Origin: a virus
Length of the DNA stretch: 57,592 nt
Direction: 5' to 3' (one strand)
Virus record (IMG/VR): IMGVR_UViG_3300030085_004520
Coordinates: 10,863-68,454 of that record
Shown piece after piece: positions 1 through 57,592 of the stretch. Below the pieces are notes generated by a model. It was given only the letters and a program-made list of their open reading frames with translations, ran no database searches and was not told the origin of the DNA. Made by a program: the position numbers and the translations under genes. Each line of letters begins with the position of its first letter. The stretch's first letter is position 1.

Positions 1-12
1 TCAGCAACATAC

Positions 13-210
13 TTATTTACCATGCTTCCATTGCACTGCAAGATCAACCAAAGCCTGAGATCCGATATATGCTAAAGTAACAGCAACCCAGTCCCCAGAA
101 GTCAATGATCCATAAACAGCCAATCCAGTAGCCGTTAGCCAGGCCAAAAACTTGCGAGATATAAACCTCTCTACATGCTTATCAGCAAAAGATTTTAAAG
201 TTGACATCAT
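13..210 (-). CDS. Small membrane protein, possible holin
   Basis: Short protein of 65-66 residues of unknown function. It has a charged N-terminus (about residues 1-18, Lys/Arg/His rich) and then one long or two short hydrophobic segments (about residues 20-37 and 40-58) separated by a Ser-Gly-Asp turn, ending in a short basic tail. This layout is typical of small phage holins and other lysis-related membrane proteins, but no diagnostic motif is present. The reading frame is open further upstream, but an AAGGAGG ribosome site sits 5-8 bases before two consecutive ATG codons at 210 and 207, so one of these is the start. The ribosome site overlaps the stop codon of the recombination nuclease gene, so the two are translationally coupled. 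Real gene: fairly sure. Holin role: a guess. Confidence 0.6.
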   Translation of the reverse strand: MMSTLKSFADKHVERFISRKFLAWLTATGLAVYGSLTSGDWVAVTLAYIGSQALVDLAVQWKHGK

Positions 211-220
211 AACACCCTCC

Positions 221-3200
221 TTAAATATTAACGTGAGCGTAGCCTCCAGACTTGTCAATACTGATCTGCGTGTCAACTGAATCTTTCAGTGCATCAAGAT
301 GTGAAATAAGAATAACAGTTTTAAAGTGACTCTTAACCATATCTATAATTCTGACAAAACCTTCCATATTGTCTTCGTCCAAAGCTGTACCAGGCTCATC
401 CATTATAAATAGGTCTGGCTTTGGTAAATTTGTCACACTTAATAGTGCTAATCTAATTGCCATTGAAGAAATAGTCTTTTCAGCACCAGATCCCATTTCT
501 AATGGTCTTGGTTCATACTTAGGATGCTTGATAAATATGTCAAGACTTTTACCCTCGTTGAGAATAAACACTTCAAAGTCAACAATTCCTGTTAAAATCT
601 TTGCAATTTCCTCATTGATAAGTGGTAGTCTATTTTTTATGATATCGTAAGATATACCATCAGGATGGCAACAATCCATGTACAGCTTATATGCTGAAAA
701 CTCTGCTCGTAGTGTTTGCAACTCCTGCTTATCTTCCTGTAAGGATTTGATCTGTTGCTCAATTGAACCAACATCTCTAAATAGCATGTTTGTGTTGGCT
801 CTGCACTGATCAATCTCTTTCTTTGTATCAGCAATAAGTTTTTCTGTAGTATCTCGTTTTTTAACTACGCCTTCAAGATTTTCAATAACCTCTTTATTTT
901 GCTCATAAAGTTTAAGCTTTTCTTCCAAAGAAGTAAGTTCTGACCTGAGTCTAAAATCTTGACCCGATATCTTTTCAAGCTGCAGTTCAATTTTTGAAAT
1001 AGCTGATTCTGTATCTGTTCTTTTTTGTAAAACCTGGTTGTATCTTTCAATGTAAGATTCAACTTTATCAGGCTCCATTTCAACTAGCTCCTCTCCAATA
1101 GCATTAACTCTAAGTGCAACTTTACCATTATCAGATTCCACTATTTGAATTAACTCTAGGGATTTGTGCGCATCTTCAATAAATTTGCATGTTGGAAACT
1201 GGCTACCACATGGAACTTCTTTCAGCAAGTCAGACTTATTAAGAAGTCTTGTTCTTTCATTTGAGTTCTTCTCAAGCTCAGAAATAAGAGATTCCAACTC
1301 TTTTCTTTTGTTAGAGACTGATTCAAGTTTTTGTTCGTAGGTTTTGATTTCAAAACCCTTCATGAATTCTTGAATCTTGGAAAGATATGACTTGTCAGAT
1401 ACCAACTGTGCCGTTAAGTCCTTCTTCTCAGCTTCATAACCTGAAATACTCTTGTTAATATTTTCAATTTGTGTTTTCAATTTCTTGGGATTAATAATCT
1501 CCGTTGGAGCAGAATCAATTTTGCTTTGCAAATCCGCTAAAAGCTTTTTTGAAACCTCTAGACTTTCAGATAGGGCAACACATCTTTCTTGATTTTCTTC
1601 AAGTTTGTTGTTGCTCTCCTCAAGCAGAAGCGAGTTCTCATCAATAAGCTCATCATAGTTCACGGCTTCAAGCTTCTTAAGCAAAGCATGCTTATCTTTA
1701 GATTCTGCCTTTGCAAGCTCATGCTTTTTCTCAAATATCTCTAAGTCAAGAAACTTAGCAAGAATCTTCTTTCTATCTGTAGTCTTCTTACCAATAAAAG
1801 TAAGAGAGTCAAGCTGCGATGCCATTGAAGTCATAAGGAAATCATCCAGTAAACCAAAGTGCTTTCTGATATTGCTGTTGGTTTCTCCCTTAGCCACACC
1901 ATTTAATTCCGTCACATTGCCAATGGCATCTGTCACATAGAAGTCAGTTGCGGTCTTCGCCTCTAAAGTCTCAACACCTTTTAATTTTTTGATATACTTT
2001 TCTGTCTTTCTCTCAATACTGTAAGTCTTATCTCCAACGTCTATAACAATTTTACCAAAGCCATAATCTTTGTTTTGATTTACAATATTCAAATTCTTCC
2101 TGATAGGCTTAGATACATTCTCATAGATTGTATAAAGCATACTATCAACAATAGAAGATTTTCCAGAGAAGTTCTTTCCGAAAATTCCTACGATACCATT
2201 GAGTTTATCAAAGTTAATCTTGTTATTCTCGCCATAATTAAAAAAGTTATCCCACTCCAAGCTCCTAACTGACCAGTTAACATTTCGGTAAACATCTTCG
2301 CTCTCCTCAATAGACGCATTGAAACGAGTGTTCATCGCAAGAATATTGTTCATAACCTCTTCACTGATCTCGTAATCTTTAAGATATTCTCTGATCAGCT
2401 TTTGTTGAATAGAAATATCACGCAGGTCTTCCTTGGATGAGACATTGGTGGCATCAACACTGCCTGACTTTACATCCGACTTATTCATGTATGTTACAGT
2501 GTCAGGTTTAAATTTATGCTTAACGAGGTCAATTGCCCGACGCATCTTGTGGAGTGGGATATTGGACTCAGAGACAACTCTAACTCTTGCCCCCTCAGTT
2601 ACATCAAGGCCTTTGGGTAAGGTGGCATCAGGATTCAAAGTAATCGTAACAAATGGCTTTGGATTCTTGAATGTGATTAGCTTACAAGTAAAGTCTTCCT
2701 TGTCTTTGATGTCCCAAAGTAAGTAACCTTTGTCCAAACACTCACCAAAGTTTTGCTGTACAGTAGAGCCAGGATACCTAATAGTACCTTTCAAATCTAG
2801 GATTTGGGTCTTGTGTATATCCCCAAGAAAAGCAAAGTCAAACTTATCAAAGATGCTAATATCATGATCACCCTCCAATGTCCAATTCAAATCTGTCTTA
2901 GCCCTATCAATCAACCCGTGGTAAAGAGCTATATTAACTAGACTTTCATCAGAAGGTGAGGTCCAATTATCTTCATCAAACACGGATAAAACATTTAAAG
3001 CAAAAGAATTATCAAGAATCACTTCTTGAGATTCTTTTAGCAAGTGTAGATTTGGATTGTCAAGTGCCTGCACAATTGGAGTAAGTGCGTCTTGCCTACT
3101 GGCGTTCTTAAGATTGCCATCGTGATTGCCTAAGATAACATACGTAGGAGCTATGCTTGCTAAGTTGGTTAAAAACTTAGAACACATCTCTACAAATTCG

Positions 3201-3361
3201 GGAGATATTTGAGTTTTAGTGTGGGCGATATCTCCACAGTGAATAATGTAGTCTACATTCTCACTTTTCAAAGATTCATACAATTGTTTGAACACTTCAT
3301 TGTATTCATGATGATATTTAAGATTACGAATATGTGTATCAGCTATATGAGCGAAACGCAT
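221..3361 (-). CDS. SbcD-SbcC (Mre11-Rad50, T4 gp47-gp46) fusion recombination nuclease
   Basis: One chain of 1046 residues that carries both halves of the SbcCD/Mre11-Rad50 complex, which trims DNA ends for recombination-dependent replication and repair. The N-terminal 0-300 residues are a calcineurin-type nuclease: DTH (Asp8, His10), GD at 43-44, GNHD at 78-81, a His at 148 and GDIH at 180-183 supply the metal ligands. Residues about 365-1046 are the Rad50/SbcC ATPase: Walker A GKNFSGKSS at 395-403, a long coiled coil (about 540-890), signature MGSGAEKT at 956-963, Walker B ending in Asp988-Glu989, and the H-loop ISHLD at 1019-1023. A Cys718-x6-Cys725 pair at the coiled-coil apex is a candidate zinc hook, wider than the usual CxxC. 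In T4 and most bacteria the two subunits are separate genes (established knowledge). Start supported by a GGAGG site and by a strong promoter just upstream. Confidence 0.95.
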   Translation of the reverse strand: MRFAHIADTHIRNLKYHHEYNEVFKQLYESLKSENVDYIIHCGDIAHTKTQISPEFVEMCSKFLTNLASIAPTYVILGNHDGNLKNASRQDALTPIVQALDNPNLHLLKESQEVILDNSFALNVLSVFDEDNWTSPSDESLVNIALYHGLIDRAKTDLNWTLEGDHDISIFDKFDFAFLGDIHKTQILDLKGTIRYPGSTVQQNFGECLDKGYLLWDIKDKEDFTCKLITFKNPKPFVTITLNPDATLPKGLDVTEGARVRVVSESNIPLHKMRRAIDLVKHKFKPDTVTYMNKSDVKSGSVDATNVSSKEDLRDISIQQKLIREYLKDYEISEEVMNNILAMNTRFNASIEESEDVYRNVNWSVRSLEWDNFFNYGENNKINFDKLNGIVGIFGKNFSGKSSIVDSMLYTIYENVSKPIRKNLNIVNQNKDYGFGKIVIDVGDKTYSIERKTEKYIKKLKGVETLEAKTATDFYVTDAIGNVTELNGVAKGETNSNIRKHFGLLDDFLMTSMASQLDSLTFIGKKTTDRKKILAKFLDLEIFEKKHELAKAESKDKHALLKKLEAVNYDELIDENSLLLEESNNKLEENQERCVALSESLEVSKKLLADLQSKIDSAPTEIINPKKLKTQIENINKSISGYEAEKKDLTAQLVSDKSYLSKIQEFMKGFEIKTYEQKLESVSNKRKELESLISELEKNSNERTRLLNKSDLLKEVPCGSQFPTCKFIEDAHKSLELIQIVESDNGKVALRVNAIGEELVEMEPDKVESYIERYNQVLQKRTDTESAISKIELQLEKISGQDFRLRSELTSLEEKLKLYEQNKEVIENLEGVVKKRDTTEKLIADTKKEIDQCRANTNMLFRDVGSIEQQIKSLQEDKQELQTLRAEFSAYKLYMDCCHPDGISYDIIKNRLPLINEEIAKILTGIVDFEVFILNEGKSLDIFIKHPKYEPRPLEMGSGAEKTISSMAIRLALLSVTNLPKPDLFIMDEPGTALDEDNMEGFVRIIDMVKSHFKTVILISHLDALKDSVDTQISIDKSGGYAHVNI

Positions 3362-3382
3362 TAACCCTCCGTTTTTCTTTTT

Positions 3383-3412
3383 ATTATATTATAAATTGAT
3401 ATTAAATGTCAA
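3383..3412 (-). promoter_or_regulatory. Sigma-70 type promoter before the recombination nuclease gene
   Basis: Read on the minus strand, TTGACA (3407-3412) and TATAAT (3383-3388) are separated by 18 bases, a perfect match to both host sigma-70 hexamers. A second overlapping TATAAT lies at 3388-3393. The -35 hexamer overlaps the last bases of the upstream small gene. Transcription would start around 3376, followed by a GGAGG ribosome site and the ATG at 3361. This suggests that the recombination nuclease can be transcribed early by host polymerase, independently of read-through from the upstream genes. Sequence match is direct; activity is inferred. Confidence 0.75.
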
Positions 3413-3600
3413 GCGATTTTATCGCCAACCAGTCTTACAAAATTCTCTAAAAAGATTTGCTGGTCAATAGAGGAAAGGGAATTGAATTGTTCAAAAAGTG
3501 TATCAGCCATTTTTTTACCATCGCTGTTGCTTTCGTTTTCAGAGATTCTCTGAACTTCTTCTTGAATAATGTTTTTGATTTGAGACTTAGTTAACTGCAT
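3409..3600 (-). CDS. Small conserved phage protein of unknown function
   Basis: A 63-residue protein, predicted mostly helical and acidic in the middle. It opens with the sequence MQLTKSQIKNIIQEEV, a helix-forming start that recurs in small proteins of many T4-like phages. No catalytic motif, signal peptide or membrane segment. An AAGGAGAT ribosome site lies seven bases before the ATG, which supports it as a genuine gene. It sits between primase and the recombination nuclease, and its 3' end overlaps the -35 box of the next gene's promoter. A function cannot be given. Confidence 0.75.
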   Translation of the reverse strand: MQLTKSQIKNIIQEEVQRISENESNSDGKKMADTLFEQFNSLSSIDQQIFLENFVRLVGDKIA

Positions 3601-3610
3601 ATTGATCTCC

Positions 3611-4540
3611 TTAAAATTTTAAGCACTGATATAAATAGGTAGCTTCATCAATAAGAGCCGCCTGTTCTTGTCTTTTTAGGAACTGATCTTTTGTCATAGT
3701 ACCAACATCATCAAAACCACTAGTATCTATTCTATATGATTTGATGTCATATTGCAACAATAATTTTATAATTTTCATTTCTTTTTTCTTAGCGTCAGAA
3801 TCAAGGGCTATAAAAACAGTAGGGTTCTCATCAATAATTTTTTGAAACAATACCGTATCTTCCCTCAAGGTTGAACCCAAAAGAGGTATCGCATTACCTG
3901 CAACAATAGCATCAAAAACACCCTCAACTAATACTATCGGTTCATCCCAGTCAATATGAAGATCATTAAAAACAATATCTCTACCTGCTGGTGGATTCTT
4001 GTATCTCGGAAATCTATCTTCATAAGTCCTTGCAATAAAGTAATTAACATCGCCATTCTCATCAAACGAGGGAACACAGATTCTACCAGAATAATCTCCG
4101 AATCTACAAAAACCAATACGCCATTTTAGTATGTCTTCAGCGGTAATACCGCGTCCCCTCAAATAATTCATAGCTTTTACGTAATCAGCATTTGCTTGTT
4201 TTTTTGTCAAAGAAAAGAAAGAGTCTGGCAGTTTGATTACTTGCCTAATATCCTCCTCTTTTTCTTCGGAGAACAAAAAGTCAAATGAATTGATGTCTAC
4301 AACATTATCAAGATCCTTCCACAAAGCATAGTGTTGTCTATCGCCATAACGACGAACAAGTGATTGTAGTTTCAAACCAGAGTAATCACAAATCCAACAC
4401 TTGTATACACCTTTATCAATATTGATTGAAAATTTATTTTTATGATGACCGCACTTTGGGCATTTAAATAAAAGCTCTTCACCAGAAACGTAGTACCTAC
4501 CAAAGATACTCTCTAAAATTTCTAGCTTTTCTGACTCCAT
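3611..4540 (-). CDS. DnaG-type DNA primase (zinc ribbon plus Toprim)
   Basis: A 309-residue primase that would synthesise RNA primers at the phage replication fork. An N-terminal zinc ribbon is formed by Cys27-x2-Cys30 and Cys48-x2-Cys51. The catalytic Toprim domain spans about residues 200-285: the acidic Glu206-Gly207 in VEGVFDA and the DxD pair Asp247/Asp249 in ALDSDA are the expected metal ligands. At 309 residues it is roughly half the size of cellular DnaG and lacks the C-terminal helicase-binding domain, comparable to T4 gp61-sized phage primases. The start ATG overlaps the last 19 bases of the RuvC gene. No gene for a replicative helicase is in the window. Assignment is firm at family level. 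Confidence 0.93.
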   Translation of the reverse strand: MESEKLEILESIFGRYYVSGEELLFKCPKCGHHKNKFSINIDKGVYKCWICDYSGLKLQSLVRRYGDRQHYALWKDLDNVVDINSFDFLFSEEKEEDIRQVIKLPDSFFSLTKKQANADYVKAMNYLRGRGITAEDILKWRIGFCRFGDYSGRICVPSFDENGDVNYFIARTYEDRFPRYKNPPAGRDIVFNDLHIDWDEPIVLVEGVFDAIVAGNAIPLLGSTLREDTVLFQKIIDENPTVFIALDSDAKKKEMKIIKLLLQYDIKSYRIDTSGFDDVGTMTKDQFLKRQEQAALIDEATYLYQCLKF

Positions 4541-5154
4541 TCTAGATACCCTGCCTTAGCAATTACACAACTATCTGATCTATCCATATACCCAGGCCTT
4601 ACATTACCTGACTTTGTATACTCTATCATAAAGTTTGGTACCTCGTCAAGAATAAATTCTAAACTTTTTTGTTTTGCATTTTCTCCGCGTGATACTTTGA
4701 TGCCTATACTCTTTCTGGCAGATGTCGCTGCTAACATTTGCGGCTCACAGTGAAAGATATCCCAACACATCCAAGACACCATACCATTGAATCTTGACAA
4801 GGTAGACAGGGTTTGCGCAGATGAGAAACCAGAGCGGAAAGAATGTAGTGACTGCTCTATGTAGATGGCTTCTATATTATGGTGCTCATATTTTATTTGT
4901 TCAAGTTGATCTCTTATGTGCTGGGCCTTATGGTACAATGTAGGGTAGCGGTTTTTGTTTCTTGTGTCCCAGTGATCGCAAGTAACAACTGCACCCTGTT
5001 CTGATATAATTGTATAACCTGTTATGCTTGTTGAAATGTCAAGCCCTAGTAAAAATTTTTTGATAATTACCTCATTTCGTTTTGGTAAATGTAATAAATG
5101 TAATCTTTCATGACTGATGGCTTGTCTTTTTCTTTTGCGTGAAACCACTGCCAA
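4522..5154 (-). CDS. RuvC-type Holliday junction resolvase
   Basis: RNase H-fold endonuclease expected to cut Holliday junctions or branched replicating DNA before packaging. Visible catalytic acids, numbered from the TTG at 5154: Asp39 in LLGLDIST, Glu100 in IYIEQ, and the Asp191/Asp194 pair in MDRSDSC near the C-terminus, in the order expected for RuvC. The start is unresolved. The first in-frame conventional codons, TTG at 5154 and GTG at 5148, have no ribosome site and would make an 87-base overlap with the J-domain gene; no ATG lies between there and the conserved core. A GAGG site precedes in-frame ATT (5065-5067) and ATC (5062-5064) codons exactly where the upstream gene ends, so a rare start codon is possible. 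The domain is certain; the first 29 residues may not be real. Confidence 0.88.
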   Translation of the reverse strand: MAVVSRKRKRQAISHERLHLLHLPKRNEVIIKKFLLGLDISTSITGYTIISEQGAVVTCDHWDTRNKNRYPTLYHKAQHIRDQLEQIKYEHHNIEAIYIEQSLHSFRSGFSSAQTLSTLSRFNGMVSWMCWDIFHCEPQMLAATSARKSIGIKVSRGENAKQKSLEFILDEVPNFMIEYTKSGNVRPGYMDRSDSCVIAKAGYLEWSQKS

Positions 5155-5747
5155 GCTGCCGATCTTTCTATCTTACCAATCTCATTCCTGGTTTTTTCTA
5201 TCCTTTTACGAACGTGCTTCGTGTCTTCTGCAGTAGGTTCAGGAAACTCAATATTTAAATGCAGAGCAACATCCATTAATTGCACATAATCGCCAGTACT
5301 AACAGCCTGTTGAGCTTTTTTAAAAAGCAACTCTTTCTGTAATTGCTCTATTTCAGACATACCCTTAAGTTTATCAGGATGTGTAATTTTTGCAATCTTT
5401 TTATACACATCTCTTAGCCTTTTTGGTGCTACATGTTTTTTGATCTCTTTTCTTTCTGGTTCTTGTTCTTCTGTAAATTCATTTTGTTGTTCGCTTGTAT
5501 GCTGACTTTGTTCTGATTCAGGCTTTTCGTTTGAAGTTTCCCGATCTTCAGATGGGCTTTTTGTCTTATCTTTGTCTTTAAAATATTCTTGAATCTCTTC
5601 AGGCAAAGTCTTTAAACGCTCTTTAAAACTGACTGAAAAATTTTCCATCGCCTCTTGTTCAAGCTGTTGGTGCATTGATAACTTTTCTCTTAGGAATCTG
5701 GCCTGTAATATAAGTAGCTTGAATTTTTGTTCATCTGTGACTGGCAT
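5067..5747 (-). CDS. J-domain (DnaJ-like) protein
   Basis: A 226-residue protein whose central part (about 105-170) is a J domain: a basic helix (RLRDVYKKIAK), the invariant His123-Pro124-Asp125 tripeptide, and a following helix with KKAQQAVSTGD. J domains stimulate the ATPase of host DnaK/Hsp70 (established knowledge). Residues about 55-100 are a low-complexity, Glu/Gln/Ser/Lys-rich linker and the N-terminus is helical. There is no Gly/Phe or zinc domain. It sits between the tail-protein genes and the recombination genes, so it could recruit the host chaperone to virion assembly or to replication; the sequence does not decide. Its ATG forms a one-base TAATG overlap with the preceding gene's stop. 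Confidence 0.85.
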   Translation of the reverse strand: MPVTDEQKFKLLILQARFLREKLSMHQQLEQEAMENFSVSFKERLKTLPEEIQEYFKDKDKTKSPSEDRETSNEKPESEQSQHTSEQQNEFTEEQEPERKEIKKHVAPKRLRDVYKKIAKITHPDKLKGMSEIEQLQKELLFKKAQQAVSTGDYVQLMDVALHLNIEFPEPTAEDTKHVRKRIEKTRNEIGKIERSAAWQWFHAKEKDKPSVMKDYIYYIYQNEMR

Positions 5748-7057
5748 TAAAAATCCAACTTAAGCTTGAATGTGATATCTCTTTGTTCAGTTTTTCTAAC
5801 TGGGTTTGCGAGTTTGGCGATAGCAATTAAATTTTTATTTTCATCATAAATACCAATTTTGGAAATGTATGTTTGTTTTTGAAAAATTGAACCTGTGCCT
5901 TCATGTCTGTTGTGGTAAAGTTGTTTTATCTCAAGGTTTGGATCTTCTATATAGTGATTAGATCCAGTTGATGGCAATCTAGAAGCTTCTTGATCTTTTG
6001 CTATAAATGTTGGGTTTGTGCTAGAATTAAGCTCACCCTGTGGCGCGTGGGCAAACATAGTGACAGTGGGAATGTAATTAACTCCCTGGTAGTGAATCGT
6101 AAATGCAGAACCTGTTAAGTTGCCCTTAGCTGTTGAATCATTAGCACCAGCACCAAAGTTGTACCATTTTGGATTACTAAAATCTGTACCTACATATTTA
6201 TCTGAAAAATTTCTATTAATATCCCAACTACCTGTAAGTGCAATAAACCCCTCGTTATAAAGCACAACACCCGCGACCTTGTTTCTATTGGCTTTTGAGT
6301 TGTACGTGCCACTGACTTGAACTAGTTCGCCATTTTTATTGACATCACTTACCTCAGCAGCCAGAGTACCAGTTATAAAAAACTTAAGAGAAACACTTCC
6401 TTTTTTTATTGAAGACCCAAAAAATATTGATGGTATTTCTATGAGGGACATTTCTTGCAGTGACTTATCCCAAGAAATTTTTGGTCTCAAATGCTCTTGG
6501 ACAGACGCCTGATTGAAAGCATAATGTATACTGTTGTTGGTGTACTTATTGAAAATGTTTCTTAAAGCTAAAATTCTTCTCTTATTAGAAACAGTTTGAG
6601 TAAAGTCTCCGTTTTCCTCTAGCACAGATACTGTTTTTGTAGAAGTAGAGGAAGCACCAAATCTTGTACGGTAAATACTGGAACTAAGAGGGTAAGCAGA
6701 CTTCATTATATCACCATAATTGAATCCAGTAAAACCTGTGGTGCTTACAGTTCTAAAAGCAGTTCTAGAACCCTCTTTAGTAATAAACTGATAAATTGAT
6801 GTTCCATCTGGTGGAACGTCGGTCCCAGTATTGATATTGGAAGCAACGTTCAACTCGTACAAACTTATAAAACCTTGAGGTACATTGTTTTCGTTTACAA
6901 GAGTGGACTCCGCAACTGGACCTTTTGTGCTCTTAACGCCAGAGTTTTTCTCGCCATCAATATAAACTTTGGCATCATATATTAAGAAATCTTTTTTTGG
7001 AAATGTTTTTACTCTATTGTAAAGTAAGTCCTCTGTGTTGAACCTATACATAGACAT
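5747..7057 (-). CDS. Virion structural protein, paralogue of its neighbour
   Basis: A 436-residue protein with the Ser/Thr/Gly/Asn-rich, beta-strand-like composition of phage virion proteins and no enzymatic motif. Its C-terminal 90 residues align by eye with those of the next protein upstream (7062-8336): both have a SSTNPTF/YSSNPTY segment, a stretch ending in an IAIAKLANPVRK or LAVAKLSEPLRK motif, and a final KLDF/RLDY. The pair therefore looks like a tandem duplication with diverged N-termini. Possible tail-tube-, collar- or fibre-associated protein; the exact place in the particle is unknown. Two candidate ATGs lie at 7057 and 7051. Confidence 0.75.
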   Translation of the reverse strand: MSMYRFNTEDLLYNRVKTFPKKDFLIYDAKVYIDGEKNSGVKSTKGPVAESTLVNENNVPQGFISLYELNVASNINTGTDVPPDGTSIYQFITKEGSRTAFRTVSTTGFTGFNYGDIMKSAYPLSSSIYRTRFGASSTSTKTVSVLEENGDFTQTVSNKRRILALRNIFNKYTNNSIHYAFNQASVQEHLRPKISWDKSLQEMSLIEIPSIFFGSSIKKGSVSLKFFITGTLAAEVSDVNKNGELVQVSGTYNSKANRNKVAGVVLYNEGFIALTGSWDINRNFSDKYVGTDFSNPKWYNFGAGANDSTAKGNLTGSAFTIHYQGVNYIPTVTMFAHAPQGELNSSTNPTFIAKDQEASRLPSTGSNHYIEDPNLEIKQLYHNRHEGTGSIFQKQTYISKIGIYDENKNLIAIAKLANPVRKTEQRDITFKLKLDF

Positions 7058-7061
7058 AGCA

Positions 7062-8336
7062 TTAGTAATCCAGCCTTACTCTTAGAGTCAATTCGTTTGT
7101 TGGGTCTTTTCTAAGCGGCTCAGACAACTTGGCAACCGCTAGAAGTTCGTTGTCGGAACTATAAAGACCTACGGAAGTAACATATGATATAGGCATATCA
7201 GTTGCAATGTTTTTAACTCTAATCTTACTATCTGCCAAGTAAGTTGGGTTAGAACTGTAGTTAAACTCATTATGATGTGCTCTACAGAAGTAAACAGAAG
7301 AATTAAGCTCTGTTGTATTATTAAAAGTGATTTTCTTTATTCTGTGACGCAAGCCATTAGCTGCAGTCTGAATGGTAGAACCAGTCAATAATGCATAGAC
7401 ATCTTTGCTTCTAATTTCCGTCTCAGTTGGATTGATGGGCTTACTTTGAGGCACCATGATGCAACTAGCTGAATTTAATATACCACCAGTTAATTGATAA
7501 ATCTGATCCCCGTCAGGACCAGCACCAACAGTTGTACCTGCTTCAACAAACCTAGCAGCGTTAGTGTCAACTGCTTGAGCGAACATTCTAGCATCCAAAA
7601 CAACGATACCAGCCTGATAAAAAATCAAACCAATATTACCAACAGATGTTGGCATGCCTGCCTGTGCTGCAAGGGCATGGGCGATTGCGCCAGATGCTTG
7701 ACCACTAGAGGCGGATAGAATACCAAACTCACCCGCTGGTGAATTCACTCTGTAGTCGTTTTGAGCATTAGTATCTTTGATGATTATGGTACGACCAGTA
7801 TTCTTTCTTAGGTCGCCCTCAACTCTAAATCTAGGATCAACACCAAGCTCCATAGAGAAAGAGCCTTTCTTTATCTCATCCTTGGTAAGAAGACGAGAAA
7901 AGTTTAAAAAGAATGCTTCATGGATTTTACCTTTCAATGGGTTTTGACCAGCAGTGTCACCATCCTGATCAAAAGCTCTTATGTTGCCGTCTTTATCGTG
8001 ACCCATAAGAACTTGAGCCATTTGATTGTAAATTTGAATTTTCTTTTCTTGTTGTGTTCTTTTTACTTGTTTGATATTACCAGATAAAACTGAGCCAGTT
8101 GAAAACCCCACAGATATATCAAAAATATGATTAGCTGAAGAACTTAGGTATGGATAATCAAATACAGATTGAAACATACCGTGAGAGTAGTTTTTGATGT
8201 TAAGCTCAGTATTATTGGGCTTACCTCCATTGTATGTTCCTGAAACTAAAGCACCAGTAATCGGGATTGCCTCATGTAGTAAAGTTTTAGTTGTTACGAT
8301 GTCGCTATTTAGAAATGTTTTAAAAGTAGTTGCCAT
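7062..8336 (-). CDS. Virion structural protein, paralogue of its neighbour
   Basis: A 424-residue protein that looks structural: few charged clusters, many Gly/Ser/Thr/Asn, no signal peptide, no membrane segment. Residues about 45-190 contain the segments FDISVGFSTGS and FFLNFSRLLTKDEI followed by KKGSFSMELG; the 436-residue neighbour has the equivalent KKGSVSLKFFITG, so similarity extends beyond the C-terminus. The C-terminal SSNPTYL and LAVAKLSEPLRK motifs are shared. A clear AAGGA ribosome site precedes the ATG. Probably assembles into the tail or baseplate given the flanking genes (inference). Confidence 0.75.
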   Translation of the reverse strand: MATTFKTFLNSDIVTTKTLLHEAIPITGALVSGTYNGGKPNNTELNIKNYSHGMFQSVFDYPYLSSSANHIFDISVGFSTGSVLSGNIKQVKRTQQEKKIQIYNQMAQVLMGHDKDGNIRAFDQDGDTAGQNPLKGKIHEAFFLNFSRLLTKDEIKKGSFSMELGVDPRFRVEGDLRKNTGRTIIIKDTNAQNDYRVNSPAGEFGILSASSGQASGAIAHALAAQAGMPTSVGNIGLIFYQAGIVVLDARMFAQAVDTNAARFVEAGTTVGAGPDGDQIYQLTGGILNSASCIMVPQSKPINPTETEIRSKDVYALLTGSTIQTAANGLRHRIKKITFNNTTELNSSVYFCRAHHNEFNYSSNPTYLADSKIRVKNIATDMPISYVTSVGLYSSDNELLAVAKLSEPLRKDPTNELTLRVRLDY

Positions 8337-8351
8337 TTTTTAATCCTTGTA

Positions 8352-9365
8352 TTAAACCTTCTTTAAGAATCTAACAGGTATATCAACGGATACACCCACA
8401 GTGGCAGCAGTTACTCTAACAAACGTATCAATAAATCTAAATGACAAACTGTTGTTAAACAAACTATCACCTGTGCCGCCTGAACCTAAAAGTGTTGCAG
8501 AAGTTGAAAGCGTGCTGCCTAGCCTATCAAACAAAAAGTTTGAGTTAGCTAGCTGTGTATTTGGGAGAATCTTGAATTGCAAGACCTTATCTCTAGGTCC
8601 CCTGATTCTGTGTCTTGTAAGTCCTTGCCCATTGTTGTTTGTCTCTGTTAAAGTGTCAAAAGCATTTGTAACCAAACTTGTACCAGCACCAACAAAGTAG
8701 CTTGCAATACCATCATCATCAACAAAAGATACCGACACTGAATTACCTTGAACATCAACCAAGCTGCCCAACCTATTATCTAATTCAATTATAAACTGAG
8801 TTTCAACAAGATCACTAGGGTATGCTACAGTCGGAGCAAGCTGAGTAGTATCAAGACCTAGTTCCACCGCTATCACTGCTGAATCTGGTGATGATAGAGC
8901 TTCCGTTGTTGACCCCTTAATTAAGCCTTTACCAGATATTTGTTCGTTGATTAAAGATTCAGTTCCGCCAACCCTTTCTGATAACTCATCTACCGTGATC
9001 AAATATGAAGAAAGATCGCCGCTAAGCTTTGTAGTTTGTGATGCATTGGCAGTGCCGTTAAGACCACCGTTGTGAAGCTTTAAAACAGGCATATGCAAAA
9101 TGTTTGTTCTGGTAATGCTAAGAAGCTTTGACTTCATAAGAGACGTATTGTTGGTAAAAGCCTCAAGGATAGGAGTTCTCAAAACTTCAAGATCATAAAA
9201 AGAAGACCCACTAGGGTGATTCTTGTTGTATAAAGAATAATCAATTTCATCATCGCCCAAGGCAAACTTTACAATCCTAAAGTCACCACGAGCCATTCTG
9301 AACCTACCAGTGTCTGTCAACACTGCATCTAAAATTATATCACCTGAATTGTCTAGAAACGCCAT
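8352..9365 (-). CDS. Virion structural protein with shared N-terminal module
   Basis: A 337-residue putative structural protein. Its first about 45 residues (MAFLDNSGDIILDAVLTDTG, then FALGDDEIDY) match by eye the N-terminus of the 367-residue protein at 18045-19148 (IDIQLTSYGKYLLSKG, then YAFSDDEVVY). This shared module suggests both dock onto the same partner in the particle. The rest is Ser/Thr/Asn/Leu-rich and beta-like without known motifs. A good AAGGAG ribosome site lies before the ATG in the 80-base spacer. Function beyond structural is not recognised. Confidence 0.75.
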   Translation of the reverse strand: MAFLDNSGDIILDAVLTDTGRFRMARGDFRIVKFALGDDEIDYSLYNKNHPSGSSFYDLEVLRTPILEAFTNNTSLMKSKLLSITRTNILHMPVLKLHNGGLNGTANASQTTKLSGDLSSYLITVDELSERVGGTESLINEQISGKGLIKGSTTEALSSPDSAVIAVELGLDTTQLAPTVAYPSDLVETQFIIELDNRLGSLVDVQGNSVSVSFVDDDGIASYFVGAGTSLVTNAFDTLTETNNNGQGLTRHRIRGPRDKVLQFKILPNTQLANSNFLFDRLGSTLSTSATLLGSGGTGDSLFNNSLSFRFIDTFVRVTAATVGVSVDIPVRFLKKV

Positions 9366-9445
9366 ATGTTAAATACTCCTTAACAAAATATAACCAAAAC
9401 ACAAACTAATTAGTTTTTTCAAAAGAAAAATCAAATAAATATTCT
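9366..9445. other. Largest non-coding spacer, with inverted repeats
   Basis: An 80-base AT-rich gap, the longest without a gene in the window. It holds a perfect 14-base palindrome AAACTAATTAGTTT (9403-9416) and, just beside it, a TTTTTC-TTTT-GAAAAA short stem on the minus strand (9417-9432). Neither is a convincing intrinsic terminator because the stems have almost no G-C pairs. The downstream end holds the AAGGAG ribosome site for the gene starting at 9365. A regulatory or RNA-processing role is possible but unsupported. Confidence 0.35.
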
Positions 9446-12400
9446 TTACTCAAGTTTATATTTGACATCACCTTTATTATCTACTATACCATGCTTTCTC
9501 TTAAATTTAACTCTAACTTCAACCATTTTGCCAGTTGCTTTTGATTTAATTTTATAAAGCAAGGTCTTACCCCAAATTGGATTTTCAGAAACCCCAAGAT
9601 TATAGCCATAATTTTTTTCCCAGTTTGAGTAATTGTAATCATCTTCTATAAGACCAGGGACTTGAGTTTGTAACAATGATGGCTTTATTTGAAGATACCT
9701 CTTGAAAGAAGCCTTTTTATCTGGTACACTTATATCTTTTTCTGGGAACTTATAAATGTTTTGAAGCAAAAAAGCTGATGATGTACCCTCTTGTCTTCTT
9801 AGCTCAACCTCATAGATACTACTTGGTAAAGATGTGTGTCCATGCACATCTGTTGCTCTAAACGCATAGTAATATTTTACATTTGGTACTAGTTGCTCTG
9901 TGAACGTTGTTGATGTGGCACCATATCTTGGTGCCAGTGATTTCAAACCTGCAAAATCAGACCAAGTTGTTGGTTTCCTTCCGAACAATCTAAAAATTTC
10001 AAATTGCAAACATTCATCATCATTTTTAAAATGTATTAATTCAGTCTCGGATGGCGGTTCTCCCCAGTAAGCACCTCGTGCACCAACAACATCAGTAGGA
10101 TCAAGGCCCTGGTTCATTGCTGATATCCAATATTGGTCATAGTCATTTTGCTCTAATATAATTGGTTTTGCAAATAACTCACCTGTTACACTGTTTAGAT
10201 TGAATTGAACTAAATTTGGAGTATCTTTTAGTGGAACTATATCTGCTATCGGAGGTATTGGTGGCTTATCAAGAATACCTACAGACATCCTTCTTACAAA
10301 AGTTTCAGCTATAACAGGGCTTGATTTTGACATTACAGAAAAATGAAGCTCTAAATTAAAATCATCGGTAATAGTTTCATCTGGCTCGTGCCAATAATTA
10401 TAAAGTTTATACTTGTTATTACGGCGACCATGATCCACGTTTGTGTTGATATTTGGATTATCATCGTTGTTTCTATATGGAGATTTTACAGACCCAATTT
10501 GATTGAAACGCCTGTCGTTTTTAGCTGATTGGGTATCAAGATATGCATATTCTGTACCGATAATCAAGCAGATTGAATAAATTTCATATTCATAAGCATG
10601 ACCATACTCAACTTGAGTGTCAATAAATTTTGTTGGATCATCTGTATTCGTACCTGCAAAATAATACGATTTCACATAAGTTCTATTTTCAAAAGTACTT
10701 TGAGCGCCAAAAGGGTTCTCAGTTGCCTCCTGGGGATTATCAAGCTTGTACTTATCAATTCTAAATCCAATTATCTCAGAGTGAGCAAGCTCACCTTCTA
10801 ATATTTGTTGAAAATTTCTTGTTCTAGATTTACAATAATTTAACAACTTTTCTTTAAAAGAAACAAATGCAAAAGCTCTTTTTAGTTTCTCCTCATAAGA
10901 AACACTTTGAGCGCCTGCGACATATTCGGTCATCTGGTCAGACCACTCTTCTAGTGTGATGTAAGAAACATCTTTGTTAAGTTCAATTTTAAGTGTAGCT
11001 TGATCCTCTTCGGAGGTATTTAAAAGATTTGCTGAAACAACAGAGAAATCATTTTTTTCTTCAATTGATGCTAGAGTTGTCATTATTTGTTCAGATCCGT
11101 CTACTGAATCAATTAAATCTAAAAATAGACTCTTTCCAGATTGTCCTATTTCTATATCTGTATACATTGGAAATTGTTTTCTTTCAACATAGATGTCTTT
11201 AAATTCTTTTGATTTGATGTATGTTGAACCAAAAACTGAATTATCTTTATATTGGTCTACTCTTAAAAAATTATATTGCGAAAACAAAGTGTCCTTACCT
11301 GACAATGCAACACCCTGGTTGCGCAAACCAACTTTAACGCCTGACTGTTCTCTCTCTTCAAGGCTTTTAGGATTGTAAATATATGGATCGGGTAAAGATT
11401 TAGGCAACCCATCAATGACTTCTCTCCTTAAGCTGTCTTCAACTCCGTATGGAAAAGCCTTGTATCCCGCATTTTCAAAAAACGCAAATCCCTGATCGGA
11501 TGTAAATCCTTCATAAACAGGATCAAAAAAGTTGTATTCACCTTTCATATAAACGTAAGAACTTAATTTTGTTTTTGCAGTTTGTAAATCGTATTCAGTT
11601 GAAAAAGTAGGTAAACTAGTAACATGATCTTTGAATGTCTTTTTTTCAAAAGTTGCAAACTTTGTGTATCTTGAAGTAATAGGAAGTAAATCCAATATGG
11701 CCTTTTGATCCAAATTGTCCCTTATAGCATGCCCCTGATAATTGAAAAGCTCAAGGTCTGTAAGATATCTGATTGGCCTGTAACAAATAGGGAAGGCATC
11801 TTCAGTATCCATCCTGAGAGGTGTGGTGAAAGCGGTTCTTAACATTACGAAAGCTCTTTTGAGTTTAAACGCATCGGACGCATCGGCAAAAGCCCTATGG
11901 CTATTGATGATTTCCGTAGTGGCACCTTTACCCCAATAATCGTCTATAAGAACTTGGGGGTCACTAATTTCATCTGGTATGAGAGTTTTTTTCCCATAGA
12001 AAGGCATTACAGGAAAAAGATTAGTGCTGTATGGAGGCAAAAGTTTATTTGTTCCATTTTCAATAATTGTGTCACGAGTCATAGGCAAAAAAGCTTTATC
12101 TGTACCAAGAATATCTTGCTGATCGTATTCGCCAAAGAAAAAGCGTTCTGGGTCACGACCTGCAGCCCTAAGAGCGGCTGGCCCTATGGTAACAGCATTT
12201 AACCTGTCACTTGGATGAACAAATGTCTTTCCACCATCAGGGTTAATACCAGAAACTAAAACATTATCTTTTGATCCAAAATGATCTCTGTAATTTTTAA
12301 CCTGATTGTATATTGCTCCAAGAAACGGGAAAAAACCATTAAAATAATTTCTCCAACTCCAACCACTAGTCATATAGGCAAGATAGCCTCCTTCTTTATA

Positions 12401-13495
12401 AAGAATATCATCCCTTACTGTAAGTTCTCTGGTGTGATCAAAATCATACAACTCCTTACCTTGAGGTCCAGAAGCTTGAACCCTGAACAACTCTAATTTT
12501 GCATCCTTACCAAACTCTTCTAGTGCATCAAGAAAGTTTTCTTCTTTACCTTTTTCAATAAAGTATTCAAGGTCAGATAACCTATCTCCCTGTCTCGCTC
12601 TACCGTTACCATGAGCAATATCAATATGTGTTCCAAATTTTGGGTTATGAGGCTTAATAACGATAGGTGTTACTGCCATATTAGACAAATCTTTACTGTG
12701 ATATGCAGAAAATTTAAAGCCCAACTTTGTAGTAGTTGAATTTGAAAAATTGAAACTATTACACATTCTAATACCTTGTTCAGGTGCGGTCTGTGCAAAA
12801 AAGCGAGATGACGTTTCAGAATCTATAACTGCATGAAATTTTCCAGTAACATACCTAAAAGTATCAATATCAATATTATAACCTGGCGAGTTGTGAGGGC
12901 CTCTACGAAGCGATTGCGCTTCTTTTGATGACGCATCGGGCATTAATGGATTGTTAAACTTGCTATATCTTTGTAATCTAGAATTTCCATATGCTGTAAA
13001 GTTGGCGTCAAACACAGGAGACACGACGATATCATCTTTGACATACTGCTCTTTAAATTTCTTTGCAAGATTTGTAAGTGTAGCAGTACTAGTATCAGTT
13101 CTTTGGTTGAGGATTGAGTTGAAGTTTGTAAAAACTAAACTCTCTTCAGGATCTTCTGTAGAAAAAATAAAATTATACGAAAGTTCTCCATCTCTTTTTT
13201 GACCCTCGGCAGATATTGCAACAAACCTTGTGGCCTGAATCTCGCTTGAACCAGTATCTATTTCTGGTTGAAGATCAGATGGAATTTCGTCAGACTCTTC
13301 TGGCTCTTCAACATCTGGATCATCTAGCTCTGTATCTGGTTCAGGTAGCGGAGGATCTAAGTTGTAAATACTGTCCGAATTGTATTCATCAGATATTTCT
13401 CTAATCTGTTCAACCCGAGTTTGTCTAGGATTTGTGCCAGGGGTTTGTTGGGATGTACCACCAGGTGTCTGTGTTCTACAAGGATCTTGACTCAT
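9446..13495 (-). CDS. Large virion structural protein with fibronectin III-like region
   Basis: A 1349-residue protein of unknown precise role. The N-terminal 85 residues are Pro/Gln/Thr-rich and then strongly acidic (Asp/Glu/Pro), which looks disordered. The middle is a long, mixed region rich in Tyr, Phe and Asn. Around residues 1080-1225 there is a fibronectin type III-like stretch: a PPIPPIADI strand at its start and KYYYAFRATDVHG followed by SLPS near its end, the usual F/G-strand signature. Such domains are common in phage tail and baseplate proteins. The gene lies inside a run of structural genes and is flanked by other very large ones, so a tail or baseplate role is likely. Confidence 0.7.
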   Translation of the reverse strand: MSQDPCRTQTPGGTSQQTPGTNPRQTRVEQIREISDEYNSDSIYNLDPPLPEPDTELDDPDVEEPEESDEIPSDLQPEIDTGSSEIQATRFVAISAEGQKRDGELSYNFIFSTEDPEESLVFTNFNSILNQRTDTSTATLTNLAKKFKEQYVKDDIVVSPVFDANFTAYGNSRLQRYSKFNNPLMPDASSKEAQSLRRGPHNSPGYNIDIDTFRYVTGKFHAVIDSETSSRFFAQTAPEQGIRMCNSFNFSNSTTTKLGFKFSAYHSKDLSNMAVTPIVIKPHNPKFGTHIDIAHGNGRARQGDRLSDLEYFIEKGKEENFLDALEEFGKDAKLELFRVQASGPQGKELYDFDHTRELTVRDDILYKEGGYLAYMTSGWSWRNYFNGFFPFLGAIYNQVKNYRDHFGSKDNVLVSGINPDGGKTFVHPSDRLNAVTIGPAALRAAGRDPERFFFGEYDQQDILGTDKAFLPMTRDTIIENGTNKLLPPYSTNLFPVMPFYGKKTLIPDEISDPQVLIDDYWGKGATTEIINSHRAFADASDAFKLKRAFVMLRTAFTTPLRMDTEDAFPICYRPIRYLTDLELFNYQGHAIRDNLDQKAILDLLPITSRYTKFATFEKKTFKDHVTSLPTFSTEYDLQTAKTKLSSYVYMKGEYNFFDPVYEGFTSDQGFAFFENAGYKAFPYGVEDSLRREVIDGLPKSLPDPYIYNPKSLEEREQSGVKVGLRNQGVALSGKDTLFSQYNFLRVDQYKDNSVFGSTYIKSKEFKDIYVERKQFPMYTDIEIGQSGKSLFLDLIDSVDGSEQIMTTLASIEEKNDFSVVSANLLNTSEEDQATLKIELNKDVSYITLEEWSDQMTEYVAGAQSVSYEEKLKRAFAFVSFKEKLLNYCKSRTRNFQQILEGELAHSEIIGFRIDKYKLDNPQEATENPFGAQSTFENRTYVKSYYFAGTNTDDPTKFIDTQVEYGHAYEYEIYSICLIIGTEYAYLDTQSAKNDRRFNQIGSVKSPYRNNDDNPNINTNVDHGRRNNKYKLYNYWHEPDETITDDFNLELHFSVMSKSSPVIAETFVRRMSVGILDKPPIPPIADIVPLKDTPNLVQFNLNSVTGELFAKPIILEQNDYDQYWISAMNQGLDPTDVVGARGAYWGEPPSETELIHFKNDDECLQFEIFRLFGRKPTTWSDFAGLKSLAPRYGATSTTFTEQLVPNVKYYYAFRATDVHGHTSLPSSIYEVELRRQEGTSSAFLLQNIYKFPEKDISVPDKKASFKRYLQIKPSLLQTQVPGLIEDDYNYSNWEKNYGYNLGVSENPIWGKTLLYKIKSKATGKMVEVRVKFKRKHGIVDNKGDVKYKLE

Positions 13496-13501
13496 ACTTT
13501 A

Positions 13502-13530
13502 ATTATACTCCATAATTAATATTATTTCAT
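13502..13530 (-). promoter_or_regulatory. Possible sigma-70 type promoter, near-leaderless
   Basis: In the 41-base gap before the 1349-residue gene, the minus strand carries TATAAT (13502-13507) with ATGAAA (4 of 6 matches to TTGACA) 17 bases upstream (13525-13530). The -10 box ends only six bases before the ATG at 13495, so the transcript would have almost no leader; a GGAG lies 12 bases from the ATG, further than usual. In such AT-rich DNA a chance match is plausible. Confidence 0.3.
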
Positions 13531-13536
13531 TGAAAG

Positions 13537-16500
13537 TTAATATATCTTCCCACCCATTGCAGAAGGCAAACCAGATCCCATTTTCTTAACTGCTGGTGCA
13601 GGTGTAGCTTTGGGCATTGGTGGAGTTTTAGGTACAGCAGTATTAGAGGAAAGTTTATATTTTGGAATCTCTTCTTCAATAGGATCATTTGCTGGTTGTG
13701 CTTTAGGCACAACCTTTGGCGAAGATTTAACCCCTATCTTTTGCTGTTTAGGGGGTATCTCTTTATCGTCTTTGGATGAAGGAACTTTCAATTCTGATAA
13801 TTCTTGTTTTATTTTTTGAACGTCTTCTTTGACTTTTGTAACAGTTTCCTTAGCAGTTTCAAGCTTAGCCACCTCCAATACATCCTTTGATTCTAATTCT
13901 GCAATTTTGTCTTTTTGGATTCTTATCTGAGATTCTAGTTTTTGCCTGTTTTTCTTAGCGAAAGGGGTAGTTTTATAACGAATCCTTTCATACTCCTTTT
14001 GAAGTTTTGCTAGCACGTTTTTTCTCATTTGAAGCTCCTTTGCTCTTTCATCTGCTTCCTTCTGTAATTCTTCCACTTCTTGTTGCTTTTTAGCTTCAAA
14101 TTCTTCTGCTGCTTTTTCTTCCGCTTTTTTGATTGTTGCCTTTTGTGACTGGGTAACTTTAGGCTTTTTAATCACAAAATGTTGAGTGTCCAAAATATAC
14201 TTGCCACTTTTAGCAAGCGCACTAGTTTCAAAAGGAACAAAAGCATAATGACCTGGCTCAAGCCCGTCCAAAGCATCAGCAATAGAAACTTCAACCATTT
14301 TATAAATGTTTGTCCTTGCTTTGTTAGATGCCTCTTTGTCCAGCACTCTTCTTTTCAAAACATAGAAATTTCCATACACCGCTGGATTCATCTTATTGCC
14401 TTTACCTAAACCATAGTCGGTATCACCGTTTATAACTTTTTCAATCTGAAAGGGGTATTTTGTAAGTTCTCCAGATGCAATAGCAGCCTTCTTTTCTTCT
14501 CTTTCTTTCTGCTTTCTTTTAGCCTCTTCAGCAATTCTCATATATTCCTCGGCTCTCTGTCTTTCTTTTATCTTTTGCTCTTGAATAAATGCTTGCTTTT
14601 GCTTGTAAGCTATGTCTTTTATATAGCTTGTATCAGATGTTACTGAAGTATCAATTGTTGCATTATCATCAACGGCAGCAGTTGTTGATGACAGCGTATC
14701 AACATATGCTGTGAACTCTTGAGTGAAAGACTGCTGCAACCCCGTAAATTCCTGCTCTAGCACAGATTCAGTAAACTCCACTCTTTGATTGTGAGTTAAG
14801 GCTTTGATTTGACTATCTGAAAGGGCTGAACACTCTTCCTCAGACGGAACCTCTACTTCGTTTGGCAGTTGCTCACCTATTATTTCTACCACAGCAGCAA
14901 CACCAGGAAAGTCCTCCCCCCTATTGAATAGTTGTCTTGATAGTTCAGCGATTTGTTCTGGTGTTTTGTCGTCAAGATTTACAAAAAACCCTCTATCATT
15001 TCTTAAAAGTTTAGTGACCATATTTGCTATTTCTAGTTTTTGGTTGTTACCAAGAACATCAAAATCCTCTATCATTGCAAAATCTTCATCTGAAAACTCT
15101 CCGTTTTCCTGTCTAGATTTTAGTATTTCTACTTTAGCAAGATATTCTGCTAGAAGATCACTTTTGATCTTTTCAAAATCATCTTGTGCTATACGTAGGG
15201 CTTTGTCCCTAAACTTACCAGGGGATATAGACTGTTTTATTTGTTCCCGACTAGCATCATACTGATCATGGTTTGCTCGTTTTTTTTGAGAATAAACAGT
15301 ATTCAAAGAATCCAAAGCTCTATCATAAGTTAAACTTGAATATCCACCAGTTGTGCTCCACAAATCTAGAATGTTTGAACCATAAAAAATATTGGGGGTA
15401 AAATACGCAACTCTATCAGCATACTGAGAAACATCACCGCCACCAAATTTAACTGACTCTAAAGAAATAGCTTGGCGAATCATTTCTTGCTCAACGATTG
15501 GCACAGGTGTTTGTATGCTCACTTCGCCTCTTGGCAAGATACTACATGTTGGAACTTTTGTATTTCTCAGATCAACAACACCACCACTAACAAGCCCTGC
15601 TTGTTGTTCTGGATTATCGCCAAAAAACTTTTTTACTTTGATTAAGCTAGCAGGTTTGCCGCCATTTGATTTTAGGTCTGATATCGTACCGCCATAAATG
15701 GAGTTTGAAAAATTTATTAAATCAGATAAAGTATGTGCAATAATACCAAACTGTTGACCAAAAGTTTTCAACTCTTTAGCATAAATATTGGCATCTCTAT
15801 TATAATTCAACACTTGCTTTAGATAACTTCTTAGTATTACATAGCCATAATTTCTCCATGCTCCTGTTCCAAGTGACAAATAAATTGAACTGCCGCCTTC
15901 ATTAAGGACTAGTGATCTTTGAAATTCACCCATGGTATTATCTAATATCGGATGATTTGTTTTATTGATACCCCCGCCCTGGGCAAACGTGCCCACATAA
16001 TTAAGAGAGTCAATAATTCCAATCGCTTGAGAGTAAGAATCTATAACTTCATCCATAAGTAAATTATAACTTTGAAAACCAATAGATCTCGCTATCTTTT
16101 GAACAACCGTACCATCAACCGAAGTTTCTTTTGACTCTGCCTCCACAAGCGAAACAAATGAATTCAAAAATGAAGTTAGTCGGGTCATCTTTGCAACTAT
16201 TTCTGTAACATATTTAACAAGACCATCTTCATAAGTTATCTCTATACCATATTGAAACACACCTCTGTGATCCTCTTTTAGGGCAGTAAAGGAGGCGTCT
16301 GCAAAATTAAACGTTCTTCGCCAAGGAAAGTAAGTATCATTTGTGTCAGGATTTGAATGATTTTCTCGTTTATTAAATTCATCTCTGTGCTTTCTAGCAT
16401 CAAGATCATTGGGGTTTTCAGCTAACGTGTTAAGCCAGTTTTGACTATCTATAATCAAACCCTTAACACTGTCATTTGTTTCAGGAAAAAACAGAGCGTC

Positions 16501-18045
16501 GGTAGTTACGGTGGCAAACTCACCCCTAGGAACAACCAATGTATTGGGATCATAATAATCAGCACTGGTTGTGTTTCTAAGTTGAGTGCCCAATTGTTGA
16601 CCTTCAGGATCAGTTAGATCAAATTTAAGCTCTTCATAGTTTGATGCAATAACTTCTTCTGGTGTATCCTCATCAAACAACTTCCTATCTTTGAATCCAT
16701 TAGCATCCCATCCAACAAACCTATCGGTCAATCGTCTTCTAAGCAACTTAACTTCAACTACACGAAACATATCTCCCCACCATAAAGCAAAACTTTTCTG
16801 TTGGGCGCTTAAATATGGATAAAGGTAGCCTAATCTTGAGTTTTGTTTTAGAATTTGCCCCTGATTGACTGTTATAGAGCCAAAAATAGCTGGCCTATCA
16901 TCAAGCTCTGGTGCTGTGGCAGTTTGCAATTGTATTTCTGCATCAACCATGCCGTCAAATTTATGTTGTTTTTTTAGAAATTCTTTTTCAATTCCTTCAA
17001 GCTGCTTTTTTGAATCTTGAATCACTGCTCCAAACTGTTCAAGCAAATCGCGAGACTCTGGAGGTTTTGGTTCAAATCTTTCTAAACCTCTGAAGTCTTG
17101 TATTTTGTTAGTGTTTACTTCAACTTTAGTTAGGGTTTCTTGTTCAACGTTGATGTTCATTGCTTCACCAGCCATATAGGAAACTCCACCTGCTAAAGTA
17201 GAGTGAGTGTGATAAGGCCCATGATATTGATCACCGTCTGGAGTTAAAAGAGCATAACCCCTACCTGATGGAAGTGAGTTTTCTAAAATGACATCAAAAG
17301 AACCAAAACCAGAAACAGTCTTGTAGTATACGCTTTCTTGATCTAAACCATAACCTCTTGCGTCTGGTGGCATTATATCTAGCGCAGCTAATTCTGGAAC
17401 CGATCCTATAAAATCTTTTAAATCTAAATAAGAATATACAACCACTCTTAAATTATCAAGATTTTTAGGATAAACACCATGTATTTGAACGGTACGTGAA
17501 ATTTTTGATATCAAAGAATCACTAGTATCTTCTACATAAAAAGCGTCATCATATCTTTCTTGAACTAGCGACCCCTGTGCACCGATAACTTGTTGTTTAA
17601 AAATGCTGTCTAGATAAATAACTTCATCCTCTTGCCTGCCCATCTGTTCTGAAAATTCACGTTCAGTTCTACCACGACTAAATTCTTGGTTAGAAAAACC
17701 TACAACGTGAGGGTATCCCTTTTCGTTGTTGCCATCAGCAACAGAGTTTCTTATTGAGTTCTTAAGAGTTCCAGGTCTTTGAATTGCAATGTCAGTCTTA
17801 TATCTTCTTAGTACAACAGCAAAATTGATGTGATCTTTGATCTTGGAAAATGGACCATCCCCCAGACCATTATAATTAAAATCTGGAGGATTGAATGCTG
17901 CAGATAAATAATTGTTTGATTTTTCCAACAGGATATTAATGTCTAAGTCAATATTGAGTTTACCATCAGCACCATCTGTTAAGGTAGCCCTTTTTAATTT
18001 GCAGACTGGCAATAAGGATGATATTAGAGATTTTTCTTTTGCCAT
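13537..18045 (-). CDS. Large virion structural protein with coiled-coil and Pro/Lys-rich tail
   Basis: A 1502-residue protein, not recognised. The first about 1100 residues have the mixed composition of phage tail or baseplate proteins. Residues about 1140-1190 and 1290-1410 are Lys/Glu/Arg/Gln-rich and strongly predicted coiled coil; between them is a globular segment. The last about 90 residues are Pro/Lys/Ala-rich and look disordered. A TTG nine bases further upstream is in frame but too close to the ribosome site, so the ATG at 18045 was chosen: it forms a TAATG overlap with the preceding stop, with AAGGAG ten bases before. Position among baseplate genes makes a peripheral baseplate role plausible (inference). 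Confidence 0.7.
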   Translation of the reverse strand: MAKEKSLISSLLPVCKLKRATLTDGADGKLNIDLDINILLEKSNNYLSAAFNPPDFNYNGLGDGPFSKIKDHINFAVVLRRYKTDIAIQRPGTLKNSIRNSVADGNNEKGYPHVVGFSNQEFSRGRTEREFSEQMGRQEDEVIYLDSIFKQQVIGAQGSLVQERYDDAFYVEDTSDSLISKISRTVQIHGVYPKNLDNLRVVVYSYLDLKDFIGSVPELAALDIMPPDARGYGLDQESVYYKTVSGFGSFDVILENSLPSGRGYALLTPDGDQYHGPYHTHSTLAGGVSYMAGEAMNINVEQETLTKVEVNTNKIQDFRGLERFEPKPPESRDLLEQFGAVIQDSKKQLEGIEKEFLKKQHKFDGMVDAEIQLQTATAPELDDRPAIFGSITVNQGQILKQNSRLGYLYPYLSAQQKSFALWWGDMFRVVEVKLLRRRLTDRFVGWDANGFKDRKLFDEDTPEEVIASNYEELKFDLTDPEGQQLGTQLRNTTSADYYDPNTLVVPRGEFATVTTDALFFPETNDSVKGLIIDSQNWLNTLAENPNDLDARKHRDEFNKRENHSNPDTNDTYFPWRRTFNFADASFTALKEDHRGVFQYGIEITYEDGLVKYVTEIVAKMTRLTSFLNSFVSLVEAESKETSVDGTVVQKIARSIGFQSYNLLMDEVIDSYSQAIGIIDSLNYVGTFAQGGGINKTNHPILDNTMGEFQRSLVLNEGGSSIYLSLGTGAWRNYGYVILRSYLKQVLNYNRDANIYAKELKTFGQQFGIIAHTLSDLINFSNSIYGGTISDLKSNGGKPASLIKVKKFFGDNPEQQAGLVSGGVVDLRNTKVPTCSILPRGEVSIQTPVPIVEQEMIRQAISLESVKFGGGDVSQYADRVAYFTPNIFYGSNILDLWSTTGGYSSLTYDRALDSLNTVYSQKKRANHDQYDASREQIKQSISPGKFRDKALRIAQDDFEKIKSDLLAEYLAKVEILKSRQENGEFSDEDFAMIEDFDVLGNNQKLEIANMVTKLLRNDRGFFVNLDDKTPEQIAELSRQLFNRGEDFPGVAAVVEIIGEQLPNEVEVPSEEECSALSDSQIKALTHNQRVEFTESVLEQEFTGLQQSFTQEFTAYVDTLSSTTAAVDDNATIDTSVTSDTSYIKDIAYKQKQAFIQEQKIKERQRAEEYMRIAEEAKRKQKEREEKKAAIASGELTKYPFQIEKVINGDTDYGLGKGNKMNPAVYGNFYVLKRRVLDKEASNKARTNIYKMVEVSIADALDGLEPGHYAFVPFETSALAKSGKYILDTQHFVIKKPKVTQSQKATIKKAEEKAAEEFEAKKQQEVEELQKEADERAKELQMRKNVLAKLQKEYERIRYKTTPFAKKNRQKLESQIRIQKDKIAELESKDVLEVAKLETAKETVTKVKEDVQKIKQELSELKVPSSKDDKEIPPKQQKIGVKSSPKVVPKAQPANDPIEEEIPKYKLSSNTAVPKTPPMPKATPAPAVKKMGSGLPSAMGGKIY

Positions 18046-19148
18046 TATTCGCAATCTCCTTCTTCAGGATCTATGGGTTTAAAGTTATTGTATACTGTGC
18101 CGCGAAGTAAAGTATTAGCACCTGGTCTATTTGGTGATAAAATTGGATTTGCTCCTGCATCATCCAAGGTTGGTATTCTTAAAATATCATCCGAATTACT
18201 TGAATCTTCTAGTTCTTTTTCTGGTATGCCATCGTCCGTTCTAATTTCAACGTAAGTAGATATATCTAAAACTTTATCGTCAAATTGCTCAGAATTCAAT
18301 CCAGGTGTAATGTTTTTTAAAACCTCATACTCTCTAACAACAAGTGATCCATCTACCTTTGATCTTGTCAAATCTGTTAGATGCTCTACAATAAACATCT
18401 CGTACTCAAAACCATCGCCAAAACTAGTTATATTTTTCTCTAAAAAATCTAATGTTACAGACCTATCATCAATTAAAAGTCTTTTACCGTCTTTAAAGAT
18501 TATATCTTTATCGTACTCTGATTGTAAATCTAGTGCTGCCTCTGGAGCGTCCTGTATATCATAGTCGTATTCAAAAGTTCTGTAGTCAATTTCAATATTG
18601 AGTTGCGGTACTTTCATACCAGCATCCATAGTACTATCACGCGATGAACTCAATTCTATAGGCAATTCAAATCTAGCATAATTATTTAATGATTTAACAG
18701 ATATTGCTGGTACGTATTTTTCTCCGAGTCTTGATGTGCTCAGCAAATTTGTTACCAAGCCTCTATTGACGGGAACCATACTTATGTCATCAATGTAATC
18801 TTTGCCATAAACATCATCGGTCGGCGTTTTACTAATTTTACCAACTCTTATAGCTCTACCAGTTTGCTTGTCTGTTCTTGTTACGTGACCATTTAGTTTG
18901 TTTACTCTGCCCTCAGCGCTTTCCCCATCATACAAAGCCCTAGTTGAAATACCATCCTCTACAATTCTTCTGAAAGTCTCTTGACCAACTTCAACAGAAC
19001 CTGAATTATTAAAGGACGGATCGTAAACAACTTCATCATCTGAAAAGGCATAAAAAGCTGGTTTTAATTTACCTTTTGACAATAAGTACTTTCCATACGA
19101 AGTTAACTGAATATCAATAACTTCTTCTTTTTTATTAAAAAATGTCAT
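18045..19148 (-). CDS. Virion structural protein with shared N-terminal module
   Basis: A 367-residue acidic protein. Its N-terminal about 50 residues share the pattern LTxxGxxxLxxG...FxDDExxY with the 337-residue protein at 8352-9365, so they are members of one structural family that attaches through a common N-terminal module. The remainder is Asp/Leu/Ser-rich without enzymatic motifs. It starts shortly after the 4118-residue LamG gene ends and overlaps the next gene by one base (TAATG). Likely a tail or baseplate accessory protein. Confidence 0.75.
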   Translation of the reverse strand: MTFFNKKEEVIDIQLTSYGKYLLSKGKLKPAFYAFSDDEVVYDPSFNNSGSVEVGQETFRRIVEDGISTRALYDGESAEGRVNKLNGHVTRTDKQTGRAIRVGKISKTPTDDVYGKDYIDDISMVPVNRGLVTNLLSTSRLGEKYVPAISVKSLNNYARFELPIELSSSRDSTMDAGMKVPQLNIEIDYRTFEYDYDIQDAPEAALDLQSEYDKDIIFKDGKRLLIDDRSVTLDFLEKNITSFGDGFEYEMFIVEHLTDLTRSKVDGSLVVREYEVLKNITPGLNSEQFDDKVLDISTYVEIRTDDGIPEKELEDSSNSDDILRIPTLDDAGANPILSPNRPGANTLLRGTVYNNFKPIDPEEGDCE

Positions 19149-19158
19149 AACAATCTAA

Positions 19159-22100
19159 TCAATCCGTATCTGGTCGTTCTCTAGGATCAGCAACGCCAAG
19201 TATCTCAAACATATTCTCTCTTTCTGGTGGTAATGAACCAGGGCGAGGCGCTCTATCAAACTTAGCAAAAGTAATATCTGCCTTTAACTTAACTAGTTCC
19301 ACAAGAGAGAAAAAATCGTATGGCCAATTGAAACCGCATTTAAACATTTCTTCTTCTTCTAGATTTCTGTCAGGGTGGTTAAAGGGAAGCCTATCAATGT
19401 CCAACTTTCTGAAGTAATCTTTTTGTGCAGATTTCTTTACCTTGAAAATCATCCACCTTACACTCTCCATTTTGTCATTTAGAATCGCATGCTCTAGAGG
19501 TGATCCAAGCACTGGGTGTTTCACAGTTACTGAATCTTCTAATCCATCACCAGTTCTATTGTAGGTTTCCTTTGCTATGTCTGGTGGTAGATTCTGCCAG
19601 ATATTTTGCAAATCATTTTTATTAAGTGTGTGGTGGAAAGGAAAAATATACATTAAAAATGGTTTTATGTATTTTCCGCTATCCTGATTATTGTATCTCA
19701 AAAAGTCCATTCTTGGTGGCAGCACATGGTTTATCATTGCACGCACCATTCTATCAACAAATTTTTCTTGTGCTATGGTCGGTAGTGCCTGAAGAGTTGT
19801 ATTCGTCCCACTTCTAAGATCTTGCAAAAGATCTTCTACTGTACCTAAGCTTGTATCATCACTCTTATATTTAGCATGACCAGGATACAACTTAACCGAT
19901 TGATAAATTCTTTTAATAGCCTCGTCACTAAAAGGGAAAAACTGTTTTTCACCTGTACTTAGAACCCTAAAAGGTACTGCAACAACCGCCTCAGAAATTA
20001 CTTTTCTGTCTTGCGTCAAACCAATTGTTCTTGTTTTTGTTTTGATGTCTTTGCCGTTAGACCTAAACTTCATTCCTAAAAGCTCCGATAGATCGCCAAC
20101 ATTAGCATCATCTGGGGGAAGTATATCAATTCTAGCAACTTCTCTGTCTTCGCCCTTTTGATGCCACAAGCCCTTCGGAACAGAGATTCCAGAGATTCTT
20201 GCCTTTTTAGGTGTAGCATTTGAAAAATTGATATTAGGACACTCCCACTTAGACTGTATAATAAGCTGCTTTCTCAAAACATCTTGCGAACTTTCATCGT
20301 TTCTAAAAACACTAACAAGTGAACTATCACTCAAACCAAGGCCCCTGAAGCTAGCTGACAACTGCATTGCTGATTTTTTATTGAATGAAGCTGTTACAGC
20401 AATTGTATCTGCTGTGTTAAAGTGTGCGTCTGTAAAACCAGTTATCGTTATTTTTGTTCTCTCATCAATACCACCTAGAGATTGTCCAAGGGCTGTAAGT
20501 CCGTCATTCCTGTCTACGTAATTAGATCCAGTAGCCTTAATAAATCTATTATACCTAATTGTGGGACTAGTCTTGTTATCAATGGAGATTCTATTTATAA
20601 TTGTTTCAATAGCACCTATATTACTAGCTTCATAGTTTTCTGACTCATCTGGAGTGAATGTATATTCTACTTCTGCAAACTTATCATAATGAGGCGGCGT
20701 GTACCCAGAATAACCGTGAGCAACAACATCAACTGATGCAGCAGGTGTTTTAACGAAATCAGTTTCAGTACCAGTGCCCTTGTTTGGAGAAAAAGATGCA
20801 TCCACTGCAGGTCCGAATGCTTGAGGTAAATTATAAATAGGAAAGTCCTTGCCTGCGTTTACTCTTGAAAGCCTGATCTTCATCTTATAAGTTTTACCAT
20901 AGTCAACTGTTGTTTGTGGCGTATCTGCAGAAGCTAAAACTGTAGATGAGCCTCCTTGCAAAAAGAAATTCATAGATTCAGCATAAAAATTGTTTGCTGC
21001 ATGCGTATAAAGCGTATCACCTATAGCTTTTATACTTGTTAAATTCAAACTTGATGTTAAAGCAGAAGACGTAACTGGTTGACCAACAATACACACCACA
21101 TTACCCTCATCATCAAAACTGGTTTTTGGAAATTTGGTTGTTAAGAATGAAGTCTCAACATGGTTCCCAGAACCAGTCAGTCCTGATATATGAGAGAAAG
21201 TAACTTCTCCATTAATAATTTCCAATTGCTTATCAGTTGACTGCCTAACAGTCAAACCAGGAACAATCCTATTTAATGTATCTGCTAAATCACCAACAAA
21301 CTTGTTTGTGCTTATGTTATTTCCAAATCTTACGATTAAATCCTTATTGTAACTGTCTGAACCTACTGCCTGAGCCAAGAAACCAAAATCGTGACTTGGC
21401 TCAGTACCATCGGCATCTTCGTTCTGGAAGTATATTGTAACATACCCAAAATTATTGGCATATCCACTCCGATCTCTCCACCGCTCGTGTGTATGAAGCC
21501 TTACATAAGAAATGTATGAACTTTGCGACACAAAAGATGTGGTAGCAGACTCAAAAGGAAAATTTATAATAGTTTTTACAACATCTTGCTGAGTTTGAAA
21601 TTTACTGTAAGCACAAGGTTGTAAACTAGCACTCGGGTGTGGTTCTGTATCATATATCACAAACCTCTCTTCAAGACCAGCACCAGTATCTTTGATCTCA
21701 TTTGACTTTAATAATCTTGGATCAATTATAGCTTCAAACGGAACTCTTTCAATTCTTTGGATGCCGTATTTTTTGCTACCTTGTTGCCAGTATGTAGCCG
21801 TGCCATCTTGTGGAGAGTTAGGTGTGCGATAATATCCCCAAGAAGCAGAACCAATTCTAGGAATACCGCCGTCTGCAGTCTCATTGTAATGAGAGCCTGT
21901 AATATATGAAGGGTACTGAAACGCCCCGACCAAACTACTTTCTGGCACGATTCCCGACGTATTACCTGCGTTTTGTGTAAACCCACTAAAACTTGCTGTG
22001 GTTATAGACATTGCTGGTCTGTAATTATCTGCACTTTCATCATCTCTTCCCATTCCAGGCTCGTCCATGGGGAAGCCAGAGTGTGTTACAACACCGCTGA

Positions 22101-25100
22101 TATATTCAGATCCTGTGTTAAACTGTGAAAGACGGAGGTTAAGGTTACTACCACCCAGATTACTTTGAATATCCGTATCACTAAAGCTTCTTTGAAAATG
22201 TTTCACAGAATACATTGGCCATGCTTTATTCTGCATTGTTGCTCTATTGGTTAGGTTTTGATCAGTAAATACACTAGATGATAGTGTCATTTGACCAGTT
22301 TCGTTACCCATGCGATACCAACCAACAAGACCATCTACTTTTTCTGGTCTGACACACATATCTGGTCGCCAAGGACCGCGCTCTGATGCGCCGCCGCCAT
22401 AAAGACCTTTAAAATCTGGCTGCTCTAAAACTTTATTAAAAATACAAACATCTGCTATCCTTCCATAAAACGCCTTGCTAGTAGCATGTTCTGCAGAGTT
22501 TCCTATCATACATTTTCCTGCTATTCTAAGTGCGTTTCGGTCTACATCAGCTGATGTTCCACTACTAAGAGATCCAGTTCTAGTAACCCCATTGACGTGA
22601 AACATAACAGATCCAGAAGTAGCAGTGCTTCTAGCAATTGATACGCCAACAAAGTTCCAACTACTAGCATTGATAGGCCCAGGAGCGTCTGCAGCAGTTC
22701 CAATGTTATAAACAATTGTGTCTCCATTAGTATCAATTAATTGAAGACTTAGCGAACCTGTGGAAGATGGAAGAAATAATTTAATGCCAGGTGCAGTGCC
22801 GCTAGTGCCGCCGAAACTTATGATCGTTCTATCGTGAGCGGAAGTTACTGGTTTTATCCAAGCAGCAAAAGAAATACCACCAACAGGTGCAGACCTAGCT
22901 GAACCAGTCAATACATGCTGCCAATCGTGACCGCTACCAATCATCACCTTGTTGTCATCATTTGCAATAAAATTTGTTGTAAATGCGATGAATGGTCTGT
23001 CTTTCATTGGCACAAACAAAGGGTAATCAACAGCTATACCAGACTTAATTGAGTTGAAAGCAATACCAGGAGCATAAAACGGTGCAACAATATTTCTATA
23101 ATTTGGAATTGCTGCAGAATCACCATACTTTTCACCTAAATGTGGACTTTGAGGTCCGTAAGATTGATTGAAAAGATTGGCTATTTGAGTCATTCTCTGT
23201 GATGGGTAAAACCCTTCATAAGGTAAAAGTTTCTTAACAGCATTACAAGTTAGGGATATTTCATCAGCTACAGTTCTTGAGTCAATTTTTTTCAATTGAT
23301 TGTAAGTTACATTAAAATTCTTTATAAAGTCAGAATGACTCAAAACCTCATAAAAATCATTTTTTGAACTATCCTTAAAAGATTCATTAGATCCAGTTAA
23401 TCTTAAGAAATCTTTTTGAGGGCAATCAAAAAATGGATCATCAGCATTGACACCAACATAGTTTGTCATTTCCTCACTTATACGATACTCTGGGATTACA
23501 GAATAATCTTTGAACTTGCGTAATTGCTCAGACCAATCAGAATATGATTCATAACTTTTTTCAGTGCTTGGTTCGTGATTTTCTTTCCGATAGCGACCCG
23601 AGTGCCAAGGAGAGCCTACTTCATACTTTGCTGTACCTGCTAGATAGGTATTTCGTGAAATGGATATAGAAAAGAAGGCAGCCGCTGCTGATGCCCTGTC
23701 CTCATATGGAACATCAGACGCAACAGTTGACGGCATATTTGATTCAGCAGTCAGCATACCAAACTGAACTTTCGGTACGTTATAAAGTGAATTTAGTGCT
23801 TGATTTGAACCAGTCATACGAAATGATGTATTGGTTTGGTCTTGTATTCCAGTAAAGCCGCCCCTGATTTGTTTTCCAAAACTAGTATCATATGGAATTA
23901 CGCTGTTTTCATATGACTGAAACATCTGTATCATCACCGAATCATTGGTTGCAACCAATGCCCTAGCAACATCCTTGAAGACAAAAGGTGTTGTGCTAAA
24001 GCCATCTTGACCAACATAAGAGTTTAACCCATCTACAATCTGATCAACTGCAGCGCGGGTTGTTGTAGCGCTTTCAGAAAGCTTAATATAGGCTAGTGTA
24101 CTTTCAGGAAACCTAGTTGTAGTATCAGGATGATGTGGTGGCACTATAGTGATAAAATATCTTCCGATAGCATCTGCTTTTGGACTGCCTATGTAAAAAC
24201 TTGCTTCCCTAAGAGAACCAGTTGCTGTGCCCGCACCAGACATGGCAGTGTATGAAAAAGGGTTTTGCTTAATTTTAATTCTATAAACTTGAGGTGTTTC
24301 AGGAAATTTTCTTGCATAAATAGCTGATGCCTTTGGTGATTCAACTCTACCGAGTGTGCCGCCTCTGTAAATACCTGCACTGTTAAGAAGCTCACCTTCC
24401 CCTCTCTTTGTTAAAAGCTCTGGGCTTCCTAATTTAAATGGATTATTAACACCGAAGGTTGACTCACCATCTAGTGGCCATCTTGATCCTTGGTGAAAAG
24501 TTTCTCCTTGTGTCCCTACAACCTCAGAGTATATTCTTCTTTGGCGTATGTCTGCCCATCCATTTTCAAAATTTTCTCTTCCACGAATCTTTTGCAAAAA
24601 CAAATTTTCTTCTTTAGGAAAAATATTTCTACCAACTTTGACTCTATTTGCATCAACAATAGAGGAGTTACCAACGAATCTTTCCAAGAATGTTGGTGGA
24701 TTTAAATCACTGATTTTCAGAAAATCTCTCATATCCTCGTTTGCAAAATTGTTAAAGGCATTGTCATATGTTATAGAGATGGTTTGCACTGCGTGCGGCT
24801 TAGCGTCTACATTGCCTGCTGATGGCTTTGCTAGAGACCCATCAGGTTGCCTTACATAAAAATTCTCAAAACGAACGGGCATATTATTTGTAGATGCTAC
24901 TGGCTCAACAAACTGTGTTAATGGACTGTCAACTCTCCTAGCTCTTTGCCTTTTCTCAAATGAAATGTTATCTGGCCAGCTATAAGTACTGTCTACAAAA
25001 GGTGCAGGTGTTCTAAATCTAAACCTATCTGGGTTTGCATCTTCGTTTGTACCTAGCGGAAGCTGAATCTTCCTTGCAACAAAGTTATATAAGTTCTTTT

Positions 25101-28100
25101 TTCTCATGTGTCTTGCTACTGGCTTTTGCCCCGCCCTTAGTTGATTCCATGGATTAAAACCATAAAAATTACCACGGTTGTGATTTAAAGCATTTAAAAG
25201 AAAATAATAACTGTAACCATTAAGAATCTCATTTGATCTGAACGGATTTAAAGCTTCATTGCCAATTAATCCTGCTCTAAAAAGTGAATATTGATTTACT
25301 CTTTCGCTTTCTCCTAAGTTAGCTTCATTGCTTTTTGCTCCATCAGATTGCGCTATTAATGCAGGATTTAAGTAAGACGACGTGAATGGAGAAAGTCTAT
25401 AAATTCCAGTGCTATAAGCTGTAGTTGTTACAGTTAAATCAATATCATCAGCATTTTGCTCATTACCTTGAGTGTTTGTGGACGTATCAACATTTTCAAC
25501 AATATATGAATTTAATCCAGCAAAGTCTATAGCCTCAAACTCACTCAATTGTTTGGTACCACCAATACTAATAGTTCCACCGTTTAAAACAAAGTCTTTG
25601 TTAAAAAGCACCAACCTTTGTGGGGAGCGAATGTAGTTATTGCTAGGGTCCGATCCAAATATACCTGCATTTGTCGCCACAGACCCTATATCGCTAGCAG
25701 AAACAAAAAGAGGTGCCGAACTTGTTTCGTTGCTTAGCCCAACAGGATGCGTAAACCTGCTCTGGTGACCTCTAAAACTACCTGTGGTATCAATCGTAGA
25801 ATTTCTTATCCAAGAATATCCTAAATCAGATTGAGGAATCTGATGCTGAACAAACTGATTATCAGACCTAATATAAATATCATGTTCACCGCCGCCTGGG
25901 TTACTTATACTGACGTTATTAAAATTGCCAGCATATCTATTATTCCTGTTAACTTTGTGAAAGCTAGCAGTCGGTGTAGACGAAGTTATAGAGCTATTAA
26001 ACCTGTGTCCGAACGCCTCTTGACGTTCGCTTGAAAAAACATCAAGCATCAATCTAGTATTTAGATTTCTATAATTCAAAGAATTGTAAATAGAGAATTG
26101 ATTTGTTGCCACATCCAAGTGTGCACCACCGTGTGCATTACCTGCTGTTTCAGGCCCACCAGGGGCCGAGAATCGGCTTGTAATGAGATGTTTCTTGACC
26201 TCCCTCTCTGGACGTACCCTATCTTTGTACCCGTAAAAATAAGAGGATGAGAACTCAGAATCTAGCCCAAGTTTCAACGTGATATAACCACCTAGATCAG
26301 AAGACTGAGACAAGAACATGTCCACACTGTACTTCTTATCAATATTTTCAACCAGATGATCTTTTGACATCTCAACTGAAGTTCCAAGAACAACTTGGTA
26401 GTCATGTTGGTAATTGCCGAGGTGCATACTACCTGTTGTAGTTTTGATGTTTCTAATGTTAACAGGTCGCTTGGCAAGAGGTTCTCTCATAAAATTTACA
26501 CGACCAGCGTAACTACCAGTAAAAGAAGTGTTAAATTTTTCAGGTCCAAGGCGACCTGCCATATCTGGATTCAAAACAAGAAGCTGACCGTTTGAAGCAG
26601 TAATAAAAAATGCTTCTCTCCTGTCACCTCTACGATGTAGATTAGAGCCAGTGTTCATTGCAAGGTGTCTATGAAAATGCCCACCTACATGCTGCTGTTG
26701 AAAAGGACCTTGAACAGGAATCTCTCTATCATCACCATATGAATCATTGTGAAGATTGGTTATGTCCACACCCTTTTTGAATTCATCAGCGATAAACTTT
26801 TGATAACCAACAGGGTTTGAAATAGAGCTGGTATACAAACTGAATGGTAATACCGTATTTATGTCATGATCTCTATTAGTGTCGCTTATGTTAGCTTCGC
26901 CGCCATATCGCTTCTTTTCAAATACCTGCCCACCTTCTAAGCGATATCTTGGTACGTGAACATCAGGGCAAGTATCAACATTGATATTTGATGCAGTAAC
27001 CGATATAAAATCTTCACTACCAGGATTTGTTGTAGCCTTGAAAAAATCTTTCTTCTTGTTAAGATGGAAATTATCACCACCATGAAGAACATGCTGAAAG
27101 CCTGCTTCCAACTTATAAGGCTTGGTCAATTTTCTGATTGCATAAGTAGAGCCTGAGACGCTAGTATTTGCAATTCTTCTAATTGTTTCTCTGTTTCTAT
27201 TTAAACCAGTAAGTGGGACTCTGTATGTATCGCTAGCAGGACTCTGTGCTACTATTGCAGCACCACCTATGAGTGTTGCGTGATTGGTGTTTATATAATC
27301 CTTAATACCGCCAGCGCCTGTTGCATCTAAATCGTCACCCATCTTATACCAAGCGATGATATTATTAATGGCAGAAAATTTATTCATATCATAAACCTTG
27401 CCGCCGTTTCTTATCTCGCTGACTTCTGCCGCAGTAAGAGCCTTATCAAAATATACAACGTCTGCTATGAAATCTTCAAATGTATTTGTTGTTGGGTTCT
27501 TGGTTGCACCAATATATGGTTCTGTTGCAGTGTTATGTGATGCAACGTATGTGCCATCTGTACTTTTAGCTCCAGCAAAAACAGCACCATCAACATACAC
27601 ATTAACACCATTATGCTTTGGCGTCGTTGCGCCGCCATCATAAGTGATCGCAATATGATGCCATGTTGCTGAAGAAAGCTTGCCAGTACTAACATATTTT
27701 AATCTGTTTGTCGTGTTACCATCATAGATAAACAAATTTATGTTACCCAAGGTGTGACCAAAGAAATATTCTGCAGTACCAGCAACAGAGTCTCGCTTTG
27801 ATGTAAAAACACCTGAATCAGCCGAGACATCCCCAATGTAAACCCAGGCAGAAAATGAGAATGGTGAGTCTGAAGTTCCATCACCTATACTAAAAGCATC
27901 TGAATCTGGAATTGAAACAGCATCACCATTAGAGGCAAAGCGAATTGATTTTTCATTTATTGGACGTTTACCAAACACCTGTGCATCAGTTGTGCGAATA
28001 GCTCTGTCCCGTCGCCACAAACAATTATTGTCACCACCAGGAACTGCATTGTTTCTTGGGTTTGTGGTTAAAGGCGCGTGTCCATGCTCCCAATCATAAA

Positions 28101-31100
28101 GTAACTCATTAATACCAAGTATGTTTGCTGATGGATCTGACTGTTTCTTTTCAAGGGTTGGAAATTTTGTCCAGTATTTATTTCTCTCAAGGTCATGACT
28201 TTCAACAATGTTTCTAATACCACTTAATTTTTTAGCAGTCGCGGGCACAAACTGATCAAGAATTGAAGAAAGAGAGGTGTCTATCCACCTATAGAATTCC
28301 ATAAATCTTTCAAAACTTGGAACATTTTCTACGCTTTCAAAAAACTTAGAACGAGCTTTTTCCATGGCTTTATAGTTTGGCCTATACCGATTTATTGGAT
28401 CACCTATAAGATTGCTGTACTCCTCAATCGTAGAAAACATATCAATCATTTCTTGCGAAATAACTTTATACATACTCTTTTCAAAGACAAACATGTAGTC
28501 TACAGGTCTAGATTCTTTGGTGTAAGTTTGGTCATCCTCTGACAATACCTGAATCATATCTGATGATTTAATATTTTCAAAACCAGTCTCTCTATAGGTA
28601 GGAAAATATTGAGTCAATACACTTGCAGTTGAACTAGCTGGAAAACCAAAACCTCTACCAGGATGGTTGTAACCAAGAACTTGCCCTAATTGACCAAACT
28701 GTGAAACTTTCTTAGCAGAACCTGATGAAGCATCCAATATAACAAGATTACCACCAGCAGTTGAACCAGTAATGGTTTCAAATGTCCAGTTTAAAGCTAG
28801 GGTGTCCATGTTTAAAATATCAGTATCAATGCTAGGCTGGGTAGAGAACGCTCTTCTAGTTGCATCTTTGATACCAATATTCTTTGCATCAATCGCATGT
28901 TGAGTTATAGTATCGTCGTCAAGATAATTTAGCCAGTGTCTCAAGTATGATATTTGAACATCAGATGGCCTAACGACTGCACCTACTGTGTGGTTTCTTT
29001 CAGCACCTGCAAACACTCTTTTTGAAAACTTGTGAAAATGTTCGCCGTCTGTTTTGTTAAGAACTTGAGATAGTAAGAACTTATCCTGTACAATACCGCC
29101 CTCAACCTGAACACCAAAAAGTTCAGCAATATATTTGCTTACTGAACCACTAACGATAGAGCTAGAAAAACTACTACCAGATGGTCTCAATCTAAATGCC
29201 AGGTTCCATTTTTTGCCTGAGTATACATCCTTAAACAATTTAGACTGTTGCAATGCAATCTTTCCAGATCTAGATGTTAGCTGGAATCTGGCATTTTTAG
29301 AATTTACACTCTCTTTTGATACAAGGACATTAAAACTCGCTAAGTCCTTAGTAGAAGTTGTCCAATTAAGATTATCTCCTGATATAGCTTGATTGATAGT
29401 ATGTGCGCCATAGATAGAAGAGGTTAGTGGTGTTTCAATAAATTTTGAATGTTCACTTGGATCAAAGATAATTGGAAAATAAACCTCAGCTTCTGTGGTA
29501 AATGATAATCCTTCAGTTGAAATATTTTGTTGAGACCCAGTTATGTATCCTCTAACTGGAAATTCTGTAGATTTAGAGCCAAGCCCAAAACTAGAACTAT
29601 ATTGAAAAATAGTTGCCCGCTGATTATCTGTTCTATGGAAGTTAATCGTGTTGCTCTTATGAACATCAGCACGATAATTTGGTTTAATTTCGTAAGTTGC
29701 ACCATCTGAATATGTTTTTAACTCAATTAATTCTTCGTCTACACCATGAGTTCTAAGGATGTTTCTTATTGCTTTTTCTGTGCCTTTAGCTTTGTTGATA
29801 TGAACCAAACAATTGTAAAGGTTTTTATAGATCATGTTCTTAACATCATGCAGCTTGTTTTCAAATTTAATTTTTTCGGTTCTATCACTAAAGGTTTCTA
29901 AAACTGAAGCGTCTAAAAACATTGTGTCTACATCAAGACCATAAGAAGACAGCAATTGCTGCATAAACGGGAATGGCTTTTCATCGTAATCTGAAAAAGA
30001 TATGTGCTTTAGTTGAGCGACTTTTGTAGTTTGTGCATATAAGATATCAAAGTAGCTGCCAATTATTTGAAGCAATTTTCTTGTATTGCCGCGACCGCCA
30101 TCTTCTTCATCTTGATCTAAAATCCAGGCTGGAACAGAGTTTATGAGGGCAGAAGAATTAAACAAGTCTCTTTCAAGACCCTCATTTTTTTTAGATGTTT
30201 TGAAGTTTATTAATCTAGCATTGTCTGTTTGAATAATTGGATCTTGAAACTCCTTAGTAGCCTTCCCAGATTGAACAATTGCAGAATCAACACTTCTATT
30301 ACTTGATGTATAATTGACAAAAGTACCATTAGATAATCTACCAGCATAATCAAGAATAACTTTACCAACTGCATTGGTCCTAGCTATGCCTTCATTAAAT
30401 TTAAAATAAACTCCAAGTTTCGTATTTGACTCATCGGTGTTTGTACCACCATTAACTTGTGTAAAATAATTTCTAGATATATCTTTACTGCTACGCATTA
30501 CCTTCCAGTAACGAAATTCATCAATAGATCCAGATAGTTTACCCCAACCAAGATTAGAGTTACCTGGTGTATTGTAGGGAGGATCTTCTGATTCGCCTTG
30601 ACCTGCTTTAGCTGTTGATAGGGCACCTATAACACCAATTAGTTTTCTGTGTGTGCTGTCAACATTTGAACCAGTCATTGTAGAGTGGTTTAGCTTACCA
30701 TCAACATAAGTCTTAACGGATAAAGTGCTACCAGTGTTTTGTATGGTAATAGCGTAGTGATGCCATGAATTATCGGAGGCACTAGCAGCTAATTGCACGG
30801 CACCAATTTGTGCTTGATGGACACCTGAAGATCCAGATTTAAAGGTTAGAACAAAAGGGCTTTTATTCGCTGCGTGGTTTACTTGATCAAGCTCTAATGT
30901 AAATCTACCATAAGAATGATGATCAGATAGAGAACCAGATGACCAAACATCTAGAAGAACTTCTCTTCTATTGCTAGTACTAAAGCCATCTTTCTTTAAC
31001 CAAAACTCAACAGTGTTACCTTTATTACCGTTTATTTCAAGATTAGAGCCTCTATAGCTTCCAGTGTCCCAGGTGTTGCCAACATTTGGCCCACCAACAA

Positions 31101-31515
31101 AATAGATATATTCTTTTTTAGTAGGCCTTCTGTGGTTGTTTGCTGAACCAGAAGTAGCAGCAACCGACACAGAACCTAAATTGAAAATTACATGCCCGTT
31201 AGTTCTGGGGTATTCATTGTCAAAAATATAAAGATCTAAAGGGTTAGAAAGATTTGCCCATTCAAGCTTCTCTTTTGCTGAGCCATCATATGGATAATTG
31301 TTTTGTATATTGTCAATTGCAAAATCATAATATTCTCTTGCTGAGCCGAAAATGGCAAAGTTTGACGCCGTAGAGAAATCAAGAACATTTTCGTACTTAT
31401 ATTTATCTTTTATGTACTGTTCAATGTATTCAATGGACTCTACATCCTCATTTGCATCTGCAATGCTGATCAGTCCTTTAACACTTTTTGTCTTAAAGTA
31501 GTTCTTTAAACTCAT
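19159..31515 (-). CDS. Giant LamG-domain virion protein, probable tail/receptor-binding component
   Basis: A 4118-residue protein, by far the largest here. Three concanavalin A/LamG-like jelly-roll domains are visible by their repeated pattern of VEFWLKK or FSAWVYI at the start, SWHHYAI / TWHHIAI / SWNFVGV in the middle, VYVDG-type strand and a terminal IDEFRYW / IADVVYFDKAL / IADVCIFNKVL: about residues 165-350, 1215-1395 and 2880-3065. The second and third are followed by an AWYKMGDD / GWYRMGNE motif. LamG domains commonly bind glycans (established knowledge). The N-terminal region (SVKGLISIADANEDV, then a YPYDGSA and YPRTNG segment) resembles the start of other giant structural proteins in T4-like marine phages, from memory. 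It sits next to the gp6-type wedge genes. Likely a tail fibre or large baseplate component; receptor binding is inferred. Confidence 0.85.
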   Translation of the reverse strand: MSLKNYFKTKSVKGLISIADANEDVESIEYIEQYIKDKYKYENVLDFSTASNFAIFGSAREYYDFAIDNIQNNYPYDGSAKEKLEWANLSNPLDLYIFDNEYPRTNGHVIFNLGSVSVAATSGSANNHRRPTKKEYIYFVGGPNVGNTWDTGSYRGSNLEINGNKGNTVEFWLKKDGFSTSNRREVLLDVWSSGSLSDHHSYGRFTLELDQVNHAANKSPFVLTFKSGSSGVHQAQIGAVQLAASASDNSWHHYAITIQNTGSTLSVKTYVDGKLNHSTMTGSNVDSTHRKLIGVIGALSTAKAGQGESEDPPYNTPGNSNLGWGKLSGSIDEFRYWKVMRSSKDISRNYFTQVNGGTNTDESNTKLGVYFKFNEGIARTNAVGKVILDYAGRLSNGTFVNYTSSNRSVDSAIVQSGKATKEFQDPIIQTDNARLINFKTSKKNEGLERDLFNSSALINSVPAWILDQDEEDGGRGNTRKLLQIIGSYFDILYAQTTKVAQLKHISFSDYDEKPFPFMQQLLSSYGLDVDTMFLDASVLETFSDRTEKIKFENKLHDVKNMIYKNLYNCLVHINKAKGTEKAIRNILRTHGVDEELIELKTYSDGATYEIKPNYRADVHKSNTINFHRTDNQRATIFQYSSSFGLGSKSTEFPVRGYITGSQQNISTEGLSFTTEAEVYFPIIFDPSEHSKFIETPLTSSIYGAHTINQAISGDNLNWTTSTKDLASFNVLVSKESVNSKNARFQLTSRSGKIALQQSKLFKDVYSGKKWNLAFRLRPSGSSFSSSIVSGSVSKYIAELFGVQVEGGIVQDKFLLSQVLNKTDGEHFHKFSKRVFAGAERNHTVGAVVRPSDVQISYLRHWLNYLDDDTITQHAIDAKNIGIKDATRRAFSTQPSIDTDILNMDTLALNWTFETITGSTAGGNLVILDASSGSAKKVSQFGQLGQVLGYNHPGRGFGFPASSTASVLTQYFPTYRETGFENIKSSDMIQVLSEDDQTYTKESRPVDYMFVFEKSMYKVISQEMIDMFSTIEEYSNLIGDPINRYRPNYKAMEKARSKFFESVENVPSFERFMEFYRWIDTSLSSILDQFVPATAKKLSGIRNIVESHDLERNKYWTKFPTLEKKQSDPSANILGINELLYDWEHGHAPLTTNPRNNAVPGGDNNCLWRRDRAIRTTDAQVFGKRPINEKSIRFASNGDAVSIPDSDAFSIGDGTSDSPFSFSAWVYIGDVSADSGVFTSKRDSVAGTAEYFFGHTLGNINLFIYDGNTTNRLKYVSTGKLSSATWHHIAITYDGGATTPKHNGVNVYVDGAVFAGAKSTDGTYVASHNTATEPYIGATKNPTTNTFEDFIADVVYFDKALTAAEVSEIRNGGKVYDMNKFSAINNIIAWYKMGDDLDATGAGGIKDYINTNHATLIGGAAIVAQSPASDTYRVPLTGLNRNRETIRRIANTSVSGSTYAIRKLTKPYKLEAGFQHVLHGGDNFHLNKKKDFFKATTNPGSEDFISVTASNINVDTCPDVHVPRYRLEGGQVFEKKRYGGEANISDTNRDHDINTVLPFSLYTSSISNPVGYQKFIADEFKKGVDITNLHNDSYGDDREIPVQGPFQQQHVGGHFHRHLAMNTGSNLHRRGDRREAFFITASNGQLLVLNPDMAGRLGPEKFNTSFTGSYAGRVNFMREPLAKRPVNIRNIKTTTGSMHLGNYQHDYQVVLGTSVEMSKDHLVENIDKKYSVDMFLSQSSDLGGYITLKLGLDSEFSSSYFYGYKDRVRPEREVKKHLITSRFSAPGGPETAGNAHGGAHLDVATNQFSIYNSLNYRNLNTRLMLDVFSSERQEAFGHRFNSSITSSTPTASFHKVNRNNRYAGNFNNVSISNPGGGEHDIYIRSDNQFVQHQIPQSDLGYSWIRNSTIDTTGSFRGHQSRFTHPVGLSNETSSAPLFVSASDIGSVATNAGIFGSDPSNNYIRSPQRLVLFNKDFVLNGGTISIGGTKQLSEFEAIDFAGLNSYIVENVDTSTNTQGNEQNADDIDLTVTTTAYSTGIYRLSPFTSSYLNPALIAQSDGAKSNEANLGESERVNQYSLFRAGLIGNEALNPFRSNEILNGYSYYFLLNALNHNRGNFYGFNPWNQLRAGQKPVARHMRKKNLYNFVARKIQLPLGTNEDANPDRFRFRTPAPFVDSTYSWPDNISFEKRQRARRVDSPLTQFVEPVASTNNMPVRFENFYVRQPDGSLAKPSAGNVDAKPHAVQTISITYDNAFNNFANEDMRDFLKISDLNPPTFLERFVGNSSIVDANRVKVGRNIFPKEENLFLQKIRGRENFENGWADIRQRRIYSEVVGTQGETFHQGSRWPLDGESTFGVNNPFKLGSPELLTKRGEGELLNSAGIYRGGTLGRVESPKASAIYARKFPETPQVYRIKIKQNPFSYTAMSGAGTATGSLREASFYIGSPKADAIGRYFITIVPPHHPDTTTRFPESTLAYIKLSESATTTRAAVDQIVDGLNSYVGQDGFSTTPFVFKDVARALVATNDSVMIQMFQSYENSVIPYDTSFGKQIRGGFTGIQDQTNTSFRMTGSNQALNSLYNVPKVQFGMLTAESNMPSTVASDVPYEDRASAAAAFFSISISRNTYLAGTAKYEVGSPWHSGRYRKENHEPSTEKSYESYSDWSEQLRKFKDYSVIPEYRISEEMTNYVGVNADDPFFDCPQKDFLRLTGSNESFKDSSKNDFYEVLSHSDFIKNFNVTYNQLKKIDSRTVADEISLTCNAVKKLLPYEGFYPSQRMTQIANLFNQSYGPQSPHLGEKYGDSAAIPNYRNIVAPFYAPGIAFNSIKSGIAVDYPLFVPMKDRPFIAFTTNFIANDDNKVMIGSGHDWQHVLTGSARSAPVGGISFAAWIKPVTSAHDRTIISFGGTSGTAPGIKLFLPSSTGSLSLQLIDTNGDTIVYNIGTAADAPGPINASSWNFVGVSIARSTATSGSVMFHVNGVTRTGSLSSGTSADVDRNALRIAGKCMIGNSAEHATSKAFYGRIADVCIFNKVLEQPDFKGLYGGGASERGPWRPDMCVRPEKVDGLVGWYRMGNETGQMTLSSSVFTDQNLTNRATMQNKAWPMYSVKHFQRSFSDTDIQSNLGGSNLNLRLSQFNTGSEYISGVVTHSGFPMDEPGMGRDDESADNYRPAMSITTASFSGFTQNAGNTSGIVPESSLVGAFQYPSYITGSHYNETADGGIPRIGSASWGYYRTPNSPQDGTATYWQQGSKKYGIQRIERVPFEAIIDPRLLKSNEIKDTGAGLEERFVIYDTEPHPSASLQPCAYSKFQTQQDVVKTIINFPFESATTSFVSQSSYISYVRLHTHERWRDRSGYANNFGYVTIYFQNEDADGTEPSHDFGFLAQAVGSDSYNKDLIVRFGNNISTNKFVGDLADTLNRIVPGLTVRQSTDKQLEIINGEVTFSHISGLTGSGNHVETSFLTTKFPKTSFDDEGNVVCIVGQPVTSSALTSSLNLTSIKAIGDTLYTHAANNFYAESMNFFLQGGSSTVLASADTPQTTVDYGKTYKMKIRLSRVNAGKDFPIYNLPQAFGPAVDASFSPNKGTGTETDFVKTPAASVDVVAHGYSGYTPPHYDKFAEVEYTFTPDESENYEASNIGAIETIINRISIDNKTSPTIRYNRFIKATGSNYVDRNDGLTALGQSLGGIDERTKITITGFTDAHFNTADTIAVTASFNKKSAMQLSASFRGLGLSDSSLVSVFRNDESSQDVLRKQLIIQSKWECPNINFSNATPKKARISGISVPKGLWHQKGEDREVARIDILPPDDANVGDLSELLGMKFRSNGKDIKTKTRTIGLTQDRKVISEAVVAVPFRVLSTGEKQFFPFSDEAIKRIYQSVKLYPGHAKYKSDDTSLGTVEDLLQDLRSGTNTTLQALPTIAQEKFVDRMVRAMINHVLPPRMDFLRYNNQDSGKYIKPFLMYIFPFHHTLNKNDLQNIWQNLPPDIAKETYNRTGDGLEDSVTVKHPVLGSPLEHAILNDKMESVRWMIFKVKKSAQKDYFRKLDIDRLPFNHPDRNLEEEEMFKCGFNWPYDFFSLVELVKLKADITFAKFDRAPRPGSLPPERENMFEILGVADPRERPDTD

Positions 31516-33449
31516 TACCTTTCAACTCTAAACTTAAAAATCTTATCCTGTATAACCTGTCTTCCGTTAACATCATACATAAACTGTATGCCGTATGAAT
31601 AGCCAGACTCAAAATTAGACATATCCATATCAAAATAATTGCCCTCTTTATCATAGGAAAGTTTTGTATACTTACCTTGCTGACCACTTCCAGTTCCAAA
31701 AGATATGACATCTAGTGTGTCAATGATCCTAAAAATTCTATAATAACCGTCTTCAATCGTATAGTTTTCAGCCTTATTTGATGCAACAGTGTAAATGTTT
31801 GGCTGCCAATCTTTTGGTCTAACATACAGTCTAAATCTAGCTCTATCGGACTGTGCATATGTAGACTTAAGATTTGTTATGCTGGTTACATATCTACCAC
31901 TGGCATTGTAATCACTTGCACTGTGCTTCTTAACCTTAAAGACAGAGCCAGTAACAAGCTGAATGCCCTGTGGTCTTTTTGTTGGCTTACTCCAAACCTC
32001 AAAAATCTCTTTCTCAGATCCAGTGAAAGCAAACGAAGCAGAATAAATACCAGTGCTTACCCAACCACCCGTAACAACAGTGGCGTTATTGACTGTTACA
32101 CCACCACCTATCGGTAGTGATTTAGCTTTAATAACTTTGTTTTTAATATTACCAGACGGAAAAACCTGAAGGTGTATAGTGGTATGACCTCTGTTGCTAC
32201 CGGAATTTGCGCCGAGCACTGGAATATTTTTAAGCTGACCTCTTACAATATTGTAAAGATACAAGGTATTTAAATTGTCTTCACCGCTCATTAAAGAGCT
32301 GCTCATGTAAAAACTGTTTCTATCATCTCCAATAGAATCATCCCAGCGTGCTTCAATCATAGGTCGCTTATAGAAAAACTCTGTGGTCCTAGAAAAGAAC
32401 TTTTTGGTATAATACGATCTATTTCTACTACCATCATCAAAAGCGCCTGACATCTTGAGTAGGACACCGTAGTTCTTTCTTTCAGGGTCAGTTCCTGCTT
32501 CACCTTTAATCCACTCTTCAACAAGAGGTGTGATGTTAACTTCTAAGTTCTCAGTGCCCTTTACAAAGCTTTGCTTGAAGTGTGGCAAATTTTTACCAGC
32601 AGTATACCCAACTTCATGAAAGTCACCACCTTGAGTTGTCCACCTATCGCGACCACCGTGTTGAACTGTTGTAACAGTTGCATGTGCAGTGTTTACAGTG
32701 CCCTGGAAAGATCCAGACTGACCCGCTGAGCCAGTAGTAGTTATTCTCACAGTCGCCCCAGTTGAATCAGTAGTATCTTCAAATGATATGGAAGCAGATA
32801 AGCCTGTTACTCCAGTATGAATAGATCCACTAAAAATTCTAGCCATCTGTCTGACGTGTGTTATGGAGCCAGTGAAAGGAATTACGATCTCTCTACCAGG
32901 CAGTGCCAATGAGTGACCTACACCATCAGTCTCAAAAACAAAGTTAAATCTTCTGTTGGTTGCATCATAAAGACTAATATACTTGTGCTTTAAATTTCCT
33001 TTTGTAGCATTCAAAAATTTAATATCAGTTATATTTGGAACTTTTGTGTTTGAAGCAAATACCCAGTTGGAAATATCTTCATCTGAATACTCTTCCATGT
33101 CCAAGCCAGTGCCCTCATTCCAAGATTTAGAAATTGGCAATACTGCCATGTCAAAATTTTTAGGTAGCGTTTGGCCGTGTGGGGCATTAAAGACTCTAAG
33201 AAAAAATTTTACATTGCCAGAAACTGGAAGATTTCCAAGATTTCTTTCCTGAAGTATGTCTGATACTGGAAAGTTTAATAACGCTCTGGCTTGCTCCAGT
33301 GAACTTGATGACTCTTGACCTAAAATAGAAAAAACTTCCAATATGTCAGATGCACCCATGTTAGAGCCCGTGCCTCTGTTTTGAAGATTAGACTTAAAGG
33401 CATTGGTGATTGTGTTGTCAGCGTTACAGAAAAATCTCTTTATAGCCAT
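31515..33449 (-). CDS. Virion structural protein with jelly-roll-like N-terminal domain
   Basis: A 644-residue protein that overlaps the giant LamG gene and the gp6-type gene by one base at each end (TAATG). Residues about 50-140 show the ARALLNFPVSDI ... VKFFLRVF ... SWNEGTG pattern that resembles DNRLRE/carbohydrate-binding-like modules, in which a tryptophan follows an RVFNxP strand; this is a weak, by-eye match. The remaining residues are Ser/Thr/Gly-rich, beta-like. Position between gp6 and the LamG giant suggests it links the baseplate to that fibre-like protein (inference). Confidence 0.75.
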   Translation of the reverse strand: MAIKRFFCNADNTITNAFKSNLQNRGTGSNMGASDILEVFSILGQESSSSLEQARALLNFPVSDILQERNLGNLPVSGNVKFFLRVFNAPHGQTLPKNFDMAVLPISKSWNEGTGLDMEEYSDEDISNWVFASNTKVPNITDIKFLNATKGNLKHKYISLYDATNRRFNFVFETDGVGHSLALPGREIVIPFTGSITHVRQMARIFSGSIHTGVTGLSASISFEDTTDSTGATVRITTTGSAGQSGSFQGTVNTAHATVTTVQHGGRDRWTTQGGDFHEVGYTAGKNLPHFKQSFVKGTENLEVNITPLVEEWIKGEAGTDPERKNYGVLLKMSGAFDDGSRNRSYYTKKFFSRTTEFFYKRPMIEARWDDSIGDDRNSFYMSSSLMSGEDNLNTLYLYNIVRGQLKNIPVLGANSGSNRGHTTIHLQVFPSGNIKNKVIKAKSLPIGGGVTVNNATVVTGGWVSTGIYSASFAFTGSEKEIFEVWSKPTKRPQGIQLVTGSVFKVKKHSASDYNASGRYVTSITNLKSTYAQSDRARFRLYVRPKDWQPNIYTVASNKAENYTIEDGYYRIFRIIDTLDVISFGTGSGQQGKYTKLSYDKEGNYFDMDMSNFESGYSYGIQFMYDVNGRQVIQDKIFKFRVER

Positions 33450-35248
33450 TAGATAACAGTACCCTTAATATCTCTATCGGGATATTTTAATTCAAAAATA
33501 CCAATTCGTGTAGGTAAATTAACAACCCTTCCGTCAGATGAGGTATTGTTAGATACACTAAATGTATTTCTAGAATAACCTATACCGTTTTTATTGACGA
33601 TAGTTAAATTAGTCACATCAAGTATTTCAGGAACCTTTTTTAACTCACTATAAATATTTCCCATATACAAAGGCTCGCCAATATCCATCTTAACAGCAAA
33701 CAAAGACCTCAGCCTTCTATTTGCATTTGAGATAGCTTCGTGACTTGAAGCATCCCTTCTTATAACAATATCATAATTGACGCCAAAATTGTAAATAATT
33801 GCGTCTAAAATATCAACTGTATCATTAATCATTCTAGCATCATTTAAGTAAGTTCTTAAATTAAATTTAACAGTTCTGTTTGTTTCGCTCAAATGACCCT
33901 GCTCATTTTGAGAGATAACATGCAAATTTAAGTTTCTTTTGAAAGAATCACTGTCTTTAAAAATTGCACATCTCTTTATAGCACCAAATTTACTTGGCAT
34001 TGAATAGACCATATTAACATAATCCAAATTAGTAACCGCTCTAGACTGAGAAGCGAAAGCACCTTTGGCTCTCATTTTTATTTCGTCTACGGTTGGTAAA
34101 GATATGTCTCCTGTAATAGGTTCAGGGTTTGAAACCTCCATAGCTGATATCATTTGGCTTACAACTTTTTGATCCAAGTTTGTTTCGCTTTCAAACTCAA
34201 CATTAACAGACACCTTGTTTTTAATACTCATAACTGAAGCGTTTACAAATTCTTGCGTGTTTTGCCTATATCTAATTGTGAGTTCAGTGTTTGCTGGTGC
34301 TATACCCATTTTATCATTGTTAGTTAGTCTAACTGGGTCAAATGTTGAATCAGAATAATATGTTTTTGCATGTCGGCGCATGACCACCTTAGACGGATCA
34401 AGAACAGACCCACTGATATCAGGAAGTGGAGATCCATGACCAAATTGAATTGTTGAGACATTCCTATTGTGTTGCACAGTGAACCTTCTTGGAACTGCCA
34501 CTTTTCTTATTAAATTAGCTGTATCGTTTTTAGATGTTGAATCATAAGAAGGATTTGAGATAGGGCGATAAACAACCTCTTGAGATAGGCTATCTACCTC
34601 AAAATATTCATTACCCTCAGAATCAACCACTGACAATATTTCTGCAATATTAGTGTCTACGACATTTACCTTGAAAAACTTCTTAAAATTGCCAACAGGC
34701 TTTACAATCGTTTTAGTTATACCAGAGACAACTCTGCCTGCTGCTTTTACTGCATAGTGAGTTGGCAAACCAGAACCATCAACATTAGAAACTGTGACTG
34801 TGCTAGATCTTAAAAATCTTATGTCATCAAGTAAAGTAAAAGTTGCGCCCTCATCGTTAGAAACTTGAGAGCCAGCCTTTATTGTTGGAAAGTATCTGTA
34901 GTCAGGACTACCGTCGCTTTTTCTAGCTGGTAGCTTAACTATAAAATCAACCAAACCATAAGATGACATGGATTGATTAAAATTGTACCCCAAAGCTCTG
35001 GATAATTTTATAACATTTTGATACTCAGCAGCCGTCTCCATAAAGCTTTCATTTGCTTGATAGTCTAAATAAAAAGACAAGACATCACCAACATATGAAA
35101 CTGTGTCAATCATCAGAGAGCCAAAACCAGCTTTGTTAAAGTCTTTAAATGTTGTCGGATAATATCTTTTTGCGTGCTCAATTAAACTTTTTCTAATTGA
35201 ATCAAAATCTCTTGAAGTATAATCTATTGGAACAATTTTTTTTGACAT
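33449..35248 (-). CDS. Baseplate wedge protein, gp6/baseplate J-like
   Basis: A 599-residue protein resembling T4 gp6, which forms the inner ring of the wedges in a contractile-tail baseplate. The N-terminus carries the family hallmark: DYTSRDFDSIRKSLI, then FGSLMIDTVSYVGDVLSFYL, then QANESFMETA and IKLSRALGY. The region around residues 340-470 (NKVSVNVEFES, VDEIKMRAKGAFASQSRAVT, LDYVNMV) corresponds to the baseplate J region. Gene order fits: it is immediately followed in the direction of transcription by other structural genes and preceded by the gp25-type gene. It shows that the phage is a myovirus. Confidence 0.9.
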   Translation of the reverse strand: MSKKIVPIDYTSRDFDSIRKSLIEHAKRYYPTTFKDFNKAGFGSLMIDTVSYVGDVLSFYLDYQANESFMETAAEYQNVIKLSRALGYNFNQSMSSYGLVDFIVKLPARKSDGSPDYRYFPTIKAGSQVSNDEGATFTLLDDIRFLRSSTVTVSNVDGSGLPTHYAVKAAGRVVSGITKTIVKPVGNFKKFFKVNVVDTNIAEILSVVDSEGNEYFEVDSLSQEVVYRPISNPSYDSTSKNDTANLIRKVAVPRRFTVQHNRNVSTIQFGHGSPLPDISGSVLDPSKVVMRRHAKTYYSDSTFDPVRLTNNDKMGIAPANTELTIRYRQNTQEFVNASVMSIKNKVSVNVEFESETNLDQKVVSQMISAMEVSNPEPITGDISLPTVDEIKMRAKGAFASQSRAVTNLDYVNMVYSMPSKFGAIKRCAIFKDSDSFKRNLNLHVISQNEQGHLSETNRTVKFNLRTYLNDARMINDTVDILDAIIYNFGVNYDIVIRRDASSHEAISNANRRLRSLFAVKMDIGEPLYMGNIYSELKKVPEILDVTNLTIVNKNGIGYSRNTFSVSNNTSSDGRVVNLPTRIGIFELKYPDRDIKGTVI

Positions 35249-35260
35249 GTGAATTCCTCA

Positions 35261-35656
35261 CTAATAATTAGTTTGAGCTAAATTTATTGTTAGAGTATCT
35301 AAATCATCAGTGGGTAAAAATTTATATTTAATATTTACTCCCAACATGTTGTCATCAGTAAATTGAGTGCCATCAGGAGAATTTATTTCAACATCAATAA
35401 TTTGCAAAAACGGCATATATCTTTTAACCTGTCTTTTGATTTCTGATCTGATTTTTCCAACAACACCCTCTGAAACTTGTAAGAATAAATAATTTCTTAT
35501 GCCTACGCCAAAATTGGGGTCCATAACTCTTTCACCTGGTGCTGTTAAAACCAAACTTTTTAAATTTTGACGAACTTGTTCATTTATAGTTTTAGTTAAT
35601 CTGTATCCATCAGTGTTATCAAACTGCAACGGTAGTTTTGGGCCTATACCTGCCAT
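35261..35656 (-). CDS. Baseplate wedge protein, gp25/GPW-like
   Basis: A 131-residue member of the T4 gp25 / P2 gpW family, a core wedge component that triggers sheath contraction and is also found in type VI secretion (TssE). Visible family features: the NEQVRQNLKSLVLTAPGERV segment with the conserved Gly-Glu-Arg, MDPNFGVGIRNYLF, and the C-terminal strand VNIKYKFLP. Length fits the family (about 115-150 residues). It overlaps the 2257-residue gene by a TAATG and is followed by the gp6-type gene, a conserved baseplate order in myoviruses. Confidence 0.92.
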   Translation of the reverse strand: MAGIGPKLPLQFDNTDGYRLTKTINEQVRQNLKSLVLTAPGERVMDPNFGVGIRNYLFLQVSEGVVGKIRSEIKRQVKRYMPFLQIIDVEINSPDGTQFTDDNMLGVNIKYKFLPTDDLDTLTINLAQTNY

Positions 35657-38600
35657 TATGAATCCTCCTCTTTAGTGTCGTCTTCGCATCTTTGAAGCTC
35701 CATCTTTTGTCCATCACCATTTATGATATTCCCTTTTGTATCACGTATTGGATCTCCCGAACCTGCTGGACAGTTAGCTTCCCTCTTCTTCTTGTTCGGA
35801 TCTTCACCAGACAAGTGAGGCAAAGACAAAGCCAAAAGGCCGAGTGGTGTTAGTGGTAGACCATATGCCTTACTTGATGAATCACCTGATATAGCATTAA
35901 ATGTGTGTGTTAGCGAGTTTGTAAGGCCTTTCACTCCAAAAGGAAAAGTAAATATATTACTCATCAGTGCAATTGATAAACCAACATCTACAGGTGCACC
36001 AACGGTAACTGGGATGTATTGATCGCTTTTTAGTCCTGAGTTTATAGTTTTGTTTGGAAAAGTATACATTGGCATTCTAAGAGATCTTATACCAGCACCA
36101 TCTCTTAAAACACACGGATCTTCAGAAGCTATTTGATTCATCTTTGCATAACCTGGATCTAAAGAGCTTGCCAGACCTCTTATCAAGGTAATTGGGGTCT
36201 GCGCGACGACCTTTGCTATTTGTGGTGCAAAATCACCCATTAAATTGTTAGCTACATCACCAGATGGACCATTAGAAGTCATGTTTGACTCTATAACTGA
36301 ATATGACTCTGCTGCAGGCACTTGAGTCTTGTCACCTATACCAAATTCTCCAGGGTTGGTATTTGATCCTTTATTTTTGAGAATCCTGTAAGTGCTTCTT
36401 ATCGCACCTCTAGTGCCGCCAAGCAGATCTGCAAATCTATCGGTAGAGTCAAAGAACCCGTGCTCATTAACAAAATACATGGAGGCCATTCTATCAAGCG
36501 GAAAAATGTCGTTGAACAATACTTTAATATTTTGTGATTTTATTTTAGCTTTATTTAATTTAGCAGTGCCGTAAGTTACGCCCTTGTTTTCCAGCCCAAG
36601 AAATTCTTCAAAAAGCTTTTCTCTATAAGCCGTAATAAAAACCTGGCCTGGGTATGTGCCAGATCTAACACCGCTGCGGGTCTCAGAATCATTACCAATA
36701 TCATCATAACAATCAACTGATATTTCATGATTTGCAACTTCAAAAGAATTATTAAATGAAGCTTGTATGTCAAAAACCGTTGCTGATGTGCTGCTGTTGC
36801 TAGAACCTGCCAGATTATTCTCTTTGTAGTGCCTATGAAATTTCACTGGTCCAAGTTTCATTGAGTTTGAAATTGGTCTCCACTCAGGCGTTCTCTCGCC
36901 AGTTATTATACTACTTGGGACCAAAGGGTTTCTGAATTTTACTTGATCGTATAAAGACGGCCACGTTAGCAAATTAAGACTTGCTGCAACTTCTGCAAGG
37001 TCCCTCCTTCCAAGACCTAAATAAGCAAGCACAGCCTTCTCAGTATTGGCCTCGCCAAACGTTGAGGGTCCATCTGCATATAACGCTGTTTCATATCCCT
37101 GCTGATTTCTTCCGCTAACATACACCATTCTAATACCGACTCTTAAATATTTTTTCATTAATCCATATGGTGTATCATATGTTCTATCATTATAAACATA
37201 TGTTAAACTGTTATCAAATCTAGAAGTGTCAACCCTTTTAACAAAACGATTAAAAGTATCTTGATCCATTCTTTGTGCTGCCATGCACTGGATGTCTACA
37301 TGTATTTCACCACCAGAATCTGAAGAGTCATCCTCTGATTGTCCAGACCTATATAGAAAAGGCCATGCCCCCTCATTCGCATCTGGAAATGCTTTGCGAT
37401 AGTAGCCCAAACACTTTGAAACATAATTAGGATCATTTGCCTTTGGATTGTGAATTTTGTAGTAATACTCTAGCATAAAAAAACCTGAATTTTTCTTTAG
37501 TTCTTGATTGAGAATTACATCTAAGTTTTCGTTGCTACTAAATGACTCTTGTTTATCATCAGATTTTAAAATGTAACTTTGTTCGCCTCGGGCAACACTA
37601 CTATAACCATAAGGTACAAATTTAGGCACAGATGTTATTCCGTTTGATAAATCGTTAAAATATTGCTCATGGAATGATGTATAATCAGACTCAAACAATT
37701 CATTAGTAATCTTTTCAATTTCATTTTTAGTACTTGTAAATATTTTTGCAACCAAAGAAGAAATAGCCTCTTTTTCATCTTTTAAATTAGCAATCTTCTT
37801 TATCTGATCGTAAAAATTAATTTTATATCTGTTTGAATTACTAAATTCAGTTTCTAAGGTTTGAATCATATAATCAACAAAAAAGTCATATATAAATTTT
37901 TGTTCCAACATGTATGTTAAACTAAAACGAGATGAAATAAAAATTGACTTTAAGGCAAACTCTACTACAAACGTCTTGATATAAATAAAAACAAGTTGGT
38001 CTGAAAAACTTTCTTCTAGTGGTCCAGGTTTTGAGAAGTCTCTATTTAATGGATTGAACTCTTCTCTAGATAATGAATCTTTGTAATCTTGCAGAGCAGA
38101 CTTTCTTACCTCCTCAAAATCTATAACTCCTTTAGTCTTTTTTAGGCATCTAATACCGTTTGAGAAATCTTCTATATACTTGGAAGAAATTTTTTCAGAT
38201 AAAAGCTGTAACTCCTGCTTGTTAAAAAACTTTGATTTAGCAACACTTTGTGCGATTTGATCCATAATATATTGTGCAGTAAAAGCATACTGACCTGCAT
38301 TAAATTCTGCCGTGTCGCCATCATCAACATCAAATTTTTTGCCTATGACACTTGTGTATATTTGATTGTTTCTGCTAAAACCAATATCTGTAAACCTAGA
38401 ATTGTTTTTGTAGTAAGTGTCAACTTCTGGAGAACTGTTATCGTTAAATACATTTCTTCTCTGTTCAGCTAATTGAACTGTTTTTGATACTGAATCACAC
38501 AACAACTTAGCAAAAGCTTCTGGTCTCAATAGCTTTTTAACATCTGAATCTAACCCTGGGCTTGTTGATTCAATTAAACTAGACATCTCTTCACTTAAAT

Positions 38601-41600
38601 CTTGATTGTATTTAAATGTTTGCATACCACTTTCTTCTTGTTGTTCAAAAATTCTAGGCGTTCTAGTGACATCATAACAATCTACTGGGGTGTGATAATA
38701 AAACTTATCAGCTATTTTAACGTTAAATTTCTTGTTATCGTAACCCCTCTCAGCAAAATTGATTATATCGGTGTCAAGTGCTGGTGTTACACCTTTAATC
38801 AAAAACTGCAAGTTGTCATCTGTAGTTCCTACAAAATTTGTTCGTGGATTGTTTAAATAATTGTAAAAATCAGGAAACACTTCTAGTGACTGCCTAGTGT
38901 TGTTCATTGGTCTCATTAGTATTTGCTGCAACAAACTAGAATCAACCCTATCTGCAAGATCAAATTCAGGACCCTGTTCCACGGATCTAACCACTGGAGA
39001 TGTGGGTCTACCGTCTGCATCTGTAGATTTAAAGTTTATTACACCTGGTTTATATATGGGACTAGTAGTATCGCCCAAACGATCAAGTTGATTCTTTACA
39101 TATTGATATTCTGCCATACCAACATGGTCAAAGTCATGGTCGTCCTCCGTAAGGAATCTAGTCTGAGCCCTGTATAGAAGCGGTACAAACCCTGATATCT
39201 CGCTCATAAACACAGCCTCTACATTTCCAAACACACCCTCGGCAGCCAACTCAGTCAAACGATTCATGTTTTCGTTTTCGTAAGGACTAGGCAAACCAGC
39301 GAGTCCATTTTTACCACCAGGCATTTGTGCAGCTACAGGGTTTTTTGTAAAAAAGTTTTTGATTGAATCTCTTCTTTTTTTTGCATCAGCGACGGCTCTA
39401 TTAACTTCTTCTTCAGATGCGTCTAGTCTTTCAAGCGTATCTCTAATTTGCTTGTCACTATTCAACACACCAATATCATCTGGACATGGGATTTCAATTT
39501 CAGAAAATGGTGCACCAAAACTAAAAGTTTTTAATTTGTCCATAACTGATGGATTAACAAGATCACCAACTGCTTTACAAACTTTGATAATATCACTTGT
39601 ATCGTTTATTTTTCTAGATAAACTTCCACAAGTTTTTTTAGTGACATTTAAAACGACTTTGCTGACCTCTGGTGTTGGGTCTCCATTTAATAGGTCAGCA
39701 ATTTCCTGTGGTGTGCAAGTATTTGTTATTGTCTCAAACATTTTAGGTAACTCACCAATTGCATCAGGAGATAGTCCTAGTTTCTTACCAGCAGTTCTCA
39801 TCCTGTTAACAACTCCAGGGTTGCCAATGATACCTCTCGTGGACATATCAGTAAACTTAGAAGTTACCCGATCTTTTAAATCTGGATCTCCAAACTCATA
39901 AATGTCATCGTTTGGAAAAATATCCTCCATGTTTGCTTTTCGGGAAAAGTCTTCTAAACCAGATACTGGACTTGAGCTATTACTCAAAAATTTTAAAATC
40001 ATTTTAACAATTGAAGACAATATTGAAAGCAAAAGGTCTTGTATTGCAAGATTGAGTTGTCTGACTATAAATGCTATCGGGTCAAATGTTGGCATTCTTG
40101 GTAATTTAGGCACGCTAAAATCAAAATCCCACTCTGGTTCACAAACTTTAAAATCTGGCACCATCTGCCCAAAATCAACAAATAACGATAACATATCATA
40201 ACGATCAAAAAATTCAGTGAATAGTTCATCTAAACTACCAAAATTGATATTTATTGGCAATTTGTCGGTTATAATAAACTCTCTAAACTTTTCAACCTCA
40301 AATGTTCTTAACTTAATCTTGTCCATGATTCCAATATTATTAGTTAGATTGTAGTTTAGTTTCAAATTGCTTGATAAACTTTTAATTTTATTTACTGAGA
40401 AATCAAAATCCTCAATAGTAGATCCAAAAACTTTATTGAAATCAACATCCAATGCTGAAAAATCTATCTTTGGTTTAGGCAGATGATATAAAGAAATAAA
40501 GGCCAGAACATCAGCCCTATCAATATCGGCACCCTGTAGTTTTACAGAGTTAAATTTAGCGGCATCTTTTTTGATTATATTAAGAAGCGCCAAATATGAA
40601 ACTGTAGTTCTTGAAGTCATTGGTGATGACTTTAAAAAATTGCCAATACCTGCATCAAAAACTTTGATACCAGGATTTATTTTTAAAACTGAAACGCTTT
40701 TTATTTCAAGTCCTTCAATTTTTTGATTATCTTCAGGGCCGCTTGTTATAACTCTATAAGAAATTATTAGAGTATCTAAATTTTCTTCAGATATTTCAAC
40801 ATCATTATATCCGCCTAGTTTTTTGATCGCATTAACTGTGGATAGCAAATTGTCAGCCTCATCTTTTAACGATACATCTGGCGACATTGAAACACCGAAA
40901 CTTTTAGCTTGCTCCAGAACTTCATTATATGATGTCATCATTCTATGCACTGACTTTATATCTTTTTCTAATTCAGATATTTTGTAATAGACAACGAAAG
41001 GCAAGTCTTCTAACTTTTCTTTAAACTCAGCTAGCTCTACTTTGTTAATCTCTCTGACCCTTTGATCAATTTGTTCTTGTATGTCGGGTGTTATTTGTTC
41101 ATTTGAATTTAGCTGTTTTAATTTTGCCAACTGCCTCATGCTTCTTAATCTAGTTTTTCTATTTTCAAAATCATTATCACCTAGATCAAAATTATCTGTC
41201 ATAGTCAAGAGGTCTTCATCTGAACAAGCTGGCGTATTACTACTAACACTACCAGCTTTTTTTTGCTGAGATACAGTCTTGTGTTCTGTTGGTATGGCAT
41301 CAAAAAGCTCTGCTCTTACTGCAATAATAAATTTAAAAGTTGATCTTGGTTTAAGCTCTGGCATAACAACCTTAGCAATTGATGCGAAGTCTGGAGTTAC
41401 GCCTTCAGTTAAATCTTGAAACGATAAAAGGTCAACCCTATTAACCCCTGCATTTAAACCTAACGCCTCAATGGGATCTATTGGTTCTATAGTTGCTTGG
41501 TATACATCAACACCTTCCTCAAGACGACCTTGCTTTTTCAAAAAATTAGTAAACTTGCTGCCAGAATTAGTCCGAAGATCAATCTCCCAAGTTGTTTTTT

Positions 41601-42429
41601 TTGAGTAAAAAGAAAATAAAGATACTGTCCCCATCTTAAGAGCTTTGGAAGAATTTGATTTTATAAATTGTTCTAAGCCATTTTTAATATTAGATCTAGT
41701 CATTTTAGAATCCCATATGGAATAGTAAAATTCAGAATCTTTGTACGGTTCATTTACAGCATCAGAAAGTGGAATATTTGTTAAAAGGTCTTTATCTGGC
41801 GAAAGTGCTAGCTGTTCAGCCTCTGTGTTTTCTAATTCTTCGTAAGCTCTTGATACAGCTTCATTGAAATTGATTTCATTGTAAGTTTCCACTACTATTT
41901 TATGATCTGGAATATTAATCTTTTCTCCAACTCTTATCAGATTAATATCCTCTATCTGGGGGTTTTCTGATACAACTTCTTGCAAAGAAAAGCCAAACAT
42001 GTTTGATATTTTTATTAAATAATCTCCATCCACAACAGCGTAGCCATCATAATGTTCATTTAGATTACTTAAGCTAATCGCACCACTTCCTGCGATTTTC
42101 ATCGCAACAAAAGTGGCAGGTTGCAAACTTCCTATTTCAAATTCTAATTCTGGTACATCTTCGGCACTACCCACAAACTGTCTGTTAATCCATCCAGCTA
42201 TTAAACAAATTTGTCTAAAATTTTGCAGTTGCCACTTTGATAAATTGTTTTTTAATTTTTTGTCAAAAGTAGTGCCTGTTCCTGCATTGAAAAACTTTTT
42301 TAAACATAAGACAGAAAGACCAGTGTCGCCTGAATTGAGAGGCAACTCAAAATCAATCGTTTTCTGTTCTCCTGACATGCCAGAAGCACAATTAAATTTT
42401 GTAGATTTTAAAAGCTTTTCATTAATCAT
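35656..42429 (-). CDS. Giant LysM-containing baseplate-region protein
   Basis: A 2257-residue protein, not recognised as a whole. N-terminus (about residues 30-80): GDTGLSVLCLKKFFN plus FDKKLKNNLSKWQ looks like a peptidoglycan-binding-1 type helical domain. Residues about 128-178 are a LysM domain: YAVVDGDYLIKISNMF ... NLIRVGEKINIP. A hydrophobic stretch lies around residues 785-815 (NLAIQDLLLSILSSIVKMIL). The rest is long and mixed with several helical, acidic regions and a Cys-containing C-terminus. Its place between the spike/lysin genes and gp25 suggests a baseplate hub or tail-tip component that touches the cell wall (inference). No ribosome site is visible at the ATG, so it may depend on coupling to the preceding gene. 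Confidence 0.75.
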   Translation of the reverse strand: MINEKLLKSTKFNCASGMSGEQKTIDFELPLNSGDTGLSVLCLKKFFNAGTGTTFDKKLKNNLSKWQLQNFRQICLIAGWINRQFVGSAEDVPELEFEIGSLQPATFVAMKIAGSGAISLSNLNEHYDGYAVVDGDYLIKISNMFGFSLQEVVSENPQIEDINLIRVGEKINIPDHKIVVETYNEINFNEAVSRAYEELENTEAEQLALSPDKDLLTNIPLSDAVNEPYKDSEFYYSIWDSKMTRSNIKNGLEQFIKSNSSKALKMGTVSLFSFYSKKTTWEIDLRTNSGSKFTNFLKKQGRLEEGVDVYQATIEPIDPIEALGLNAGVNRVDLLSFQDLTEGVTPDFASIAKVVMPELKPRSTFKFIIAVRAELFDAIPTEHKTVSQQKKAGSVSSNTPACSDEDLLTMTDNFDLGDNDFENRKTRLRSMRQLAKLKQLNSNEQITPDIQEQIDQRVREINKVELAEFKEKLEDLPFVVYYKISELEKDIKSVHRMMTSYNEVLEQAKSFGVSMSPDVSLKDEADNLLSTVNAIKKLGGYNDVEISEENLDTLIISYRVITSGPEDNQKIEGLEIKSVSVLKINPGIKVFDAGIGNFLKSSPMTSRTTVSYLALLNIIKKDAAKFNSVKLQGADIDRADVLAFISLYHLPKPKIDFSALDVDFNKVFGSTIEDFDFSVNKIKSLSSNLKLNYNLTNNIGIMDKIKLRTFEVEKFREFIITDKLPININFGSLDELFTEFFDRYDMLSLFVDFGQMVPDFKVCEPEWDFDFSVPKLPRMPTFDPIAFIVRQLNLAIQDLLLSILSSIVKMILKFLSNSSSPVSGLEDFSRKANMEDIFPNDDIYEFGDPDLKDRVTSKFTDMSTRGIIGNPGVVNRMRTAGKKLGLSPDAIGELPKMFETITNTCTPQEIADLLNGDPTPEVSKVVLNVTKKTCGSLSRKINDTSDIIKVCKAVGDLVNPSVMDKLKTFSFGAPFSEIEIPCPDDIGVLNSDKQIRDTLERLDASEEEVNRAVADAKKRRDSIKNFFTKNPVAAQMPGGKNGLAGLPSPYENENMNRLTELAAEGVFGNVEAVFMSEISGFVPLLYRAQTRFLTEDDHDFDHVGMAEYQYVKNQLDRLGDTTSPIYKPGVINFKSTDADGRPTSPVVRSVEQGPEFDLADRVDSSLLQQILMRPMNNTRQSLEVFPDFYNYLNNPRTNFVGTTDDNLQFLIKGVTPALDTDIINFAERGYDNKKFNVKIADKFYYHTPVDCYDVTRTPRIFEQQEESGMQTFKYNQDLSEEMSSLIESTSPGLDSDVKKLLRPEAFAKLLCDSVSKTVQLAEQRRNVFNDNSSPEVDTYYKNNSRFTDIGFSRNNQIYTSVIGKKFDVDDGDTAEFNAGQYAFTAQYIMDQIAQSVAKSKFFNKQELQLLSEKISSKYIEDFSNGIRCLKKTKGVIDFEEVRKSALQDYKDSLSREEFNPLNRDFSKPGPLEESFSDQLVFIYIKTFVVEFALKSIFISSRFSLTYMLEQKFIYDFFVDYMIQTLETEFSNSNRYKINFYDQIKKIANLKDEKEAISSLVAKIFTSTKNEIEKITNELFESDYTSFHEQYFNDLSNGITSVPKFVPYGYSSVARGEQSYILKSDDKQESFSSNENLDVILNQELKKNSGFFMLEYYYKIHNPKANDPNYVSKCLGYYRKAFPDANEGAWPFLYRSGQSEDDSSDSGGEIHVDIQCMAAQRMDQDTFNRFVKRVDTSRFDNSLTYVYNDRTYDTPYGLMKKYLRVGIRMVYVSGRNQQGYETALYADGPSTFGEANTEKAVLAYLGLGRRDLAEVAASLNLLTWPSLYDQVKFRNPLVPSSIITGERTPEWRPISNSMKLGPVKFHRHYKENNLAGSSNSSTSATVFDIQASFNNSFEVANHEISVDCYDDIGNDSETRSGVRSGTYPGQVFITAYREKLFEEFLGLENKGVTYGTAKLNKAKIKSQNIKVLFNDIFPLDRMASMYFVNEHGFFDSTDRFADLLGGTRGAIRSTYRILKNKGSNTNPGEFGIGDKTQVPAAESYSVIESNMTSNGPSGDVANNLMGDFAPQIAKVVAQTPITLIRGLASSLDPGYAKMNQIASEDPCVLRDGAGIRSLRMPMYTFPNKTINSGLKSDQYIPVTVGAPVDVGLSIALMSNIFTFPFGVKGLTNSLTHTFNAISGDSSSKAYGLPLTPLGLLALSLPHLSGEDPNKKKREANCPAGSGDPIRDTKGNIINGDGQKMELQRCEDDTKEEDS

Positions 42430-42433
42430 AATA

Positions 42434-44089
42434 TTAGTTTACGTTATTATATTTGCTTCTTATAGTTAAAGGCGAACCTTGTTTTAAATATTTCCATTTA
42501 AATGTATTTACGTTCCATTTTTGAGCAGCACTTGAAAAACTCTCAACTGAAACCAATTCAATCAATGAAGCTATACACATCGGTGCACCGTTTGGGGATG
42601 GTAAAGTAGGAGCACCAAAAAATGGCGATATGTGTACATGACTAGCCAATGCTACATCAAGTTGAGCAACATTGTTTATTGTTGCTTGCAAAGCTCCAAT
42701 TAAATTATTGATCATTTCTGCCATTTCTCCAACACATTTTTGCATATTATCACCAAGAACCATAGGCTGCAACTTAGAGTCATTATTGTTAGCTATAATA
42801 TCAACACCTCTGTTTTTTTTAATTCTTCCACCTTTTGAGTTTACTGGATCTGACTTTGTTACAAGCTTAATACCTTCATTTCCCACTAGTCTTACAGCAT
42901 CTGATTTGATGCAAATGGCTGATCTCTCCACACTTTTACCGACTCTTCCGTCCACCAATTTAAAATAATCATCAATATCTGCTTTTTGAGAAATGTAAAT
43001 CCTAGCAGAATCTACAAAAGTTCCCATGTCAGTTTCAGTCGGTACAAAAAATGGATTTACTTGTACTGCTTTGTTTTTGTCATTAAGTTTTTTTGGGTCA
43101 TTTCCCATTCTACCACAAACAATATCAATAGCGCCAGCACCAGTGTTTCCCTTGCCACCATAGCCAGATAATAAATTAGTGTTTCTATCTCTGGTGAAAA
43201 CAATACTAGCGTTATTTTTATTTTGAATAATATTGTCGTATTTTGCACGATTGTATGCAGGGACTGGCTCGTCTAAAACATCTCCCGCAACGCCCTTTTT
43301 TTCTAAACTCTGTTTACTGTTAATTGATTTAGATACTTTGGCTTTATCATCCTTGTTTGATCCCGCTAGAGATATAGCTGGTTTTCTAGTTTTTGGAATT
43401 TTTGGATTATCATAAACACTTTTTTTATTAATTCTATCAAGCTGACCATCAGTGTTATTCATATCTCTGAAAACTCTCTGATGTGCAGGAGTGTAAGCAT
43501 CAGAAACTTCACCATCTACCTGCGAGGTGCTATCCCCATCTGTGGAATATCTATCATATATTTCATGAAATGATTTTACATTTAATAAGTCTGTTTGGTC
43601 ATCTTCTGGTAGACTTTGTATTTTTTCATCATCTGAGATGCCTGTGGCTTGTTCTGGCTCCATAGACATATAATTAGCCTCATCTGAGTTTGTGGGTGGC
43701 AGTGACATATTTTGTTCACTCATAAAACTCATATAAGAATCAACCGCGCTCTCAACCTCCTCTCCAGTGTTTGTAGGGACACTATATTGGCTTAAAAAAT
43801 CTTCAAAAGTTTCAGGTTGCGACATTGATGGTGCAGGCTTCTGTACTACGATACCCTCATCATTAACTGCTTTTGAGGACAAGGGGCTTTCAAAACCTTC
43901 AGTTGTAATGGTTATATTATCAGCAGAATACCTCTCTTCTACCCACGCTCTGGCAGTTTGTAAGGACAGAGCGGAGGGCTTTTCAAAAAATATTTTGTTT
44001 CCTATTATGGCACCAGTGAAATCATCTCTAATAATAATTTCTACGTGCTCATAGTTTACATTCTTTATATGTGCGTTTGCTAATGCCAT
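42434..44089 (-). CDS. Baseplate spike/hub-like virion protein
   Basis: A 551-residue protein. Residues about 60-240 are Ser/Gln/Glu/Asp-rich, probably extended. The C-terminal half is compact: GAGAIDIVCGRMGNDP, DSARIYISQKADIDDYF, SAICIKSDAVRLVGNEGIKLVT, GVDIIANNN, LQPMVLG and HVHISPFFGAP follow one another. The repeated short strands of the SDAVRLVGNEGIKLV type are typical of beta-helical spike proteins (gp5/VgrG-like), and the same block occurs in structural proteins of other large phages, from memory. With the M15 peptidase next door, the two may share the functions of T4 gp5. Role inferred. Confidence 0.75.
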   Translation of the reverse strand: MALANAHIKNVNYEHVEIIIRDDFTGAIIGNKIFFEKPSALSLQTARAWVEERYSADNITITTEGFESPLSSKAVNDEGIVVQKPAPSMSQPETFEDFLSQYSVPTNTGEEVESAVDSYMSFMSEQNMSLPPTNSDEANYMSMEPEQATGISDDEKIQSLPEDDQTDLLNVKSFHEIYDRYSTDGDSTSQVDGEVSDAYTPAHQRVFRDMNNTDGQLDRINKKSVYDNPKIPKTRKPAISLAGSNKDDKAKVSKSINSKQSLEKKGVAGDVLDEPVPAYNRAKYDNIIQNKNNASIVFTRDRNTNLLSGYGGKGNTGAGAIDIVCGRMGNDPKKLNDKNKAVQVNPFFVPTETDMGTFVDSARIYISQKADIDDYFKLVDGRVGKSVERSAICIKSDAVRLVGNEGIKLVTKSDPVNSKGGRIKKNRGVDIIANNNDSKLQPMVLGDNMQKCVGEMAEMINNLIGALQATINNVAQLDVALASHVHISPFFGAPTLPSPNGAPMCIASLIELVSVESFSSAAQKWNVNTFKWKYLKQGSPLTIRSKYNNVN

Positions 44090-44090
44090 T

Positions 44091-45785
44091 CTAACCCCAT
44101 GCGTATAGATAAGTCGCTTTCGGAGAGTCCCAAGTTAAACGCTGTCTTCTAGCGCTTGACCACCATGCAACGCGTCCTGGTGTTCCCCATCTTTTTTTTA
44201 TGTAGTCCAAAGTTGAAACAGCAGTTAGTTGCGCTCCATACGGTGTCTTATGCTTAACTAGATCTCCAGTGAATTGAAAGTGCCACCATTCTAAATGTTG
44301 AAATGCTGAAGACCACTTTGTAGTGAATCTGCTCTTTTTGCCACCTTCGCTTAATGCGGCTGAGCCATTCGGACCCATACACTCCTTTTCAACATTATCC
44401 TGTATAGTCAATCCAGAGTGTGCCCTGATTACAATAAATCCATGCTTTGCAAATATTGCTGTCATATCAACAAATCTACCAGTAACTTTTTCACAATAAA
44501 TGTCTCCTCCGCCGCCCCAAGGAGCAAAAAATGCTAAAATTGTCTTGTCTGGAACTGTTGGGTCTTCTGATAAAAAGTAAACAGACCAACGTCTTGGGCC
44601 ATTTGGAGATATGTAATAGTGATATGCGGGTGTTAGATTTGCGTTAAAGCCTGCTTTTTTAAGTGATTGATATGCTTTATAGTCTAACATACAACCTGCA
44701 CCAGTATGAAGGTCAAAAGCTCTACCCGTATGATGTAGTCCTTTAATACATCCCTTGGTTCTCATATGCTCCCAAGATATTTTCCACTCAGGTTGCATAA
44801 AAGATCCAACACCATAATATCTCCCACCTTGCTCTCTGATTTCTTTCACAGCTTTGTGCATATAAGGAGCTATGTCTGCTCTAAATTTCTGTTCAAGCTT
44901 TCCATATTTGCTTTTACCATTACAGGCACCATTAGTTGCAGCCATCGCATCGGGTATGGGATCTGTGTAGAGAGAATCATTTCCAGATGTCAAGCCAACG
45001 TAACCTCCTGAATTGTCAAGACTATAACTATCAATTTCATATGATATTTTGGCACCCGTATCAACAAACTTGCCCCCTGGTCCAAAATCTTGAAACACTC
45101 CTGCGCCTGCACGGACACCTTCTCCAGGAGCACCGCCTCCGCCAGCTTCGCCGCCGCCGCCAGGGCCGCCACCCGTGATCATTGGAGCAGAACCCGCCTT
45201 TCTTCTAAATACCCCAAAAGAATATTCAACATAATCTTTAATTTCTACTTCAATATAATCACCAGGATTTATTTCACCTTCAAATAAAGTATCACTACCT
45301 AAAGCATAAAATCTTGGATAATTTATAATTTTTTCATAATCAAAAGACTCACTAGTTGTTTCACCAGGAACACCCAACAGTGAGGATGGAAGAACATTTG
45401 TGCAAGAAACACCCCCGTAAGGAATGGCATAGAACAAATGTATCTCCAAATCTTCTATGGCTGGCCTGTCTGCTTCAGGTAATTCCATGTACATTTCTTT
45501 AATCATGAATTGATCAGGACAGGTGGCAAATTCTCTGATCTCAGTGTGCAAAACTTTAGCCATCCTTAAACCACGAAAGCCATCATCTAGACGATGCTCC
45601 GTAGCAGCGAAGTGTGCAACTTGGCGGGACATGTTAAAAAAGTCTACGTGTGAACTTATACCAGGTGTAGAGCCAACTATGATACCATCCCTGAGTGAAT
45701 CGTTTCCAAGACCAGGGACGCCATAATCAGCACTTGCAAGTTTAGCCAGCTCTTTTAAGTCTTCTTCAGAAAGCGTACCCGACAT
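44091..45785 (-). CDS. Tail-associated M15 family peptidase (D,D-/L,D-peptidase)
   Basis: A 564-residue protein with a zinc peptidase of the VanY/M15 family near its C-terminus, which would cut peptide cross-links of peptidoglycan. The SxHxxGxAxD motif is met as HHTGRAFDL with His351 and Asp358, and LEWWHF supplies Glu499 and His502; these are the expected zinc ligands and catalytic Glu. Residues 1-200 are a separate domain ending in an INPGDYIEVEIKD strand that could be an OB-like fold as in gp5-type hubs. A Gly-rich linker (about 203-228) joins the two. There is no signal peptide. Its location among baseplate genes suggests a tail lysin that helps tube penetration rather than a free endolysin, although a lysis role cannot be excluded. 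Confidence 0.85.
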   Translation of the reverse strand: MSGTLSEEDLKELAKLASADYGVPGLGNDSLRDGIIVGSTPGISSHVDFFNMSRQVAHFAATEHRLDDGFRGLRMAKVLHTEIREFATCPDQFMIKEMYMELPEADRPAIEDLEIHLFYAIPYGGVSCTNVLPSSLLGVPGETTSESFDYEKIINYPRFYALGSDTLFEGEINPGDYIEVEIKDYVEYSFGVFRRKAGSAPMITGGGPGGGGEAGGGGAPGEGVRAGAGVFQDFGPGGKFVDTGAKISYEIDSYSLDNSGGYVGLTSGNDSLYTDPIPDAMAATNGACNGKSKYGKLEQKFRADIAPYMHKAVKEIREQGGRYYGVGSFMQPEWKISWEHMRTKGCIKGLHHTGRAFDLHTGAGCMLDYKAYQSLKKAGFNANLTPAYHYYISPNGPRRWSVYFLSEDPTVPDKTILAFFAPWGGGGDIYCEKVTGRFVDMTAIFAKHGFIVIRAHSGLTIQDNVEKECMGPNGSAALSEGGKKSRFTTKWSSAFQHLEWWHFQFTGDLVKHKTPYGAQLTAVSTLDYIKKRWGTPGRVAWWSSARRQRLTWDSPKATYLYAWG

Positions 45786-46075
45786 TATTCTTCCTCCGAG
45801 GCTTGTATAATATCAAACAACTCATCTTTTTCTTTTTCAGTAATTGAGTTATCTCCAGCGGTCTGCTTTTGTAAAATAGCAGTAAGCTTAACAAGCTGTT
45901 CATTTGATCTTTGCAGTGTCTCAACATACTTTGCAGCAACCATACCAACTTTTTCATGACGATCTTCGGAATGCATCATGTATTTCATGAGAGTAGTGAG
46001 AAGAGTTTTAGTTGCAGCTCTATCGTCTTTTATATTCTCAATAGCCTTTTCTATAAATTCATTTAAATCTTTCAT
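45785..46075 (-). CDS. Small helical protein of unknown function
   Basis: A 96-residue, Glu/Lys-rich protein predicted to be almost entirely helical, without cysteines or membrane segments; residues about 40-75 could form a coiled coil. It overlaps the M15 peptidase gene by one base (TAATG), so the two are coupled. No ribosome site is visible before its ATG, but a TATAAATT box lies 23 bases upstream. A small chaperone or assembly factor for the next gene is possible; nothing proves it. Confidence 0.65.
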   Translation of the reverse strand: MKDLNEFIEKAIENIKDDRAATKTLLTTLMKYMMHSEDRHEKVGMVAAKYVETLQRSNEQLVKLTAILQKQTAGDNSITEKEKDELFDIIQASEEE

Positions 46076-46098
46076 ATAAATTAAATAGTTTTTTGATA

Positions 46099-46106
46099 AA
46101 TTTATA
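46099..46106 (-). promoter_or_regulatory. Possible late promoter (T4-type TATAAATA box, one mismatch)
   Basis: The minus strand reads TATAAATT, one base off the T4 late consensus TATAAATA that gp55 sigma recognises. It overlaps the stop region of the gp55-like gene and faces the M15 peptidase and baseplate genes, the right place for late transcription. AT-rich DNA makes a chance match easy, and no other clear copies were found in spacers. Confidence 0.25.
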
Positions 46107-46803
46107 ATCTATCATAGTCGCCACGATCCCACTTAGTTTTAAAAATACGATATTTGTCACGCAACTTGTTAAGATTATTAACTACTTGCTTAGTGTTAAG
46201 TCCCGTAAGTTCACGTAAATAGAGATATACTGCTTTTTTATTAAAAATTTCAATATCTTCGGCGCTATTCAACAGTATCTTTATTGCCTCTACAACCTTC
46301 TTTTCGTTGTCTTTTAAATTGAGACCGTCCCATCTATTTATTTCGCTCATAAGGGAATACCAAAATTCTTGCTGTTCGCGTTGCTCAATATAGTAATTTT
46401 TATTTACAATTAGCTTTTCATGATTTGATTCTTGAATCATATTCTCATAGCTTATCTCTTTTTTAGTTTTACTAGAATTCTTTTTAATCTTGTGAATAAA
46501 CCAATGCTTAGTAATCACAGAAAAATAAGAAAAAGCCTTTGAGCCTTTATCTGGGTTATATTTATCCAGAACTGTTGTAAGCCATACTTTGCATTCTTCT
46601 TTAAGTGGATCTATATTTGGTAGGTTGGTGAACTTGTAAGTATATATTATTTTATCAACCATCTCACTAAAAGCTGGCTGAATAAACTCAACATACAACT
46701 GTGTTCTTTCATTAAGGCAATCAGTATTATTATATGCTATAATTGCATTTTCATGATCCTTAGTGAAATAATGATTTTTAGTTCTCGGTCTCCTCTTCCT
46801 CAA
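46102..46803 (-). CDS. Late-transcription sigma factor, gp55-like
   Basis: A 233-residue basic protein related to T4 gp55, the sigma-like subunit that directs RNA polymerase to late promoters. The recognisable part is the sigma region 2-like helix pair, LTTVLDKYNPDKGSKAFSYF followed by KHWFIHKIKK, matching the pattern KYDPxKGxxxFxYFxxI in phage late sigma factors. The C-terminal third (AVYLYLRELTGLNTKQVVNN) looks like a helix-turn-helix. There is no ATG: the frame is open back to TTG codons at 46830, 46827 and 46803. The TTG at 46803 is preferred because GAGGAAGG precedes it; it lies within the last 26 bases of the upstream gene. This explains how the big block of virion genes could be switched on. 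Confidence 0.75.
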   Translation of the reverse strand: MRKRRPRTKNHYFTKDHENAIIAYNNTDCLNERTQLYVEFIQPAFSEMVDKIIYTYKFTNLPNIDPLKEECKVWLTTVLDKYNPDKGSKAFSYFSVITKHWFIHKIKKNSSKTKKEISYENMIQESNHEKLIVNKNYYIEQREQQEFWYSLMSEINRWDGLNLKDNEKKVVEAIKILLNSAEDIEIFNKKAVYLYLRELTGLNTKQVVNNLNKLRDKYRIFKTKWDRGDYDRL

Positions 46804-47092
46804 ACTTGCCTTCCTCGCTATCTTCAACAATAGAGAAAATATCCTCCATCTGTTGAAAGTCTAAAACTAGTTCTTTTGATTGATCTATTAAGGATTGTAA
46901 TGTCTGGTCTCCATAAAACATTTCAGACTCATGTACATCTTCTAAACTTTGTAAAAATAAAGCTATAGAGTCTTTCATCATCGCAATATTAGAACTAGCA
47001 ATTAATAATCTTCTAGCTACTTTTACTGAATAGTAAGCTAAAAAACAGTTTAAAATTAAAGAAACTATTAACAAAACAAGTGTCCAACTCAT
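46778..47092 (-). CDS. Small membrane-anchored protein of unknown function
   Basis: A 104-residue protein with an N-terminal transmembrane helix (about residues 3-24), a short basic stretch (KVARR) that suggests the C-terminus faces the cytoplasm, then a helical, Ser/Glu/Gln-rich region and an extremely acidic tail. No catalytic motif. It overlaps the zinc-ribbon gene by ATGA and contains the likely start of the gp55-like gene in its last codons, so it is translationally linked to both. Function unknown. Confidence 0.65.
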   Translation of the reverse strand: MSWTLVLLIVSLILNCFLAYYSVKVARRLLIASSNIAMMKDSIALFLQSLEDVHESEMFYGDQTLQSLIDQSKELVLDFQQMEDIFSIVEDSEEGKFEEEETEN

Positions 47093-47340
47093 AGCTGTTT
47101 ATTCCTTAATTGTTTTTTTTCTTGTTTCAATTCTTCTTTTACTTGCTTAATGTGGCTTTCTACAAGAGCACCAACTTTCTTGATGTCTTCCTTTTTAATT
47201 GAATCAAGCAAAAAAGAGGGAATTTTATCAATACAGTTTTTGTCACCACACAAAAGACAAGTATCAATAGATTCAGACATCAAGTGAAAATGCTCAAAAA
47301 TTTGATCGCAACTAGTGCACTTATAAGTGTAGATAGGCAC
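47089..47340 (-). CDS. FmdB-type zinc ribbon protein
   Basis: An 83-residue protein with the FmdB/zinc-ribbon pattern: MPIYTYKCTSCDQIFEHF at the N-terminus, with Cys8-x2-Cys11 and Cys28-x2-Cys31 as metal ligands, followed by a helical Lys/Glu-rich tail. FmdB-like proteins are small putative regulators of unknown mechanism (family knowledge). The start codon is GTG and overlaps the previous stop as TAGTG. It lies one gene away from the late sigma factor, so a role in transcription control is conceivable but not shown. Confidence 0.75.
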   Translation of the reverse strand: MPIYTYKCTSCDQIFEHFHLMSESIDTCLLCGDKNCIDKIPSFLLDSIKKEDIKKVGALVESHIKQVKEELKQEKKQLRNKQL

Positions 47341-47543
47341 TAATCGCTACCAACAGTTTTCGTGTTTTCTTCAAGAAAGCCATCTGGCACATCAACTGTT
47401 GGTGGATTTAAAACAGTCAATTCTTCATTCTCACCAACTACAAAATTAAAAGATTTCAAAATTGGAACAATATCTGTTTCGTTTAAAATACTATTTTGCA
47501 AAGCCATCATTACAGCGCCCAGTGCCTGATTAGAAAGTTTCAT
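47340..47543 (-). CDS. Small conserved phage protein of unknown function
   Basis: A 67-residue protein that begins MKLSNQALGAVMMALQNSIL, a helix, followed by TDIVPILKSFNF and an extended acidic C-terminus. Similar short proteins occur beside late sigma genes in other large marine phages (from memory, unverified). A CAGGAGAT ribosome site and an ATGA overlap with the APS kinase gene support it. Function unknown. Confidence 0.65.
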   Translation of the reverse strand: MKLSNQALGAVMMALQNSILNETDIVPILKSFNFVVGENEELTVLNPPTVDVPDGFLEENTKTVGSD

Positions 47544-48082
47544 TTTACATCTCCTGTGTTTCTTAGTATGAAGCGAATAAGATCATCAACTGAATCGTCA
47601 ACACTCATATCGCTTGTATCAATAATTAAATCTGCATCATCTGGTTCTTCAAAAGGATCTGATATTCCTGTAAAATTAGGGATATGATTAGGATCATCTT
47701 TAGGCAAAAGTGCGCGTGCATACAAGCCCTTTGGATCTCTATTGATAAGTGTGTCAATGTCACACTTTACATAAACCGTTTTTGCGAGATTGTTATTATG
47801 TTTAACTTCTTTTCTTACATCGTCATATGGATTGATTGCAGACATAATGCAGATTACGTCATTTCTTGACAAAACCTTTCCAACAAAAGACAATCTACGG
47901 ATATTTGTATTTCTGTCGTTCTTTGAAAAGCCTAAATCCCTACACAATCCCTCACGGTATTCGTCACCATCAATAACCTCAACATTATAACCCATGTCCC
48001 TAAGTACATCTGCCGCCTTAAAAGTCATAGTTGACTTACCTGCGCCGCTCATACCTGTCATCTGTACAAAAATACCTGCCAT
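47540..48082 (-). CDS. cysC: Adenylylsulfate (APS) kinase
   Basis: A 180-residue kinase that phosphorylates APS to PAPS, the universal sulfate donor for sulfotransferases. The P-loop is GMSGAGKST at residues 10-18, followed by VIDGDEYR (36-43), LGFSKNDRNTNIRR (50-63), RDPKGLYARA (115-124) and FTGISDPFEEP (137-147), all hallmarks of CysC. Residue 84, where cellular enzymes usually have the Ser of an SPY motif, is Asn here (INPY); that serine is not essential in the E. coli enzyme. Two sulfotransferase-type genes lie 2-8 kb downstream in the order of the sequence coordinates, so a sulfation pathway is likely. APS itself would have to come from the host ATP sulfurylase, as no clear one is in this window. 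Confidence 0.9.
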   Translation of the reverse strand: MAGIFVQMTGMSGAGKSTMTFKAADVLRDMGYNVEVIDGDEYREGLCRDLGFSKNDRNTNIRRLSFVGKVLSRNDVICIMSAINPYDDVRKEVKHNNNLAKTVYVKCDIDTLINRDPKGLYARALLPKDDPNHIPNFTGISDPFEEPDDADLIIDTSDMSVDDSVDDLIRFILRNTGDVK

Positions 48083-48083
48083 T

Positions 48084-48482
48084 TTACTCTCCTAAATACT
48101 TTACAACTAAATCATGAATAGAAGAATCAACGTTCTCTCTCCATGAATTATTATTTTCTCTAATATTATTTCTTATGCCAGTAGCAGAAATAAACCCTAT
48201 ATTTTCAGGTGGAACATGTTCGTTGATCTCATAGCCAACACCACGCCCGTAATTTACACTTTCAATATCTGGTATACAAACTACTTCTACATCCTGTTCA
48301 CTATAAACATTCTGTATCATTTCTACAGTCTGCTCTGTGGTGAATGGATTTTTTTCATCTGGTGGAATATCCCTAACTGCGATCAAGATAGGTTTCCCCT
48401 CTGATAGTTTTTGATTAATTAACCACTTGTGACCATTATGAAATGGCTGCCACCGACCAATAAACATCGCTCTTTTAGTCAT
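48084..48482 (-). CDS. Small HxGH nucleotidyltransferase (NMN adenylyltransferase-like)
   Basis: A 132-residue Rossmann-type nucleotidyltransferase. The HxGH motif is His15-Asn-Gly-His18 in GRWQPFHNGH and the second signature is ISATGIR at 98-104 (ISxTxxR), both diagnostic for adenylyl- and cytidylyltransferases of the NadM/TagD/RibL type. Closest pattern is archaeal-type NMN adenylyltransferase, which makes NAD. But next to the APS kinase and sugar genes, activation of a sugar or alcohol phosphate (CTP or ATP) is an alternative. It is slightly shorter than NadM (about 170 residues). ATP overlap with the preceding dehydrogenase gene shows translational coupling. Confidence 0.8.
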   Translation of the reverse strand: MTKRAMFIGRWQPFHNGHKWLINQKLSEGKPILIAVRDIPPDEKNPFTTEQTVEMIQNVYSEQDVEVVCIPDIESVNYGRGVGYEINEHVPPENIGFISATGIRNNIRENNNSWRENVDSSIHDLVVKYLGE

Positions 48483-49359
48483 CTGAGATTGCTCTCCCTT
48501 TCAAATCTTCCCAGTCTTTTTCTGGTCTTACTATTAAGTTAGTTGCCCACGCTCCTTTAAGGACTGATAAATCTAGCCCAACAGAGTCGGCAAAAGCTAT
48601 AAATGCGTTAATGTCTTTTGGGAAACAAGATCCGCCAAAACCTGGCTTACCATCGGGACCTGGCACCTTAATGTGAGAGTCACCTACACGACCATCTGAA
48701 ACAAAACCTCTTACAGCCTTATCCCAATTGATAGTGCCCAACTTATCTGCAACAAGTTTCATTTCGTTCATAAACGACACCTTCACTACAAAAAACAAAT
48801 TATTAAAATATTTAATCATTTCTGCTGTTTCGTAATTAGTGATAACGAAATTGCTTCCAGAAAATCTGGCGTTGTAGAGATCCCTTACCTTATTAGCAGT
48901 CAAATTATCCATTCCATCATCAAGATCAGTCTCAAAACCCAAAATAATCCTTGACTGGTTTAAAAAATCAAATCTTGCATGCCTCTCAGTCAAAAACTCT
49001 GGGTTAAAAACAATGGGAAGAGATGGGTGTTTTTCTTTAAGCTTCCTTGTGGTGCCTGGCACTACTGTTGATTTAAGAACAAACACGGGTGACTCAACTT
49101 CAGGCTTTCTTAGTGTTTCTATATCTTCAAAAACACTCTCAACAATTGAAAGGTCAATCGTACCATCTTGTCTCATTGGTGTTGGGACGCAAACAAAAAC
49201 AACGTCAGAATCATTTACAACTCCGCAGAGGCCCTGGGTAAAGCCTTCTCCAGAACACTTATTTGGGTCCTTGTCATATATCTTTACTTCCATAAATGGT
49301 ATGAAAGCATGAGCAATAGCATTGCCCACAAATCCATTTCCAATAATCCCAAGCTTCAT
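48475..49359 (-). CDS. Short UDP-glucose/GDP-mannose 6-dehydrogenase family protein
   Basis: A 294-residue NAD-dependent sugar-nucleotide dehydrogenase. Rossmann motif GxGFVG at about 7-12, substrate-loop residues in VPTP (58-61), LKSTVVPGTT (95-104), NPEFLTE (119-125) and the nucleophile Cys245 in GGSCFPKD. Family enzymes oxidise UDP-Glc, UDP-GlcNAc or GDP-Man to the uronic acid. Typical length is about 390-450 residues: only about 50 residues follow the active Cys here, so the C-terminal UDP-binding domain is missing and the substrate cannot be predicted. Partial loss of function is possible but all catalytic motifs are intact. An AAGGAGG ribosome site supports the ATG. Confidence 0.85.
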   Translation of the reverse strand: MKLGIIGNGFVGNAIAHAFIPFMEVKIYDKDPNKCSGEGFTQGLCGVVNDSDVVFVCVPTPMRQDGTIDLSIVESVFEDIETLRKPEVESPVFVLKSTVVPGTTRKLKEKHPSLPIVFNPEFLTERHARFDFLNQSRIILGFETDLDDGMDNLTANKVRDLYNARFSGSNFVITNYETAEMIKYFNNLFFVVKVSFMNEMKLVADKLGTINWDKAVRGFVSDGRVGDSHIKVPGPDGKPGFGGSCFPKDINAFIAFADSVGLDLSVLKGAWATNLIVRPEKDWEDLKGRAISDD

Positions 49360-50225
49360 TTAAGTTCCTCCTTAAGCCTTGCAAAAACATCGTTAAGACC
49401 TTCCTGCAATCTTATTTTACTATCCCAGCCGTGAGATTTAAACTTAGAAATATCAGCTTCTGTAAACATCACATCGCCAGCACGAGGCTCCACATAGTCA
49501 AACTTCTGATCTGGGAAATGCTTAAGAACAATTTCTTTTAATTCGTTCAAACTGATATTCTCTCCAGAGCCAATATCATACCAGTGACCCCAGAGATCGT
49601 CTTTATCAATATTCTCTGCACAAAAAATATTGGCAGATACAATATCATCAACATGGGTCATATCTCTTCGCTGCTCACCGTCGCCAGTAATAAACGGTGT
49701 CTTGTTTTCCATGATATGTTTTTTCCAGTTGCAAACCACAGTTGCATATTCACTATCAGCTTCTTGATCATAAGAGTAGACATTAAAGTATCTAAGAGCC
49801 ACAGTTTTAAGACCGTACAACTGATTATAAAGCAAAGATTCTAACTCACCTACATATTTTGAAAGAGCATATGGACTGGCAGGCCCATTACCATTACCAA
49901 CCACCGAGGACGATGAACTGTATATTACTGGTATATTATTTCTTCTTGCCCAGTTAAGAACATTGGTAGTTGAGTTAATATTATTTTTCATAACATATGC
50001 AGGCTGCTCAACACTAAATGCAACTCTTGGAATAGCAGCAAAATGAACAACAACATCAATTGGTTTATTTTTGTGATTTAAATAAATTTCTTTTACATAT
50101 TTTGATAGATCAAATTCATGATTACTCTTCATGTCGTAACCAATCCAATCATGACCCATTTCTTCCCACTTCTTTACAAAGTTGCCACCTATGTAACCCT
50201 CGTGACCTGTAACTAATGCTCTCAT
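49356..50225 (-). CDS. NAD-dependent sugar epimerase/dehydratase (SDR, GalE-like)
   Basis: A 289-residue extended short-chain dehydrogenase. The NAD-binding GHEGYIGG lies at residues 7-14, and the active-site YALSK has Tyr119 and Lys123, with a Ser run SSSSS at 103-107 just before. Two further family features are visible: FAAIPRVAFS (62-71) and DIGSGE (224-229). Such enzymes epimerise or dehydrate UDP- or GDP-sugars; the product cannot be told from sequence. It is slightly shorter than the family norm (310-340 residues). Coupled by ATGA overlaps on both sides to the dehydrogenase and sulfotransferase genes, so the three probably work in one pathway. Confidence 0.85.
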   Translation of the reverse strand: MRALVTGHEGYIGGNFVKKWEEMGHDWIGYDMKSNHEFDLSKYVKEIYLNHKNKPIDVVVHFAAIPRVAFSVEQPAYVMKNNINSTTNVLNWARRNNIPVIYSSSSSVVGNGNGPASPYALSKYVGELESLLYNQLYGLKTVALRYFNVYSYDQEADSEYATVVCNWKKHIMENKTPFITGDGEQRRDMTHVDDIVSANIFCAENIDKDDLWGHWYDIGSGENISLNELKEIVLKHFPDQKFDYVEPRAGDVMFTEADISKFKSHGWDSKIRLQEGLNDVFARLKEELK

Positions 50226-50908
50226 GTGTATCCCAATTTCTTCAAGTGCTTCTCAAACACAGGCAACTGTTCTGATGTGCAAATGGATTTATAAGCTTCC
50301 AGGTCTTTACCTACACCTTTGTCACTGACTTTTCTTTTTCCATAACCTTTTTCGTTTCCTTTGCCTGCGCGAGCTAAAACAGAAACATTCCAATCAAAAA
50401 CCCAATCTTCAACGTAGTCTGGGTAATCAGAAAATTTACTATCTGACTCTATGCCGAACTTCTCTTGAATTTGTGCTTGAATTTCATCAGGCTTCCGAAC
50501 AAGATCTTCATAAGATATTTCTAAATCAATTAAATTGCCAAACATTACCTTATCCCTCTGTTCAATACAATCAATCCATCTCTCTGGCTTGACGTAATTT
50601 CCGTCAGAAAGTATAACATCTCTACCATCACGGACAACGTTAATTATTCTAATATCATTTTTGATTACAGATCCAGCTTGCAGATCAAGGTCTCTATTGT
50701 GAATAGTGCTTAACAAAGCTGGAGGGTGTCTTTTGCCTATTGTGAATTTTTGTGTTGGTTCGTAGTCTACAAACTCTTGAAAATCCAACTCGTGACCTTC
50801 TGCTCCACGCCTATACAAAACTTCTGTATCCTTAAATGCAAAACACATACGTAACAAAAGAGTTGTACCAGATTTAGCGCACCCTGTTATAAAAATTTTC
50901 TTAGCCAT
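50222..50908 (-). CDS. PAPS-dependent sulfotransferase
   Basis: A 228-residue sulfotransferase. The 5'-phosphosulfate-binding loop is ITGCAKSGTTLLL (residues 7-19) and the 3'-phosphate-binding stretch is INVVRDGRDVILS (89-101, with Arg93 and Ser101), exactly the two signatures of PAPS-binding transferases. It would move sulfate from PAPS to a sugar hydroxyl or amine, presumably on a glycan made by neighbouring glycosyltransferases. The ATG at 50908 was chosen over an in-frame upstream codon because it overlaps the glycosyltransferase stop as TAATG and has GGGAG five bases before. The PAPS donor can be supplied by the phage APS kinase at 47540-48082. Confidence 0.88.
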   Translation of the reverse strand: MAKKIFITGCAKSGTTLLLRMCFAFKDTEVLYRRGAEGHELDFQEFVDYEPTQKFTIGKRHPPALLSTIHNRDLDLQAGSVIKNDIRIINVVRDGRDVILSDGNYVKPERWIDCIEQRDKVMFGNLIDLEISYEDLVRKPDEIQAQIQEKFGIESDSKFSDYPDYVEDWVFDWNVSVLARAGKGNEKGYGKRKVSDKGVGKDLEAYKSICTSEQLPVFEKHLKKLGYT

Positions 50909-51525
50909 TAAATCTCCCAAGTTTTATACTCTGGTTCTTTAGTTTTGTTTGTGTTGTGCATTCTATACCTATAAAATGGGATCCTTAAATGATGAATCTT
51001 ATATTCTTGTCCCAATCTTTTTCTAAGTTCTTCTTCTTCACGATGTCTCATTTTATCATTATAAGCACCCATTTGCAAGAAAAGATCTCTACGATACATT
51101 ATACCACAAGATATATTTTCTTTTTCAGCATATTTTCTTTCTAAGGTATTCTCAAAATTATCAACCATAAGATAATCACAAGAGACACAAAAAGCATCAT
51201 GATTGGCTTCAAGATATGTTTTCATGATATATGCCATATCGGTATTAACATAATCATCTGCATCTACTCGTATGAAAAACTGTCCCCTAGCATTTTTAAC
51301 TCCAACGTTCGCAGCAGCAGCAACACCAGCATTTTTACCAGTGCTGAAAATCCTTATATCTTTTTCAAAAGGAATTAGAACATCTAATGAATCGTCTGTA
51401 CTCATATCGTCAACAACAATAACTTCATGATTGATGTGAGATTGTTTCAAGCAGCTTCTCACTGCTCTAGAAATATACTTTCCGTAATTGTAATTTGTAA
51501 TGATTATAGAAACGTCTGGGCTCAT
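50908..51525 (-). CDS. Family 2 glycosyltransferase (GT-A fold)
   Basis: A 205-residue GT-A glycosyltransferase. The N-terminal sequence VSIIITNYNYGKYI (5-18), EVIVVDDMSTDDS (34-46) and the DxD-type RVDADDY motif (86-92) are the family 2 signatures. The length is short but complete for a catalytic core. There are no membrane segments, so it works in the cytoplasm on a nucleotide-sugar donor. Donor and acceptor are not predictable. A GGAGTAATT ribosome site precedes the ATG. Confidence 0.85.
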   Translation of the reverse strand: MSPDVSIIITNYNYGKYISRAVRSCLKQSHINHEVIVVDDMSTDDSLDVLIPFEKDIRIFSTGKNAGVAAAANVGVKNARGQFFIRVDADDYVNTDMAYIMKTYLEANHDAFCVSCDYLMVDNFENTLERKYAEKENISCGIMYRRDLFLQMGAYNDKMRHREEEELRKRLGQEYKIHHLRIPFYRYRMHNTNKTKEPEYKTWEI

Positions 51526-51527
51526 AA

Positions 51528-52229
51528 TTACTCCATAATTGAAAATTGCTTTGTTAGATCCTTAAACTGTTTAAGTGATTTTGAATCAAATGAACCAAGG
51601 TGTCCTCGCTCCTTGGAGGATTGAGAAAACAAATCACAAGAATAGTGTTTCTCTAGAATATTAGCACCATTCAAATATGCTTTAATTGGAGCAGCAATAC
51701 CAATCGTGTGATCACTATATCCCCAGTATCCACTATTTGAGAAATTATCAGGCATTAACTTTAACTGCTCATCATCAAGATATGTTGGATACTTTGAAAC
51801 ACAAAAAAGATACTTGATATGATCAGATAATCCAAACGGAAACTCTCCGAAAGCACAAGCACCTGTTGATACAATGGTGGGTTTGTTCAAAGACAAGATT
51901 TTATCACAAAGCTTCTTATCTTCCTTGACAGTTCTACTTGCAATCTTATAAGTTGATATACCTGCGTCTCTAATCCAATCCAACCTTTCAAAGTCAAAAG
52001 GTGTTGCCATAAGCTTAATGGAATGCGTCTCACAAAAATCAACTAAACTAAACCATTGCAATCTAGTAACATCTCTGTACTTCTTATCTTGAACTCCAAA
52101 GTGTTTTTCAGAGTCCATCAACTGCACTTTAACGGCGTCTGCACCAGCAAGGGTAGCTTCTAGTGCCATCCTCTTAAGCTCGTTAATAGAGCCATGATGC
52201 TGATTACATAAATCTACAATTATTTCCAT
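51528..52229 (-). CDS. NeuB-type nonulosonate synthase, short form
   Basis: A 233-residue member of the NeuB/SpsE family, which condenses a hexosamine with phosphoenolpyruvate to form sialic, legionaminic or related nonulosonic acids. Recognisable TIM-barrel motifs: CNQHHGS (8-14), GADAVKVQ (29-36), KIASRT (95-100), IVSTGA (119-124), YSDHTIG (171-177) and ILEKHYSCD (191-199). Bacterial NeuB is about 340-350 residues; this one ends after the barrel and lacks the C-terminal SAF (antifreeze-like) domain that normally caps the active site of a neighbouring subunit. Reduced activity or a partner protein supplying the cap is conceivable. A NeuA-like gene is three genes away, supporting a nonulosonate pathway. 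Confidence 0.85.
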   Translation of the reverse strand: MEIIVDLCNQHHGSINELKRMALEATLAGADAVKVQLMDSEKHFGVQDKKYRDVTRLQWFSLVDFCETHSIKLMATPFDFERLDWIRDAGISTYKIASRTVKEDKKLCDKILSLNKPTIVSTGACAFGEFPFGLSDHIKYLFCVSKYPTYLDDEQLKLMPDNFSNSGYWGYSDHTIGIAAPIKAYLNGANILEKHYSCDLFSQSSKERGHLGSFDSKSLKQFKDLTKQFSIME

Positions 52230-52903
52230 ACATATTCTCCCAATAGTTTAGGAAACTTATTATTTATTTCGCTCATAACTTCATCATTCATATCTTTATT
52301 TTGATACAATTTACCAGTTTTGTCAAGCTTAAACTTCACAACTTTGTTATTAATAATACTATGCATATTGCTCTTTAACAAATCAAAGCCAACTTCACAA
52401 GATTTGTAAAAAAGAGTTTCAGGTGAGTCATTATGTGTAGGTACAACTTTTCTCATTCCAATAACATCTCCTCCATCAATAGAGTCGTCAATGTAATGAA
52501 GGGTTGATCCAATCAAGTCTAGACGGGCATCCTTAATAGCCCAATAAGTACTGTCAACACCACGATAATGATCAACTAATCCAGTGTGAATATTGACACA
52601 TCCAAACTTTGGTATACCAAATAAACTTTCTTTTAGTAAAGGAGCACCGAATACAAAACCAACATTAGGATTTAATTTTTCTATAGTCTGCAAAACAAAC
52701 CTAGAGTGAAGCTGCTCTTTATCGCACCTTAAAATATTGTCTTTGTAAAGCAAAGAAAGATCTGACTGAAAATAATCTGCTTCCTCGTGTAATATTGGAC
52801 CCTTATCAACGATAATAACAAGTGACAAATCCACACGCTCATATAGTGATTCTAAAAATTTTACATGTCTTGGGTGATTTGATGTAATTGCAAAATAACT
52901 CAT
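52220..52903 (-). CDS. Formyltransferase (sugar N-formyltransferase-like)
   Basis: A 227-residue protein with the formyltransferase catalytic core: the VNIHTGLVDHYRGVDSTYWA segment (103-122) has the triad residues Asn104 and His106 and the loop around Asp143 (SIDGGDVI) supplies the Asp. It lacks the C-terminal RNA-binding domain of methionyl-tRNA formyltransferase, so a small substrate is likely: sugar N-formyltransferases use 10-formyl-THF to formylate an amino sugar nucleotide. The adjacent PIG-L deacetylase could generate the free amine (inference). Overlaps the NeuB start by ten bases. Confidence 0.82.
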   Translation of the reverse strand: MSYFAITSNHPRHVKFLESLYERVDLSLVIIVDKGPILHEEADYFQSDLSLLYKDNILRCDKEQLHSRFVLQTIEKLNPNVGFVFGAPLLKESLFGIPKFGCVNIHTGLVDHYRGVDSTYWAIKDARLDLIGSTLHYIDDSIDGGDVIGMRKVVPTHNDSPETLFYKSCEVGFDLLKSNMHSIINNKVVKFKLDKTGKLYQNKDMNDEVMSEINNKFPKLLGEYVWK

Positions 52904-53583
52904 AACTTTATAGGTACCTTCCCAAGCCTCCTGAAAGCTTCCGCTCTGGATGTGCCAATAGAATATCCTCTAACTTTTGATATGCCATCTAAGTAGTTCT
53001 CAATATCGTTTAGAATTCCTAATTGAGAAAAATATTTATCCATAGCTAGCAATTTATCATCCCAAGTATCAGAAACGTCAACACAAAAATCAACCTGTGG
53101 CAAGGGATCAAGAATCTCACAAGACCAAACATGCTGTGTTCTATGTATCGGTCCAAGTTCCTGTAGTATATCCTCATTTGCTTTCCAAGCTGCCTCCTCA
53201 ACAATTAGTGAGGTTCTTTTGTGATCTCTATGTTTACAAATCTGATCGTGAGTGATAATAATATACGGCTTGATTTCTCTTATTTTCTTGATTACTTGAT
53301 GAAAAACTTTTTTTGTGTTTACAACTTTTTGACAGTCTAGTCCTAGATTGTGTAGGTTTGTAGCGCCAATAAAAATGGCAGCCTGCATTGCTTCTTTCAT
53401 TCTGGTCTTAACAATGTTTTGTCCGTCTGTGCCTTGTTGAACGCCAGTGTTGCCATTGGTCATAAAGCAAACATGTATTTCTGCTCCTTGTAAGTTCCAC
53501 TTTCTAAGTGTAGCACCACATCCAATAGTTTCGTCGTCCTGATGGGCTACGATAACTAAAACCTTTTTATCTTTTAAGTTCAT
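52900..53583 (-). CDS. PIG-L/LmbE-type deacetylase
   Basis: A 227-residue member of the PIG-L family of zinc-dependent N-deacetylases that act on GlcNAc-containing compounds. The AHQDDE motif (residues 13-18) and the HRDH motif (118-121) supply the metal and catalytic residues. No signal peptide, so it is cytoplasmic. It directly precedes the formyltransferase in the transcript with an ATGA overlap, which suggests removal of an N-acetyl and replacement with an N-formyl group. The exact substrate is unknown. Confidence 0.88.
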   Translation of the reverse strand: MNLKDKKVLVIVAHQDDETIGCGATLRKWNLQGAEIHVCFMTNGNTGVQQGTDGQNIVKTRMKEAMQAAIFIGATNLHNLGLDCQKVVNTKKVFHQVIKKIREIKPYIIITHDQICKHRDHKRTSLIVEEAAWKANEDILQELGPIHRTQHVWSCEILDPLPQVDFCVDVSDTWDDKLLAMDKYFSQLGILNDIENYLDGISKVRGYSIGTSRAEAFRRLGKVPIKL

Positions 53584-54128
53584 CTCTTGCTTCTGCTCTC
53601 TATAAACTTTATGTCTTCAAGAGTGTGCACGTCATGCACATCACAAATATAAGCCCCAGTCTTCGTACTAAGCTCTCTTTGGCTAACATACCAAGGTCTC
53701 ATTATTCTAAATGCGGCATTCATCATTAGATTCTTGTCAACACTAATAAGTTCATTTCTGTCATACTTAAAAAAAGTTTCTATTGCATCATCCAGTATTT
53801 CTCCAGTTATCTCAGGAGAGTTGGCTTGCAAAGATACCACAGCACTACCAGTCATTTCAACTGCATTGAAGCAGTTTCTTATTGCTACCATTTTGTATGT
53901 CTTGTCGTCGGCTAATTTGGGATCTCTCATGAAAACATTTGCCCCACACTCTTTAGCAACTTGGGCGATTTCTTGGTCGTCGGTTGTAACCCAGATGGCA
54001 CCAATCTTCTTACTATCTTTTGCGGCTTTTATTGACCAATGTAAAAGTGGCTTTCCCCAAATGGGATAGATATTTTTTCTTGGTAGCCTCTTAGAGCCAC
54101 CTCGTGCAGGTATAATAGCTATAATCAT
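53580..54128 (-). CDS. NeuA-type CMP-nonulosonate (acylneuraminate) cytidylyltransferase
   Basis: A 182-residue cytidylyltransferase that would activate a nonulosonic acid with CTP. N-terminal signature IPARGGSKRLPRKNI (6-20) and GKPLLHWSI (25-33) are diagnostic, followed by WVTTDDQEIA (46-55) and VSLQANSP (98-105). Bacterial relatives have about 220-230 residues; here the segment that normally follows the GAYI strand is missing and the chain goes directly from GAYICDVHD to THTLED-like C-terminal strand residues, so it looks internally shortened. The start ATG has no ribosome site and follows a possible promoter by six bases (54135-54163). Confidence 0.87.
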   Translation of the reverse strand: MIIAIIPARGGSKRLPRKNIYPIWGKPLLHWSIKAAKDSKKIGAIWVTTDDQEIAQVAKECGANVFMRDPKLADDKTYKMVAIRNCFNAVEMTGSAVVSLQANSPEITGEILDDAIETFFKYDRNELISVDKNLMMNAAFRIMRPWYVSQRELSTKTGAYICDVHDVHTLEDIKFIESRSKR

Positions 54129-54133
54129 AAATG

Positions 54134-54148
54134 AATTGTATCACAATT
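54134..54148. repeat. 15-base inverted repeat in the neuA-type promoter
   Basis: Perfect dyad of AATTGT and ACAATT around a three-base centre in the 18-base gap before the NeuA-type gene. It covers the -10 box of the candidate promoter, so it could be an operator for a repressor. AT-rich sequence makes such dyads common; the claim rests on the position. Confidence 0.4.
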
Positions 54149-54163
54149 AATCAACAAAGTAAA
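54135..54163 (-). promoter_or_regulatory. Possible extended -10 promoter before NeuA-type gene
   Basis: On the minus strand an extended -10 box TGA-TACAAT (TACAAT 54135-54140) has TTTACT (54158-54163, 4 of 6 matches to TTGACA) 17 bases upstream. Only six bases separate the -10 box from the ATG at 54128, so the message would start at or near the start codon, in keeping with the absence of a ribosome site. This is the only clear spacer (18 bases) inside the sugar cluster. Confidence 0.4.
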
Positions 54164-54881
54164 GGGCTAAAACTTCTTTTGGGTTAGCTTTTTCCTTAAT
54201 ACAGAAAGATTGCTCTCTTGAAATCCATTTATTGTGTAAACGTGCTGCTTCTCTACCATCACATGGATATGAAAACAAGTCAAATATATCGTCGCCAACG
54301 AACTCAACGTTCTTGCCTTCGCTTATTAAAGAGTCAACAATTTGCCTTGGGCCAGGATTTTCAGGTGGCCTTGGAAAACAATCATCAAACGCTATACACC
54401 CGCCAGACCTAACAATCCTTTCAGCTTGCTTAAAATCTTTTACCACAGAGTCGTATCCATGATTTCCATCAATTAGAACAAAATCAACACTGTTATCTTC
54501 GTGGATCTTTAAGCCCTTGGATGAATTTACGCAAAAAAACTTCACATATTCCATCAAACCAAATCTTTTAAGATTTGATTTAGCATTCATGAGCTTGCCA
54601 CGAATAATATCGTATGAATAAACTTTGCAATTATCAGAACCAAAACCTAAAGTCTTAAGAGCCTGTGCCATATACAAGCAGCTAAAACCAGGTCCAGTCC
54701 CAATGTCAATGAGTTTTTTATAACCCTTGTCTACTATAACAGAGTAAATTGCTTGCGCCTCGCATGCTTTTATTGAACCCTTTTCGTAGTGGTTTAAGTT
54801 CCTAGTTCTCATCTTTTTGTCATAATATAGACTATTTAAAGATTCTTTATTTTTTTCAACTAGATCAAATATGTAGCTCAC
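54147..54881 (-). CDS. SAM-dependent methyltransferase
   Basis: A 244-residue class I methyltransferase. Motif I is LIDIGTGPGFSC (about 57-68), followed by a CKVYSYDI strand (86-92) ending in the acidic residue that binds the ribose of SAM, and DFVLIDGNHGY (129-139). The VLIDGNHGYDSV pattern matches the methyltransferase-24 family, often sugar or small-molecule O-methyltransferases. The start is GTG and overlaps the preceding gene as GTGA. In this context it probably methylates a sugar of the same glycan (inference). Confidence 0.82.
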   Translation of the reverse strand: MSYIFDLVEKNKESLNSLYYDKKMRTRNLNHYEKGSIKACEAQAIYSVIVDKGYKKLIDIGTGPGFSCLYMAQALKTLGFGSDNCKVYSYDIIRGKLMNAKSNLKRFGLMEYVKFFCVNSSKGLKIHEDNSVDFVLIDGNHGYDSVVKDFKQAERIVRSGGCIAFDDCFPRPPENPGPRQIVDSLISEGKNVEFVGDDIFDLFSYPCDGREAARLHNKWISREQSFCIKEKANPKEVLALYFVD

Positions 54882-55924
54882 AATTTTTCACCCAAAAGAA
54901 AATCAAGTATCTTTTTAGAAGAGTTGGAGTGATCAAACAGGTGATTCTGTCTAGCGATTTTAAATTGTTTTGAGAGATCTTTTGCGCCAGCAAGATAATC
55001 TAGAGCTACCTCCAATTCTTTATCTTTGAAGTCTCTCTTCATCTGAATGCAGTATTCGTAGTCATAAAGATAATCGTGAGTAACTCTCCACTCTTTAGTG
55101 TTTCCATGTCTAGTCTTTGGCTTAACATCAAAGTTGATTAAAGGCACCTCATGCATAACACATTCTTCAACAGTAGTTGAACCAAAGTTCACAACAACAT
55201 CACTAACTTCTAGTAATTCTTGTGTAGTGTGTGGATACCAAGTTGAATCCTCAAAGTAGAAATCACCAGCTTTTTTGATTTGTTTTATTGTCTCGGGGGC
55301 TAGTGGATCTTTACCTCTTGTCTTTATGAACATCGTATAACCCTTATTGTGAAGAATTTGCATAATCTTTCCAACATCAACGCGTCCATAGTCTCTAGTC
55401 TTCGGCCAAACGATTAAAGCCTTCTTGCCGTCTTTTGGTATGTTATGTTTTTTGTAAACATCATCTTTAGTGAAATCAATATCATACTTTGGAATACCAA
55501 GATACAAATTATTGGCATCGGTGCACCTATAGAATTCTGCGCAAAACTTACTGGGCATCAAAACATAATCAGCAACATCCTTATAAAAAACATTATAACT
55601 TTCTACGAAGTCAGTTTGATACGTACATACAACCTTTGTTGCGTTTTTTGCGGTCTTTAAGATATCAATACCCCAACGATTCTCGCTGGCAAACAAAAGC
55701 CCCGTAGCGTTTGCTGCCTGTTTAGCTTTTAAGATATTTACCTTATTCTCTTCACAGAAAGACTCCAACTCTTGCTTATTTTTACTGATATAAGGACAGT
55801 TATATTTATCACTACGTGCCATGTACAAGGTTGATTTTAAGTTACGGGATCTAGCTTCCTTTATTAGTGGAGCCCAATATCTTAAATGAGTCATTTCTCT
55901 TAAAATAAAATTTACATCGCTCAT
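54878..55924 (-). CDS. GT-B fold glycosyl/glycerophospho-transferase-like protein
   Basis: A 348-residue protein with a GT-B-like two-domain organisation. The C-terminal half holds ALIVWPKTRDYG (168-179), YTMFIKTRGKDP (196-207) and, near 235-265, TTQELLEVSDVVVNFGSTTVEECVMH where a conserved SD.vI..GS/T.E pattern of CDP-glycerol glycerophosphotransferases and UDP-GlcNAc 2-epimerases is recognisable. The N-terminal half is less conserved. It lies inside the cluster with ATGA overlaps on both sides. Could be a glycosyltransferase, a polyol-phosphate transferase or a NeuC-type 2-epimerase; the last would fit the NeuB/NeuA neighbours, but its signature catalytic residues were not seen. Confidence 0.65.
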   Translation of the reverse strand: MSDVNFILREMTHLRYWAPLIKEARSRNLKSTLYMARSDKYNCPYISKNKQELESFCEENKVNILKAKQAANATGLLFASENRWGIDILKTAKNATKVVCTYQTDFVESYNVFYKDVADYVLMPSKFCAEFYRCTDANNLYLGIPKYDIDFTKDDVYKKHNIPKDGKKALIVWPKTRDYGRVDVGKIMQILHNKGYTMFIKTRGKDPLAPETIKQIKKAGDFYFEDSTWYPHTTQELLEVSDVVVNFGSTTVEECVMHEVPLINFDVKPKTRHGNTKEWRVTHDYLYDYEYCIQMKRDFKDKELEVALDYLAGAKDLSKQFKIARQNHLFDHSNSSKKILDFLLGEKL

Positions 55925-56862
55925 AATTTTAATTTATCCATAAACTCTCTAATAAGATCATCATATATGGCCCTGTCCTTGTCAACAAGATATTTTTCAT
56001 CGTGATAATATTGAATCAAATCATCGCCAAACAATTCAGCAAATTGATCACAGACCTGCTCACAGTCTGGTTTTGACTTCCATTTGTTTATGAATGAACC
56101 ATTTTCCTTCCTAATATAGTTGTGTTCACCAGGGCCTAATATTGGTCCATGATCTGGACAATAAAGAACGTCCTCAACACGATCACCACGAATTGGAACT
56201 TTCTTTATCTCTATATCTTTTCTACCGCAATGCCTACAATAATCTAGCACTGCAAGATTTTCAGATTTCAAAACAGGAACACCAAGCGTTGTAAAAATTC
56301 TTTCAATCTCCAAGTCAACATCGTTAAAAAAGTGTTCAAAACTTACAATATTGTCTCTCTGTTCATCAAAGTTCTGAGATAATTCAAACAAAGATGTCAT
56401 AAAAGTATTTTTAAACCATTCAAACACTGCATCATTTGATATGTTTCTGCCATACCTTTTATTTCCGTAGTCTCTCCATTTGTTTAGCCAAGTATAGTAG
56501 AAAGAAACAGGATTTCTAAAAATATAATTAACAGGGATATATGGATTAAAGGCTCTTTGATAGTTAATCCTTTTTAGTGGTGGCTTGTTGAGTATGATCC
56601 AATCAATTTCCTTATCAAGTTTCTTTTTTGGAAACAGCTGCTCTTCTTCTAGACTGTCTGCTATGCTAAGAAAGTTACTTGAAGCTAAACAATTCTTTAG
56701 ATCCCCCTTAGTTGTACCATTGCTAACCAGTGTGGTGTCTGTTGTAAAAGAACTCTCATTCAAAACCATGATGTTCGGATGTCCATGCATCTTATGTAAG
56801 ACAAAATGCGAACCAATACCGCCGCTGGCGGTGATAAGTGCTCCAAGTTTAGGGCCTGCCAT
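55921..56862 (-). CDS. Divergent sulfotransferase-like protein with zinc-ribbon insertion
   Basis: A 313-residue protein. Its N-terminus (TASGGIGSHFVLHKM, 11-25) has the geometry of a PAPS 5'-phosphosulfate loop with Gly/Ser replacing the usual Lys-Ser/Arg-Ser pair, and NYIFRNPVSFYYTWLNKW (112-129) matches the 3'-phosphate motif with Arg116. In between lie helices typical of the fold. Residues about 209-238 carry Cys209-x2-Cys212 and Cys235-x2-His238, a zinc-ribbon-like insertion rarely seen in the family. A sulfotransferase-related function is likely, yet the missing P-loop lysine leaves activity uncertain. GAGGAG ribosome site; overlaps the next gene by 14 bases. Confidence 0.65.
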   Translation of the reverse strand: MAGPKLGALITASGGIGSHFVLHKMHGHPNIMVLNESSFTTDTTLVSNGTTKGDLKNCLASSNFLSIADSLEEEQLFPKKKLDKEIDWIILNKPPLKRINYQRAFNPYIPVNYIFRNPVSFYYTWLNKWRDYGNKRYGRNISNDAVFEWFKNTFMTSLFELSQNFDEQRDNIVSFEHFFNDVDLEIERIFTTLGVPVLKSENLAVLDYCRHCGRKDIEIKKVPIRGDRVEDVLYCPDHGPILGPGEHNYIRKENGSFINKWKSKPDCEQVCDQFAELFGDDLIQYYHDEKYLVDKDRAIYDDLIREFMDKLKL

Positions 56863-57592
56863 TTGTCATCTCCTCAAATAAATTATAATATTCTTTTAAG
56901 CATGTCTCCCAATCAGTAGGATACATGAGATTCTGCTTATAGCTCTTTGAAAGCAGGATATCTTTAAGCTCCTCAAAGGTGTCGTAAACCATGTCTTCTC
57001 CTGCGAACTCAATACAGCCGCCACCTTCAGAGTAAACATAAGTTGGGATTTTACAAGCTAAACTTTCAAGTATGTGGTTAGGCCCTGGATCATACCTGGA
57101 TGCACTGATGTAAACGTCGTATTTTCCTAGTTCCTCACCCAATGCTGCTCCGAAAAGTGGCTTGACTACTTTGGTGTTTTTAAAAGATCCTATGTCTCTT
57201 CCAATGTATGTAAAGGTAAAATCATCATTATTACCAACAAAATCATCCAGCTTATTGTAAAAATCAAAACCTTTCATAAAATTATTTGACCAATGGTGAG
57301 TAACAATATTTACTTTTCCATTATTTATCTTATCTCTTGGCTTAAAAATGTCCAGATCTGCACCATTGTAAATGACAGAATTATCTTTACACCTCCACCC
57401 CAAATCCACATGATAATTCTTCATCCAATCAGACACAAAAACAGTATGATTCAATATATTACTGCAGGCATTTAACATCTTATCCATATGCCTGGTATCT
57501 TTTCTAGCATCACACTCATTTATTCTCTGTACAAGTTTCGTATTGCGAGACATACTACAATACGCATATGCCTCGTTAATACCTATACCAAG
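56849..57592 (-). CDS. Family 1/4 glycosyltransferase, 5' end outside window
   Basis: Partial gene: the frame stays open through the right edge at 57592, adding at least 13 residues before the first ATG at 57553, so the N-terminal domain lies outside. What is visible is the GT-B C-terminal part: FVSDWMKNYH, VIYNGADLDIFKP, FTYIGRDI, KYDVYISASRYDPGPNHILESLACKIP and EGGGCIEFAG. The E-x7-E-like element in NHILESLACKIPTY is the nucleotide-sugar binding motif of GT4 enzymes. The chain ahead (LGIGINEAYAYCSMSRNTKL) continues directly. It is the first gene of the visible sugar cluster and overlaps the sulfotransferase-like gene by 14 bases. Confidence 0.8.
   Translation of the reverse strand, partial: LGIGINEAYAYCSMSRNTKLVQRINECDARKDTRHMDKMLNACSNILNHTVFVSDWMKNYHVDLGWRCKDNSVIYNGADLDIFKPRDKINNGKVNIVTHHWSNNFMKGFDFYNKLDDFVGNNDDFTFTYIGRDIGSFKNTKVVKPLFGAALGEELGKYDVYISASRYDPGPNHILESLACKIPTYVYSEGGGCIEFAGEDMVYDTFEELKDILLSKSYKQNLMYPTDWETCLKEYYNLFEEMTNGRP

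Follow-up and report, generated by a model that had tools for sequence, protein, structure and literature searches.

The window analysed here, a 57,592-nucleotide stretch of a viral contig (IMG/VR record IMGVR_UViG_3300030085_004520, positions 10,863 to 68,454), encodes what we read, with a probability of about 0.8, as a phage single-chain Mre11-Rad50 enzyme of the Mimivirus R555-like kind, whose non-canonical zinc hook is exchanged as a cassette. The fusion itself is not new, having been published in 2011 (PMC3175470), and is common in aquatic phages. The unusual and interesting part is the hook, and the suspicion voiced about it in an initial annotation of this DNA was well placed.

The fused gene and its distribution

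Both halves of the enzyme lie, as the initial annotation had proposed, in one uninterrupted frame (Table 1), and the same single-frame fusion is present at 92 other loci. The start codon is preceded by a GGAGG ribosome site, with a promoter match just upstream. In the N-terminal half, Pfam Metallophos (PF00149) covers residues 1-152 (5.8e-13), and in the C-terminal half SMC_N/AAA_23 covers residues 365-1036; the corresponding PHROG matches are PHROG 100 (SbcD) over residues 1-342 and PHROG 77 (SbcC) over residues 264-1041. A search of the 104 kb contig for a second, separate SbcC or SbcD gene returned none.

Table 1. Fused gene, its domains and neighbouring features (window positions)
Feature	Position	Strand	Description
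Fused Mre11(SbcD)-Rad50(SbcC) gene	221..3361	-	1046 aa, ATG start, single uninterrupted ORF
Rad50 C-lobe	224..667	-	Residues 899-1046; signature, Walker B, D-loop, H-loop
Coiled-coil descending arm	668..1186	-	Residues 726-898; AlphaFold2 model
Apex hook loop V-P-C-G-S-Q-F-P-T-C	1187..1216	-	Residues 716-725; between helices 672-715 and 726-762 (model)
Coiled-coil ascending arm	1217..1741	-	Residues 541-715; AlphaFold2 model
Rad50 N-lobe	1742..2278	-	Residues 362-540; Walker A (395-402) and Q-loop (Q516)
Helix-loop-helix, Rad50-binding type	2300..2416	-	Residues 316-354; AlphaFold2 model
Capping domain	2483..2653	-	Residues 237-293; AlphaFold2 model, Foldseek to 7dog
Mre11-type nuclease domain	2672..3361	-	Residues 1-230; Pfam PF00149 and motifs
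Asp181 replacing canonical metal-ligand His (GHxH to GDxH)	2819..2821	-	Alignment to Pfu Mre11 1ii7
Promoter-like site TTGACA-18-TATAAT	3383..3412	-	12/12 sigma-70-type consensus match only; then GGAGG, ATG
DNA primase gene	3611..4540	-	PHROG 47; upstream of the fusion

The contig as a whole (104,141 bp) encodes a portal, head protease, terminase and baseplate wedge and gives a weak late-sigma match, so the phage is probably an uncultured, contractile-tailed one with T4-type core genes; no near DNA relative of window positions 1-25000 was found in the phage collection searched. Elsewhere in the window, positions 9446-42429 (minus strand) hold a run of very large ORFs (1349, 1505, 4118 and 2257 aa), a tail or fibre region by position, the 1349-aa ORF of which has no PHROG match. 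Sugar-nucleotide, glycosyltransferase and Nol-like carbamoyltransferase genes at 48475-57553 (minus strand), as well as at 4162-14222 (minus strand) of L110, form a phage-borne surface-sugar cluster. Outside the window, an adenylosuccinate-synthetase-like gene at 11230-12243 (minus strand) of L111 matches the PurZ family PHROG 1211 (8.9e-76), and either a 2-aminoadenine genome or a plain PurA is possible.

When viral contigs were scanned with only the window protein as query, 12 loci emerged, eight with a full-length fusion and four with fragments, and in an alignment-based scan relatives were encoded by 577 of 600 pattern stretches, 80 of which were kept. The fusion, which had been flagged as a possible rarity, is thus the usual form across a large group of uncultured phages from aquatic habitats. 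Among the first 102 loci, both halves share one frame at 93 (959-1202 aa), including the window's own record. Fused forms were also found in Microcystis phage Mel-JY01, huge-phage records, Xanthomonas phage XacN1 and Rhizobium phages, and separate gene pairs in T4, cyanophage S-CAM9, Melnitz, AG-345-L05, Vibrio PG07 and Nitunavirus. The best viral Foldseek matches of the structure model were R555-like proteins of giant viruses (Tupanvirus, Harvfovirus and Yasminevirus), which have the length of a fusion, and the long viral matches include Tenacibaculum and Listeria phage proteins. A primase homologue lies upstream of the fusion at 77 of the 83 testable loci.

Fusions of Mre11 and Rad50 were reported by Yoshida, Claverie and Ogata (2011; PMC3175470), foremost in Mimivirus (R555) but also in plasmids, bacteria, eukaryotes and a phage. 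The authors showed R555 homologues to be plentiful in viral fractions from aquatic samples, close to phage primases, and inferred that phages of aquatic environments carry such fusions beside primases. The window locus matches this published pattern. With the R555 class the window protein shares the single chain, the order of Mre11 before Rad50, the helix-loop-helix, the short joint, the His-to-Asp change at the Pfu H206 position, the occurrence in aquatic viruses and the nearby phage primase, although it is shorter than R555 itself (1046 versus 1351 aa). The Mel-JY01 protein (WWT39521.1, 1066 aa, annotated 'AAA domain containing protein') is likewise fused, within the same order of primase, small ORF and fusion, but is only 32% identical to the window protein and carries a type B hook (YDPKCKHCC; types are defined below). 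T4 gp47/gp46 show the same order of nuclease and ATPase, in a phage with the same type of head, portal and baseplate genes, and probably perform the same task; however, T4 has two genes, a GHFH nuclease motif and a CPTC hook, whereas the window has a single gene, GDIH and C-x6-C. Escherichia coli SbcCD and archaeal/eukaryotic Mre11-Rad50 share the fold, the catalytic motifs and a coil with an apex, but consist of two proteins with, according to the literature, a canonical CxxC hook.

In pattern scans for hook A and for hook B, of 94 5'-complete ORFs per type, 93 were fused in frame, the counts being of stretches, some from the same contig; in the two unfused exceptions (L121 and L290), the nuclease lies just upstream and the gene is interrupted. 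In L290 (minus strand; interval between the ORFs at offsets 868 and 3597), Walker A of the fused gene is interrupted between QGK and CVDSS, and a 441-aa ORF separates the halves; the break resembles a split intein, and the C half has a sub-threshold match to Pfam Intein_splicing (E 0.002). In L002 (5956-10166 of LR756508, a 484 kb phage), the interruption falls in the nuclease domain, shortly after GDIHK, and consists of an ORF whose features, as judged by eye, resemble those of zinc fingers and endonucleases; L121 is broken near the same place. No known RNA family (Rfam) was found in the inserts of these three loci.

Nuclease site, joint and ATPase head

The nuclease motifs, read from the sequence, comprise D8, H10, D44, N79, H80, H148 and H183, and the calcineurin-like phosphoesterase fold with its capping domain is indicated by PF00149 and by the Foldseek match to the SbcD nuclease and cap (7dog, TMt 0.63). 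The initial annotation had credited the domain with all metal ligands, which holds for all but one. In the Mre11/SbcD ligand set (D, H, D, N, H, H and both histidines of GHxH), the equivalent of Pfu Mre11 H206 is D181, as G180-D181-I-H183 aligns with Pfu GHIH. Aspartate occupies this position in all 94 aligned fused sequences, across which the remaining ligands are invariant or nearly so. Mimivirus R555 likewise has aspartate in place of the first histidine of GHxH (PMC3175470). The change appears to be a conservative replacement common to R555, although it could weaken the nuclease.

The remaining architecture was taken from an AlphaFold2 model of the single chain (72-sequence alignment; mean pLDDT 84, pTM 0.51, apex pLDDT about 71-73). 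A disordered stretch at residues 296-309 separates the cap from the helix-loop-helix, for which a role in Rad50 binding is suggested by the Thermotoga maritima complex, as in PMC3175470, where the N-to-C order and short joint of such fusions were argued to fit that complex. The region 300-365, previously taken for a linker, is thus mostly the Mre11 helix-loop-helix (316-354), and the actual joint to the ATPase comprises about 7 residues (approximately 355-361). All Rad50/SbcC ATPase motifs of the split ABC head are present, as had been noted: Walker A (395-402), the Q-loop (Q516), the signature (S958-G-A-E961), Walker B (D988, E989), the D-loop (D995) and the H-loop (H1021). The two lobes are joined in the model by an antiparallel coiled coil with an apex between its arms, and Foldseek against the PDB matched Mre11-Rad50 and SbcCD complexes.

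Two consequences proposed earlier for the fusion do not follow. The Mre11-Rad50 complex is M2R2 and already 1:1, so that joining the halves leaves the stoichiometry unchanged. Nor is there reason to expect altered coil dimerisation, as the fusion point lies at the head, separated from the apex by a 175-residue coil in the model; for the same reason, no mechanical link between fusion and hook spacing is seen. Fused members with CxxC hooks exist too.

Hook types and their probable exchange

C718 and C725 form a C-x6-C motif exactly at the modelled apex between the coil arms, as initially annotated, in place of the CxxC zinc hook that the literature describes as conserved in Rad50/SbcC and, in one paper, as absolutely conserved (PMC13402864). 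The six separate phage SbcCs compared all have CPxC. At least two apex cysteines are present in 93 of 93 fused sequences, in five hook types comprising Cx6C, Cx2C in two contexts, Cx7C and CxC: type A, PCGxxFPxCKFIKDA (C-x6-C), with both cysteines in all 69 type-A sequences; type B, HEYDPDCKYCxxNKFVKDA (CxxC); type C, C[PST]xC, which is canonical-like; type D, C-x7-C; and type E, GCKC. The apex seems best read as a putative non-canonical zinc hook that is swapped as a cassette.

Hook types are discordant with a tree built from the nuclease and ATPase head columns, with the coil left out. They require 15 changes on an 85-row head tree and 20 on a 203-row one (a larger set, in which counts of types A and B are inflated by the pattern scans used to fetch them), at least 18 of the latter being forced for type A by well-supported branches. 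Different hooks are found on heads that are 96-97% identical, namely in L025 (A) versus L032 (C) and in L128 (A) versus L249 (B). The clearest pair is L249 (CxxC) and L128 (Cx6C), whose heads are 97.4% identical: at the level of DNA, the two are about 88% identical on either side of the hook, but only 45-53% across some 160 bp that include it and 68-72% across the 120 bp that follow; the left edge of the divergent tract is sharp. Within this tract, L249 most resembles other type-B proteins and L128 its next relative by head, L166. This pattern points to replacement of some 160-280 bp surrounding the hook.

Among pairs at 90-99.8% head identity, the three with different hooks share 38-65% identity in their apex flanks; for same-hook pairs the medians are 68% (22 pairs) and 95% (6 pairs). 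The numbers are small and the pairs non-independent. A tree of the apex-flank columns still requires 11 hook type changes, compared with 13 on the heads; since the hook thus moves with little flank, we do not claim that the whole coil was swapped each time. The coil also varies fast at a constant hook, as in L054 and L068, two type-A proteins with 89% identical heads and only 24% identity in the apex flank, and part of its divergence may be ordinary drift. Taken together, hook and distal coil seem to behave as an exchangeable cassette of several types in the fused phage family. Metagenomic assemblies may include chimeras; the hook types nevertheless recur in many independent contigs.

Exchange has to be weighed against rapid drift of an unconstrained coil tip, which would yield different hooks without any cassette. 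The distal coil is indeed the fastest-evolving part in the profiled pairs, and types D and A are similar and could interconvert through a one-residue insertion. Drift is nonetheless an unlikely source of the hook types: A and B each have conserved motifs that recur across distant heads, the L249/L128 tract is abrupt between near-identical flanks, and apex flanks diverge further when hooks differ than when they match (28 same-hook pairs in all). It is similarly improbable that the apex cysteines form no zinc hook and serve instead in an intrachain disulphide or protein contact, with dimerisation through the heads only. The C-x6-C spacing is longer than any hook described in the literature consulted, where one paper calls CxxC absolutely conserved (PMC13402864), and PCG, F and KFI(K)DA are conserved at the apex too. 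Against this, every member retains at least two apex cysteines despite varied spacing, and very close relatives carry CxxC, which fits a common metal-pairing task. Moreover, disulphides are unlikely in the reducing cytoplasm.

Two further alternatives concern the enzyme as a whole. A degenerate nuclease half, with the protein acting mainly as a DNA tether, could be read from the change of GHxH to GDxH, but is very unlikely, as the conservation of the other ligands across the fused sequences implies use, aspartate is able to ligate metal, the same change occurs in R555 (PMC3175470), and GDxH is found in other fused phage proteins. The source record is a virus contig, apparently metagenomic, which leaves room for an assembly artefact with a lost stop or frameshift behind the fusion; this explanation was rejected as next to impossible, given that the loci sharing the frame include Mel-JY01 and contigs from many metagenomes.

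Proposed working and meaning of the exchangeable hook

Domains, motifs, apex position, paired cysteines and the mismatch of hook types with the head tree come from the analysis itself; for the single-chain enzyme with an exchangeable zinc hook, we infer from them activity, zinc binding, dimerisation and a role in replication as follows. Two chains would most likely form the standard M2R2 nuclease, with the nuclease placed in cis at the base of a coil, whether its own or its partner's; this arrangement should copy the known complex because only a short joint, located at the head, connects the helix-loop-helix to the ATPase. ATP would close the Rad50 heads and its hydrolysis open them, upon which the Mn-dependent nuclease would trim and clip DNA ends. 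The coil tips would pair via the apex, with two cysteines per chain and probably one shared zinc, in C-x6-C rather than CxxC spacing. Judging by T4 gp46/gp47, the enzyme probably serves in the resection of DNA ends, in which 3' single strands would be made for recombination-dependent replication; host DNA degradation might also be aided. A RecA-type recombinase (Pfam RecA) was not found on the 104 kb contig, which is possibly incomplete, and this counts against the overall reading.

The frequent exchange of cassettes may result from chance recombination in a region that tolerates it; alternatively, and speculatively, selection may favour hooks unable to pair with those of the host or of rivals. 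Tolerance is plausible because an SMC-type (MukB) hinge can replace the hook of yeast Rad50 (PMC6969161). A bolder and doubtful possibility is that mutually incompatible hook types recombine onto near-identical heads, such that each phage enzyme pairs only with itself and not with that of the host or co-infecting relatives; if true, incompatible hook types would give a DNA repair protein its own recognition system. Whereas CxxC is described in the literature as absolutely conserved, the fused family presents several non-CxxC spacings and frequent exchange, and it offers near-isogenic proteins, differing mainly in hook and distal coil, for testing hook geometry and specificity in Mre11-Rad50.
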